This document shows positions 1 to 64,000 of a stretch of 64,000 nt of DNA, one piece after another; the stretch's first letter is position 1, and every line of letters starts with the position of its first letter. The DNA comes from Ulota crispa (taxonomy: Eukaryota > Streptophyta > Bryopsida > Orthotrichales > Orthotrichaceae): positions 4,466,501-4,530,500 of the forward strand of contig OY987251.1 in NCBI GenBank assembly GCA_963920765.1, written 5' to 3'. The notes beneath the pieces were generated by a model, which had not been told where the DNA came from, did not search any database, and worked only from the letters and a program-made list of their open reading frames with translations. Both the position numbers and the translations under genes were made by a program.

Positions 1-1087
1 GGTAATTTTTTCATTTTTTTTTTGAAATCTAATTGTAAGATCTTGCTCTAGACAATATAAGGTACTTAGGAAAAAAAATGAGCTTATTTCAAATGAGGAG
101 TGAGATATTTACATGTGAAGTGAAGATAAAAGTTTTTATTTGTACTCCCCAAAGATTTCAAAAGCCGTTGACTACTCCTATATCAAAAAAATTGCTCTAT
201 GCAAAGTTGCAGTTTATTTTTCCCATGTAGAAGACCAAGTTAGGTATGTGTAGGAGCATTTCCAAATCAATTGGAACTATACAACACATGGGAAAAAATA
301 GTAAGTAAAAAGAAGTAGAGAATGAGTCAAAACACTAAATTGTTAAGAATTTAATTATTAAAATGAAAAACGCAAATTCCAAAGGTTATAATGTTGTGAT
401 AAACAATCTACATCCTTTGGTTTTGTTTTTTTTCCAAAATAATGAAAAGTGAGTAAAATAAAGGACTTCAAAGCTTATTTTAGAGTTTTGCTCATAGGAG
501 CTTACTACCGAGGTTCATACTCATCCTTAGAGCTGGACTACCGCAGCAGTCTCACTTCATGATTTCTTAACTAGTTTCTAGCCTAGATGATATTGCACTC
601 ACCACCCAAGAGAGTACGCTCTGATGTAATTTTTGAGAAAATCTGAAATGGCAAAGAGGACTCCGTCCAAAGTCTCTGGACAAACCGGTTTTTTCCCCGC
701 AAGGGGCTTTTTCAAAGTTTATTTTAGAGTAGAGAATATAGAACTATTAGCAAACAAAAACTCCTCATAACTTTCATCTCATCTATTAGAATTGAATGAT
801 TCAAAGCTCCCCACGTCTATATAAGTCTGAAGAACCTATTTCAGATTTTTATCTGAAAAAAATGAAATTTGTAAAGTAGTTTTTGGCTTCCCGAGGAGCA
901 GCATTTTTCAGATTTTCATGCATAACTTCTTCAATAAATGTTGGAATGAAGAAAAAATTACACTCCCACTTAGATTTTTGAATTCCCCACCTCTAGTAAA
1001 AGTTTCAAAATCACGCAAAGTAGTTTAGCCATACATACATGCCCAAAATCCCATCTGTCCGTCGAAGGGACAAAAGTCCTTCAGGGG
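1..1087 (+). mobile_element. TTAA-flanked repeat element, copy A (left end off the window)
   Basis: This stretch matches the element at 32593-33510 block by block: the segment with the 'aagatctt' motif near 38-50, the 'cccatgtagaagaccaag' stretch near 221-239, and the right end ending in AGGGG directly before TTAA at 1088-1091. By comparison with the intact copy, roughly the first 70-100 bases lie left of the window. It is longer than the 918-bp copy because of extra sequence around 330-720. No transposase frame is visible, so it looks non-autonomous. Confidence 0.6.
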
Positions 1088-1091
1088 TTAA

Positions 1092-1298
1092 GCCATGACC
1101 AACTTTCAACTTTTGATTAGGAGTTGCAAAATCGCATGTGAAGTGGCAATCGGTTCCTTGTCCAATCACCTTTGAAGCGGATCGCAACATATTTGTGTAA
1201 TGTTGTCTGTTTAGGGTTTGGATTGAATGAATCCAGCGGTCGATAATAATTGCAGAGGTGTTTGAAATCGTTGTCGAATTGTTACAGTGGTAGTGGCG
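1092..1298 (+). promoter_or_regulatory. 5' flank of the DNAAF5 gene (presumed promoter and 5' UTR)
   Basis: This is a unique-looking stretch between the right end of a repeat element and the first ATG. I see no convincing TATA box or other motif. The assignment as promoter/5' UTR rests only on position. The transposon end lies about 210 bases upstream of the start codon, so the promoter is either very compact or partly transposon-derived. Confidence 0.35.
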
Positions 1299-4200
1299 AT
1301 GGCGGAGTTGCTCGATGAACTCGGATTCCCGCGGGAAGTCACAAAGAAGGAAGTGGTTTCTGCATTTCTTCAGGTACATTACACTCTTTTCTCATGATTT
1401 TGACCTCTTTCAAGTTGCATTGAATGGAGAACTCCTGGATTTTTGTGATTGCCAGAGTAAGATACGTTTAAGTAAGATATTGTAGATGGAATGTTTGTTT
1501 CCTAGATGCTTGAAGAAGGTCGAGTTGAAGATTTCAATGCATGTCAAGTTGCCAAGTTGTATTGTTCACAAGATATGGTTATAGAATGAAATCAGGTTGT
1601 ATGAGAAATTTTATGTCACTGGAACGATGAGGTCATTTGTTAAGAGATCAAACGATTGTGTCCTTTTTGAAACGAGAATTAGGGTATACAACATGCTCTG
1701 ATCTTTTGACATGTTCTTGCTTTGACACAAATCGTACTGACACTCTTTTCTCATGAGTTGACCTCTTTCAAGTTGCACTGAATGGAGAACGCCTGGCATG
1801 GTAAGGGATTTTTGTGATTGCCAGAGTAAGATACGCTTAAATAAGATATTGTAGATGGAATGTCTATTTCGGTGATGCTTGAAGAAGGCCGAGTTCAAGA
1901 TTTCAATGCATGTCAAGTTGCGATGTTGTATTGTTCACAAGATATGGTTCTAGAACGAATATCAGGTTGTATGAGAAAATATATGTCACTGGAATGATGA
2001 GGTTATTTTGTTAAGAGATCAAACGATTGTATCCTTTTTGAGACGAGAATTAGGATATACAACATGCTCTGATCCTTAACATGTTCTTGCTTTGACACAA
2101 ATCGTACTGACCCTCTTTTTCTCATGAGTTGACCTCTTTCAAGTTGCATTGAATGGAGAACGCCTGGTACGGTAATGGTTTTTTGTGGTTGACAGAGTAA
2201 GGTACGTTTGAATAAGATACTGTAGATGGAATGTCTACTTCCTAGATGCTTGAAGAAGGTCGAGTTCAAGATTTCAATGCATGTCAAGTTGTATCGTTCA
2301 CAGGATATGGTTATAGAATGAAAATCAGGTTGTATGAGAAAATATATGTCTCTGGAATGATGAGGTTATTTGTTAAGAGATCAAATGATTGTATCCTTCT
2401 TGAAAGGAGCTCCCAAGGCCTTGGCCCGTTTCCTAACTCAAGAAGTAGGGTTTCCAACATGCTCTGATCCTTGGCATATTCATGCTTTGACACAAACTGT
2501 CTTCGTAGTGACATGTAAAACTACATTGGCTCCTGCAGACGATTCAAAGGTCCTTGAACTGCCTATCATCGGACGAGCAGAAGCAACGACGACGCGCAAT
2601 CGAAAAAATTCATGTGTGTTTGCTGAAAGATGACGGAGTAGGATCATTGCCTCCAATGGACATCTTGCAGGTATTTAAATACTCCTTCTGTCCCTCTAAA
2701 AACATCCAAAAAGCCTGTTTGTGAAGGGTTAACTGTGTTTTTAGTCTTTGTGCTAGTGACACATGCATTCTAGAATCAATGTACCATCTATCAAATGTAT
2801 GCAAAATCTTCAATTTTGATGTTGCCCACCCAAATTCCATGCAAAAAGTACCATATTTGTGCATGTTGTCAGCTCCTCATTATTGATGATTTAAAGATTA
2901 GTAGCAACAATGGCACCTCGTATGGGCAAGGTCAAGCTTGCTAGGAGAGGAATGCTCTCTAATCGCTTAGCTTGCCCTCATGAGATCATTGAACATGGCA
3001 AACACTTTCTCAGCATTTGAAATCAGCAAAAGGGAGCTTTTTAGTGGTACAAGACAGGTGTTTTTTAGAGGGACAGAGGGAGTACTGGACAACGAGCATA
3101 GCTTTCTCTCATTCGGTAATATGTCCATAGGTGTTTGAATACTGTTGTTAATTCCGGCATGCAGGAAGCGTGGGATGAAGTTATCCTTGAAAAAGTGCTT
3201 CATTGTGTTCGTGATTCGTCTGAGAAGTGCAGAGAGCTTGCCATCCAACTCATTCGGGAAGTGGCTCAGTCACTCACCGAGGTAATGCGACATTCATAAA
3301 GAGGTGTAACTTTTCGCAAACGGTACTGGCAATAACAGATTTTAGACATCAATTTTCGACTACAACACTGTCATAAGCTGTTCAACAGTGCGCTTATTCA
3401 ACAGGACATCCTGCTCATGATTGCAAACAAGGACAATTCCTTTAAGAACATTTATGATCTTTCTGATTTGTTGCAGGTGGACTGTACCTTGAAGGAAACT
3501 GTCCCAGTCATAGAAGAGAGGATGGGTAACACTCAAATGCTTAATGCTTAAACTCTAAACGTTGATTCAAATTCGTGCAGAATAGCGACATTTTTTGTTA
3601 TTTTTCAGGACTCAAGGTGCCAATTGGTAATTGGTATAGTCAGAAGTGTTTCATCTCTGGTGTCTATGTTAATAGCCATTGACAAGCGACAGTTTTCTGG
3701 TTACAATGGTGCAGGACAGCCACCAGTGTTAGAAGGCTCGGAGGAGATACGCTTGCAGCTATACTCATTGTTAATTGATGTTCTGCTCCCAGAGTGCGAG
3801 CTTCGAACATTGCAAAACCTCATTGATCCTCTACACAGGGTTTGAATCTTTTCGATATAGTGTGCACTTACACTACAAGGCTGATGTGGTTGTAGAAGCT
3901 TTCATGCCACCTTTGACTAAATTTGGACTTTCTAAAGTCAATAAGTAAGAGTTCAAAAAACACTTTGGTTTGCAAACAATTGGAGTTACTTGCGAAATAC
4001 TGGAATAAACTCACAGAACATCCAAACGTGTGTCCAAATACAAAGATATGCAGAACTTTGAGAAAATTTATGCAAAACATCCGTCTGTCTCTAATGTTTA
4101 GAGACACAGAAAGTCCTTGATTATATGAATAGTGCATGTATGATGAAATGTGACATTTTCCATATCTGTTATTGATGCTTCGGTTCTTGACTATGTTTGG

Positions 4201-7200
4201 TGATGCCACAGATAGTGGCTGTGACTCTCTTCGATCAGTTTCATGAGGTGCAAAAGAAAGCTTGCAGCGTTCTTGTCACTTTGGCGAACCGGGATCCCGA
4301 AGTTTTTGGAAATAAGACCGGTGTCTTTCTTAGAGGCCTTGTTCCTTGCCTTCGACATGCTCATTCTAGAGTAAGATAAATGCTTTGCTGAAACTGCTAT
4401 TGTGTATATATTGCACACTTTTTGGAATCTGACACAAACATGCATGTATATATATATGTATGTAAACATGTATGCGTGTATATGTATGGTAATTGAATCT
4501 CTGTTAGTCGTTTTGAAGGAAGTGGTATTTAAGCAAGATGAAGATTACAAGTGCTTTGGAGTGACCATTATGGTTCAAATCTGTAATGCTATCTTCGGAT
4601 TTGTGCTGTTGTTTTGATCACATTGTAAATTTTTGTAACAGGTGAGAATTGCAGTATTTCAAGCGATTGATGCCATGATGCAATGCGGGCTTACGAAGAG
4701 TTTAGTAGCGCAGCAGCTAGCTCCTGGAACTAAGTCCTTGGCATTTGACCATAACGCTGCTGTCAGAGAGGTGAGTGGTCCTTCATTCGAATCTGGCGTT
4801 AGATTTTCAACGACATTCCCAAGAGGATTCTATCCATGGCTAGAGTTTTTTCAGCATATAATCTCGTTTTTTAAATCGTTTAGGTTCAATTACCGTACTT
4901 GCCCCGCAGCTTCAACACTCGAATGCCAAAATACTTGAAGTCTTAGGTGCCACTTGGGATAATCCTTACTATTAGATTATTTGGAAATGACAAGAAATAT
5001 GTATGTAATAAAAGAATTATTCCGGAATTGGGATTTAGGACTGCTTGTTAATTTTCTTGATCGGAGGTACAATGTTGTATTAGGGTTAATGTTGTTGATG
5101 AAGATTGGTATTTATTGACTTGGTAAATTTTTCTGCTTGCAGCTCTTCTTTTCCAGTGTTGGTAACTGGCTCAACTTCAAATTGAACACGATGACCGACG
5201 AAGAAATTCAGCAATGCGTCGTCTCTGGAAAAACTCCGCGCTTCCACCTTGCTGAACTCCTTCCTCTTCTCTTGCTGGGTATAACAGATGACTGCATTGA
5301 CATAGCCACATTGGCTTATGAAAGACTGGAAGGCATTGGCGAACTTTATAAGAAACTCATTGACCACTTAGATACAAGATCTACGCATGTATGTGTAGAT
5401 ATGACTTGGGTGTATTCTTGAATGCATATGTTGGCACAGTCCTAGTTACGTATTTTTTGGGTATTTCGAGTAGAATTGTTGTATTTCTTTCTGGAGGTAT
5501 GAATGAATCTGACGGAAAGTAGTATAATGATAAAGTCGTGATCAGGGACATGGAGGCCAACGCTTTCGAACTGCTGAAGAGGATGCCAAAGTTATGGAAA
5601 AAGTAATGGAAGAAGAAAGGAAATGTCAAGAGAAGTATGAACGTGAGCTGCGAGAAGCAGAGGAGCAACGAAGGGTGCAGAGACAGACTGAAGCTGGAGA
5701 ATCCTCCGGAAATGATTCAACCATAGAGGAAGGTAAACCAGTCCAGGAACACTCTTACCGCAAATGGTGTCCATCACTTAAAATATTAAGTCCATTGTCT
5801 TCTAAACATTTGATCAAGCTTAGATACAAGGTGAAATATCAAAAGTGCACTAGAAGTTACATAAATGACGCTACAATGCTGCACATGTAAATCTTCAATC
5901 TTTCTTTTGCAAAAATCCATGCCTCAGGATCACTCTCCTCTAATTCTTGCTGTTTCATACTGAGTCTTTTCTTCAGAAACTGCTCGAGAACCCTCTCTTT
6001 ATCAATCGTTGAAAGCTCAAACCAGTTCAATGGAAGAAGAACTGAACAAGGCAGTTTTGTCAGCGGAGAAGGTGCTTGACACTGATTTGCGGCTGTCGAA
6101 TGGACCTGATAAAGAGTCTCATGATTCTGATAAAGTGCCACTTGTCTCTGATAAAGAGGCTTGTGATTCTGATAAAGTGCCACTTGCCTCTGATAAAGAA
6201 TCGCTGGATCCTGATAAGGACGAATTGCCTCATGCTGAACCTGAAGAAAGCAGTAAGAAGGAGAGTTGTATCTCAGTCTCGCCAGTGCTGGAAGAATCTG
6301 CATGTAAACTTAAACATGAGGACACTACTTCTGAAAATAACGATCTTGGAACTGGGATTCAGGAAAATAAGGAGGAAAACTTTACCATAGAAGAAAGAAG
6401 TGGCGCTAGTGGTTTACATATCTTAACCAACCAGGCAGAGGAAGAGAGTAGCAATAAACTTACGTTGATTCCATCTCAGAAGAAGGATACGAGTGAGATT
6501 ACGGATGAGGGAGCGGTTAAGAAACTGGACACTGGCGAGGCAGGCGTTGAGACTCTGCAGCTGCCAAAGCCTTGGAAAGGAAGAGCTAATGCTGGGTGTC
6601 GGCTCATGGTTGAGGTAGGTATTCCCATTCAACCACTACTAGAGTTTAAGAAGTTTTGCAATGCATTTAAAAAACTTTCCTTCAGCTAAATAAAGTTTCA
6701 GTACAAACGTAAACAGCGTTTTGACGGAGGCATGAGCAACTTTTGTCTCACCTTTGGGAACATAACATTTGATATAAACATATCTTTTTGTCAAACTTTG
6801 AAACCACTTGAGCAACGTTCTAGGTTTTGCAAAAGGCTATGGGTGAGTTCTCAGTAGTTGCAAGTGTGTTGAGTTTGAAGGACTATGTAAAACAACTGCA
6901 CCAAGTTTCAAACAAGGGAAAGTTTTATAGGTTGGAGGATGTTGTTTGCGTTGTTTTAAGCATATTAACCAATGTGTAGAAGTGCGCTGTCATTGGAGAC
7001 TGCTCAATAGAGCTGTGGAGAGATCACAGAAGCCAAAACATTTGATATCAAAGTTTTAGTATTATGTATCAGTTTCTTTATGTAATCACTGAAAGTGGGA
7101 GGTTGTAAACCACTAATGAAGAGACTGAACAATCCATATCCATTCAAAGATAAAAAACGTTTAGCCAAGTCATGCTTACTCTCAACTTGCTAAATAAGGG

Positions 7201-10200
7201 TCATTCAGATGTATGAATATATGAGTTTGTTGTTGGTAATAGGGATTGGGATATGGGATCACATCTCGAATGGTTTTAATATGCTCTACCTTGATGTGTG
7301 CTCTACCAAATGTTTGCCAAAATCTCCTGACATTTTTGCCATGTTTTATGTTTAACTTTGTGTTTGGGTTATTTTGACTTTGTCTCTTGAAATCTATATT
7401 TTTAACTACAACCAAATGTTCTGATGAGCATTATTTAGCGCATGTGTGTGGCTTAGATATAGTCTAAGTATGTATTTTGAATTTACCAGCTTGTCACTTG
7501 TAGTAAGAGATGTTAACTACACCTAAAATCTTAAAATTTCTGAAAGATTTCCCAAGCCCGACTCTGCTGCACTTGTATTGCTGACAGGCTTTCTTGAGAC
7601 CAATGATAGAACCAGCTCTTAGAGAGCTTAAGCAATGGACCGCTCCAACTCGATTAAGCGCAGCTCGGTTTCTTCACACACTCATGGTTTGTAATCTTTC
7701 TCTTGATGCCATATTTATGATAAAGTTTCTTCTCATTTCTCCTTCAATTCCTTACTTCTTTGTGGGTTTATAGATACTTGCAGAGAGACTTGCCAAGGAC
7801 AACCTTGATATTCTGATTCCAGCATTTTTCAGGTTTTCTCTTCTACTCCTTGAAACCTCTTGTGCATTGAATTTTTGTGTTTCAAATAGTCAAAATTGCG
7901 CTCTGCTTTGGAATATGCTAAGTTTTCTTGCATAGTTTTCTAGATCTACAATATGAAAACGGAAAAAAAACTCTGATGTGCCACACTTGAGTGCATGAGC
8001 AGTACACCGTGTAGTTGATGTAATGAATAACTAATAATAGGTCCATTTTACCACAAAGTGATTGCTTTTAATGCAAGCAATATTTATAAAAATTATGTTT
8101 ACAATCTTTATAAATTACTTGCCATGTGAACCAAAGATGGTGATGAGTCAGTGCAGAGCAGTAGGAGATGATGAAGTGAAGGTTGCAAAGCGAGTTGTTG
8201 CTACTATTCATATTATAGGGTTTCATGTGCCTCCAAGCAAGTGGTTGCCTTTGGTTCTAAAGCCTCTAGATAACAAAGAAACAAGTCAAGCGCAGGTACT
8301 GCAAATAGACAATTTCATGTTTTCAATATAACCCTTCATTCAAACCTATTAACCTTCATTTGGTTTAATTCAGCATTAGATATATATTATCCTTATTATT
8401 CTAGCAAAGTCCACTTCCGCTATTCTTTGAAACATAGTCTTATGTAAACTCTCTTACTTAATTCCTTTTTTTCATCATTATCTCAAGAAGAATTTCCTAG
8501 GAGTTGTTTGGTGATTAATCTCGTTAACAATTTTGTACCTTTTATTTTTGACAGAGAGCAAATATTCTAAGTGTTGCTGCTGCATTTTTGTATGGCACAC
8601 CCCGTAAAGCAATGGCGGAGAAGCATGTTGTGAAGGTTTGCTACTAGGCAACTTATCAATAGTAATCTAGTGATTACAAATTCATTCAAATATCTTTGAA
8701 TTTTGAATTTGATTTGCTGGGGTCCTTTTTTAGTGGAAAACAATTTACTCGTTTAAGGTTTGCAATTGTCTTCCTTCCTTTGTCACTACTGGTGTGTTGA
8801 ACTCTCAGTATGGATTGTGAATAACCATGTGAGTCTTTCCATGCACAGATCTGTGATAAGCTTTACAAAAATGAAGTTTGCTGCAGTAACCATCATGTTC
8901 TTCAAAATCAGGTAGGTAGATCCCAGTTATTTGCAGAAACTTGTGTATAGTCGTAGTTTAATACCAAAAGTGAAATGTATATTTCACTTTTTTGTGAGGA
9001 GATGCTTTGTCTGCCAGCCTACTCAAATTCAATAATCTGATCAGGTCGTGGCCCATTGGATTTCCCGTTTCAACTTGCACCAGTTATCTTTCAGGCCTTA
9101 AACAATCTAACTCCACAGATTAAAAAACAGGGTCATGCCCACCAGATATTAGTCTGCCATGGAAATTTTGTCATCGAATTTTTGCGATTGGTTGGTTTGA
9201 CTCAGCCATGGATACACACCACAACTACCCTCTCTCATGTGGACAAAACTAGGATGTTGTCCAGGCTGGGATTCTACCACCAGATTTTGTAAATTGTTAC
9301 TTGTCCTTGATGGTAATGGCTATAGCAGAGCCCCATTTGGATAATTTTCTTGCTGATGTTCAAAATTTTCTCCAAATGCTTACCAATCCTGAAATCTAGC
9401 TGACGTTGGCTATGAGATAATGCCGAGTTTTACTATTTGATGAATCAAATTTGTCATGCTGCAGATTCTTCCAGTGATGACCAGTATAATTCAGGTTGCT
9501 GGAACATTATGCAAATCTTCATCCTTCAAGATCTTTGTTTTGCTTCTTTGGGTGAGCCCCATGTATTATCCTCATATTCAGCACTCACTAGGCATTTAAA
9601 AATATGAGTGTATATGCTTGTATATATGTTTACATATATATCTTCACATACATGTTTGTGTTTCTTTCGTTTGCCTAATTCCAATCAAATTTCAGGCTTT
9701 TACCTAATTTTTGAAAGTCTACTCATAGTTCATTCTTCTTGTTTTTGGTTTGGACATCATTGATTTGGTATGAGTTAATGCACCTTCAAATTTCACCAAT
9801 TTCATCATTATGATTCAATTTCATAGTTGTCATTGTGAAAGAATCATATACCCTTTTGTTTATTCCCTTATAATCACTTGAACTCTCATACAAGTCCATC
9901 TATGTAAAATAAATTGGGCGTTGCAGCTTGAAAGCGTTGAAGAGAATGCAGAACTCCAGAGGAAATCTGGTCAAGCTCTGGAAGATCTTGCGCAAGCATT
10001 AGGAATGGAATCAGCAAGAGAGCTTTATTCGCAGCATATTCAAAGCTTTTTGGACATCTTTACTATGGGCCATGAAGGATGGTCTTCAAGCTTGCAAGGA
10101 AGGCTTATATTTCAAACTTTCATGGGCAATGCCAATGATATTGTGAGTAACTCAATTCAATCAAAACCTAATTTTTTGTACTAACAATATTGGTTCTCAC

Positions 10201-13200
10201 CATCCCCATGTGTTTTGCAACTTGTTCTCTTAAAGCTGCATCTTCAACCTCAGCTACTTGTGTAACAATGGTTTCCGTTGATTCCGTAGTTCATTAGAAT
10301 TGAAAACCAATTAAACCCTTGGCCTTCAATCAATTCCTTTTGCCAAGGTCACCTTTTAGAACTTGTCATTAAATTCTCGGAAGCTGATTAAGATTTAAAC
10401 AAACATGTGAATCTCAAATAGAGAAAGGGATGTTACTGCAGCCTCACTTCCTTGAAGTTCCGTATTGCACAATCATGTTGTTATTCATGGTTTTATATGA
10501 TATCTTTGTTCTCAAATTCCTTTATCTTTGTCTTTCCAGAGGCCATTTAGTCATACAATTTGAGCAATTGCAACTGTCTATACATTTTAAGTACCATAAT
10601 GTCCTAAGTTAACCTTGAGATCTCTTCCGCTTTTGTAGATGGGCCCTCATCTTGAGTCACTCATGCCGTTCTTCAACAAATGCTTGGAAAGCGACCAAGA
10701 CCCTGCTCTTTGTGTTAGTTCTTTGCAGGTATGTGCATCTGTTTGCAGACCTTGAACTATCACTAGAAGAAAAATGGCAATAAATGACTAGGTCACAACA
10801 ACTGAACAACTATACAACAACTATGCAACAACTATAAAATGACTCAATTACAGTTGTGCAATTGTTTTACAGTTGTTGTGACCTAGTCATTCATTGCATG
10901 TTCTAATATATTTGCATGTTGCTTACATCACTTGTGATTCATTTGGTTTTCTCTCTAATTCTGTTCCGAAAAGTAACTTCAATTTTTGTCCATGAACTGG
11001 CGTACATTGAGATTTTGTACTTCAATTTTGATCAAATTGGATATATTCTAAATAAAATTTGGGACGTTAATTGGTACTTTTGGCAGTGTGAATTTTTTTA
11101 GTCAACGTACTCTTGTGCCCAAATAATACACCAAGCTATCTTTAGGGATTTGTCAAGGTTTGGGTCATGTTTGTGCTCCATTGAAGTTGTTCCACGGCAC
11201 CATAAGATCCATGCAATGGTGGTGCAATAAACTACATTTCTTATTGAATACTTCAATTTTGATCAAATATTGCATTTCTGTTTGTTCGTGGTGGTCCCAC
11301 ATTACAAGGGCAACCTTTCATTCTAGTCCGGACTGGCTAAACTCAACATAACAAACAAGTTTGTAGTGTAAAATTGTTTGATGTTTCTAGGTTTTCCAAT
11401 TCCAGACTAGAATGGATTTTTACTTTAAAAGATAGCAATCCAAGAATTACATATTCGTACTTTGCTGCACCTGACTGTCACCTAAGTTTCTTGTATGACA
11501 GTATTGAGTCACACAAAAAATATATTTAATTTGGTGATTTCTGTTGCTGCAGCTCCTGGACAAGTTGTTTGAGAAGCAAGAGCTGAAATCATCATGGACT
11601 CCTCTTGCTAAGGATGTTCTTTGCACACTACTGATTCCATGTGCTATTGGGCATGCAAGCAAGGTAGGAAATATCTATTGAGGGCGTGCAAATGTCTTAT
11701 ATGCCTAATTTTTGACTAATTTTGGTACCTAAGTTTATCAAAAAAAAAAAAAAAAGAGATAATAAGTATTACACCCAAAATCATTGTCAAAACATCTTGA
11801 GAGAATATTATTTCACTTGATTCATTGCAACCCGCCCTAATCCTAGGCACATAATTCAAATGGAATTTGAAAAGAGTTGGGGTTTGCTTTCAAGAACCTT
11901 TCTTCTTTTGTTTTTGTTTTTCGGAGGGTGTGCTGCATGGGGGACTTTGAATTGTGTATGTCCTCAAATCAAATTGTAAGTGGTGGTTGTTCAAGTGTTT
12001 GTGTGGAGCAAAGGCTGCGTGTGGAAAGAGGTTTAGGAGGGTAGATTCAAGGATATAAAGTCAACAACCACAAAGGATTTCTTGTTGGTTGTTACCGGAG
12101 GACAGCCAATGGTACTAGTTGCAATAGTTTTGAGTTACAAGTTTGGTTTGTCTCAGTATAAGCCTAGCAGATTGTAGTGGGCCAACCCTAAATTGAAGAA
12201 TTGCATCCACGTTCACAAATGGGAAGACTTGAACCCTTACACAACCAACGGCTTACAATTCAAGCAAGAACACGATTAAAAGTTTCCAACGCAGCACACC
12301 CTCCTTCAAAAAATCATCAGTGAAGAATGGCTCTTGACAGCAAATCTCAGCCCCCTTCAATGAACATGCCAAATCAAAACCCTAAACCAAGTACCACCAC
12401 AAATGTAAAAACTTGAATCTGTATAGTAAATTGCTTGCAATTCAAGCACAAACACAAATCAGATTCCCTTCAAGCAAAGCACAAAGTAGATTCCCTTCAA
12501 GCAAAGCACAAAGTAGATTCCCTTCAAGCAAAGCACAAATCAGATTCCCTAATGCAGTATACCTTCTTTCAAAAAAGCATTTGTGAAAAAGGACTCTTGG
12601 TAGCAACAAATAAAAAAGCATATAGAACAAAAACAATGAATCCTTATGCCTCTTTCATTATAAACTTTGTGCTTGTTAGAGTTGGTTGTTTCAGGGAGAA
12701 GCTGCTGTACAATATGGTGCAATGGTGGCAATAGGAACATTTCTCAAACGAGACCTATGTAGTCAGGTTCTTTGCTTCAACTTCCACCTCAACATTTTAT
12801 GTCACATTTTTGAATTTTTTTGCTTTCAGACAATAAATGGATTGATGAAACACAATGGCTTAACCCCTAAATGCCTGAGGCCTTTTTTTGGCTTTTAGGA
12901 ATTTGCTTCAAATTGAACAAAAAGGCAACATATCAAGTTCTTTCAAATTGTAGCCATACAAATTCAAACTAGATATGTTAGAGGTCACACGGGAAAAGAA
13001 AACACAATAATATCACTTATGGATTGAAAGATTATAATGTTTGATCATGAGGGTGTTGAAACTACAAAAATGACTTGAAGCCTTTGAATCATTTTTTCAC
13101 ATGTTGGATCTTAAAAAACGACCATCAAAATAATATGAGGTTAAAGGAAATAACATACATAACCCCAATCACTTTATAGCTTTTTAAAATCTCTTCTACA

Positions 13201-16200
13201 ATTTTTTCAAATGAATTTTTTGTGTAAATTTTTCTCCAATATCTAGTGTATTTGAGGCTCATTTTCAAGAGCTCTCAACACTAGAGAAAGTCAAGACCCT
13301 TGCACAAAAGCTTAAATAAAAAACTCATAATAGATCATTTTCAAAATCAAATTGTTGATCCTAAAATTAAACTTCACAAATAATAAATCCAAAATGTAAA
13401 CTACTAGTAACTTAGTTAGGTGTATTGAACTTCAAAGTATTGCAGACACCAAATTTTGATGCCACATGCATTTAGAGGTTAATATTTGACACACATATGT
13501 GTTTTTGGACCTCGGGTGGAAAAGCTCCAATTTGTTTACAAAGAAAACATGATAAAAAATATGCCCCTATTTAGGGGTTTGTCAATTTTATCTCTTTCCA
13601 TGGTAGCCAACAAAGCAAGGTCTTTGAATTCGAATACAAATTCAGAATTTTTGAAATTAGTCTTCTAATGGTTTCTTTCACTGGTTTCTTTAACTTTAAG
13701 CTTCAAGCTATCATAAAGTGACTTTAGAGAAGTTTTATGGATAGTGAAGCATGGTTACTTAGAGTTGTAGTCTTCAAACACAGTATCTTAACTCCCTTGT
13801 GTTGATTAAATTGAGCAAATTTTGTATTATTGCTTGTAAATAGGCATTCTCTATCCAAAATTTGATAACAGCTAGGGTTAGGAATAAAGTTGCATTGAAG
13901 AATCTACAAGTTACAATAACAATTGCTTTAAAGGGATTGGATGAAGTTTATTATAATACACTTCATGATGCAATTCTTCTTTGAAAAATTTATGTCAAGT
14001 TTAGATTTCTTTGTTTTAACTTGAAGATATTTGACGTCAAGTTCAAATGATAGTTGTATAAAACATTTTGAGGAAGTTTCATGTACCAAAATTTGACTTG
14101 CAAGCCTCTTTGACGTACTAGCTAGACTCCAAAGAATGTGTGGACTCCCAACTTGGGATCTTAGCATTTTTTGAAGGCTAAATCCTAGGATCCAAGATAA
14201 TGAGGATTGGCCTTTATCAAATCTAGCAAAGGATCTTTGCCATTAGAAAACAATAATAATTACCATAAAAGTTTTAAAATAAATAAAAAATAAAAACTTG
14301 ACATAAAATACTAAATTTTGAGTTTTTACCAAATCAATTTTTCTTTATTTAAGAAATTGAATAAGCGTAAAAAAAAATAAGAAGCTATTAACTAACCACA
14401 AAAGACATATCTTGGACATAACCAATTAAGAGAAGAAGACTCCCAAGTGAATTTAAATAGAACTAGAAGTTCACCAAGATTTGTAAATAAACTCCTAAGA
14501 TTGTGAAACCTTGTACACAAGAAGTAAAACCTTATCTACAACAATTGAACAATGACTAAACTACAACTAAAGCGAGTCATTGTGAACACTTGGCCAATCA
14601 TTGTGGACAAGATTTTCCTTCCATATGTGAGGAAAAACTAATTAAGGGAGCACTTTCCAAAATTTTATATTTCTTTCCATTAAGTTTTGTTGTAGTTAGT
14701 TCTTCTATGCTAGATATTGCATTTAGATTGCCCTACACTAAATTCTCAACATTTTTCACTATATAAATACTCATTGATACTACCATAATTTTCATTAATA
14801 ATTATTACAATACACAAATTTTAAAGGGCCTAGCAACAACAAAAAAGCTGCAAATAAACAAATTAATGGCGTTGAGGTCATAAACCATGTGAAATCCTAA
14901 TATTATATTTAGAGAGTTGCATGTGCATCCAAATGATGAGTCATGAGATAATTTATTAGAATAAGGCAACCCAAATGCAATATTTAGTGTACCATAATCT
15001 TCCGATTTTCCAAACAATAATCTTCTTTTTTCAGTTTTGTGTTTCTGTTTTCATATTGAAATCCCTGGAGTATCATGCGTATTTTAATTATCTGAAATAT
15101 AACTATTGATTATACACTTCCAAAATGGCAGGAACACTTGCAAGAGCTCATGAAAACACCGGACGGCCTAATGTGTATTATGAAAAATTGCATGGATGAA
15201 AATTATTCTTTGGATGTGCGACGTGCAAGCACTCACGTGGTGTACCAAGTTCTTCACATCTCCGGTGCCCTATTGAGTGGTAACTCAATCCCTTACAAAT
15301 AACCTTGTTACTCATGGACCTAACTAAGAAGATTCAAGGGAAAATTTGATGGATATCCTCAAATCTGCAAAATTTCTAAAGATGTTCCTAGTTTTTTTAA
15401 TGCACAAGTATTCTTGACATACTTTCAAAGTTGTGGATATACCCTTCTTTATAGTTATCAAAGGTGCATGTCACCTATCACAAAATTGAAAGGCTGATCA
15501 ATCAAAAATAGTTGACATGCACCTTTGAATATTGTGGAGAAGGATACTTTCACAATTATGAAAACATATTAAGGATATTTGTGCAATTTCTGAAGAATCA
15601 AGTGTATTTGTACAAATATCACAAATTTCAAGAATATGTATCAAATTTTTCTAAGATTCAATTCTCTTTTTGAATCCTTATGCTTATGCTTGAGCCTTTT
15701 ATTAATCTTTCAAGTGAAACACTCCAAAGTCTTGATGTTTATAATTAATAAAAAAAATCATATTCTAACCTGTCCGTTTGGTGATTTGTGACTGGCAATA
15801 CCTAGTGGGCATGGAATGGGGGCAAGATGGGGAGATGTGGGAGATGGGATGAGGATGAGATGGGGGATGGGATGGGGGGATGGGATGGGGGGATGGGATG
15901 GGGAGCGATGGGGGTGGATGGGATGAGGGTGGATGGGATGAGGGTGGATGGGGCGGGTGGATGGGGCGGGTGGATGGGATGAGTGGATGGGATGGGTGGA
16001 TGGGATGAGTGGATGGGATGGGTGGATGGGATGGATGCATTGGCGTGCATGGGATGGTTGCATGGGATGGTTGCATGGGATGGGGACATGGGATGGGAGA
16101 TTAAAACGCATATACAAACTATATGTTAGTGTCTCTACATTTAGCTTGTTAAATGGGTTTACTAACCAGTCTTGTATAATAATGCAATAGATTGTCATTT

Positions 16201-19200
16201 CTATTCATTTTGCTTGTATCATTCGTGTTGCTCCAAAATGCTGGCAATCCCTAGCAAGTACAATTTTCCACCTACAATTCCACATGAGCATGCCATGCTC
16301 ATCAAAGTTCATCAATTGGCTTTGTACCGCTCACATGAACTTAGAAACACCTTAACTCCTACAAGCTTCTTGAAGAATGAATTATTGATAGATTTGGTAG
16401 GATATAGATCCTTGAATTGGGGTAGATTGGTGGTTATCCCCTAAATCCTTGAGTGTTCCCTTGGGGGACAAATGGGATTTTGGGCAGGTACCTACAACCT
16501 CAATTTTTGTCTTGATTTTTTGAAACTTTTTTTGAAGATAGGAAAACACATTTGCATTTGGGGAATATAAATTTTCTTCCAATCAATGCCCAAAAGCAAA
16601 AGTTATGCCTAGATAAGCAAAAATTTATGCAAATTAGGCAACAATTTTTTTTATAAAAACTTGAATTTTTCTTATTTTGTTGTTTTTCTCATAGGTTATA
16701 GTTTTGTCTATATCTAAAGCTTTGATCCATTCCATTTGGACTAGTTATGAGAAAGTTATGGACAATCTTGTTTTTTGGGCAGTTCAAGCATCTTCTTGAA
16801 AAAATAACTTATAAACTTCATTTTTGAATGCAAGTTTAACAATTTTTCAAAAAAATTGTTGGAGACAATGAAGTTTGCTTGCTAGAACAATCTCACCATT
16901 GGGATTATTGAGTTTCAATTTCATTGCAAGGTTATTAATAGTTTAAGTTTTTGTTCAATCTCATACCTTCTTCTACCTAATGTTTTTTTTAAGAATGAAA
17001 ATTAAGTATTTTTTGTTTTGATTTTTTTTCTAAAGATTCTCAACTCAATTTCCCACCATACAAAAAATAAACCTCAAAACTCTGTGGTACAAAAATTTTA
17101 AGTTAAAAAAGTTCAAAGTCAAATAGTCTAATCATGCAAGGTGCAAAAAAGACTGTTTTTTACACTTTAAATGCAAATATCTTGCAATTTATGCGGTCAA
17201 AGTTTTTGAATTTTTATTTCCAAATTCTTATACAAGTCTAATACAAGATCCTACGGTTAGATATGCAAAATGACCAATTTTCAAAGTATTTTACTTTTTG
17301 CAATAGAAATGGCAATTTTGAGTGTCTTTTGACAAAATAAAGGCCCCAGGGATTTAGGGGTTATAGCTCAATTTTTACACCTTTTTGTTCCCCTTTCTTA
17401 GCTTACAAAACACATAGTTAGATTTTAAATTTGATGAGGAACTAACTATATAAGAAGGATGTAAGTTAAGAGTGGACCTTTTGGGTAATAAGTTATATAA
17501 TAAGGGTACTTGCAAGCTAATTCCCACAATATACTAATGACATTCCCTTGCTCCTCTCTAGATCTAAATTATATAATATTTGTGAGCAAGTTATACTGAC
17601 CCTCTTGCTTGACAAACAGGTTTCCATTAAATTGGTTTTTTTTTTGTTGCATCGGCAAGGATTGTACAGAAACTTAATCTTACACCATTCTCTTCTACAA
17701 GAATTTTTTTAATGCAAATTAACAATGTGTTGAGCTTATCCTTAAACATCCCATGGGCATAATAGATGCATTGCCATTAAATTAGCATTTGCTATCAATA
17801 AGAAGTTTTAATTTGGGATCTCAAATATCTCACTAGAACCGCATTGCTACATTTGATTTTTTTCTTGATAATAAATATAGTAAAAATGTGGATCTATTCC
17901 AAATATAAGGAAAGTACCGCATATTATATTGGTTGCAAAGGGCCTTTCAGACGTTTAAGGGTTATTGACAAAGGTTACTTCTATGAAATATTTAAAGCTA
18001 TAAATGTCTTATAACGTATCTGTAAACTTTGATAGATGAGGAAAGGACGGAGCTTATCAAGATTCTCTGCAAATGTATAGACGACAGCAGTAACCTGATT
18101 CGGAGAGCTGTGTTGCCTGCAGTGGAGATGTTCTTCACCACCATGCCTCCCACTTTTAGCGACTCTGAGGTAAGTGTATTTCAACTTTAACTGATTTTAT
18201 GCAATATTTGATGAAACTGGAGTATCCCTTAACCGTCTAATAATGGGCTGGTCACCGTAGCAAAAAGTGGGTTGGAAATAGTTCCAAGTTGCAAGAGAAA
18301 ATAATAGTGTGGCAAAGTGCCACACAATTTAATTCTATTATCAAGAGTTGTGTAAGGTAGGAGCACCCATAAGCAGCGCTGTCCCCATAACTGTCAGTTC
18401 TAAAATCTTGGAAAATTTTTGGAAGTAAATAGATGTAATGACAAGGATGTACAACATATGAACATGAAATCTTAAAAGTGGTTATGGGTACAATGGCAGT
18501 TTGCTCTTTAAAAATTCACAACTTATTCTAACAGTATCCAAATAATACATTCAAAATTGCAAACTCAATATTTTACTATTCCTAATAGGATCTTATAATT
18601 TGCTAGCTATTTATTAATACTCATCATGTTCAAAACCCTTAGATTGACGCTTACATTACAAAGGAAATTAGGCTTCCAGAAGGCCCCCAAATTGTGAGCA
18701 ACAAATTTTTCAAAAAAAAGAAATTTTTCAAAAAAAAAAAAAAACAATAAAAAGATTTTTTATTTATTGATAGATTGCTGTGCGACTGGCAGGCCGTCTG
18801 CCAGCTGCACAGCAGTCTATTAATAAATCAAAAATCTTTTTTTGTTTTTTTTTGAAAAATTTCTTTTTTTCGAAAAATTTATTGCTCACAATTTGGGGGC
18901 CTTCTGGAGGCCTCATTTCCTTTGTAATGTGAGTGCTCCTACCCTAAGTCAGCCTTGCATGATGCTCTCATGAAAATTGCAAGGAAGCATGGGACTTAAC
19001 AGTATCTTTGTGAATCTTCTCACAAGTTGGAGTACTTAAAAATATGAGTGCATTCAATGAGGCTAGTTTTTGCCTTCCATGAAATGGCTTTCTTACTTCT
19101 AGTGGATTATGTTTTTGTCATCCATAGGACAAAAAACATCCTTGTCAATGTTTAAGGATTCAGAATTGGAGTCCATTACAAGAACCATTGCACGGACCCA

Positions 19201-22200
19201 ATGGTATTGCAACATGATAGCTTCAATGAAACACGCACTAAAACTACTGTAAATCCATAAGAGAGTGCTTGGTGTTTCATTTTGGCATGGAAGTATGCTA
19301 ACTAGGAAATTTTACACTACCAATAATACCCATTAACACTTCAACATTGCTAGGAAAACTTTCATAATTGAACTTTCAGATTTTTTGTTTAGCGAGTTGC
19401 ATTTTCTCAATGTAGCATTCCTTCTCTTGGGATTGTAAATTAGCAAGGCATTCAAGTACTCAAATTATTTCAATTAGTGCAAGAGTTAGAGTAGTGCAAG
19501 GCCTCTTCACATTAATTTAATTTTTTTTGTTTAACTAGTTTGAAAGAGTGGCAAGTTTCTTATCCTATTCTCCTAGAAGGGGATTTGGTCACAACCATTT
19601 GGCATCCCTCCGGAAGCAACTTGGAGACACAACTTTTGTAATGTGACATTCTTCATGCACTCTCTTTAACCCTTAAAGGATCATAGGGCATAGTATACAC
19701 GTTGCCGTATACTGTAGGTTGGTAGCAGATTTGGCATAAAACAGTTCCCAAAATATTGCCTAATTATTCTATAAATTATTCTCCAAAAGTGCCTAATGTC
19801 AAACAAACCAAAAAATTGAAATGTTAAATATTATAAAAGTCATTAAGCTTACTAACAATGGAAGGTCAAGGTTGATTCCAAGAGGGCTCAATCTACTGCA
19901 AATTTTATACTAAGGGCTAATTTTAGAAAGTGGAAAATGCTTAGAAAAAGGCTTAATTCTACTAAAAAAATTAGTTGAATGCCAAATAATAACAACTTTT
20001 TTTGAAAGTGCCTAATCTTATTTAATTATGAAATCAAATGCCTAACTGAGTTTTTCTCAAAAAATAATTGATTTGGCAGAGACCTGCCAAATCTGCTCCC
20101 AACCTACAATAATCGGTATTTGCTACCAATAAGAAGTTTTAATTTGGGATCTCAAGTAATTCACTAGAATTGCTTTGATCTATTCTCCAATTACTTTGTT
20201 GATCTCAAATGTAGTGAAGGTGTGAATCTATTCCAAATACAAGAAAAACACCTCATATTCTACTGGTCGCAGCGACACGCTCAAATGTTTAGGAATTAAT
20301 GGAAGTTGATGCTTATAGAATGTTTTGAAACTTAAGCCACTTGACTCACAATATTTAAGTTAAAATATATGCAACGCACAACATACTCAATTTACCTTAG
20401 GTATTATGGATTATCTTACCTGTGCACCTCGCAAATTTACTTATTTGTTAAATTAGTGCAGGTTAGTTTTAGTAGTGCGAGTGCAATAGTTTGAAAAAAA
20501 TAGTCAGGTAGTAAGAACTTTCAAGTTCAATAATCTTGGGATGTTGTTGACTACATTTTTGTGTTGTAATCTGACTCAAACCTTCTTTACTTAACAATTT
20601 TTACTAAAGTTTGTTTTCCTCTTTTTATAACATCTTGTCTTAGCTCTACAATTGTTACTACATTACTGATCACAATGGGAACTTTTGCAAATTTAACTTA
20701 AATCAATAGATCCTAGTGAAAAAGTATGGCCTAAAGAATTTGAATTGGGTAGAGATGGTACGTAAAGCATAGTTGAAAAAGAAGAACTGCAAGAAACATT
20801 TATATTATTTTGGCATGGCACGTTGCACATTTGGGTGATTGCAAGAATGACCTGTCCTGCTTTCTGTCCCCTTCACCTCTTGCGGGTGGTTTTTGGGTTT
20901 TATCTTTTGCGGTCTTAGTCATTTTGACCTAAATTTTTAGAGTAAGGTGAACATAAAAATTATTAACATTCAACTTTTTTTTTTTTTTTTTAATTGTTTT
21001 ACTATTTTTAAGTGGACCCTAATTGCATGTCTACCTTGGCAGTTTTGGTGGTTTTTAGTACTATTTTGGATTCAAAAAAGCAAATCTCATGCCACAAATC
21101 AAGGAAGTTGTTCACTAGGAAGCATTATATGGATTTGTAAATCAATTTTACAAAACTCAAAAAACTTTGCCTCACACGTTGTCTCAAAGCGGGCATCCTC
21201 TCTCCCTCCATTGGTGAAAGACAAAAACCTTTCTCCAAAAAGCACTTGCATCAATTCAAGCTACTGAGAGAGATCATAAATGGCCATTTTTTACTTTATT
21301 TTTTTGATTTTTTTACTATCTTCTAAAAAGCATAAAGGAAATTGTCTTTTTATTGGTAATTTTTGTCCCTCTATTTTTGTGCATAACTTTTAGAATAATT
21401 TTTTTCTTGTTTTGAATTTTCACAAGTATGCTATTTTAAGTGCTTTACAAATTTTCCGTATTTTATTTTATTTAAAAATTTATTATTTCAAAAGCTCATA
21501 GTACTACCTAGTACTACCAGTTTTAAGGGTGTTTGAGACAAAACCAGCAGGTCATTCTTGCAACTACCCATTTACACCCATTTTTATATTCAAGAATATT
21601 TATATGATGTAGCTGAAAAATGTACAACATTTTTAGTTGTTATTAGGTTCTTTATAATTTAAGAATATACACCTGGTGTTGAAATAGGGATTTTGTCAAT
21701 TTGTAACACTTGTGATTTTCATAGTTAGAGAGCTTTGGAGTACATACTTTTCCATATCAAACTAGGCAGGAAAGGGTCCATCACAAAAATATCCTATCCC
21801 TTCATTTGTGATTCATTTATGGACACCAATGTCATTTTCTTATGTTTATGAGAATTGTTGAATTCTTGAATATTGAGAATTTTTCATTAAAATGATAAGT
21901 AAATCCTTTAATAACTAAATAGAGCCTAATAAAGCCCAAAGCATAAATTGAAGCTATGACCAGGGAGATTCAAAAAACAAAAGAAAGTCAACCAATCAAA
22001 ATGACAAAATCTCTAGTGGAGATTTGAATTAGTTGTATTAAAATTGGCTAGAATATTTAAAAATGTCTAATTATAACATAAATATATAAGCAATATACAT
22101 TGCATGCACTCGATAACTTGGTTGTAAATGAAAGTTATTGATTTTTTTTTACGGAGCTCAAAATCTCTTTGAACACTAGATTGGTGTTTCCCAAATCTTA

Positions 22201-25200
22201 TTTTATAGGCACAAGTGTCTTTTTTTCATAGACACTAGTATCTATAATACAAGTAAAGGGTGAATGACTATCCCTTTCAAACATCGGTATATAAATATTG
22301 AAAAACACTTTAAAACATTAGTTAAACTATTAGGATTGAAGTGTTTCCAAGTATGCACTTGAAGTCTTGAAATTAAAATTTTAAATTAAAACAAGATTGA
22401 AGAGATGGCGCATTTCATCCCCAACTATCAAATCTATATAGAGATGGGGACACAAAGATGCACTCCTCAATCACACTCCTCTCATGTAATCAACACTTCA
22501 CTAAATCTAAAATTTAAAATTACATATGTTGAAAGCTCTTATTAGGGGGTGAGAATGTATTGGTTTTAGATTGGTGGTGGACTTGTAGTGATTTTAAAAG
22601 CATTTTAAGCATAATTTGATGCTTTTTCTAAATGATATTTAATTAACTCTTCTCCTAATTTGATTCACGTCTAATTTTAGTGCATTGTGTCCCTCTTTCC
22701 ATCTACAAGAGGCTTGCTTGAGTTGAGGCAATTTCAAGCTCTAAAAGGTGGTTAAAAGATTAAAAAACTGTTGGTGGAAGACTAAGAGTTGATGAACATG
22801 GCATATTTGATAGTGCAAAATTACACTTGGCATGGGTTAAAAGCATGGAGTTGGAATAGTTTACTTTTCAAATTTTAATACTTTTTTTCCCCCTTTATAA
22901 GCTTTTAAATATGTAATTGGTTTTGGATTTGGTGAAGAATTGATTACATGGGAAGGGTTTGAGTGAGGAGTGGATCTTTGTGTCTCCATCTCTATATAAC
23001 AGAATTCGGTTTTCTCTTTTGGCGATGCTTTTACTACAATCATCTCACCCCATGGGTAAATAAGCCTTTGTGGGTAAAACTTGCGTATGTGAAAATTTGT
23101 ATAAGCAAAATCTTACGTGAGAACAAAATATATGAGTAAAATTTGTATGTGAAAAAAATTGCGTATGTGAAAATTTGTATAGGTAAAATCTTACGTGAGA
23201 ACAAATGTATGAGTAAAAATTTGTATGTGAAAAAAAATGTGTAGATAAATAAGACTTACTAATATGACAATCCTTTTACCGCAATAATTTTACCACGTGG
23301 GTAAATAAGCGTATGTGGCTAGAAACTTGCGTATGTAAAAACACTAGCGTGAGAAAAAAATGTATGGGTAAAAATTTGTATGTGAAAAAAATGTGTGGAT
23401 AAAACAAATTTGTGTGGTTAAAAAAAATTATACATAAAATTTTTCATGAATAATCACAATGTGGGTATTCATCTGTGTGAGTAAGACTTGCGTGAGAAAA
23501 ATCTCTATATTTTAACAGAATACAATTTACTAGCACAGATATAACATCACACTTTGCTATTGTGAATAGGGTGTTTGAATTGTATTTATGCTAACATGCT
23601 TTCAGGTGCAAGATTTTGTTTCAAGGCTTGCTCTTCACTTGGATGACGACAATTCAAATATTCAGGTCTACTTAGTACTTACATATCTAAATTTTGAACA
23701 ACAAATGATAAAAATATTTTCCATGCCTCCATAGTCAAGTTTTTCTTCATATGTTCAAACGCTCTTAGATTTGGGTTTTGTTTTGTGAACACTTGTATGA
23801 TGTTGATTCCCAACACAAGTCTCTTAAACATTCATTTAGTTCAAGAAGGTTTATCTCAGAATACTCTTAAAAATTGACATTAAAATATTAAAAAACATAA
23901 AAAAATCTTCACAAATGACCACTATCTACTTATTTTCTTTACTTTTCTTAATCATTTATGTTCCTTCATACTGAAGAAAGTTCTACTCATATTGTAGAAG
24001 TTGTGGTGCTAACCCAAAATTTTAAAATATCAAAACAAACTCAATCAAAAATTCAAAAAAAAATCAAAAAAAAAGAAAAAAGAAAAACTACAAATCTTAT
24101 CTATTATTCAAGGCCTACCCTATAGAGTAAAAAATCAGGTTGGTGAGCCTTGTGATATGAAACTATCTCGCATAATTTGGAGAGCACTTTATCATGTCAC
24201 ATGAGTAAATAGCCAACAAGTTGTATGACTCTATGCTATAACTCTTGACTACCCTTTTGCGGGCTTTAGGCCAAGGTCCAAGGAGAACCAACACTAAGTT
24301 TATTGTCTGTAGCTTGAAGTTGCAAAAAAATATTAAAAAAATGAAACTACCAAATAAAAATTTAGCTAAACTTTAAAATAAGGGAAATCTAATAGATACC
24401 CCTAAAGTTTGTAATAATTTCATAGAAACTCTTGCTTTTTTGGAAATTTCACAGATGTCTTTGGACCAAAATTTTCAAGCTTTTTTTTGGCTATGCATGC
24501 CACTTTCCTTCTCCTTTTTTGCGCATACTACTTCTTTCTTGTTACATGTGCGCACAAGAAAGAAGGTAAGTGGCATGCACAACAAAAAAAATTGCTGAAA
24601 TTTTTTGGTCCAAGAGTATTTGTGAAATTTTTGAAAAAGCAGGGATATTTATGAAATCATTGAAAACTTAAGGGGTATCCATGATATTTTCCCTTAAAAT
24701 TAAAAACTAACTGCAATGTATTTTAGTTTAAATACAAGAAACTTATAAATAATAATTGGTGCATGCCCATGAAAAACGGGTTGAAAATGAGAAATACAAA
24801 ATTTTAACCCGTGAAGCTAAATTTCTCCCCAACATTAAGCTCGAATCTTCGCCAAGTCTCAAAAAATAGTGCATGTCGATGCACTTTGCACAATATCTGA
24901 TGGTGTTTATGGTTATATGTTTTTCTTTAGGCACAATATTTCATAGTTGTCATGCTATTCACTAAGGTAGAAGGCTCTGAAACCGTCCGGGCATTAAAAC
25001 CGTTCACTTTCTCAAATATACGCCCTTTATATATGCTATTTTTTGTAAGCTTCAAGAATGTATAAGGAATACATTTGAGGAGGTGGACGGTTTTAGAACC
25101 CTATGCACTTCAACTTCAAACTTTCATAACTATGTCCATAAAGCTCCAAAAAACATGAAACAGCTTGGGCTAGATGCCAATTTCTCTTATCTTTCAAGGA

Positions 25201-25485
25201 GAATTTACTAAAAAAACATTTCAAAAAGCTTCACCTCCCCTAAAATCCAATTTCAGCCCTTAAATGAACGGTTTCTGAGCCTCCTACCTTAGTTTAGGTA
25301 CAGTTTTGTAACACCAGGTCCATGAAACTATGATGCAGGAGGGCTTATGCAGAGCAATGGACGCATGTGTTCTGAAGAAGCCGGAGATACTTCATGAACT
25401 TCTCTGCAAAGTTCCTGACCATCAGAGGAGCTCCGGGTACATTGACCGCATTAACAATGCTTCCTCTGAACACGTACTTCAATAA
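1299..25485 (+). CDS. DNAAF5: Dynein axonemal assembly factor 5 (HEATR2), complete 24-exon gene
   Basis: This is a cytoplasmic HEAT-repeat protein needed to pre-assemble outer and inner dynein arms for motile cilia. Exons: 1299-1373, 2539-2670, 3165-3281, 3477-3525, 3715-3839, 4212-4370, 4642-4770, 5143-5388, 5546-5732, 5977-6614, 7588-7686, 7774-7832, 8157-8295, 8555-8635, 8849-8911, 9465-9551, 9927-10142, 10639-10728, 11553-11663, 12695-12766, 15132-15279, 18036-18169, 23606-23665, 25339-25485. All junctions are GT-AG and all phases close, giving 1120 residues and a TAA stop. Family-like stretches include LNCLSSDEQKQRRRAIEKIH in exon 2, a GCRLMVE segment ending exon 10, and helical HEAT pairs through exons 11-24. 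Human DNAAF5 is 855 residues; most of the excess here is a charged insert at about residues 345-605. AATAAA overlaps the stop. The weakest parts are the exon 1 start and the exon 5 acceptor. Confidence 0.9.
1380..2513 (+). repeat. Three tandem copies of a ~360-400-bp unit in DNAAF5 intron 1
   Basis: Units run about 1380-1739, 1740-2109 and 2110-2513. Each carries the same series of landmarks: 'ctcatgagttgacctcttt', 'gaatggagaac', 'tagatggaatgt', 'caatgcatgtcaagttg', 'ggttgtatgaga' and 'caacatgctctgat'. Copies differ by scattered substitutions and small indels, and the third has an extra GC-richer stretch near 2408-2450. The array fills nearly the whole intron between exons 1 and 2. Short reading frames inside it are by-products of the repeat. 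Confidence 0.85.
2682..3082. mobile_element. Stowaway-like MITE, copy 1 (intron 2 of DNAAF5)
   Basis: The ends read CTCCTTCTGTCCC and GGGACAGAGGGAG, the terminal inverted repeat typical of Stowaway (Tc1/mariner) MITEs, with TA on both sides (2680-2681 and 3083-3084). It matches the copy at 33570-33988 along its whole length. It starts only about 11 bases after the exon 2 splice donor. No transposase is encoded. Confidence 0.85.
5977..6614 (+). other. DNAAF5 exon 10: acidic low-complexity insert with short repeats
   Basis: This 638-bp exon is the largest of the gene and codes residues about 407-619. Around residues 451-488 there is a short internal repeat built on SDK/DKVPL units (bases about 6109-6222). 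The rest is rich in Glu, Ser and Lys and has no HEAT-like helix pattern. The HEAT register resumes at PWKGRANAGCRLMVE at the exon end. It is probably a disordered linker between the N- and C-terminal HEAT arrays. I do not know the insert from other members of the family. Confidence 0.7.
6615..7587 (+). other. DNAAF5 intron 10, nothing recognised
   Basis: This is an AT-rich intron of 973 bases. I saw no terminal inverted repeats, tandem arrays or coding signal beyond short chance frames. Confidence 0.6.
10777..10897. mobile_element. Short hairpin MITE in DNAAF5 intron 18
   Basis: Inverted repeats AATGACTAGGTCACAACAAC (from 10783) and GTTGTTGTGACCTAGTCATT (to 10891) face each other across about 67 bases, and the complementarity extends a few bases outward. 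The interior has 'caacaacta'-type repeats. Size and structure fit a tiny MITE or fold-back sequence. The family is not identified. Confidence 0.65.
12440..12551 (+). repeat. 27-bp tandem repeat, about four units (DNAAF5 intron 19)
   Basis: A unit of about 27 bases containing 'caaagcacaaa' and 'gattcccttcaag' is repeated four times with one or two changes per copy. Because 27 is a multiple of three, it stays open in several frames and creates spurious short ORFs on both strands. Confidence 0.85.
12864..13577. mobile_element. Possible diverged TTAA-type element (DNAAF5 intron 20)
   Basis: The left end reads TTAA followed by CCCCTAAATG, and the right end reads CCTATTTAGGGG. These match the ends of the ~920-bp TTAA family elsewhere in the window. 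The right flank is TTTG instead of TTAA, and interior similarity is weak by eye. It is either an old member or a relative. Confidence 0.4.
14711..14990. mobile_element. MITE with ~24-bp TIR, copy 1 (DNAAF5 intron 20)
   Basis: Ends 'tagatattgcatttagattg' and 'aacccaaatgcaatatttag' form an imperfect inverted repeat. A second copy lies at 46823-47053 and shares the same ends plus the internal stretch 'aaaccatgtgaaatcc'. I do not recognise the superfamily and see no clear target-site duplication. Confidence 0.6.
15809..16101 (+). repeat. G-rich minisatellite (GGATGGGATG-type) in DNAAF5 intron 21
   Basis: About 290 bases of purine-rich repeat based on GGATGGGATGGGT / GGATGGGATGAGT variants, with dozens of G-runs on the coding strand. 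Such a run could form G-quadruplexes in DNA or in the DNAAF5 pre-mRNA. The complementary strand gives long Pro/His/Ser-rich chance frames that are not genes. Confidence 0.9.
16438..17360. mobile_element. TTAA-family element with direct TTAT flanks, inverted orientation (DNAAF5 intron 21)
   Basis: The element is 923 bp, almost the same length as the 918-bp copy at 32593-33510. It starts CCCCTAAATCC and ends GGATTTAGGGG. Its first 60 bases match the reverse complement of the right end of the copy ending at 51568, for example 'gggacaaatgggatttt'. TTAT occurs as a direct repeat at 16434-16437 and 17361-17364, which marks the 4-bp flank as a target-site duplication and not part of the inverted repeat. 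Confidence 0.7.
17785..18000 (+). repeat. Intron segment duplicated at 20115-20335 (copy 1)
   Basis: The stretch starting 'tgctatcaataagaagtttt' just upstream of exon 22 reappears about 2.3 kb downstream inside intron 22, with perhaps 75-85% identity by eye. It looks like an old local duplication of the sequence preceding exon 22. The exon itself is not present in the second copy. Confidence 0.65.
18356..18944. mobile_element. Tourist/Harbinger-like element A (DNAAF5 intron 22)
   Basis: Ends GGTAGGAGCACCC and GAGTGCTCCTACCC are imperfect inverted repeats with TAA on both sides (18353-18355 and 18945-18947), as expected for PIF/Harbinger insertions. A related element with the same ends and nearly the same size lies at 25538-26142. 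No transposase is encoded. Confidence 0.65.
18646..18938. repeat. Near-perfect ~290-bp palindrome within element A
   Basis: The arms fold from 'gacgcttacattacaaagg' to its near reverse complement at the right end. They contain matched stretches such as 'ccagaaggcccccaaattgtgagcaa' on one arm and its counterpart on the other, with the centre around 'ggcaggccgtctgcc' near 18789-18803. The transcript of this intron would form a long hairpin here. The right arm overlaps the right end of the Tourist-like element. Confidence 0.8.
19713..20108. mobile_element. 396-bp MITE with 24-bp TIR (DNAAF5 intron 22)
   Basis: The inverted repeat starts TGTAGGTTGGTAGCAGATTT and ends AAATCTGCTCCCAACCTACA, with one mismatch over 24 bases. 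Comparison with the paralogous intron segment upstream, which lacks these 396 bases between 'ttgcc' and 'tatttgctacc'-like sequence, serves as a related empty site. The superfamily is unclear; a short ATA-type duplication is possible. Confidence 0.7.
20115..20335 (+). repeat. Intron segment duplicated from 17785-18000 (copy 2)
   Basis: This is the second copy of the segment that precedes exon 22, with landmarks 'aataagaagttttaatttgg' and 'tctattccaaata'. It is directly preceded by the 396-bp MITE, which is absent from the first copy. Confidence 0.65.
20336..22988 (+). other. Middle part of DNAAF5 intron 22, nothing assigned
   Basis: About 2.6 kb of AT-rich sequence without exon-like stretches, clear inverted-repeat ends or tandem arrays that I could confirm. 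Homopolymer tracts occur near 20971-20990 and 22140-22150. A short open frame at 20947-21267 has no recognisable content. Confidence 0.5.
22989..23530 (+). repeat. Degenerate 'GGGTAAAA..TTGCGTATGTG' tandem repeat (DNAAF5 intron 22)
   Basis: The block has many degenerate copies of a short unit with 'gggtaaa', 'cttgcgtatgtgaaaatttg' and 'cttacgtgagaacaaa'. It begins and ends with similar sequences, 'atctctatataacagaatt' and 'atctctatattttaacagaa'. A related block sits at 26570-26905. It may be the body of an unclassified element. Confidence 0.6.
24380..24695. mobile_element. 316-bp TIR element, small relative of the 3.5-kb element (DNAAF5 intron 23)
   Basis: It starts AAGGGAAAT and ends ATTTTCCCTT, flanked by direct AAAAT (24375-24379 and 24696-24700). 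Its arms carry the same GGGGTATCCATGA and TTTGTGAAATTTTTGAAAAA sub-blocks as the long inverted repeats at 28629-28975 and 31770-32117. The superfamily cannot be named from the ends. Confidence 0.75.
24962..25292. mobile_element. 331-bp MITE with CTAAGGTAG ends (DNAAF5 intron 23)
   Basis: The left end CTAAGGTAGAAGGCTCTGAA and the right end TTTCTGAGCCTCCTACCTTAG are inverted with small differences. The GGTAG start next to TAA resembles the ends of the Tourist-like elements at 18356 and 25538, so it may belong to the same superfamily. It ends about 45 bases before the acceptor of the last DNAAF5 exon. Confidence 0.65.
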
Positions 25486-25537
25486 AAACAAATATAAAGT
25501 TTGCAAAAAACGAAAATCCAAAAAAAAATAGAGGTAA

Positions 25538-26142
25538 GGTAGGAGCACCCATAAGTATGAATCTAAGGGTTTTGGGGTAGGAATTCACTACAAGGAAGTA
25601 GTGTCAATTTGGACATTTTTTGTCAAGTAGGGTATCATAATCCAGACATTTTTTTGTTAATTTGGATATTTGTTTGTCAAAGTTTTGTCAATTTGGACAT
25701 TTTTTGTCAAGTAGGGTATCATAATCCAGACATTTTTTTGTTAATTTGGATATTTGTTTGTCAAAGTTTTGTCAATTTGGACATTTTTGTCAATGAACTT
25801 TGAAAAATGTAAAATTCAATTAGGAAGAGGAAATCAAAAATACGGGTACCAATTTGAAAGTTCCAATTGCAAGCATTTATTTACAAAGATTTTTCAAAGT
25901 CTTAAATCACTAAAAATGTATAGTTGTGTGTGGGAGATGTCTGTAGTGTGCTCATATGCTCATAATACTAACTTGAGGAGTTCTTAACTAGTGAAATGGG
26001 GCACTCAAAACTATCATGCCATTCACCTATAACCATCACTTTGTCACCCATAATCAATTTTTTTTTAATTGTAAATCACTAACATCACTAACACAAGTAG
26101 GTATTAAGGATGGGGACACTAACAGTGAGGGGTGCTCCTACC
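25538..26142. mobile_element. Tourist/Harbinger-like element B, just 3' of DNAAF5
   Basis: Ends GGTAGGAGCACCC and GGGGTGCTCCTACC are inverted. TAA precedes it and TTTA follows it. A 'tgtcccca'/'tggggaca' sub-motif near the ends is shared with the element at 18356-18944, and the lengths are alike (605 and 589 bp). It starts about 50 bases after the DNAAF5 stop codon, so it may supply part of the 3' UTR or the polyadenylation region. Confidence 0.65.
25600..25793 (+). repeat. 84-bp tandem repeat, about 2.3 units
   Basis: Two almost identical 84-bp units beginning 'gtcaatttggacattttttg' are followed by a partial third. The unit length is a multiple of three, which leaves an open frame that is not a gene. 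It lies inside the Tourist-like element at 25538-26142. Confidence 0.9.
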
Positions 26143-28628
26143 TTTAGGGGGGCAATTTAAACTACATCCAACATCTCATTTATGCAAACCTCACCTCAAC
26201 TCAAGATTTCAGCTTCATCGAATCATTTATTGTAAAAAAGAGTAGTGAAGAAAGTCATGAATATTTTACGCAAGAGTGTTAGTAGGACACAGGCTAAAAG
26301 TTGGGTTTAGCAAAATCGTCAATGAAAACCTTGAATGCCCATCTTTTTAGCACTAAACTTTCAAAATATGTTGCATTGTAAGCAAAATACAATGAATGAG
26401 GAAGTGGGACATAGTGTGAAGCGCAAAGTCCCAACTTTTGATTCTCAATAATTTGGAATTGAGATTTGAGTGGAATGTGAGACATGAGGCATAGTGTGAA
26501 TTGCTCCTTAATATTTGAAAATATGAACCTTTTTTGGCGCTCACAATCATCTTATGTTTTGATTCATCTATCTATATATATAACAAAATACAATTTGGCA
26601 GTTCTTGTACTGCAATATTTTTATTGCGTGGGCAAGAATTTGCTTGAGTTAAAAACTTGAGTAGGTAAAATCTTGCATGAGAAAAAAATTATGGGTAAAA
26701 ATTATATGTGTAACAAAATGCGTGGGTAAATAATACAAAAGTAAAAAAATTACATGGGTAAAAAACTAAAATACATAGAAAATTGCGTGAATAATTAAAT
26801 GGGTAAAAAGCTTGTAAAAGTAAAAAATAAAAAAAGTTTATTTTTGTGAGCAAACAATGACGTTCTGTTTATTGTTTGGGTAAAAAACACTATGGGTATA
26901 GAACAAAAAATGCTTTATTGCAAGGGAATATTTTGTAAACAAAGACAAATGTTTTGGGTAATGTTTGATATTGGAGTGCACAGATAAAAAGCAGAATTAA
27001 ATTCTTGTGGGGGAAATGTTTTGCATAAGTGGGCTTGAAATTATTTTGGGTCCCATCAGATCAACATGTGCCAATACTAGTTGCAACATAATTGAAAGTA
27101 AGTGCAAAAAAATTTGAACATTAAAGAGAGGGTGTACAAATTATGTCCCCCACCCACACAAAAAAGGGTGTTTACCCAATAATTTGGTCTTGCAAACTTG
27201 GGACCAAACTCATCTCATTATCTCTTTTGGTGGTAGTTTAGATTTTGTCATGTATTCAAAATTAAGCTTCTATTTAATTTTTAATTTTTTGAAAAGCCAT
27301 CTTCTTTGTAGACCTAAGATTGTGGGTGCTTAGAGGAGAATGCTATTTCATGAGTAGGGATCCGGGAGTTGTGAGTTGTGAGCCAAGATTTTTGTCAAAA
27401 CAATAAATTCCACCTATAACCGTGTCCATAGGACCCTATAACTGTGCATTTTAAACTATCATCTCTTGAAAAACATACAATGTTTTAGTTATTTCATTGA
27501 TTTTGAGTTGAGAGTTTGTTCTAGCTCACAAAATCTTGAATCATCACTCATGGCTTAATGTTTTATGCTCACAAAATAGAGTGGTCCTTTGATAAAAAAA
27601 ATTGTCCTAAACTTTAAAAAAATTGTTTGTATTTTGGCAATGCCACTAGCCAAAATTTATTAATTTGTGTTTATATTTTGCACAAGCTTTTTATGTTTAA
27701 TATTTCAAGTAAAGAAGTTTTTTTAGAGCCTTGATATACAAATGAATGATTGAATCATATTTATTACGGAGTATGTTTTAGTGATGACTATGTCTTTCTT
27801 TTAGGGAGAACTTTTGCTTTGTAAATCCCAGTTTAGAGGTAGGACATACACCATGTCAGTGTTTTTTTTCTATTTTTGGGCAAATTTTTGAAAATGGCAA
27901 AAGTTTGACTTTTTGTGGTTCAATTTTATTGTTATTTTTCTAATTTTATCTACTTCAACAATTTAAAAAAACATTAAGGAAATATTTGAAGTCTGCAGTT
28001 TTTTGTTTTCCTTTCAAATTTCTCATTGATTGGTTTGTAATTTGTAAAACTTGAATTAAATCCTTGTGTTTCAATGTATGTCCAGATGTATGTTAGTAAA
28101 ATACCAATGAACACCAATGAGTACTAAGCTTAGTGAGTACAAGCGTATATCAATGGGTGTTAATCTTGGAGTGTAAGTGAGCGGCTTGTTTTAGAGTTTA
28201 ATGTATGGTGATTTTACATGGATTGTCAAGTTGATACTAAGAGTAGTTGTGAGGCTAAAGGTTGCCCTTGAAATCAATAGAGTTTACTTGATTTGAGCAA
28301 CACAGAATGGATTAAATAAATAATATTTTTTTTAAAGGATAAAAATATAAAAATATAAAAACAACAATATATCCCTCTTAATTCTAGAGTCTTCAGTAGT
28401 AAAAGAGGATAGAAACAAAGATAAGAGAATTCAGATTGCAAATTTGATATCTTGAGTGATATACTTTTCTTATATATAAATAAAAGTAACAACATCAAGA
28501 ATTAGATGACTAAATCATAAGCAACAAACCACGGTTGAAGAATAAATCCATCTCCCATGTGATGGAGATACCATTTTTTGCCTTTCGATTTTAAATCAAT
28601 GCAAAGAATTGTTTGTATTGATTTTTTT
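26143..28628 (+). other. Intergenic AT-rich stretch with one degenerate repeat block
   Basis: No gene is visible. About 26570-26905 holds a degenerate 'gggtaaa / tgcgtgggtaa' repeat related to the one at 22989-23530, again opening with 'tctatatatataacaaaata'. The remainder shows no structure that I could support. Confidence 0.5.
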
Positions 28629-31600
28629 AAGGGGAAATTCATGGATACCCTTGAAGTTTGCAATAACATCATAGATACCCTTGCTTTTTCAGAAATTTCA
28701 CAAATACCCCTGGATCTGCAGTGCTTCTTTTCGCCTTCTGATTTTCTTCCTCTTTCCTAGAATTCCTGCCAATCTGTGGACCTTGGTATTTTTTTAGCAT
28801 CCCCCTCAAGCTCCAGCATGGAGCACACTCATAAACTCATGCTGGTCTTAATGAATCTGACACCTCGTTTGTGGGGCCAGGGTGAAAGAGCTCCTTTTTC
28901 TTACATGCCAAAAAATGTAAGCATTTCAAGAAATTAGCATTACAAGATTGAATTTGAGAAATTTGAAATAGCATTATGTAGTAATAATTTGGTGGCTAGC
29001 TTCGCAAAACACAAAGACAAGCTAACACCAAATTTGTTCAAGGAAAGTCTAAAATAGCTAAAGTTATAGGATCTAAGGTTAAATGTAAAGTAAATAATGT
29101 TCAATTGAGGAAGTATAATGAAAAGGTTATGACAAAGGTATCTTTATTTAAGAATTGGGTAAAAGGACTTGTCTTTACTCTCTCTCATGGGGGTTCTAGT
29201 TACTAATCATCAATCTATTAAACATATATGCAATCCCATGCAAATGTTGTATCACTATCAAAGAATTGAAAAAATGGGATTAAGGGAATTAACATACATC
29301 AAACAACACAGGCAATAGTCACAGGCAATAGTCATTGGCAATAGTCACGATCAGTAGCCAAATGGTCCGAGGCTATAGTTTGGTTATTGTGTGTTAACAA
29401 CATCACAATATGGCAATAGTTTAGTAGTCAGTGTTTGTCAAAAACCATGAGTCAATCTTTTGTAATCAATAACCATTCTAGCCAATTCAATTAATTTCCA
29501 TCCTTAACCATTTTTGCTATCAGCACGTCTATGGCCTAGTTCAAAAAAGATTTAGAAAAGAATTAATCAGTTGCATGGTTAATTGATTCATAGTATTCCC
29601 ATAACCATAAACAACATTATTCTATTGTTCAATCGATAGATATTTTATTTAGTCAATAGCCCGTTCAGTTTCTATCATAGAAACTATCATGTATCACTAT
29701 ATAAATAAACAACATCATCTGTCAATTGCCATCTGCTTTCACTTGCAGCATATTTCAATAACAATGAGTTTGTACTTAGCTATAATCTTTGCTTCACGCT
29801 TTGGCTATAGCCTTTCTCCTCGCTCCAATGTTCAATCATAAAAGGGCACACGCAGAGAATCACTCTCGTATCATGGCCATCATCTCCTTACTCAAGCATT
29901 GCATCAATCAATTCATAGCCTTTCTCTCAGATTTAACCATCCAGGCTATAACCTCACAACTTCAATTACAATCAACACTGTTTCTCTCAGAAGTATCTCA
30001 CTTCTTTAATTATTTTATGTATTGAGTTTTACAATTAGAATTAGGTCAATTGCCTTCAACATTACTCTCATCTGAAAATACTCGCATAATTTTTGTTTAT
30101 CAACCGGCAATAGTCTGGATACTTTTCTCAAGTATAATCTCCTTTACTAATTGCCTTGGCTATAATCAATTAAAAATTGCATCTTGTTACAACTAGGAAT
30201 ACACTTTCAAATATGATCTGACTATAGCCTTTTGCTCTCAATCACTAAGACATTGTCAATGGCAATAGTCTTAATTTTGTAACATAAACACTCATTACAG
30301 ATTATAGCTTTCTTTCTTAAAGATTAAATTTCTATAACAACTTCGGCTATATTTTGCTAACTTCTACTCAATCATTGAATATGTAATTGGCTATTATCCC
30401 AAGCTCTCAATCACTGAGTTGCTCTCACTGTTCATAGCCTTTCTTGCTAATAAAATATCTACTTTGGTCTATTGCCTTGCCTCTCTTAGGCTGCAACTGA
30501 GTAATTACACTCAAGCCATAAATTGGTGTACTCACTCACTATGTCTCAATCGGCCATTGCCTTCAATACAGTACAATTTTATCACAACAATCATCAATGA
30601 AATCAATCAGATAAATTAAATACCTCAGCCTTATTCTCTCTACAAGCTCATCTACAAGCCGAAATAACAAATGATCATACATAGAATATTGCCTTCCTCA
30701 ATCTTACTGATTGGGCGCATACATATTATAAAACATAAAATGAAAATACAACAAAGAAAACAAAGAAACTGCAAGGGAAGTCAGATCTAATTTCTACTCC
30801 AAAGAAACATCAAGAAGTCCATAGCCTATATACTAAAAGAAAAGATCCCTTCACATTTGTAACTAACTTTGGTTATGCAACTTCTAACCGTATATAGCCT
30901 ACTATCCAATTGCTTCAAAAACCACATACACATTACACTACACTTTTGAACCCGAATGCATTTTAGAACCATTCACACTCAAAATTCAAATGCAAACATA
31001 AAATTCAAAAAGTAGTGTTCACACATTTGAATTCAAAGACCATGCTTTGTTGAGAAAATCTTTGAAAGCAAATAAAATGATCAACTCCAAAAAATGGGCT
31101 CATTCTTACGTTTACCCTTGTTCATAAAATACCAGATATATTTTGGGGAAAATATCAAAAATGCCCTTCAATTCTTTCAAAATATCAAATATACCCCTAT
31201 ATTATTTGAAATATAAAAAGGGAATGACTAGGGAGACACCCTTATAGCCCAACCTCTTAAAGTTGAGATTGTTATTATACTGAAGTATGAAATAAAATCA
31301 AAACAATATTTTAGTGCACATCTGCATCTGCAAGCGTTGCAAACATAAGACAAATATGTCTCAATTGTGACATGTTTGAGAGCTAAAATATTTGTTTCCT
31401 TCATTTTTAAGTTTAGCTCTCAAACATGTCACAATTGGGACATATTTGTCCTATGTTTGCAACGCTTGCAGATGCAGATGTGCACTAAAATATTGTTTTG
31501 ATTTTATTTCATACTTCAGCATAATAACAATCTCAACTTTAAGAGGTTGGGCTATAAGGGTGTCTCCCTAGTCATTCCCTTTTTATATTTCAAATAATAG

Positions 31601-32117
31601 GGGTATATTTGATATTTTGAAAGAATTGAAGGGCATTTTTGATATTTTCCCCAAAATATATCTGGTATTTTATGAACAAAGGTAAACGTAAGAATGAACC
31701 CATTTTTTGGAGTTGATCATTTTATTTGCTTTCAAAGATTTTCTCAACAAAGCATGGTTTTTGAATTCAAATGCTATTTCAAATTTCTCAAATTCAATCT
31801 TGTAATGCTAATTTCTTGAAATGCTTACATTTTTTGGCATGTAAGAAAAAGGAGCTCTTTCACCCTAGCCCCACAAATGAGGTGTCAAATTCATTAAGAC
31901 CAACATGAGTTTATGAGTGTGCTCCATGCTGGAGCTTGAAGGAGATGCTAAACAAATACCAAGGTCCACAGATTGGCAGGAATTCTAGGAAAGAGAAAGA
32001 AAATTAGAAGGCAAAAAGAAGCTCTGCAGTTCTAGGGGTATTTGTGAAATTTCTGAAAAAGCAGGGGTATCTGTGATATTATTGCAAGCTTCAGGGGTAT
32101 CCATGAAATTTTCCCTT
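28629..32117. mobile_element. 3.5-kb non-autonomous element with ~347-bp terminal inverted repeats
   Basis: The left arm 28629-28975 and right arm 31770-32117 are reverse complements with roughly 85-90% identity by eye. They begin AAGGGGAAATTCATGG and end CATGAAATTTTCCCTT, and the flanks are T runs. Each arm has three stacked sub-repeats built on GGGGTATNNNTGANATT of about 30 bases. Long arms of this size recall Mutator-like elements, but no 9-bp duplication is visible. The interior (28976-31025) has no transposase; it is AT-rich with many 'ctatagcc' and 'ggcaatagtc' words. The 746-bp palindrome abuts the right arm. Confidence 0.75.
31026..31771. repeat. 746-bp near-perfect palindrome (fold-back)
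   Basis: The left arm 31026-31387 and right arm 31412-31771 are about 360 bases each and nearly identical as reverse complements, with only a 24-base loop between. The outer ends read TTTGAATTCAAA on both sides. Inside the arms lies GACTAGGGAGACACCC, which also occurs singly at 51583-51598. A transcript of this locus would give one long, almost fully paired hairpin suited to small-RNA processing. The close match of the arms suggests a recent origin or ongoing conversion. Confidence 0.85.
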
Positions 32118-32220
32118 TTTTTAAACAGTCAGTTGTGTAACTTTGTATACTTGTTTTTAAACTAGTATACTCCCTATTGTATTGACAGGATTATGTCTCC
32201 CATGGTCCTTATGACTACAT

Positions 32221-32432
32221 GCCCTTCCATGATCCCATACCTCATGCCCTTGTGCCCTCTATCCATATGCCCCTCTATCCATATGCCCCTCTATCCATAT
32301 GCCCCTCTATCCATGTGCCCCTCTATCCTTGTGCCCCCCTATCCTTGTGCCCCTCTATCCTTGTGCCACCTATACATATGCCTCTCTAATCCCGTGACCC
32401 CATATTCTTGTGCCCCTATCCCCGTGCCCCTC
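32221..32432 (+). repeat. 16-bp minisatellite (TATCCATATGCCCCTC type)
   Basis: About eleven units of 15-16 bases, with the first ones identical and later ones drifting to TATCCTTGTGCCCCTC. The pyrimidine-rich strand is the given one. It produces a Pro/Leu/Cys-rich chance frame that is not a gene. Confidence 0.9.
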
Positions 32433-32592
32433 AAATTTTACTTTATTCCATTTATAGCTTTAGTTAAACTTGAACTATACTCTACTTTTAAATGGAACTA
32501 GAAATGGACTTTGCGGAATTTCCCTCCTCACCTCCAATATTGTCAAGTGCAACAACCACCGCCGCCACCATAGCCACTAGTTCAATTATTAA

Positions 32593-33510
32593 CCCCTAAA
32601 GGCCCAAGCCATTTTTTTTGTGAAAGTCACCAAAAATTGCCACTTTTGGAGGAATGAGTAGAATGGTAAGAAAAAAAGTTTTTTTTTGGAAATCCAACCA
32701 TAAGATCTTACCATAGACTATGGAAGGTACTTGCGGGAAAAAATCAGCTCATCCTAGAAGTAGAGGAGTGAGATATTGACATTTAAAGTGATCTTTTTTT
32801 TTTCCTTGCTGCCCAAAAATTTCAAAAGCCTTTGACCACTCCTGTGCTAAAAAATTGTTGTACCCAAAGTTGAGCTTTAACTTTCCCATGTAGAAGACCA
32901 AGGTAGGTAAGTGTGAGAGTTTTCAAATGAATTAGAGGTGTGGATCATATATTGTAAAATCTTGCAATGCCGTAAGGCCATGAAATTTGCATATACACTA
33001 GGCAAAATTGGAGGATTTGTGTAAAATTGAGAAATCTGATTCTTTTTTATCCAAATGGTGAAAATCAAGGAATCTTAGTCTCCTACAACTTAGGGAAAAA
33101 AAGGTCAAAAAGAAAATACACAAAGAGCTCAAAAAAGTAAAGCACCAAATCTCACAAGGGGCAAAAGGAATGAAGGTTTGGGAGTCCCATACGTTATTGC
33201 AAACTAAAACTTCTTGTGACTTTCATCTCATAAATCAAAATCAAATGATTTAGAGCTTCCCACATATATAAAAATCTAAAGAACAGATTCCAAAAATTTA
33301 TTTTAGAAAAATGCAATTTTTTTGGGCTACCCAATTCTCCCCTATTTTTCACTTAGTCATGCATAACTTCTTCAATAAATGTCTAAATGAAGAAAAAAAA
33401 AGAAGCCCACGCAAATCTTTGAATTCCCATCTTCCATAAAAGTTTAAAAAATCACATAAAGTAGTTTAGCAGTATTTACATGCCCAAACCCCCACTTGGG
33501 CCTTTAGGGG
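32593..33510. mobile_element. TTAA-flanked element, intact 918-bp copy B
   Basis: The element starts CCCCTAAAGGCCCAAG and ends TTGGGCCTTTAGGGG, with TTAA on both sides (32589-32592 and 33511-33514). Terminal inverted repeats are about 16 bases. TTAA targets and CCC-starting ends are hallmarks of piggyBac-type transposons. No transposase frame is present, so it is non-autonomous. Its interior aligns to copies at 1-1087 and 49755-51568. Confidence 0.75.
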
Positions 33511-33569
33511 TTAATATAGATTTCAATCTTCCCAAAAAAAGAAATAAAAAACAAAGTAAAAAATAAATA

Positions 33570-33988
33570 CTCCCTCCATCTCTCTAAAAACATCCAAAAA
33601 GCTTCCTTGCAAAGGATTGACTATGTTTTTAGTCTTTGTGCTAGTGACACATGCATTCTAGAATCAATATACCATCTACCAAATGTATGCAAACTCTCTA
33701 GCTTTAATGTTGCCGTTTGGGCACCCAAATTCCATGCAAAAAGGACCATATTTGTGCATGTTGCCAGCTCCTCATTATGATGATTGAAAGATTAGTAGCA
33801 ACAATGGTACCCCATATGGGCAAGGCCAAGCTTGTTAGGAGAGGAACGCTCTCTAAAAGCTTAACTTGACCCCACAAGATCATTGAACATGGCAAACACT
33901 TTTTGAGCGTTTGAAATCAACAAAAGAGAGCTTTCTACTGGTACAAGAAATGTGTCTAATTTGAACATTTCTAGAAGGACAGAGGGAG
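33570..33988. mobile_element. Stowaway-like MITE, copy 2
   Basis: It starts CTCCCTCCATCTCTCT and ends AAGGACAGAGGGAG, flanked by TA (33568-33569 and 33989-33990). It is collinear with the copy at 2682-3082, for example 'ttagtctttgtgctagtgac' and 'ttccatgcaaaaa' in both, with roughly 85% identity by eye. No coding capacity. Confidence 0.85.
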
Positions 33989-34242
33989 TAAGAACAAATA
34001 ATAAAATACAAACAAATTTGTTCATTGTTTGAAAGACACAATTAGAAAATGCTCAACATCCCAATTAGGATATAAAAAATAAAAATGCCCTAAACCTAGT
34101 TGTACTTGTTTTACCTCAAGGATGAAGGTAAATGTGCTCACAAAGCCGAATGGGTGACCTGGGAGCTATTACAAACTATTACAACACAGCCAACAATGGA
34201 TTTGTAACACAAAGAGGCTCTAAGTACACCTTCTCACATGTT

Positions 34243-34667
34243 ATTAGACCAAATATACAGCATAGGATTACTCATATATTAGGTCCAAGGTTCAAGAACA
34301 ACCCATCCTCACCAAACTCGGATATCAACCTAAAGACCCGGTGCAGCTGGTCAAACAGATTAAATTTTTAGAAAATAATTTTCCAAGGAGAGCGTGGTAG
34401 GGATGCCATGTCGGATGATGAAGCTCTGGGGTAACGGCAAGAGAGGGAGCGAGGCGCCTGCGTTTCATGGGAAGGGGAAGTAAAATAGTTAGTTGGTGCC
34501 CAGCTCTCCAACCAACTCAAGCCAGCCTCACCAATTAGAGCAGCCTTCATATTAGTGTGCCACCCTTCAGAACGGGCCAATCGGAGGGTCGCTGAGGAAG
34601 CTTTGAACCCCCTGATAGGCCGACGCTAACATTTTTCTTCGCCACGTGGAGGGTGGGGTCTGAGCAG
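34243..34667 (+). repeat. Left direct repeat bounding the BRAT1 block (5' flank of the gene)
   Basis: This segment is repeated downstream at 43538-44267. The core 34383-34598 (216 bases) is identical to 43985-44200 in every base I compared, while sequence on both sides of the core differs at perhaps 15-20% of positions. The shared part right of the core includes a G-box (CACGTG at 34643-34648). It lies 320-750 bases upstream of the BRAT1 start codon and is the likely promoter. Confidence 0.85.
34643..34648 (+). promoter_or_regulatory. G-box-like CACGTG in the BRAT1 5' flank
   Basis: CACGTG within GCCACGTGG, a core recognised by plant bZIP and bHLH factors, sits about 340 bases upstream of the ATG. 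The same motif is retained in the downstream repeat copy (44246-44251). A function is inferred only from motif and position. Confidence 0.4.
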
Positions 34668-34990
34668 GGGAACGCAGGAGGCGAACCGAGAGCGGCCTGG
34701 TGAAGGGAACGAGGATTGCGAGCGGGGGAGGGAGTCGCTCGTCCCGGACTGCGAGTCGTCGGGCGTCGTCGTCGTCGCGGCAGCGTGCGTCGTTGCCTCG
34801 CGCTCGGGCTTACGTTTCGCAACACTCGCAGTCTCGTACGTGGCCGTGCTCGTGAGCGCCGGGGCTGCGGGCGATGCGTAGCAACAGACGTGGATGCGGC
34901 GATAGTGTGGCTGCGGAGGCGTAGCGCGGCGAGCTCACGGTAACGAGAGCCTGGGCGGAGGGGCGAGGGTTTACGCGGGATTGAGGTTCT

Positions 34991-37900
34991 ATGAAGGCAG
35001 CGCGTGGCCATGGGCCGGCAGCGTGGCTCTCCGTCAGGCACCGTCGCTTCCTGCGCAATGCTGCCAAGCCCAAGCGCAAGAATCAGCAGCGCTCGTCGGA
35101 CAGTGTGCGGATAGCCAATGCCCTGCACCGGAGTGCGGGCATCGGTCGGAACGGCAAGAGAAACAACAACAGTAGAAGAATTGGCGGCGACAACAATCGA
35201 AGCGAGAATCCGGTCCCTCGATCCGCTTCCTCTCCGCCGGTGAGGTGCCGCGCATCGGTGTGAACGTTGAAATTAATCGATTTTCTCAAATGTGGCGATG
35301 GACTCTGGATTCGAATAAGTTTTCTGTTCTGTGGAGGTTACCGGATTGCTTGCGCTTTTTCCTCAGTGTCTGGCGACTCTGTGAGTGCTGTTTGCTCTGG
35401 AACAGACAGCTCGCTCAATTCTGCGAATTTAGGGCTGCGCGGGGAATTGGCGAGGGCGCGGGGTTTCTGACGTTGCGAGTGTGTTGTGGCTGGGATTGAT
35501 CGCGTGGCAGGCGTCGGAGACCGAAGCCGATCCCTCAATGCCATCTGAGAGCGTTCCCAATCAGGTGCGCAGCTCTCCAGAAAATTCTCGATTGTGACGT
35601 CGGAGTGCGGTGGTCCGTCTGACCTCGCGGTGTCGTGGTAGCGCTCTCTGAGAGGCGGTCTGACTCCTCCAGTTCGGTGTGCCGTGACGAGCACCGGGAT
35701 CATCGTAGCCTCGATGAGCGTGACGCCGGTCGCGATGTGTTTGGGAGTAGGGTGGAGCGCTGGCTTTTGATATGGTTCCTGTGAGGTTTAGAATCCCGGT
35801 TTGGTTTCCGTGTCTGCGCCCCACTCCGGTGGACGCCTCAGGTGTGGTTGCGGAATTTGCTGCGTGTTCGTGATTGCTGTCCACCTGGTAGTCGGTGGCC
35901 CGTGGCCGAGCGATGTGGCTGTTTAGGGCATGGAGTTCCTGTTGGCTGTCGTCTGGAGCTCGGTGAGGGCTTATCCGGGGCGATTGCGTAGATGTCCAGG
36001 GCAGTGAGTGGAGCTCCTCGTGGGCATGCGCCGTGGAGGGCGCTGGGATGCGGCGTATGGTTCGGCCTGAGTGAGTGGATCTGAATGTGACTGTGTGTGG
36101 CAGCGTGGTGCCGACGGTGGCAACCTGCGACGGTCGACGAGGAAGAGGCGCGTGCTGGTTCATGTGGATTACGAATCGGACAACAGCGAGCATGAGGTCT
36201 ACCGAAGTCAGACAACCCGGGTACGTATTGCAACTAGCAAGAGGTTGAGCATGGGGTGTCGGTGTCGGAGGTCTCCATGGATCCGAGGACATCCCGTGTA
36301 GCGTCCTGGACATGGATTTCATGCACGTGGCAGCTGAACGAGCTCGATGACTTGAAACAAACTTGAATCAAACGTGAATCGAACTTTGCTTGTTGATTCG
36401 GATGGTTGGCAGGTGTCGAAGCACAGGTATGCTTCGGCCCACGCTGCCAAGGCGGAGCCGATCCCTGAGGAAGAGGAGAGCCCGGAGCCCGCGGAGGCGA
36501 AGAACGCGGATGCTGCCGCGGCACCGAGGAGAGAGGGGTTGAGGCCGCGGCAGGGGATACGGCCTCCAAGGCTGGAGCTTTCGTCTCAGGATTACGAAGA
36601 TGACGATCAGAACTCGTCGGACAGGGAGATGGGGATGAAAGGTAATACCGATCCAGCGGTCGCAGAGCACGTCAGGCCCTGGCCTTTGAGGGATATTGTT
36701 GGGAATGCTCGTGTCCTGAAATGGTCCTGAAATGGTATTGGAGGTCGCAGCATTGACGTTCCTTGTGATGGCGGGTTTTGCGGACAATTTGGAAAGATGC
36801 CACGGTGTCACTCTTCGAGCGTGGGTCGATATGAGAGAAGAGAATGGACAGGTGGCACGCTGAAAATGAGCCCGTTTTGAATGCGTTCCGAAGGCCAGAT
36901 CCATGCGTAGATGCGGGTTGCTGGTAGCTTAGGGAAATGAGCGCTGGAATGCGTTCACTCGGGCATTTCCCGGAGCCGGTTGTGTAGAACGGGGCAATGA
37001 CGTCACGTGCGAATGTGGTGATTGGAACATTCCGTCTACCGCGTAGACATGTGGTGTGTGAGGAGGTCGGGGGTTGGCTTTGCGATTGGGACGGGGGGTT
37101 TGGGTTTGTGACGTGATGGCCGAGGCCCGAGTCGGTACCGTCTGCTCGACGCGGCGCGTTGTGTTTCGTGGGACTCTGATTGCCGGTTTTTGAGCTGATA
37201 CTTGTATGGGTCAGGTGTTGTGGTGGAAGCAACACGACGGCGTCCAACATGGAGTGTCGTGTCTTTGTACCTGCAGGTGACGCAGAAGAGGAGGGAGAGG
37301 AAGAGGAAGAAGAAGAGGAGGAGGAGGAGGAAGAAGAGGAAGATGAGGAAGGCGAGGAGCTAGAGGGCCGTCATCGGTATGCTCTGCGAAACCGCACGGG
37401 CGTTCAGCGGTTTTCTCCTCGAAAGGAAGAGAGGACGACGGCGAGAGCACGATCTCCTCGGAAGATGTTCCACGGAGGTACGATCTGGAACTCCGGGCAA
37501 CCGCATGGACGGGGCGGGAGTGGCATTCGTTGTGGTCGTGGCAGTGGTAGTCGTGTGGTCGCCGTTGGGCTGAGCGTATGGAAGGTGGGCTGGGTCGCCA
37601 CGAGGGCCAATGATGTCGGCATGTGAGCGGCGAGGAGTGGATGTGGGGTGATGCTCGGTGAGGCGGTCCTGATGGTGGGTGGTGATGTGTCAGGGAGCAG
37701 CACGAAGCGCGGGCGGGAAGGTCGTCGGTCGGGAAACCGGTCGCACAAAAGGCATCGTTCGACTCGAGCCGACGACTCGGACGACTCGTTGCTGGTGGAC
37801 GAGCAGGACCAAGGCGCGGCTCCGTGGTTGCGGATGGGTCGGGGGTCCGGTCATCCGTGGTTACCTCCGGGGCTGGAGGCACCCGGCATGGGCAATCTGG

Positions 37901-40900
37901 GTGCGGCTGCGAGCGGTTGGGGCCAGCCGGGGAGCCATTGGGCGTCGAGCACGCCAGGTATGGAGCTGATCCTATGCGTGGCAGTGTGTGATGACGTTCG
38001 GGGGTGTGCTCTTGGATTGCGTAGTGGTGCTTGCCGGCAGGAACTGTCTTGGTCCCGGAGAGTGCTGGGACGCGTGAGGCGCGGGCAGGTTCGGGGCGGA
38101 GCCACCGCGTCGCGTTTCCTGGAGTTGGGATGGTCGGGCTTTGCGAGAGTCTGGTTTCTTTGGCTTGCCGCATTTTGGTTTGGCTCACGTGGGTTGGGAT
38201 GTCTGACGAACGCGATTGGTGTTTGTCGCAACGAACGTGCGAGAAGGCGGAGCGCAAACGGCCGGTCCAAGTTCGAAAGGAGGGGCGGACATTCAGCCGG
38301 TGCAGGTGGATGACACGGTGGGATTCGATCAGATAGGGGGGTTGGCTCACTACATCGATCAGCTGAAGGAGATGGTGTTCTTCCCGTTGCTGTACCCGGA
38401 TTTCTTCGCCAAGTACCACATCACCCCACCCCGAGGGGTCCTCCTTTCGGGTCCGCCGGGGACGGGGAAGACGCTGATTGCGCGGGCCATGGCGAGCGCG
38501 GCGTCGAGGGCAGGACAGAAGGTGAACTTCTACATGCGGAAAGGGGCGGACGTGCTTTCCAAGTGAGTTTGCCGGACGTGGTCTCGTGTTCGGGGGCGTC
38601 GGTTAACGGTCCGGGGGGGACGCGCGGTACGAGCTGAGTGGTTGGGCAGTGCGGGTGTTGGCGATTGACGGTCGTGTGCGCGTGGGTGCGTTGTGGTGTG
38701 GCAGATGGGTGGGAGAGGCGGAGAGGCAGCTGCGGATGCTGTTCGAGGAAGCGCAGCGATGCCAGCCGTCGATAATATTCTTCGACGAGATAGACGGGTT
38801 GGCTCCGGTGCGTTCCAGCAAGCAGGAGCAGATTCACAATTCGATCGTGTCGACGCTGCTGGCGCTGATGGATGGGCTGGATTCCCGCGGCCAGGTGGTG
38901 GTGATCGGGGCGACGAACAGGATAGACGCCATAGACGGGGCGCTGCGGCGGCCGGGGAGGTTCGACAGGGAGCTGATATTGAACCACCCGACGTTCGAGG
39001 CGCGAGTGGAGATCCTGGACATCCATACGAGGAAATGGCAGAAGCCTCCGTCGGAGGAGTTGCGGAGGGAGCTGGCGGCTTCGTGCGTGGGGTACTGCGG
39101 GGCGGATCTGAAGGCTCTGTGTACGGAGGCGGCGATCCGAGCGTTCCGGAGAAAGTATCCGCAAGTTTACAGGTACGAGTCCGAGGGCAAGCTTTGTTTC
39201 GGGGGCAGTCTCAGGTGCTATCCGTGCGTGGCACCGGATGTGTGTTCGCACGTGTTTCCAGTTCGCGGCGTCTGGTTGGCGTACCTGCGATCCGGCAGCA
39301 TTGTGAGATGTGTTCGTGTCGTGATGAAATCCCGAGGGGAGGGCGGGGTGTGTGAGGGTGCTTGTGGTGGAAGTTCGGAGGGGGTCGGGATTGGCGGAGG
39401 GCAGTACGTGCTGAAGCATGCTGACCGGGGTGCATTGTCCAGGAGCGACGAGCATTTTGTGATCGATGTGGAGTCGGTGGAGGTGGAGAGACGGCACTTT
39501 CTGGAGGCGGTATCTGCCATCACGCCGGCGTCGCATCGCGGGGCAGTAACGTATGCGAGGCCGTTCTCTCCCGTGATCGCTCCGTGTCTGGAGGGGCACC
39601 TGCAAGCGATCATGAAGAAGCTGTCGGGCATCTTTCCGGTGATGAACGGGGATGCGTCGTGCGGTGGCCAGTCGGACAGCGAGGAGGAGGAGAGTCCGGA
39701 GCAGCTGGCCCGGCTGTTTGGGCTGGGATGCAGCGCTCCTTTGGTTTACAGACCGAAGTTCCTGGTGTACGGGTGGGAAGGAGCGGGCTTGGTACGTTCC
39801 TGGACAAGGGCGTGGTCTGGTATGCGTCCATAGAGGATCCGGTTGGGATGCCCGTGGACTTGTCGGGAAGTTTTGTGGCGACGGTTGTGGAATGTGCTGC
39901 TGCCGAGGCCGAGGTCGGGGCAAGGCAGCGTGGATTCGCAGCAGTCGTGTGTGGCATTGGGTGATGTGGCATTGGAATGGTGGAGGGTGTGATGGTTGTG
40001 GTGGCGTGGGAGTCCGTGGTGGCTCACGTTTTGTCAGGGGTTGGGGAACGAAGAGGACGGTCCATGTGGTGAGCCGGCACGCTGAACGGGTTGGGTGGGT
40101 CGGTTGGTGCAGGATCACATGGGACCGGCGGTGTTGCACGAGTTGGAGCGGTTCCCGGTGCATTCGCTGGGGCTGCCGTCGCTTCTGTCGGACCCGAGCG
40201 CGAAGAGTCCCGAAGAAGCATTGGTGCACATCTTTGGAGAGGCTCGGAGGAACACGCCGTCGATTCTTTACTTGCCTCAGCTTCATCTGTGGTGGGATAC
40301 GGTACGTGTGGTGCGTGGGAGCTGGGACGGTGCGAGGGAAGTGTGGGTGATGGTGGCTGTTAGGTTTGGCTCATGATGCGTGCGAGGTTTGGGTGCTGTG
40401 AGTACTTGTGTGTGTGGTAGCGTCGTGACGTTCTGATTCGGGGATTTCGAGGCCTTGTATTGATCCGTTCGGAGTGAATGTGGCTGTGGATTGCCTCGTC
40501 GCGTTGCATTTTATGGCGGTCTGTTATCCACTGGGATCGCTCTTGAGAGGCCCGAGAGAAATTTTGGCGGGGTACCCTGCAGCGAAGTTGGTTTTTACCT
40601 TCTTCGGATTGCACAGAGTGGATCGGTTTGTTTGCAGGGATTGCGGTGCGTGGGTTGTTTGGTTTGACGTTTTTCCTTTGAGTTTGGCAGGCTGACGATC
40701 AGCTGCGGGCTGTGCTGAAGATGCTGTTGGGTGACCTGCCCTCCGACCTTCCAGTTCTGTTTCTTGGAACTGCGTGCGTGAAGGACCTTGGCGAGGACAT
40801 ACTTGCGTTATTCGGTCACAACTGGTGAGCAGTGTCGGAAGGTGGCTTTGCTAGGAATGTTGGGCCCAGCAGTTTGGCGGCCGGTTGTGGGACTGTGAGT

Positions 40901-43524
40901 GACACGGATAGCGTGGATCGGGTGAGGAAGGTGTATGAGCGCTCGGCGATTGTGGTTGGTTGTGCTGTGGTTGAGCTTGGCTCGATTCCGGTGGGCGGTG
41001 CGTCTGACTAGGGAAGCGGCACGCGAGTGCTCGTGTTGGGGTTGACGCAGCTACGAGGTGAAGATACCCAGCGCAGACGTGAGGTCGAGATTCGTGTCGC
41101 AGCTGGTGGATGCTGCTGTTTCCGTTCCGAGGCGGCGAGCTGTGGGTAGGAACAAGCAGAAGGAGGTCCTTCCGGAGCTGCCGAAGGCACCGAAGGTGGT
41201 GAAGGGTCCGAGCGAGGCGGAGGTGCGAGAGCGGGCGGAATTGGAGGAGAACCACCTGAGGCGACTGCGGATGTGCTTCCGCGACATCTGCAACAGGTGG
41301 AGGCCACATCCGTTGGGTTTGTGTTATGAGCGCTTAGGGTGCCGGGGACCGTCAGTTGTGCATGGAGGAACTTCCCACCCGTGGGGACTGCCTCTTGTTG
41401 TCATGTAGTTGGTTGAGTGTTGCCCTTGTATTATGCATCGAAGTGGTTGGCGGCTGGTTGGTGCGCGTTTGGGGAATGGGGTTCTCAGCGTTTGCGGTCG
41501 GGGCCGGGTTGAACTGTGAACGCAGGCTTCTGTGCGAGAGGCGGTTCAGCATATTCCACTATCCAGTCCTGGACGACGAGGCTCCGGACTATCGGAACGT
41601 GGTGCACAATCCGATGGACGTGGCGACGTTGCTGCAACGCGTGGATAGCGGGCTGTACATGACTAAGAAGTCTTTCCTGGCGGATGTGGACTTGATCCCA
41701 GCCAATGCTCAGGTAGGTGATTGCGGGTGCCACCGGAGTGAGACTACGGCTTGAACTTGTGCGAGATTCAGTTTCCCGGTAACAACGGATATGCCGACAC
41801 TTTTCGACACGCGAAGGATGGTATGGGCGGGTGAGTGGGGGTTTTATGGGTGTCCTCTATAAGGCCTGGGAGGTTTGACGGTGAGCGGTGACGTTTTGCA
41901 GGAGTACAACGGGGACGATTACCAAGGAGGTCGAATCGTGAGCAAAGCATGTGCATTGCGCGACGCGGTAAGGATCGCTCCCCCCTCCCCCGTCATTGGT
42001 TTGTGGGATGTGCTAGAAAACCGTGTGGCGGGGTGGACGCCGTTGCGAGCCATTGGGGTACTGTTGTGGCGATCGGAACGAACAGGGTGTGTTTGTGGCA
42101 CTTGAACTAGACAGGAGTGATAGCTTTGGAGAGGTTTATGGGGTTGTGGAGTTGGATTTGCGGAGTCTGGGTGGGAGTTTGGGGCGAGGTCCAGCCGTTA
42201 TCTTCCTGGGGTCTAGGTGTGATGAATGTGGGGTGTCGTGGTGACGGGTGTGAGTCACACGGTGAGACCGGCGGCGCAGTGTTCTGTTCGTGGCGCCTTG
42301 GGAGACGCGATGTAGGGTGGATGTGGCTTGATGGACTCGTTCGATGATGGGCCTGGGGTGGTGGGAGGCGACGGGTGGTTTGGCGGCATTGTGAAATGGT
42401 GTCGTCGCCCAGTGTGGGTACGGTTGCACTGGCGGCGATGGTAGAGCTGACGGTGGGAACGTTTGTGACGAGCAGGTGCTGGGCATGGCATCCACGATAG
42501 ACCCGGCATTGGTGAAAGCGTGTGACGAGATAGCTGCGCACGGAGGGCCTCCGCGGCTGGCGGGAGTTCCGAGCGGCGTGTTGGTTCCGGCGGCTGCTCC
42601 TCCGGTGGTTCGAGCGAGCGCGAGGCTGCGAGGATTCCAACCCGAAGTGGACGGTTCAAAGGCGGCGGACGGAATCGCTCGGCGTTCACGGAGGAGCAGC
42701 GAGGGGCTCCTTGCCGGTACGACGGGTGTGTGGGTAATATTGAGTCGGTTTGTGTAGGAGGGTGGTTTTGCAAGTGGTGGACGTGGTCGACTTGCTTTTG
42801 AATTGCACCGTCCCGGTGGGAGCAGGGTGTTTTTGACGTGTTCTCGTCCAGGCTGAAGCGTTTGTGACATGCAGTTGTTGGAGTCGAAGGGCGCCGTAGT
42901 TTGGAAGGTGATTTTCAGGCAATAGCCAACTGTTGGTCGCTGTTCGTGTGGGGAGCACTGATTCCTTGTTTTGTGTTCCCGGCGTTGACGACAGGTGAAG
43001 CAGCAAACGGGAACTGCTCGGACGGGGCCGTGGAAGGAGATGCATCCGAGGAGGTGCAAACAGAAGGTGCGGAGATGGATATTGATACACCGGGTCCAGA
43101 ACCATGCGACGACGTACGACCCGAGACCATCGACGAGCAGCACGGAAACGGGAGCGTGGCAGCAGACGCGAGGATCAGCCACGGACGGGAAGCCGCCGAA
43201 GATCAAGGGAAGCCGTGCGAGGAACTGGAAGACAATGGCGAAGAATCGATCGAGAAGGACGCAGAAGTTTTGAAGTCGCTGAAGGCAAGAATCGATGCGG
43301 TGAAACAGAAGCTGAGCCAGCAGACACGGGGACTCGGAGTGTTCCGACTGGAGATGCTCCACGCCAACGTATGCAGGCTGCTCCAGCACGGTCACGGCGA
43401 TTCATGCCCAACAAGATTAGCTTTGCTGGAGAAGTTCGTGGCAGTGGAATCGAACCTGACATGCGAATCCAAATCTTTGTCATCTGCACATTTGGGCGGC
43501 ATTAAGTTCAATGGTCGAGAGTAG
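34991..43524 (+). CDS. BRAT1: BRAT1/ATAD2-type AAA ATPase with bromodomain, complete 15-exon gene
   Basis: A nuclear chromatin protein; the Arabidopsis counterpart (At1g05910) binds acetylated histones and prevents silencing at methylated loci. Exons: 34991-35239, 36104-36220, 36413-36641, 37277-37477, 37694-37957, 38247-38562, 38705-39172, 39443-39791, 40113-40301, 40691-40824, 41051-41296, 41526-41712, 41902-41967, 42476-42716, 42995-43524. All are GT-AG and the phases close to 1261 residues. In order: basic N-terminus with NLRRSTRKRR (about residue 91), a poly-Glu tract (about 202-225), the AAA domain with Walker A GPPGTGKT (422-429), Walker B IIFFDEID (482-489), sensor GATNR (527-531) and RRPGRFDRE (540-548), a degenerate second AAA domain, and a bromodomain (about 905-1005) with the acetyl-lysine-binding Asn at 986. 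An in-frame TGA just upstream supports the start. Exons and introns are GC-rich. Confidence 0.93.
37280..37366 (+). repeat. GAG/GAA run coding the BRAT1 poly-Glu tract
   Basis: A purine-only triplet run in exon 4 of the BRAT1-like gene encodes about 25 nearly consecutive Glu residues. Acidic tracts at this place are common in ATAD2/Yta7 proteins. The run is prone to length change by slippage; the reverse strand gives a Pro/Leu-rich chance frame. Confidence 0.85.
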
Positions 43525-43537
43525 GTATGTCTACCTT

Positions 43538-44313
43538 AGACCAAACATATAGCACATGATTACTTGGTAAATTAGGCCCAAAGTTCAACAAGAACCCATC
43601 CTCGGGGTTTTCTTTTTTCAGATTACAAGCGTAGAGCGACTCGAACCCAACAATCCAAGCAAATAAGGAAAAAAGGGACAAAATTGGATAGAATCATCGA
43701 AATGTGGACGCTCACCTACAAATTGTACTAATATTAGTGAACTTCATCCAAAATTTGACAAATTTGGTGTTGGCTTGGGAAGGGATTTGGCTATTTCATC
43801 CATTTTTTCACCAGATTTTTTCTGTGTCGCGGTAGCCACTAACCATTTGAGGTAAGATTTACGTAAATTTTTGCCAGGAAAAGAAAACCCTGTCCATCCT
43901 TACCAAACTCGGATATTAACCCAAGCCCCAGTGCAGCTGGTCAAACAGGTTATGTTTTTCCCTTTTTAATTTAGAAAATGATATCCAAGGAGAGCGTGGT
44001 AGGGATGCCATGTCGGATGATGAAGCTCTGGGGTAACGGCAAGAGAGGGAGCGAGGCGCCTGCGTTTCATGGGAAGGGGAAGTAAAATAGTTAGTTGGTG
44101 CCCAGCTCTCCAACCAACTCAAGCCAGCCTCACCAATTAGAGCAGCCTTCATATTAGTGTGCCACCCTTCAGAACGGGCCAATCGGAGGGTCGCTGAGGA
44201 GGCTTTGAACGTCCGGATAGGTGAATGGAAACATTTTTCTTCCGCCACGTGGAGGGTGGGGTCTAGAGCAGGGCGTGGATGCGGCGATGGTGTTGCTGCG
44301 GAGGCGTAGCGCG
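43538..44313 (+). repeat. Right direct repeat bounding the BRAT1 block (truncated promoter copy)
   Basis: This repeats 34243-34667, starting about 14 bases after the BRAT1 stop codon. The core 43985-44200 is identical to 34383-34598. After the shared G-box it jumps at about 44268 to sequence matching 34887-34932 ('cgtggatgcggcgat'), so about 220 bases of the first copy are missing. It then ends in AT-rich DNA. It looks like the promoter and 5' UTR stub of a lost second BRAT1 copy. A hAT-like MITE interrupts it at 43603-43892. Confidence 0.85.
43603..43892. mobile_element. hAT-like MITE inserted in the right direct repeat
   Basis: The ends read CGGGGTTTTCTTTT and AAAAGAAAACCCTG, close to the CAGGG terminus of hAT elements. 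The 8-bp flanks are CCCATCCT (43595-43602) and TCCATCCT (43893-43900). The left direct repeat carries the uninterrupted site ('aacccatcctcaccaaac' near 34302), which is an empty-site proof of insertion. It is 290 bp and has no coding capacity. Confidence 0.8.
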
Positions 44314-46822
44314 GGCGTTTCAAGATTGGATTTGTGATGCTAAAACTAGACTTCAAAAAATATTATCCAAAAACACAAACTATTAAAAATAGCAACTTCG
44401 TCAAATTTAATAGCAACTTAGTCAAATTTTATAAAAATTTAAAGAATTATGGCGACCCAAATCTGGTCGCTTGGGCATTTAGAGGTTACTCCTTAAAAGT
44501 CGAAGTAGACGGTTTCCGTCCTTTTAGTGGGGAAAAAATAGTTTTTAGGTTGACAAAAAAGCTTTTTGCATCCATTTTTTTCTTCAAAAGTGGTCATGGA
44601 GAAGTGCTCCATTTTGAAATGTCAATAATAGATTTGTAAATTACCCCCACATTTTTTAAACTCTAATTTGTGAGAAGATTGACAATTATGGTTGAAGGTT
44701 CCATGTTGCCCTAGTTATAATTTTTGTGAGGGCAGCTTGCAATATTGATTTTTGCAACTTTCAAAAATAATAAATAATATGTGGGCAGCATTGTAGAGAT
44801 CATTGTCCACTGTTCTTGGGTAGGCACAGTGACCACCCCGGTGTTTAGGGATTAAAGCAAAAATATCATCCAATTTTACTCTTTTTTGTTTCCCCAGAAG
44901 GTTTGAAACCTCCTATTACAAATAGTAGTAAAGCCTTGTTTCATCAAAGGCAACTAGCACAGTTGACAAACAATTAAATTGCACTTTGGTGGAAAAGTTT
45001 CCACATGATTTATATCACACACTAAGGGAGTTAGTGTTTGGGAAGAAATTTTAGGGCCACTTCACACCATGGCCAAAGGTCAAGAGGGTCAAGAGGTAGT
45101 CAATTTTCACCAATAGAATGCAAGAAACTATAACTTTGGCCTTTGAACTCTTCACATTAAAAATCAAAGTTCAAAATCTATATCTCTAAACTACATATAC
45201 AAAATCGTTTTTTCAACGAAAACGCCTCTGAAAGAAAAAAATTTGGGCTAGGCAAAAGTGGAGACCCAATTTAAGGTCACAAAGACATCAATTTCTTTCA
45301 TGAAATAATCAAAAATTGACAAAATCTTAACAATTAGAACGGAAATTCTAATTTATGCCATGGATCTAAATTTTTGAACTTGGTTTTTGGAGGTTGTGCC
45401 AAGAGTTTGAACTTTAGCTTTTAAAGGCATCACATAAAAGTCAACCAAAGGTTTCAAACACAACATTTTGTTGCGTACTTTCAACCCATTTCTTTGGTCT
45501 CCCAACAATGTTTGGCCACTCAGTCCCACTCCTCAACTTCACCTGCCACAGTATGAATGGAGTCCTTGGCTTTGTCAGCTAAAATTGGGCATTTCCAGTT
45601 TTCAAATGGTTTTTTACAAACATCACATGATATTCTCTATTTTTACAGCATAATCATACTGAAGTGTAACGTAACTAAGTTTTTGAAAAGCAAACCAGCT
45701 TTTTGTCCAGTGCTTATAAACTTCAACCAGATTGTGTGCAATTTCAACCGACTGGCAGTACACTAAATATCGGTTCTCCCTGGCCTCATACCGATAATGG
45801 CAGTCACAATGAATTTCACACACCACGGAGAAATGTAGCCTGGCAGCAAAGTGGGGGATAAAATGTTTCACTGCAGTAGATGGTGACGGTTTAAAGTTTG
45901 CAAGAAAATGGCAAGAAGAAGGCTCAGAGATGTGGACATTCTCTGTATAGAGCATGCACGGCACTAAGCTTTTGGTACCTCCCAACAGAGATCACTGAGA
46001 TGGAGATTGCACTAAAAAGGATTCTAGATTCCTTTTACAGCGCCGTTGAGAGAATCCTCAGAGAAAGTTATGAGATGAGGAAGAAGCGAATTTCCAAGCA
46101 AAAATCTAAGAAAAGAACACAAAAGAGAGAGAAGCGAACACCAAAATTGTAGAAAGCTGGCACAGATCTGAGATAGTCGGCTCGAAAACCGACCATCTAA
46201 GGGCTCATTCCCCCTTTTTTTTTAGGGTTTTCCGTGGATGGTTGGATTTTCAGTTCATTTCTGAAACAGAGAGAAATAGATGCGGAATGTAACATAAGTT
46301 GTTTCATACTTTTTGAAGCATTTTTGAATTACTTATGAATTTTTAAAATGCATATATCATAGGTCTCTATTTATGATCCTAGACCTTTCAAGGACCATTC
46401 ACTTGTAAGTTGTGAAGAGATTTGGGAAAGCAAGGAGAATGATTGGCTCTTGCAATTAAAAACACATATTCTTTCATGCATTCAATGAGTTGTAAGAGGC
46501 CAATGTAAGAACCACTACTGCACCATTTCACAACAAGCTACTGGATTGTTCGAAATGTGCAAACGGTTTATGAGTGTACTACATTAGTAGCAAATCTGGA
46601 TTTGCAGGCGCGGCGAGACGGAATGGAAGGTGCAGCGCGGATCGAGACTCGTAGGCACGAGCACCCTTTACAATTTTGGACCAATCAAGGTCTCCAAGTT
46701 CAAATTTGAACTCAAAATTCTCAAATTCAGCTCTTTTAATGATAGAAATCTAAAATTTACCCCTCGGGATGTGCATGTACAATAAACCCCGGTGTGCCCG
46801 TATCAATTCCCTTCTATATCCT
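44314..46822 (+). other. AT-rich intergenic stretch, nothing assigned
   Basis: No exon-like sequence, clear inverted-repeat ends or tandem arrays were found. Open frames at 44334-44639 and 45898-46152 (the latter Lys/Arg-rich) have no recognised domain and no supporting neighbours. A small GC-richer patch at 46600-46660 is unexplained. Confidence 0.45.
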
Positions 46823-47053
46823 ACACTAAATATTGCGTTTGGGTTGCCTCACACTAATTCTCATATCTTACACTTTTACTGCTATATAAATGATTTCCAT
46901 CACTAATTAATGCAAAAAAACCAGTTCTAAGGGGCCTTGCAACCACTACAACGTTGTTGCAAAAAAATTTAACATGATTCAAGCTGTAAACCATGTGAAA
47001 TCCAAGCATGGTCATCCATTAGTGTGGAGCAACCTAAATGCAATATTGAGTGT
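46823..47053. mobile_element. MITE with ~26-bp TIR, copy 2
   Basis: Ends 'acactaaatattgcgtttgg' and 'ctaaatgcaatattgagtgt' are inverted. It shares ends and the internal 'aaaccatgtgaaatcc' with the copy at 14711-14990. The two copies differ in length by about 50 bases. Confidence 0.6.
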
Positions 47054-49750
47054 ACATAAATTGAAATGCAGGTTTGGGCAAATGAAGGATGAGGTTTGGA
47101 AAGACGTGGGCCCGGTCCTATTCACATTTGAATCAGGTTCGGGTTAGATATGGGTTAGGTTTGGGTTAGGTGTGGATTAAGTTTGGGTCAGGTTTGGGAG
47201 AAAGTCGAGGCAAGTTTGGCAAAACAAAGGCAGAGTTCGAAAAAGCTCTGGAGCTCACTCCTAAGTGCATTAACTTAGGGTTTGCTGCGCTAATTGCTTC
47301 ACAATTGATTGCACGGCAAATTCTTGGAATGCTGCTGCGCTTGCGGGTCACGAGTGGAGCATCTCCTATTGCAATGGTTCCTTGCCCAAAGAATCCAGAT
47401 CGTAACAGCTTGATTAGACTCTAATGCGCGCAGGTTTGGATTTGTTCTTTTAATTGGCAAGTTTAGAGTTTTGCACGGGTGAATGTGAGAGTGTTTTTTG
47501 AGGTGTGAGATTTTTGGAGGACTTCTTATGTCTCTTACAATTCTAGAATGATTCCAAACCTTTCATTGCGCGGCTTGATGTGCATATTCTGTTGGGTTGC
47601 TGCGGCATCAGTCTCGCACTAGTGCTTCTCTTTTTGCATATCCAAAGTTGAGCTGAGTGCAAAGGATGATTTCCTTATATCAAGTTCTAATTCTTTGTTG
47701 TGTTTATCTCAGTTTTTTATGTCCAAAATACTTAGGATTTGCGCATATTGAATGCGCAACTTCACGTTTTGTGGATTGCGTTTTGCTTATCCGGTGATAT
47801 TATTGGGTTTTTATAATGGTAGGTCAAAATTTTTTGTGTTTGCCATTGTGATTGGGGAATTAAGTAGATTGAAATTCATATGTTTATTTTACAAGATTAA
47901 GGAAATCATCATATACAACATTCTTTAGAATTTCATATAAATGATATGTCAAGCAAAGGAGTGTTAAGATAAGTATTATATTAATACGCTAGCTCTCCAC
48001 TATAGTTAACTAGAGTTCATTAGAGTTTACTTTAGTTAAAGTATCTCGTGAACCAATAATAGAAAAGGGCTTTTACTTTATATCTTCTCTCTTTAGTATG
48101 TCAATGGGAACCTACTTGGGTTAAGATATACTTGACATATACTTCCATATTTTAGATACATTTCTCTTTGTGGCTTTGTTGTGTTCCCTTTGTAGCTTTG
48201 TTGTGTTTTTTGTTCCTAATGATTGCAGATGTTCTCAGAGGTAGAGTGAAATCTAGAACTATGTAAAGTTGTTTTTTGGAAGATCTCTTGAATGAGAGCA
48301 AATTGGCAGTGCTCTACTGGAAGGTTAGTTTCTTTAATTTACAATGACGTCATAAATCTTGTTGTTCATTTGTTTTTTCTCTGACTAGTGTCAAACTCTC
48401 AATTCCTTGCAATTTAGAACCCTAGCCTCTTTTGCTAATAATTGGGTAGTCTACCCTTCACAGCTGCTAAATTGATAAGCACAAATACAATTAATATTAC
48501 TGAATTGCTTTCGAGGAATTCTTAAAAGCTTGAGAAAAATTAGGCCCACCATGCATTCAAGGACATACACATGTGTTTTGCACAAGTCTTGGCTACATAT
48601 GGTTGTTGTCCATCAAAAGTAGTAATTGATATCAACTCAGTGACATTGATAAGCTGTTGAAAAGTTGAATTATTGAGTTGAAAGTGCACAAAGATAGGTT
48701 TTACTTGAATGCATTAGGATTGGCAGTTGCGATTCCATGCCAATCCTAAGATTATTGCTTTTCCACCTTCTATCATTTGTAGGATTCTTCTTGAAGATTC
48801 TCTCATGTGAACTTTGAGAATTCTAGGATATATTTTCAAGGTTTTTGGCAAGGTATTTTGTCAAGGTTCCTGGTTTGAGAATTGTGTGCTTTTGAAAGCA
48901 GGCCATTGAAAGCAAGTGATGGATTGGGGTTACTCATTTTTTGTATTTGAATTGCTTTTGAGTTGCTTTCAAATTTTTTTTGCGTATTCTTTTGTATTAT
49001 GTTTGTATTGTTTCTGGTTTCATGCATAGTAGAGTCCTGGGCAATAAGTCGTAGTCCTTTTTAAAACCCCTCCCACACATTCAATCCTTCATCAAATTCA
49101 AAAGTGGTTATATATTTGAAAAGCTAGCTCAAGGGGACAAAATGTGTTAGAATTTGAAAAGTAAATTATTCTTATTTCATACTTTAATCCATGTCAAACG
49201 TAATTTTGCACCTAACCTTGTTTGTTCAAAATCTTCTCTATCATTGATTATCAGTGCAATGAATTCAATTTAAACCTTTAATGTCTTCAAGATGCCGTGT
49301 TAGTTTTTTTGTAGAAAGGGAGTATCTTGAACATTAGTATTTGTTCCCTCTTTGAATAGAAATATTGCATTTTTGTGGGTGTACATCAAATTTGAGTTAC
49401 TTAAAAATATTGAGTAATTAGAAGTAATTTAAGTAACTTTAAAAAATAAAAATAAAATAACTTATATTGTTTACTATAAACTAAAAGCATTTTATTACTT
49501 TGGTGAATTATTAATTACTAAATTTTGTATCAATAATTGCAACAATACTAACAATAGTAAAATTAGCTCAAAAATTTGTGATAGCATGTTTTCTCACCAA
49601 CTAGGCAAAATGAAATAAGTTGAATGAAATTTTGTTAAAGTCTCAAAAAAATTCAAGGAGAAACACAAGAAATATTTACTTAAATTTTTCTAATTTCAAT
49701 TCTACAAAAGATCTATTTTTTACCTTGAGAAAGATAAAATAATCAAACAT
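47054..49750 (+). other. Intergenic stretch, no gene assigned
   Basis: Bases 47130-47205 contain several 'ggtttgggttagg' words that resemble but do not match the plant telomere repeat. A frame at 47170-47424 has no recognised domain. The rest is AT-rich without supportable structure. Confidence 0.45.
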
Positions 49751-49821
49751 TTAACCCCTAAAGGACCAAGCCCTTTTTTCTATGAAAATCACTGAAAATT
49801 GCCACTTTTGGGGGGATGAAG

Positions 49822-50458
49822 GGTGAGAGTACACTAGAGGTATACCACTTTGGGTGTCACAACCCAAAAATGGAAGTAAACATGATTTTGTACTTGAAAT
49901 TGCTCAAAGTTTAAAGAGTTTTTTTAGATTTTTTTTGTTGTTTTCCTATTAACTATATGAGTTAAGTACATAAGATCATAATTAAAATTGTTAAAAAAAG
50001 CATTTTAAGTTGTAAAATTTGTACTTTTGTAGACCACTATTAAAATGTCACAATACTAGAAAAGTACTAGAAAATTATGGAAAAGTACAAAAATTTTGGA
50101 CTTAGAGAAATCATATTCTTCCACCCTTACTTCACAAGAGACATCCATGGCTCTTCTATCTAAATTTGCATTCAAATTTCTAAAAACATCACAAATTTTT
50201 CAAATATCTACAAAAATAATGCTCATTTTTTGCTCATTTTTTGGCAAGGGATAATTTTTTGTGACTTATTATTTTTTCCTTACATGTGTTTATGATTCCA
50301 AATGATTGCAACTAGGTCTAGAATGGCTCAAAAACAAATTTCCAAAAAATGTTTTTCACAAAAGTTATTCAATATTTTTGTGTTTTTGATGTGTTTTTGT
50401 ACACTAAATATAGTAAAAATTGTGCCAAAAGTGGTACACCTCTAGTGTACTTTCACCT
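49822..50458. mobile_element. Nested TIR element inside copy C
   Basis: The left end GGTGAGAGTACACTAGAGGT and right end CCTCTAGTGTACTTTCACC are inverted over about 35-40 bases. At this place the intact TTAA copy at 32593 has uninterrupted sequence, so this is a later insertion of 637 bp. No coding capacity; the superfamily is unknown. Confidence 0.7.
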
Positions 50459-50949
50459 TGAATAGGAAAGTAGAAAAAAAAAGTTTTGTTAGTAAATTCA
50501 ACCGTAAGATCTTGCTCTAGACTACGGGAGGTACTTCTAGAAAAAAAATCAACTTGTTTCAAATTGTGAGGAGTGAAATATCAACATTTGAAGTGAAGAA
50601 AAAAGTTTTTTTCCTTGCTACCCAAAAATTTTAGAAGCCTTTGACTACTCTTTAAGCAAAAAAATTATCCTACACAAAGTTGAGGTTTATTTTATCCATG
50701 TAGAAGACCAAGTTAGGTACATGTGGGAGAATTTTCAAATGAATTGAAGGTTGCAATCATACTTTGTAAAATCCTACAATGCCAAAAAGTTGTGAAATTT
50801 GCAAGTACACTAAGCAAAATTGGAGGCTTTATGAAAAATTCAGAAATTTGAATTACAAGAATCTCAACAGTGCAAAGAAAAGACTCTTAGTATAATACCA
50901 AGTAAAATATAAAAACAAAAAAAAACCATACATAACCCATTCAAAAAAA

Positions 50950-51340
50950 TCAAAGTTCAAATTTTTTATATGAGGCAAGTGAAATGGGGGTTTAGGGTCC
51001 CATAACCCGGGCCCATTCCACCCCCCTTGTACTCTGTCTTCTTGCCTCCATTGGTTGGGGAACCTCCACAACCCTCCCCCCTTCCCTTGTATTGACAGGT
51101 GTCCAAGACTGATCCTACGACTCCACTCCCTTCTCTAGACCATTTGAGGTGGCAATTTTTGGTCTCATGGGCCCACCCTCCCAAGCAGCTTGTGGTCCCA
51201 CACTCTCTTATTCCTTGCACCAACTTGCCAACCATACGTAGTCAAGCTAGGTTTTTATTGGCTCCCCCCTTTTTCCTCCTCTGCCCAACTTGCTGCATCT
51301 GCTATCCTTTCATGGTGCCCAATTTGGAGGTCAACTCTCC
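50950..51340. other. GC-richer foreign stretch inside TTAA copy C
   Basis: This stretch has no counterpart in the 918-bp copy and is markedly richer in G/C, with words such as 'cataacccgggcccattcc' and 'gtctcatgggcccaccctcc'. Short open frames on both strands have no recognised domain. It is probably an insertion or captured fragment of unknown origin; I could not find its exact edges. Confidence 0.45.
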
Positions 51341-51704
51341 ACTACACTAGGAAGGTACTACTCGGGCTGCCCATTCTCACCCATTTTTCAAAATTCATGC
51401 ATAACTTCTTCAATAAATGTTGGAATGAAGAAAAAATTAGATGCTCATATAGATGTTAGAATTCCTCACCTTCAACAAAAGTTTCTAAAAATCACACAAA
51501 GTAGTTTAGCTATAGGTACATGCCCGAAATCCCATTTGTCCCTTAAGGGGACAATGGTCCTTTAGGGGTTAATAAAGGGAATGACTAGGGAGACACCCCC
51601 TTTCCCTAATTTTTTCTCCTTTTTAAAATTTGGCACAATCATCCACCTCACACAATGGCAATGGATGGAAAGAGAGTTTTGGATAATCTCCTTTACCTCT
51701 TTAA

Positions 51705-51928
51705 CCCTTGAACGGCTTGAAAGCCCTTTGCGGCCGTATGTACGGTCATATGTATGGGTGTATTTGAGGTGCTCTGAAGGCTTTCCAATTTTTTTTATGC
51801 ACCCACTATCATACAACCCTTTAATATGTATGATTGTAAGACTTAATTTCCAGCTGATTCAAACTTTTGAATATTGGTTGCAACTGTATTTGGTACCATA
51901 TCTCCAAAGCCCAAGGGCCCTTTTGGGG
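51705..51928. mobile_element. 224-bp TTAA-flanked MITE
   Basis: It starts CCCTTGAACGGCTTGAAAGC and ends CCCAAGGGCCCTTTTGGGG, with TTAA on both sides (51701-51704 and 51929-51932). The ends resemble the ~920-bp TTAA family but are diverged. It may be an internally deleted relative. Confidence 0.55.
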
Positions 51929-52014
51929 TTAAGATTGGTGTGGAAGGACTCCAAGAAGGCTTTTAAAAACCCTTATGAATCTTAGAAACTCTAACTCCTA
52001 GTTTTTAAATTTGT

Positions 52015-52070
52015 ATCTTGGTTAAATCAAATTCATATCTTGGTTAAATCAAATTCATATCTTGGTTAAA
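52015..52070 (+). repeat. 25-bp tandem repeat, three units
   Basis: Three nearly identical units of 'tatcttggttaaatcaaatt' plus five bases follow directly on one another. No function suggested. Confidence 0.85.
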
Positions 52071-52151
52071 TTTTACAACACAAAATAAATAAAATGATGC
52101 TTCTAATACTTATGTAGTGTGTTTGTATGATGTAAGATTGTATCATTAGTA

Positions 52152-52598
52152 AAAATATGAACCCTCCACAAGGCCTTTAAGAGTTGACACTCTTAACATT
52201 TATTGAGCCTAGGTTGAGTACATTAAAAGCGTGTGTGAAGTGTCTCTACCTTGTGTGACTTTCCTATTGTACATCACAAAAACTATGAATAGAAAATGGC
52301 AATCTAGTACTATGTCACAATTTATTATTTATTCTCCTACTATTGTACACAATCATCACTAATGTTACCCTCACAAGTACTAGGTTAAAGATTTTAATAT
52401 AGAGAAAAAGAACCATGGTAATACATACATGTAATTGTGACGCCCAATGAAAATTGGACATGCCAATGTGAACCACGATTGTAGACAAAGGCATAGTAGG
52501 GTGTAAGGAAATTTTATTACTCCAAAGTACAAATTAAAAAAATTAAAGAGACTCCTTGAGAGGGGTTCTTAGGGGCCTTGTGGAGGGCTCATATTTTT
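52152..52598. mobile_element. 447-bp TIR element
   Basis: The left end AAAATATGAACCCTCCACAA and right end TTGTGGAGGGCTCATATTTT are inverted over about 25 bases with one mismatch. The interior is AT-rich and non-coding. No clear target-site duplication was seen and the family is not identified. Confidence 0.65.
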
Positions 52599-54125
52599 TC
52601 TAATGTCAATCATAAGTTTGTTATTCTTAATTATTTTACATTCACTCTTTAATGGGATTTTTAGTTTTTATTATAAGATTGTAGGCACTTAATATGAGGT
52701 CTACTTTGTGGCAAACTAAATTATTAGTTGCAATAAAGTTAATGTTCAAAAAAAACTTGCAAGAAGTTGAGGTGCGTGTGTTTTTTACTTTGCTGTATTT
52801 TCAATTTGTAATTGCTGATATGGATTGAATCCAAACTTTTGTAAATTATATACTAGACTTGTATAAGAAAATGGTTTGTTCTTATTGTGATAGCTTAGGA
52901 AGTACTTATCCTCATGTTGGCATTCAAATAGACTTAAAACACCAAGAAGATGACTCGTTTTTGTTCCACTGAGATTTAGTTTGTAGTTCCTTAAGGTTGT
53001 TCGGAACAGGATGAAGAAATCATGTAGGTAATTTGCAAAAACACCCAAAACACATACATAGAGAGGAAAGGTAACCAGAAGATCTCTAGTCAACCGATAG
53101 GACTCCTAATTGTATCCTCCTTTCCTCATAAACGTTCCGGACTCCATGAAGGAGTGGCCTTTCCCTGTACCTCTTTCGGGTCCGGTCGCAAAACACACAC
53201 AAGTAACAAAAGTTTAGCCTCTATATCAAAGAGTTTTTGTGATTGGAGATTTAGGAAGGCACATGAAATCCTATCCTTCAAGACTTTAAAGTATCTGAAG
53301 TAGCACTAAACCAAACAACAAGACAAAAACACAAAGACAACAGGGTGCAATTACTTCTTCATAGCTAGTCCGGAAGTAGATCCAAACTAACGGGTCACGC
53401 AGTGAACCCCTACAACTCCAAATTACTACAATGACAAATCCTTCCTATCATAATTCCTAGTGCTAAGATGGTAACCAGATAATTAAAGGATCCCTGCTCC
53501 TTTGCTCACAATCACTCTTGGTGGTAGTGGAACCTCTCAACCGTCAACTAGCATGCATTGGGATTGCTATCCAAATTGCACCTACTCTAAGGCTGACTAT
53601 TCTTCACAAGAGTATCCGGATCATAAACCCAAATAGGAACTATCCCTTCATACACAAAGTTTTTCAACCATCTCAAACTTGCTCCAGAAACCAGATCAGA
53701 CAGGATCCGGGGTTGCTTCTCTCTCCTCGTTTTCCAACATGCACATTCCCATAAACAATATGCTAAGTGATCAATCCAGAACTCTAGAATAGGAAAACTT
53801 TGCTTGCATTAGGAGAAAACAAGGATACAAAAAGGCCCATGCACTAATTTCAATCAAGCTTCTAATAGCTAATCATTGAGAAACTAAAAAGTTTCTTTCT
53901 GAAAAGTTGTGGTCCTGGGAATGATAAGTGTCATTCCCCTTCAAAAAGTAGTGGTCCCGCCCCCTTAGCTGCAAAGTTCCAAAATTAATGGATTTGAGAT
54001 CCTATAATCCCAAATCCGAATGTTTGCATACACTAAACTAGGAAGTAACTACTGTTTACTCCTAGTGTTTAGCAAACTTTATTCTATTTATCCTAGTTAC
54101 TTCAGTTATTACTACCTTTGAGTAA
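52599..54125 (+). other. Intergenic stretch, possibly part of an old transposon
   Basis: From about 53100 the sequence changes character and becomes rich in 'tccgga'-type words, as in the region up to 56250. It may therefore be the downstream part of the element carrying the broken reverse-strand frame. An open frame on the minus strand at 52785-53093 has no recognised domain. No LTR or inverted-repeat ends could be placed. Confidence 0.4.
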
Positions 54126-56000
54126 CTAGGCGGTCTTCCTCTTCTTCTTTTGAGCAGTGGATACTGCCTTCCGCGCTGGCAGCTTCTGGCTTCTACTTGC
54201 ACCTTCACCCTTGGCAGGAATCTTACCTTTCCTCCTCCGGGTACTTTGAGCTGCAAGCCTAACTACTTCCGGATCAAAGTCATCGGATGAATCCAAACTC
54301 TCCAAATCATCCAAGGACTTTGAAGTCTCTCCATCACTTGTTGTTGCCTCAGCAAGAGAGTCATCCGGAAGATCAATCTTGATCGGAGACGCCTCGCTCT
54401 TGTCTGGAGAAAATGACTCCCTTGCACGCTTGACCGTCGTCTTCCTCTTCACTGGGCTAGATACCCGTTTTGTAGCCTGATCTTCCGATGTAGTGGGATC
54501 TTGGATTTGATCCTGGGATCCGGATGTTGACTTCTCTTCTTTGGTACCCAAGTTGATCTTGCTGGGTAGACGGCCAAATATTGGGGTCGTCACCTCCTCC
54601 TTCTCATTTGGTGTAGTTGGCTTTGGTGATTGCATGATAGGAGACTTTCGAGTAGGTGTAGCATCCTTACCTTGCCCAAAGCCTCCACTTTCATCTTGTT
54701 GGGCTTTAATACTTGCCAAGATGGTCCTCATCTCCATCAGCATCACTTCCATTGTCTCTCCATACTCCACCACAATTGAAACCATCTTGGCCCCAACTTA
54801 CAATCCTGCCTTCAAGGCTTCTGCCTCATAAAGCTTTGCTTTGGTTACCACGTCACCCGGATTCTTGACAAAGCACATGAGCTTAGCAATCTCCATGTTG
54901 GCCTCATGAGCTGCCTTGTCTCCCTCACTCTCATCATTTAACTTGCCTAGCAGGTCCTTTACATGCCTGGACAACTTGCCCACCTCCAATTGCAGCGAGG
55001 TTTTGAGTTCAATTATAATCTTCACCTCGGCAATCATGTCTTCCAATTTAGCCACTCCCAAGAGTTTGTGCATGTTTTGGTTATGCTCATGGTAGAGGCA
55101 TATCACCCACTGGACCACCTCCAGCTCCTTCAAAATTCCGGGAATAAGGTCCGCTTTAAACTTGTCTGTGTGTACAAGTTTGGGCACCTCTAAGGACTCA
55201 GCGGTGTCCTTCCCTTTACTACGGACCTCTTGGTCACCTCAACTTCCGGTGACTCCTCATTTGAGTTTTCCTCATCTTCCTCCTCTTCCGGTTCCGGGGT
55301 AATGTCATTTAGCCTCATTACCTCTGTCTTCTTCCATTCAAGACTCTCTCTATCTCTCAATAGCTCGTAGTAAGAATAGAGATGGAAGAGAAAAGGAGAA
55401 AGCCCAGAAAGCTTGGTGTTTCCTAATGCCCAGACTAGCCTTTCCACAAGGTTTCGGATCACTAACCCCCAATTCACTAGCCACTCTCCGCATAAGACAC
55501 CAAAGATGGTGTTGGCAAATGTGAAGGTAAGATAAGTAGGACGCTCCACAAGTAGAATGGGGATCAGGAACTCTAATACTCTCTTCTCCCTCTAGATTTT
55601 ACAATCCAAGATGGAGTAACCATTCTTAGCATGAGGTGTGTTAAGGAACTTCTCCTCAACGTACTTGTCATTCCAAGTAGCTAATTTGTTGCCCTTCCGG
55701 CCAAACCCATAAACCTCACTCCACACCTTAGAAGTCCAACTATCTGATCTAGCCTTCACGGTATTGTACCACTCGCTAGAAGGTTTCTTCATCAACTCCC
55801 TCACAATCTCCCCATCCCTCAGATTCTAAGGTACCTTGATCAACCCGTGGCACCCCATCTTCTTCAAATCCTCCTCCAAGAACTCCTTCTCCATAAGATC
55901 CTAGGGTATGCCCGGACAAATCGACCTAAGGGCTTTCACCATTGGAGCCTTGTCTTGTCTGGTCCTTCCCGTCGTTCTTGACACTCCGGATACTGAAGAA
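54126..56000 (-). pseudogene. Decayed transposon-like reading frame
   Basis: Four open segments on the minus strand (55804-55592, 55549-55190, 55187-54798, 54785-54126) line up as one ancestral protein. The first two are in one frame, separated by an in-frame TAG. The last two are in another frame, separated by a stop, with one frameshift near 55190-55215. Open but stop-broken sequence continues upstream to about 56000. The N-terminal half has a globular look (GFGRKGNKLATWNDKYVEEK). The middle is helical, and the C-terminus is a Ser/Lys/Asp-rich tail ending in KKKRKTA. The layout recalls proteins annotated as putative plant transposon protein; that is from memory and tentative. Confidence 0.55.
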
Positions 56001-56916
56001 TAGCTACAACTTGGATTACCGTACAGCCAAATTCACATAAGCTCTCAAGAAGGGAAAGAAGAGCAAGAAGCATAGAAGAGAAAGTAGGAAGAGAAGAATA
56101 AGAGATGGGAGGATAAGACTGTTCTTGCCTACCCCTGCATAATTACTGTCCGGGCCCATGATTAGTGTCACTACGGACCGTTGCACCTAATCATGAGGAT
56201 ATTAAACTGTTTTAGAATCCCTTCAAAGGTTCCGATAGGTGTAATTAGTGACCGGTGTACCTTTGATCATCTCTTGTACTATTCACACTATCCAAAAACC
56301 TTTAACTCCGGATTTTGGTTCTAAATTCCGGCTGACAATCCGGTTAAGACAGGAACCATGACATTCATTCTTATTTGATTTATCTAATCCGGAACTACTA
56401 TAATATACTGACCTTATTCTTTCATTAAATTTCCTATTTTGGTTTAAGAAAACAAAAAGTTTTAACAAAAGAGATTGGTTTATCTATATAATATTACAAT
56501 AGCCCTCTTTTCCTAAATTATAGGTTGTCACACTTACTCACATAGACTAGGTATAAGAGTTGAGAGGTAACATATATGTTGAATTACATGGAAAAAACTT
56601 AGTACTTATCAAGGATTAAATGTGGATCATGTATCTTTTTTAATTGCAAGCACATAATGACTCAAGTATTGGAGTTTGTCAATGCCAAGATTCTTGCAAA
56701 TATTGCAAGGCAATCATGGAAAATAGGATGTTATTAGTCACAAGGGTTAGAGGGCAAGGAATTTGATCCTTTTGGACAATTGCAAACTCCAACAATTTGA
56801 TGTAAAAAAAATTGATGATGTATACACTAGTACACTTGGATAGAACTCAAAGTGCCAATTTATGGTTTCATTGTTGTATGTTTTGGTTTTAATTTTTAAT
56901 ATTTATATATATAAAG

Positions 56917-57296
56917 AATTGCTAAAGCTACACCCAAAATTGCTAACGCCACACCCTCGTGAGCATGTAAATTGAGAATTTGATGCTAATTTTTTATGCA
57001 AGTAATCCATCATGCATTCAATTATGTCATTTCCACATCCTTGAAAGAAAGAAGAACAAATATTCTTATTATTGGAATTTTTATTGCACCTTAGTTAAAT
57101 TTGTGATGTATGATTGCTTTAAGTAATTCAAAAGTCCTATGTTTTTAATTTCAAATTTGTGCATCTCCAGTTTTTTTGAGTATAGGCTTAGAATGATAAA
57201 CAAGAAACAAATCTTTTAATCCAAATTTTAAAAAATCAGCATTAAATTTTCACATTTCATGCTAAAAGCATACCTTGGGGTGTGGTTTTAGCAATT
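56917..57296. mobile_element. 380-bp MITE with AATTGCTAAAGC ends
   Basis: The left end AATTGCTAAAGCTACACCC and right end GGGTGTGGTTTTAGCAATT are inverted with two mismatches. The interior is AT-rich and non-coding. The superfamily was not determined. Confidence 0.7.
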
Positions 57297-58743
57297 TCCT
57301 ATATATATGGATTTGCTTTCTTCATAAAAGGTTTACAACATGGCCGTGCAAATACAAATGGAAGAATATGTGTAGTTGCATTGTAGAGGCAAGATCAAGA
57401 AAAATACATTTAAAAAAATACAAAATTTTGGATGTTAATTAAAACATTGTTGAGTTCAAAAGTTTTCAAAAGAGTCCTTGCAATTTCAAGAACATCTTCT
57501 AATATTTTTTGCAAACAACAAGATTTTTATGTTTGCATATAGTACGTTCCACATTTGACAATATCCCAAGAAATTTAATTTAGAAGAAAATCTAAGTATT
57601 TTGAATGGGAGCAAATTAATTCTCAAAATGGTTGTTTCTAGCCCAACTATAAAAAGTAAAAATTATTGTCCATTATGTAATGTTTTTTGAGCTAGAATAA
57701 TCAATTGTGTAAAATATTATATGATGAACTCTATTTTTTGCAACTACTATTGGTATTATAAGTGAGGCATTGACTTCCAAAAGTATAAACCACATTCAAT
57801 ATCTAAAAAGAAAAAAAATCCAAAAATTCTACAACAACAACTAGCATAAAATATTCTTCAAATCATAGAAGCCAAAGTCTCTTTTATAACTAGTAATTCA
57901 TCAATCAATCTAGTGCTAGATTAAGTGATTGAAAAATATTTCTGAAAAAATTTAACAATTAAACAAAATATTGAGCACTAAATTCAAGAATTATTGGTTT
58001 TCTTTTCCAATAATAACTTACATCAACATATGCACAACCTTTTTTTAAAGAGGTGAAATTAGCAACAATTCAACCCTCAACTATAATCTCACATATGGAT
58101 GCAGACTTACAAATGGGTTAATTAGACTAAATATTCATGACCCATATTTTATCCATCCTAAGCTTCATAAAACTAGGCCTCCAAGCCATACAAAACATAA
58201 GTAACATATGTCAAAACCCATAATTAAAGACATATGTTTTTTAAAGAGCTATAATGCGATAAAGGCCACAGAATATAATCTACGCATCTTGATTTTTGTT
58301 CAATGCCATCATGATTGGTTCTTATTTACTCTCTTCTTTTGGATAGCAAACATTCACTTGAAATACATTGTGTTAATTTCCATCATTAGTGTTGGAAGGT
58401 GAAAAGTGAGGTGCATCTCCTTGGGATATACCTAAGCTTAGATGAATACACCATTGTGATGCATGATGATGCACTTGCCTCCTAGAGGTAGAGATGCATA
58501 TAATTCAATCTGGTAGTGTTTAGATTCATGCAACAAAACAACTTTCCTGGATTGGTTGCTTTTCATCAAGCCAGTTGCTGCTTGTTGTCTCTCATCTAGT
58601 TCAAGAAACACAATGGTACTGTTGAGTAAGCTTGTTAGAATTTTAAGAACGTATGAATGATAGATATTCCTTATAATAGTCTAGTATTCTCTTGCTGCTA
58701 AAGTCTTGGGCTCTTGGCCATTGCTAGTGCTTTCTGTCCATGA
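57297..58743 (+). other. AT-rich intergenic stretch before the Copia element
   Basis: No gene or clear repeat boundary is visible. A short frame at 58208-58402 has no recognised domain. Confidence 0.5.
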
Positions 58744-58956
58744 TGTTACAAGAGAATACTCATCCATCCGCTTTTGTAACCTAAGTTCATCTAGCTACCA
58801 CTATTCATCCATGTACATCCATTTCTGTTGTTATATAACACGGCGTATCATATGAATAAACTCTCTTTGAGTATTCACTCTCAATCAACTGAGCATGTTT
58901 CCCTGACTTGTATGATCTGTATCTTTTCCATATTACTATATTTGTGTTACTTCACA
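58744..58956 (+). repeat. Left LTR of the Copia element
   Basis: It begins TGTTACAAGAGAATACTC, matching the start of the right LTR at 63906, and ends near TTCACA just before the primer-binding site. The exact end (58956 or 58958) is uncertain. A TATATAA-like box lies near 58832-58838. Confidence 0.85.
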
Positions 58957-58958
58957 CA

Positions 58959-58969
58959 TGGTATTAGAG
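58959..58969 (+). other. Primer-binding site of the Copia element
   Basis: TGGTATTAGAG directly follows the left LTR. Copia elements normally carry TGGTATCAGAG here, complementary to the 3' end of initiator-methionine tRNA; this copy has one C-to-T change. Confidence 0.8.
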
Positions 58970-59158
58970 TAAGGTTCCCATCCTCTTGCTCGTGTCTCTT
59001 GTTTTTGAAACTATCAAATTTTACTGCACACTTTACACTGTATCTTGGTCCAATCGCAATCACCTACTACCTTCTCTCTCATGTTGATCAAAAAAGATAC
59101 CTCAGTCTCGTGTCAATACGTCAGTCCCCTCAGTCCCTTGTCAATCATTGTAGCAACC

Positions 59159-59710
59159 ATGTCTCAAGAGATTCTTGTGCCCAATGAAGCCAAGCTCACA
59201 AGAACGTCCACCTTCCACCTCTGGAAATATATGGTGACAAGAATAGTAAAAAAAAAGAAATTGTGGTCTCTCTTGTCTGACCCCACACCTGGCTCCACCT
59301 CAAAGTCAAAGAAACACGTAGAAAGTGAAGAGTCAGATGGTAGTCAGGCAGAACATCTCCTGTATATTCTCAACATGTCTATTAAACCCTCACTCTTGGC
59401 TCAACTTACTGAGTATCAAGAACCTAGACCTCTGTGGGACTATCTGTGTAAGACATTTGAAGTTGACAATGACAACAAGAAGTTCAAACTGAAAAACAGA
59501 CTTGCGTTCATCACGTTCTCAAAAACTGTGGGGGTCGAGACTTACTTTGCTCAGTTTTGGCAAAATCTAGCGCAGCTGTCAACCATTGGAGTAAAGTTTG
59601 AAGACAACGATCTTGTACAAATTGTGATGAAAGCACTCTCGGACAGTTTCAATTACTTTCTGCAGAGCTTCACAAGTTTAGGGATCTTCCCTAACCTGCA
59701 TCAACTTTAG
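59159..59710 (+). pseudogene. Copia gag remnant
   Basis: An open segment of about 183 codons starts at the ATG at 59159 and shows the gag pattern of plant Copia elements, with Trp-rich early helices and a PLWDYLCKTFE stretch. A stop ends it at 59710. The frame then shifts; a CCHC zinc knuckle (CFYCGRLGHHKDMC) is still readable at 59915-59956 in another frame. Confidence 0.8.
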
Positions 59711-60149
59711 ACAAGACTCATGTTTGAAAAAAGTTGGCGGCAAACAAAAGCGGGTAAAAGTCCAATGGAAACAGAAGCTTTGTACTTCTAAAGAGGGCAG
59801 AACTATAGAAACCAGTAGAACCGCAACATTGGAGGCCACGCTAACTAGCAACAACCGATCAACGCTCAAGGTACTATCAACACCTATGGTGGCCCTCAAA
59901 ACTATCCAATGCGTTGCTTCTATTGTGGCCGCCTAGGCCACCACAAAGACATGTGCCCAGAGCGCCTGATAGACATCAGGAAGTTAGAGACTAAGAGACA
60001 TGAGAAATTAGGAATTAAGCCATTTTCGGCAAACATTGCCTAGAAAGAGTCCTAGCCTAACTCTACCAATCATGACACTGCTGTCGATGTAGATCAGCTT
60101 GATACTAAAACTTCGACATGTTTGAAGCTGCTATCTCTTCTCTTAGCAT

Positions 60150-61370
60150 CAGCGATCCAGATTCTAGGTGGTACCTAGATTCACGTACCACATAGTATGT
60201 GACTGGTGACAGAGAAAATTTCACCCAGATAGATCAATATCAGGAAATGTCAAAACAACTAGTGGACAAAACCACCCAATTTCAAGAAAAGGTTCAATGC
60301 ATTTCACACTCTCATCTGGTGAAATAAAACATGTGTTAGGTTGCCTCTATATTCTAGGTCTTAACAAAAATCTTCTTTCCATTGGCTCATTGGTTGATGA
60401 AGGCATTGTTGCATGCTTCAATAACAAGAAGTGTGTACTGATCAGTAGGAGCAACAAGAAGATTGTTGCCAAAGGTATACAAAGCCCTTAGAACGGACTG
60501 TACTAGCTGTTCGCATTAGATGAGGATATTTTGGCAAACTTGGCACAAGGTGACGTTAACAACGCTTGTCTCTAGCACTTTTGATTAGGGCACATCAATT
60601 ATGCCAGATTACATAAATTATCAAAGTTTGGTATGGCCACAAGTATTCCCAATATACAAACCTACCAAGAGATATGTGACCAATGTCAAGCCAGGAAACA
60701 GGCTAGGGAATCATTCCCATGGCACTCCTCATCAAGGTTGACCAAACCATTTGAGCTTCTTCATTGAGATCTCTGTGGTCCTCTCCCAATTCCCTCATTA
60801 GCAGGGACAGAATATTTTATGGTAATTGTAAATGATTACAGTAGGTATTTTGGATTAAATTCTTACACAAAAAGTTTGAAGCTTTTGAACATTTCAAGGC
60901 TTTTAAGGCTATGATCAAACTCAAGATGACTTGCCAAATTCATCAACTTTGAAGCGACCGAGGAGGAAAGTTCTTGTCTTTTGAGTTCTTGCAACTCTAC
61001 AGAGACACAGGCATACAATGTCAGCTCACAAACGCCTACACACTGGAGCAAAACGGGGTTGCCAAAAGGATAAATTGCAAATTATTTGAGATGGCAAGGA
61101 GCATACTACTACCTACAGCAACTCCACGTTTCCTATGGCCTGAGGCCATTAGTATAGCGAGGTTCTTGATAAATCGGTCACCCACAATTGCAAACCCCCA
61201 CGTATCCCCCTTCCAAAGATTATTCAATAAAACTCTTGATGTTTCATTCTTTAGAATCTTTGGATCAAAGGTACACGTGTGGAGTGAAAGAGGCCAACGA
61301 CACAAGTTAGAACCTAAATCTACACAAGGATCGTTTGCTTGTTATGATGAACACACGAAGGGTTTTTGAA
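60150..61370 (+). pseudogene. Copia protease and integrase remnants
   Basis: A protease-like WYLDS motif lies at about 60169-60183 with the following Gly of the active site replaced and a stop at 60193. A pre-integrase segment runs 60297-60491. The zinc-binding CDQCQA follows near 60673. Integrase core pieces run to 61369, including a TNAYTLEQNGVAKR stretch. Several stops interrupt it. Confidence 0.8.
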
Positions 61371-61929
61371 GTTGGCTGCCCACGGAAAAAAATGTAGTTG
61401 TATCCAGGAACGTTAGATTTGATGAGACAAGAATATTTAGTAATCCAACTAACTCATCACCTCTAACCACTCCCTCCACTCCTCCACTAACCCAACCATC
61501 ATTACCCACAATACAAGTAACGGATCCAACAAAAAACCAACCGCCTAGTCCACCCCACGATGACATGGATAGATTAGAGGACACACAACCGTAACCACTT
61601 GTAGAACTGACAAACTTTACACCAGTAACTTGTCCACCCTCCAATTGCTTGAGACAATTGTCATTCAAACTCAAAGACAATTACATTTATTTTGTAGAGC
61701 CAACCGTAATGGAAAACATCCTCCCTAGCACTACAGAACACATCCAGCTCTTTGTACCCATAGATATTAATTGTTTTTTTGGGGTACTTAATGAGCCATC
61801 AGAGCCACTCACCTTTAGAGAAGCTGATTCATATCCAAGATGGAGAGCAGCAATGAAAGCTGAACAAGACTCCCTGACAAAAAACAACACCTAGGAGTTA
61901 CACAACCTACCGGCCGGAATTAAACCTGT

Positions 61930-62560
61930 TACAGCTAAGTGGCATTAGAAAACCAAGGTGGATGCCGAAGGTAGCCCTACAAAATTGAAAGCTCGTCTCG
62001 TGGCACGCGGCTTTCAACAAATGCAAGGTATTGACTTCAATGAAGTATTTGCCCCAGTCGCCAAATGGAAGGCAGTATGAACCGTTGTTGCCCTAGCAGC
62101 ATTCCACAACTGGTTGTTAATCCATTTAGATGTAGTCACCACATTCCTTAACGGCAACCTAAAGGAGGTAGTCTACATGGAAGTTCCTGATGGTTTCAAA
62201 GACAAACACATGCAAAACAAGGTATGCAGACTATTGAAATCACTATACAAACTTAGACAATCGCCCAAGACTTGGTTTGAGAAAATAAATGCTTTTCTAT
62301 CTGAACAGGGCCTCACGCACACTAAGGCAGATTATAGCCTGTTCTACATACATGGAAAAAAAGGCATCAATATACTCATATTGTATGTAGACAACCTCTT
62401 ACTTACTGGTTCAGATGAAGAAGGAATACGCAAGCTCAAACACAGTCTGATGCAACAATTTGAGATGACGGACCTAGGGAACGTGCGATACTATCTGGGG
62501 ATAGAATTTCATAGATCAAACCATGGTATATTTTTGTCCCAGAAAACATATGCACCATAG
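61930..62560 (+). pseudogene. Copia reverse transcriptase remnant
   Basis: [10 protein letters not shown] and [10 protein letters not shown] are readable before a stop at 62078. An open segment from 62114 to 62560 then covers the palm. The catalytic box that is normally Tyr-Val-Asp-Asp reads Tyr-Val-Asp-Asn at 62384-62395, so the enzyme would be inactive even if the frame were intact. Confidence 0.85.
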
Positions 62561-62860
62561 ATCCTCAAAGAATTTGCTATGGAAACATGCACACCTACAG
62601 CCGTCTCTATGACCAAAAGGTTATATCTAGGACTTAAAGAGGAAGCACCCAAAGTAGACGCCAAGCATTTTTAGAGACTTGTAGGTATGTTGATATACTT
62701 GGTTAATACAAAGCCGGAAATCCTCTACGCCGTTGGAGTATTAAGCCGCTTCATGCACGATCCACGATTACCACACCTAGAAGTGGCAAATCAAGTCCTA
62801 CTAAACATATGAAGGGCAATTGATTATGGGATTTACTACCAAATTGATCATGATCTATCC

Positions 62861-63190
62861 ATGAAAGCATTCACAGATGTAGATTGGGGTAATTGTAGAA
62901 GTGACAGGCAATCCATTACAGGGTGGGTGTTCAAACTTGCAGGAGGACCAGTGTCATGGTGTTCAAAAAAGCAAAATACAGTTGCCATGTCTTCCACTGA
63001 CGCTGAAACTAAAGCATTATCTAATGGAATCCATGAGGCAATATGGCTAAGGACACTGCTTACGAAGATACAACAAACCACACTAGAGCCAATAGCCATA
63101 TATTGTGACAATCAAAGCACCCTCAAAGCAGCAAGAAACCCCATACACCATGAACAACTCAAGCACATCAAACTCTGGCTACACTTATGA
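62861..63190 (+). pseudogene. Copia RNase H remnant
   Basis: An open segment of 109 codons shows DVDWGNCRSDRQSITGWVF and SSTDAETKAL with IYCDNQST, the usual landmarks of the Copia RNase H domain. The Glu of the central motif is replaced by Asp. A stop cuts it at 63190, and related sequence continues in other frames to about 63345. Confidence 0.8.
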
Positions 63191-63905
63191 GAGAAAACGT
63201 CACAGCCAAGGTAGTGGAAACATTTTATATTCAAATGCGTGACCAGATTGCTGACATCTTTACTAAGCCCTTCGGCAAACTAAGATTCACTAAACTCCCT
63301 AAGGAATTAGGTGTCATAAACACAGACCACCTTAGCGAACCCTAAGCCGTATGTAACCACTCCTCTGCTTCAACGTATTGAAGGAAGCCATGATACTCTA
63401 GATACTGATAACCCCTCACTTCACGTTTATAAGCACCCCAGGAAGTGTATATACCGGGTCTAAAACCTTTCCTGATTGCATAGAACTTACGCACCCCTAC
63501 ACGCTGATATAACAACAACTCTCAAGAAGATGCTGACGCAGATATCAGAACGGGATGCTCCACCTTGTCAAGCACCAACAAACTCCTCCATCAGGACACA
63601 AGTCTACTCAAAACCGCATCCAACGGCCACTGGAGAAAGGTCACAAATAACGCCAGCAGAAAGATCTCCCATTACATGGACAACACAATGTGAGTAAATA
63701 TGAAATGTCCACACATAGGGAAATCAGGAGAAAATACAAAAGAGACGCTTTCACCAGGGTCATCAAGCAATTGCGCTGCTGAATGAGCAACAAAGAAGCT
63801 AACTCAAGCTTAGCAACCATTTGACAAATGTATATAAAGCTAACTCAAGCTTTGACATATGTATATAGAAAACATAAAAGATAGGATTACCTTAGCGCGG
63901 GGGCA

Positions 63906-64000
63906 TGTTATAAGATAATACTCATCCCTCTGCTTCTGTAACCTAAGTTCATCCAGCTACCACTATTCATCCATGTACATCCATTTCTACTATTATATAA
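63906..64000 (+). repeat. Right LTR of the Copia element (first 95 bases only)
   Basis: It starts TGTTATAAGATAATACTC directly after the purine-rich stretch near 63895-63905. It aligns without gaps to 58744-58838 with 9 mismatches. The rest lies beyond the window, so the target-site duplication cannot be checked. Confidence 0.88.

Follow-up and report, generated by a model that had tools for sequence, protein, structure and literature searches.

The perfectly identical core found at both ends of a BRAT1 gene in Ulota crispa is very probably the outcome of interlocus gene conversion between the promoter of that gene, BRAT1-A, and a leftover promoter copy on its far side (copy 2). The window analysed comprises 64,000 nucleotides (C10:4466501-4530500) within a 275-Mb genome, and the reading rests on one assembly. 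The name BRAT1 is the label given in the original prediction, retained here for the apparent combination of AAA and bromodomain matches. The features on which the argument depends are as follows.

34244..34929, plus strand: repeat copy 1, covering the upstream/promoter region of BRAT1-A (aligned by blastn to copy 2 and, from 34312 on, to copy 3)
34382..34598, plus strand: putative conversion tract in copy 1, the 216/217-bp core (exact identity to copy 2)
34991..43524, plus strand: BRAT1-A gene body, approximate extent (AAA, AAA_lid_3 and bromodomain by Pfam; PDB relatives)
38631..42045, plus strand: exact A/B identity tract of 3,415 bp, a putative second and larger conversion tract (alignment, permutation)
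43536..44314, plus strand: repeat copy 2, interpreted as what remains of the 5' end of a tandem BRAT1 copy since lost (blastn, three-way alignment)
43604..43893, no strand assigned: 290-bp high-copy insertion in copy 2 (imperfect inverted ends, imperfect target duplication of ~8 bp)
43984..44200, plus strand: putative conversion tract in copy 2, the 216/217-bp core (exact identity to copy 1)
93846-103344 in window-extended coordinates, inverted relative to BRAT1-A and ~50 kb to its right: BRAT1-B, duplicate of 34312-43464

In BRAT1-A the proposed first ATG lies at 34991 and the last ORF ends at 43524; the exon 1 frame and its ATG are present in both BRAT1-A and BRAT1-B. With the longest AAA ORF of BRAT1-A as query, the seven top-ranking PDB sequences are three VCP-like ATPases, followed by ATAD2, C31G5.19 (two entries), which we take to be Abo1, and YTA7.

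An identical core between diverged flanks

Copies 1 and 2 were predicted to agree in every base of 34383-34598 and 43985-44200, and the comparison bears this out, with 216 of 216 positions matching; the exact run extends to 217 bp (34382-34598 and 43984-44200). The flanks had rightly been described as homologous and diverged, but the proposed divergence of 15-20% proved too high, as 20 of 180 ungapped columns differ (11%, gap columns dropped), with indels in addition. By segment, d amounts to 0.130 in the left flank at 34312-34382 (69 columns), 0.129 in the right flank at 34599-34669 (70 columns) and 0.049 in the right flank at 34889-34929 (41 columns), and 34244-34310 is 82% identical to 43536-43603 over 68 bp. 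Were the core to vary at the flank rate, the chance of finding no difference across 216 sites would be 9e-12. Base-by-base alignment of both repeats, the check proposed at the outset, places a perfect core amid diverged flanks, and divergence along the repeats is not uniform.

Relative to copy 1, a segment of 219 bp (34670-34888) is missing from copy 2, which also contains the 290-bp insertion. We take this insertion to be hAT-like, judging by its inverted ends and target duplication. This insert belongs to a high-copy family: among the 49 matches listed for an 811-bp query, 43 lie on the insert (within ~15 bp) and six on three BRAT1 promoter places. The search for the insert family scored 40 of 2047 candidates in its first pass.

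The sharp bounds of the identical block might also suit an unrecognised mobile sequence that entered both sites by separate insertions, an origin that is exceedingly improbable in view of where the core occurs. Searched against the assembly, passing over very common words, it gave three candidates and three matches, two in the window and the third at C10:4569558-4569764 on the minus strand (88%). As the original prediction had suggested checking genome-wide, every match (3/3) can be placed, and each adjoins BRAT1-A or BRAT1-B and not an unrelated site. Homology crosses both core edges in all three copies, the core of copy 3 stands at the same place, and neither a terminal repeat nor a target duplication was found at the core edges in the three-way alignment. 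Rfam gave 0 matches at gathering scores over 34000-44800.

The second copy also appears unlikely to be an artefact of assembly or polishing, in which the core of one copy was overwritten or misplaced. At 216 bp the core exceeds a typical short read, and short-read polishing could in principle mix the copies; the core of copy 2 is nevertheless flanked by private features, with the insertion end 91 bp to its left and the deletion point 73 bp to its right, so that reads of ~400 bp separate the copies. Polishing would seldom homogenise sequences ~11% apart to 0/216, and the contig is 15.8 Mb long.

The minus-strand frame over the core is indeed open in both copies, as first noted, but it is uninformative there because identical DNA is read twice. 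An open minus frame was obtained in 1315 of 5000 shuffles of the core, two stops interrupt that frame in copy 3, and Pfam returned no match for the copy 2 minus frame at E 1. A minus-strand coding exon was rejected on the shuffles and on copy 3, where the frame is not kept open; in copies 1 and 2 it is open by chance.

Discordance between core and flanks across three copies

Copy 3 occupies the equivalent promoter position of a second BRAT1 gene, BRAT1-B, whose AAA (186 aa) and bromodomain (138 aa) stretches are open and identical to those of BRAT1-A. Homology between the two genes spans 34312-43464. Within the core, 16 of 207 sites (7.7%) and a 9-bp indel separate copy 1 from copy 3, against an A/B background over 34312-38171 of 282/3832 (7.4%), or 266/3625 (7.3%) with the core removed; in the right flank they differ at 1 of 70 sites. 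Copies 2 and 3 have in common a stretch of ~10 bp that is missing from copy 1. A distant AAA paralog lies at C1:3334544 (60% over 162 residues) in surroundings of ~45% GC, and the 20 kb examined around it held no bromodomain match (best E 2.6).

In the three-way alignment of copies 1, 2 and 3 (gap columns dropped), 16 informative core sites group copies 1 and 2, 0 group copies 1 and 3, and none is of any other kind. The flanks hold 5 sites grouping copies 1 and 2, 16 grouping copies 1 and 3, 3 grouping copies 2 and 3, and 1 three-state site. Comparison of core and flank grouping gives a Fisher p of 1.6e-6, a value biased by the choice of the core for its identity; for that reason, permutation of the longest run of identity between copies 1 and 2 is preferred, a test that allows for this choice, and the observed run was equalled in 1 of 100,000 permutations. 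Taken by itself, the left flank gives a weak signal (4 sites for copies 1 and 2, 6 for copies 1 and 3, 2 for copies 2 and 3, and 1 three-state), and the right side supplies most of the discordance signal, with a ratio of 1:9 (1+2 vs 1+3) adjoining the core. Since copies 1 and 3 are only 1/70 apart in the right flank, exchange between BRAT1-A and BRAT1-B may have shaped the comparison there. The discordance, with flanks that group copies 1 and 3 around a core that groups copies 1 and 2, is the pattern predicted by conversion.

The sequence exchange seen elsewhere between BRAT1-A and BRAT1-B, along with the nearly alike right flanks of copies 1 and 3, could be turned into a different history, in which copies 1 and 2 arose by a recent duplication and sequence from BRAT1-B afterwards replaced the flanks of copy 1, so that only the core kept its original state. 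Such a course is highly improbable. The segments 34244-34310 and 43536-43603 lie outside the A/B homology, which starts at 34312, and are only 82% alike, so that the repeat pair is old and this flank was not overwritten from BRAT1-B. Copy 2 is further set apart from copy 1 by the 290-bp insertion and the 219-bp deletion.

Strong constraint on a regulatory element was another proposed cause. CCAAT is a promoter motif, and the core, which sits 393-608 bp ahead of the ATG proposed for BRAT1-A and carries CCAAT at 34531 and 34577 in copy 1 and likewise twice in copy 2, can be read as a possible CCAAT-bearing promoter module held identical in both copies by selection. That selection produced the identity is very unlikely, because copy 3, which precedes BRAT1-B, whose AAA and bromodomain stretches match those of BRAT1-A exactly, departs from copy 1 in the core at about the A/B background and carries the 9-bp indel, more than the 1/70 of the right flank. 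Copy 2 is moreover truncated, and the nearest ORFs of at least 90 aa to its right (44310-44639, plus strand; 45623-45991, minus strand) have no Pfam match at E 0.1. Among the causes originally offered, recent gene conversion is upheld, whereas strong constraint and a mobile sequence find no support.

Proposed history and the BRAT1-A/B mosaic

Interlocus (ectopic) gene conversion between paralogs, as scored by GENECONV-type tests, likewise leaves a perfect tract, diverged homologous flanks and a discordant third paralog. At the present locus, an island of identity (0/216 differences) lies inside homologous, diverged flanks (20/180), tract and flanks group discordantly with respect to the third paralog (16:0 vs 5:16), and the tract differs from the unconverted paralog at the background rate (7.7% vs 7.3%). 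Conversion was scored by permutation tests devised for this analysis, in place of GENECONV.

The history may have begun with tandem duplication of a BRAT1 unit of ~9.3 kb (about 34244-43535), which would have placed a second promoter at 43536, and the second tandem gene would later have been lost, leaving only a 5' part equivalent to the first ~690 bp, the present copy 2. Homology in copy 2 starts at 43536 with the sequence of 34244, 71 bases past the end of the A/B homology (43464), as would be expected after tandem duplication and loss of the second gene; it ends at 44314, equivalent to 34929 in copy 1. The second step is seen directly in the sequence, where a further BRAT1 copy, BRAT1-B, lies inverted ~50 kb to the right. 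Third, once ~11% divergence had built up in the flanks, a stretch of 217 bp or more would have been copied between copies 1 and 2, most simply during break repair templated on the direct repeat ~9.6 kb away. The donor was probably copy 1, the live promoter, and the recipient copy 2, the stump. The same process would have copied 3.4 kb between BRAT1-A and BRAT1-B.

The direction from copy 1 to copy 2 is favoured under a clock-like assumption and on 139 flank sites. Copies 2 and 3 differ at 21 of 139 sites in the flanks, and with copy 2 as donor a similar divergence would be expected between the core and copy 3; the copy 1 core differs from copy 3 by less than this (P=0.001) and fits the A/B background, and the natural-log likelihood ratio for copy 1 as donor is 5.2.

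Conversion appears to recur at the BRAT1 locus, as indicated by an exact tract of 3,415 bases in a unit otherwise ~93% alike. Outside 38172-42722, BRAT1-A and BRAT1-B are 92.6% identical. When the 359 differences were permuted over 9,118 columns, the 3,415-bp run was reached in 0 of 10,000 permutations, the longest permuted run being 391, and within 34312-38171 the longest A/B run (217) was unreached in 5,000 permutations. The 3,415-bp tract takes in the AAA and bromodomain exons together with the intervening stretches read as introns. Purifying selection alone was rejected for this tract, as it would be incompatible with the identity of the non-coding stretches. Along the locus, old stretches are interspersed with recently homogenised ones. 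BRAT1-B also has ~330 bp extra at window-extended 99756-100094, opposite 37540-37549 of BRAT1-A.

In exon 1, comparison of BRAT1-A and BRAT1-B over 81 codons gave a pS of 0.097 and a pN of 0.105 (6 and 19 changes), with no sign of purifying selection in these codons. GC content is 59.7% in both BRAT1-A (34600-43464) and BRAT1-B (93846-103058); the BRAT1-A island has sharp edges against surroundings mostly of 30-40% GC, and BRAT1-B is alike. Twenty one-kb samples at round positions on C1-C10 averaged 38.5% GC, and as one reached 62% and another 53%, GC islands of this kind are not unique in the genome. On a broader scheme, to which we give a low probability, the BRAT1 pair and its spare promoter would form a concerted-evolution system in which conversion keeps the AAA-bromodomain half and parts of the promoter uniform while the N-terminal exon drifts; GC-biased conversion would have built the 9-kb island, which has 60% GC where the genome has ~38% (20 samples), and copy 2 might retain promoter activity.

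Related sequences and significance

Several other features were observed in the window. An apparent copia-type LTR element occupies 58743-64000, with Retrotran_gag_2 and RVT_2 matches; its 96-bp direct repeats, 91% alike, stand at 58743 and 63905, and the window stops within the latter. A GATGGG-type tandem array at 15758-16204 contains long proline/histidine-rich minus-strand frames, nested near-perfect inverted repeats with arms of 194-197 nt (94-96%) lie at 31024-31773, and an additional inverted arm pair is found at 28635-28975 and 31770-32110 (94%). One gene is presumably DNAAF5-like, judging by a sub-threshold Pfam match (E 0.079), and if so would point to motile sperm.

A search with the BRAT1 bromodomain exon picked up another 16 places (38-56% identity), of which 15 contain internal stops. 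Nine were compared by tblastx, and all match pieces of 41094-41943 of BRAT1-A with order and spacing kept, some pieces being missing in some copies; by blastn, all nine match BRAT1-A at 67-81% identity, and their GC content is 36-38%. A 1.1-kb probe from one copy gave 17 genome matches, itself included, the last few partial. Two copies, C9:18893200-18902300 and C7:183000-192100, share 9 kb at ~93%, and the C9 copy has two SET-domain matches in neighbouring ORFs on the opposite strand, one above and one below the Pfam cut-off. Compared with 164 kb around BRAT1-A/B (words of 7), the 9-kb repeat gave no match beyond the two bromodomain exons. The dispersed family resembles a large element that has captured fragments of chromatin genes, among them a decayed, colinear piece of BRAT1 whose intron spacing is kept. 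According to PMC4899616, Arabidopsis BRAT1 counters silencing of methylated regions, and this anti-silencing role makes a repeat that carries a BRAT1 piece worth separate attention. The AAA and bromodomain matches here fall in one gene region, as they do in Arabidopsis BRAT1, human ATAD2 and yeast YTA7; unlike these, the gene here is duplicated and has ~60% GC.

Most simply, the process at work would be well-known gene conversion and not a new element. In the passages of PMC3966223 on tract length, paralog conversion tracts of C. elegans have a mean of 117 bp and a range of 12-2,958, and yeast tracts are quoted at >12,000 bp; beside these figures, 216 bp is ordinary, and 3,415 bp lies above the C. 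elegans range and below the yeast value. In contrast to the usual conversion between paralogs, one partner here is a promoter remnant and not a gene. This partner, together with a perfect tract of 3.4 kb shared by two inverted genes, is what is specific to the locus. Sex-chromosome palindromes are inverted gene pairs homogenised by conversion, and BRAT1-A and BRAT1-B are likewise inverted copies with a long perfect stretch; unlike the palindromes, they are separated by a spacer of ~50 kb, and the unit is homogenised only in part (92.6% outside 38172-42722). Among the titles and abstract openings listed for the literature searches, none concerned conversion at BRAT1, although absence is not proven thereby.

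Through the test with a third copy, a puzzling perfect island can be accounted for as conversion and not as a hidden element. The locus offers a clean setting for measuring the length and direction of conversion tracts in a plant genome. It also shows that dating duplicates by identity alone misleads, as BRAT1-A and BRAT1-B appear 0% or ~10% diverged depending on the stretch chosen.
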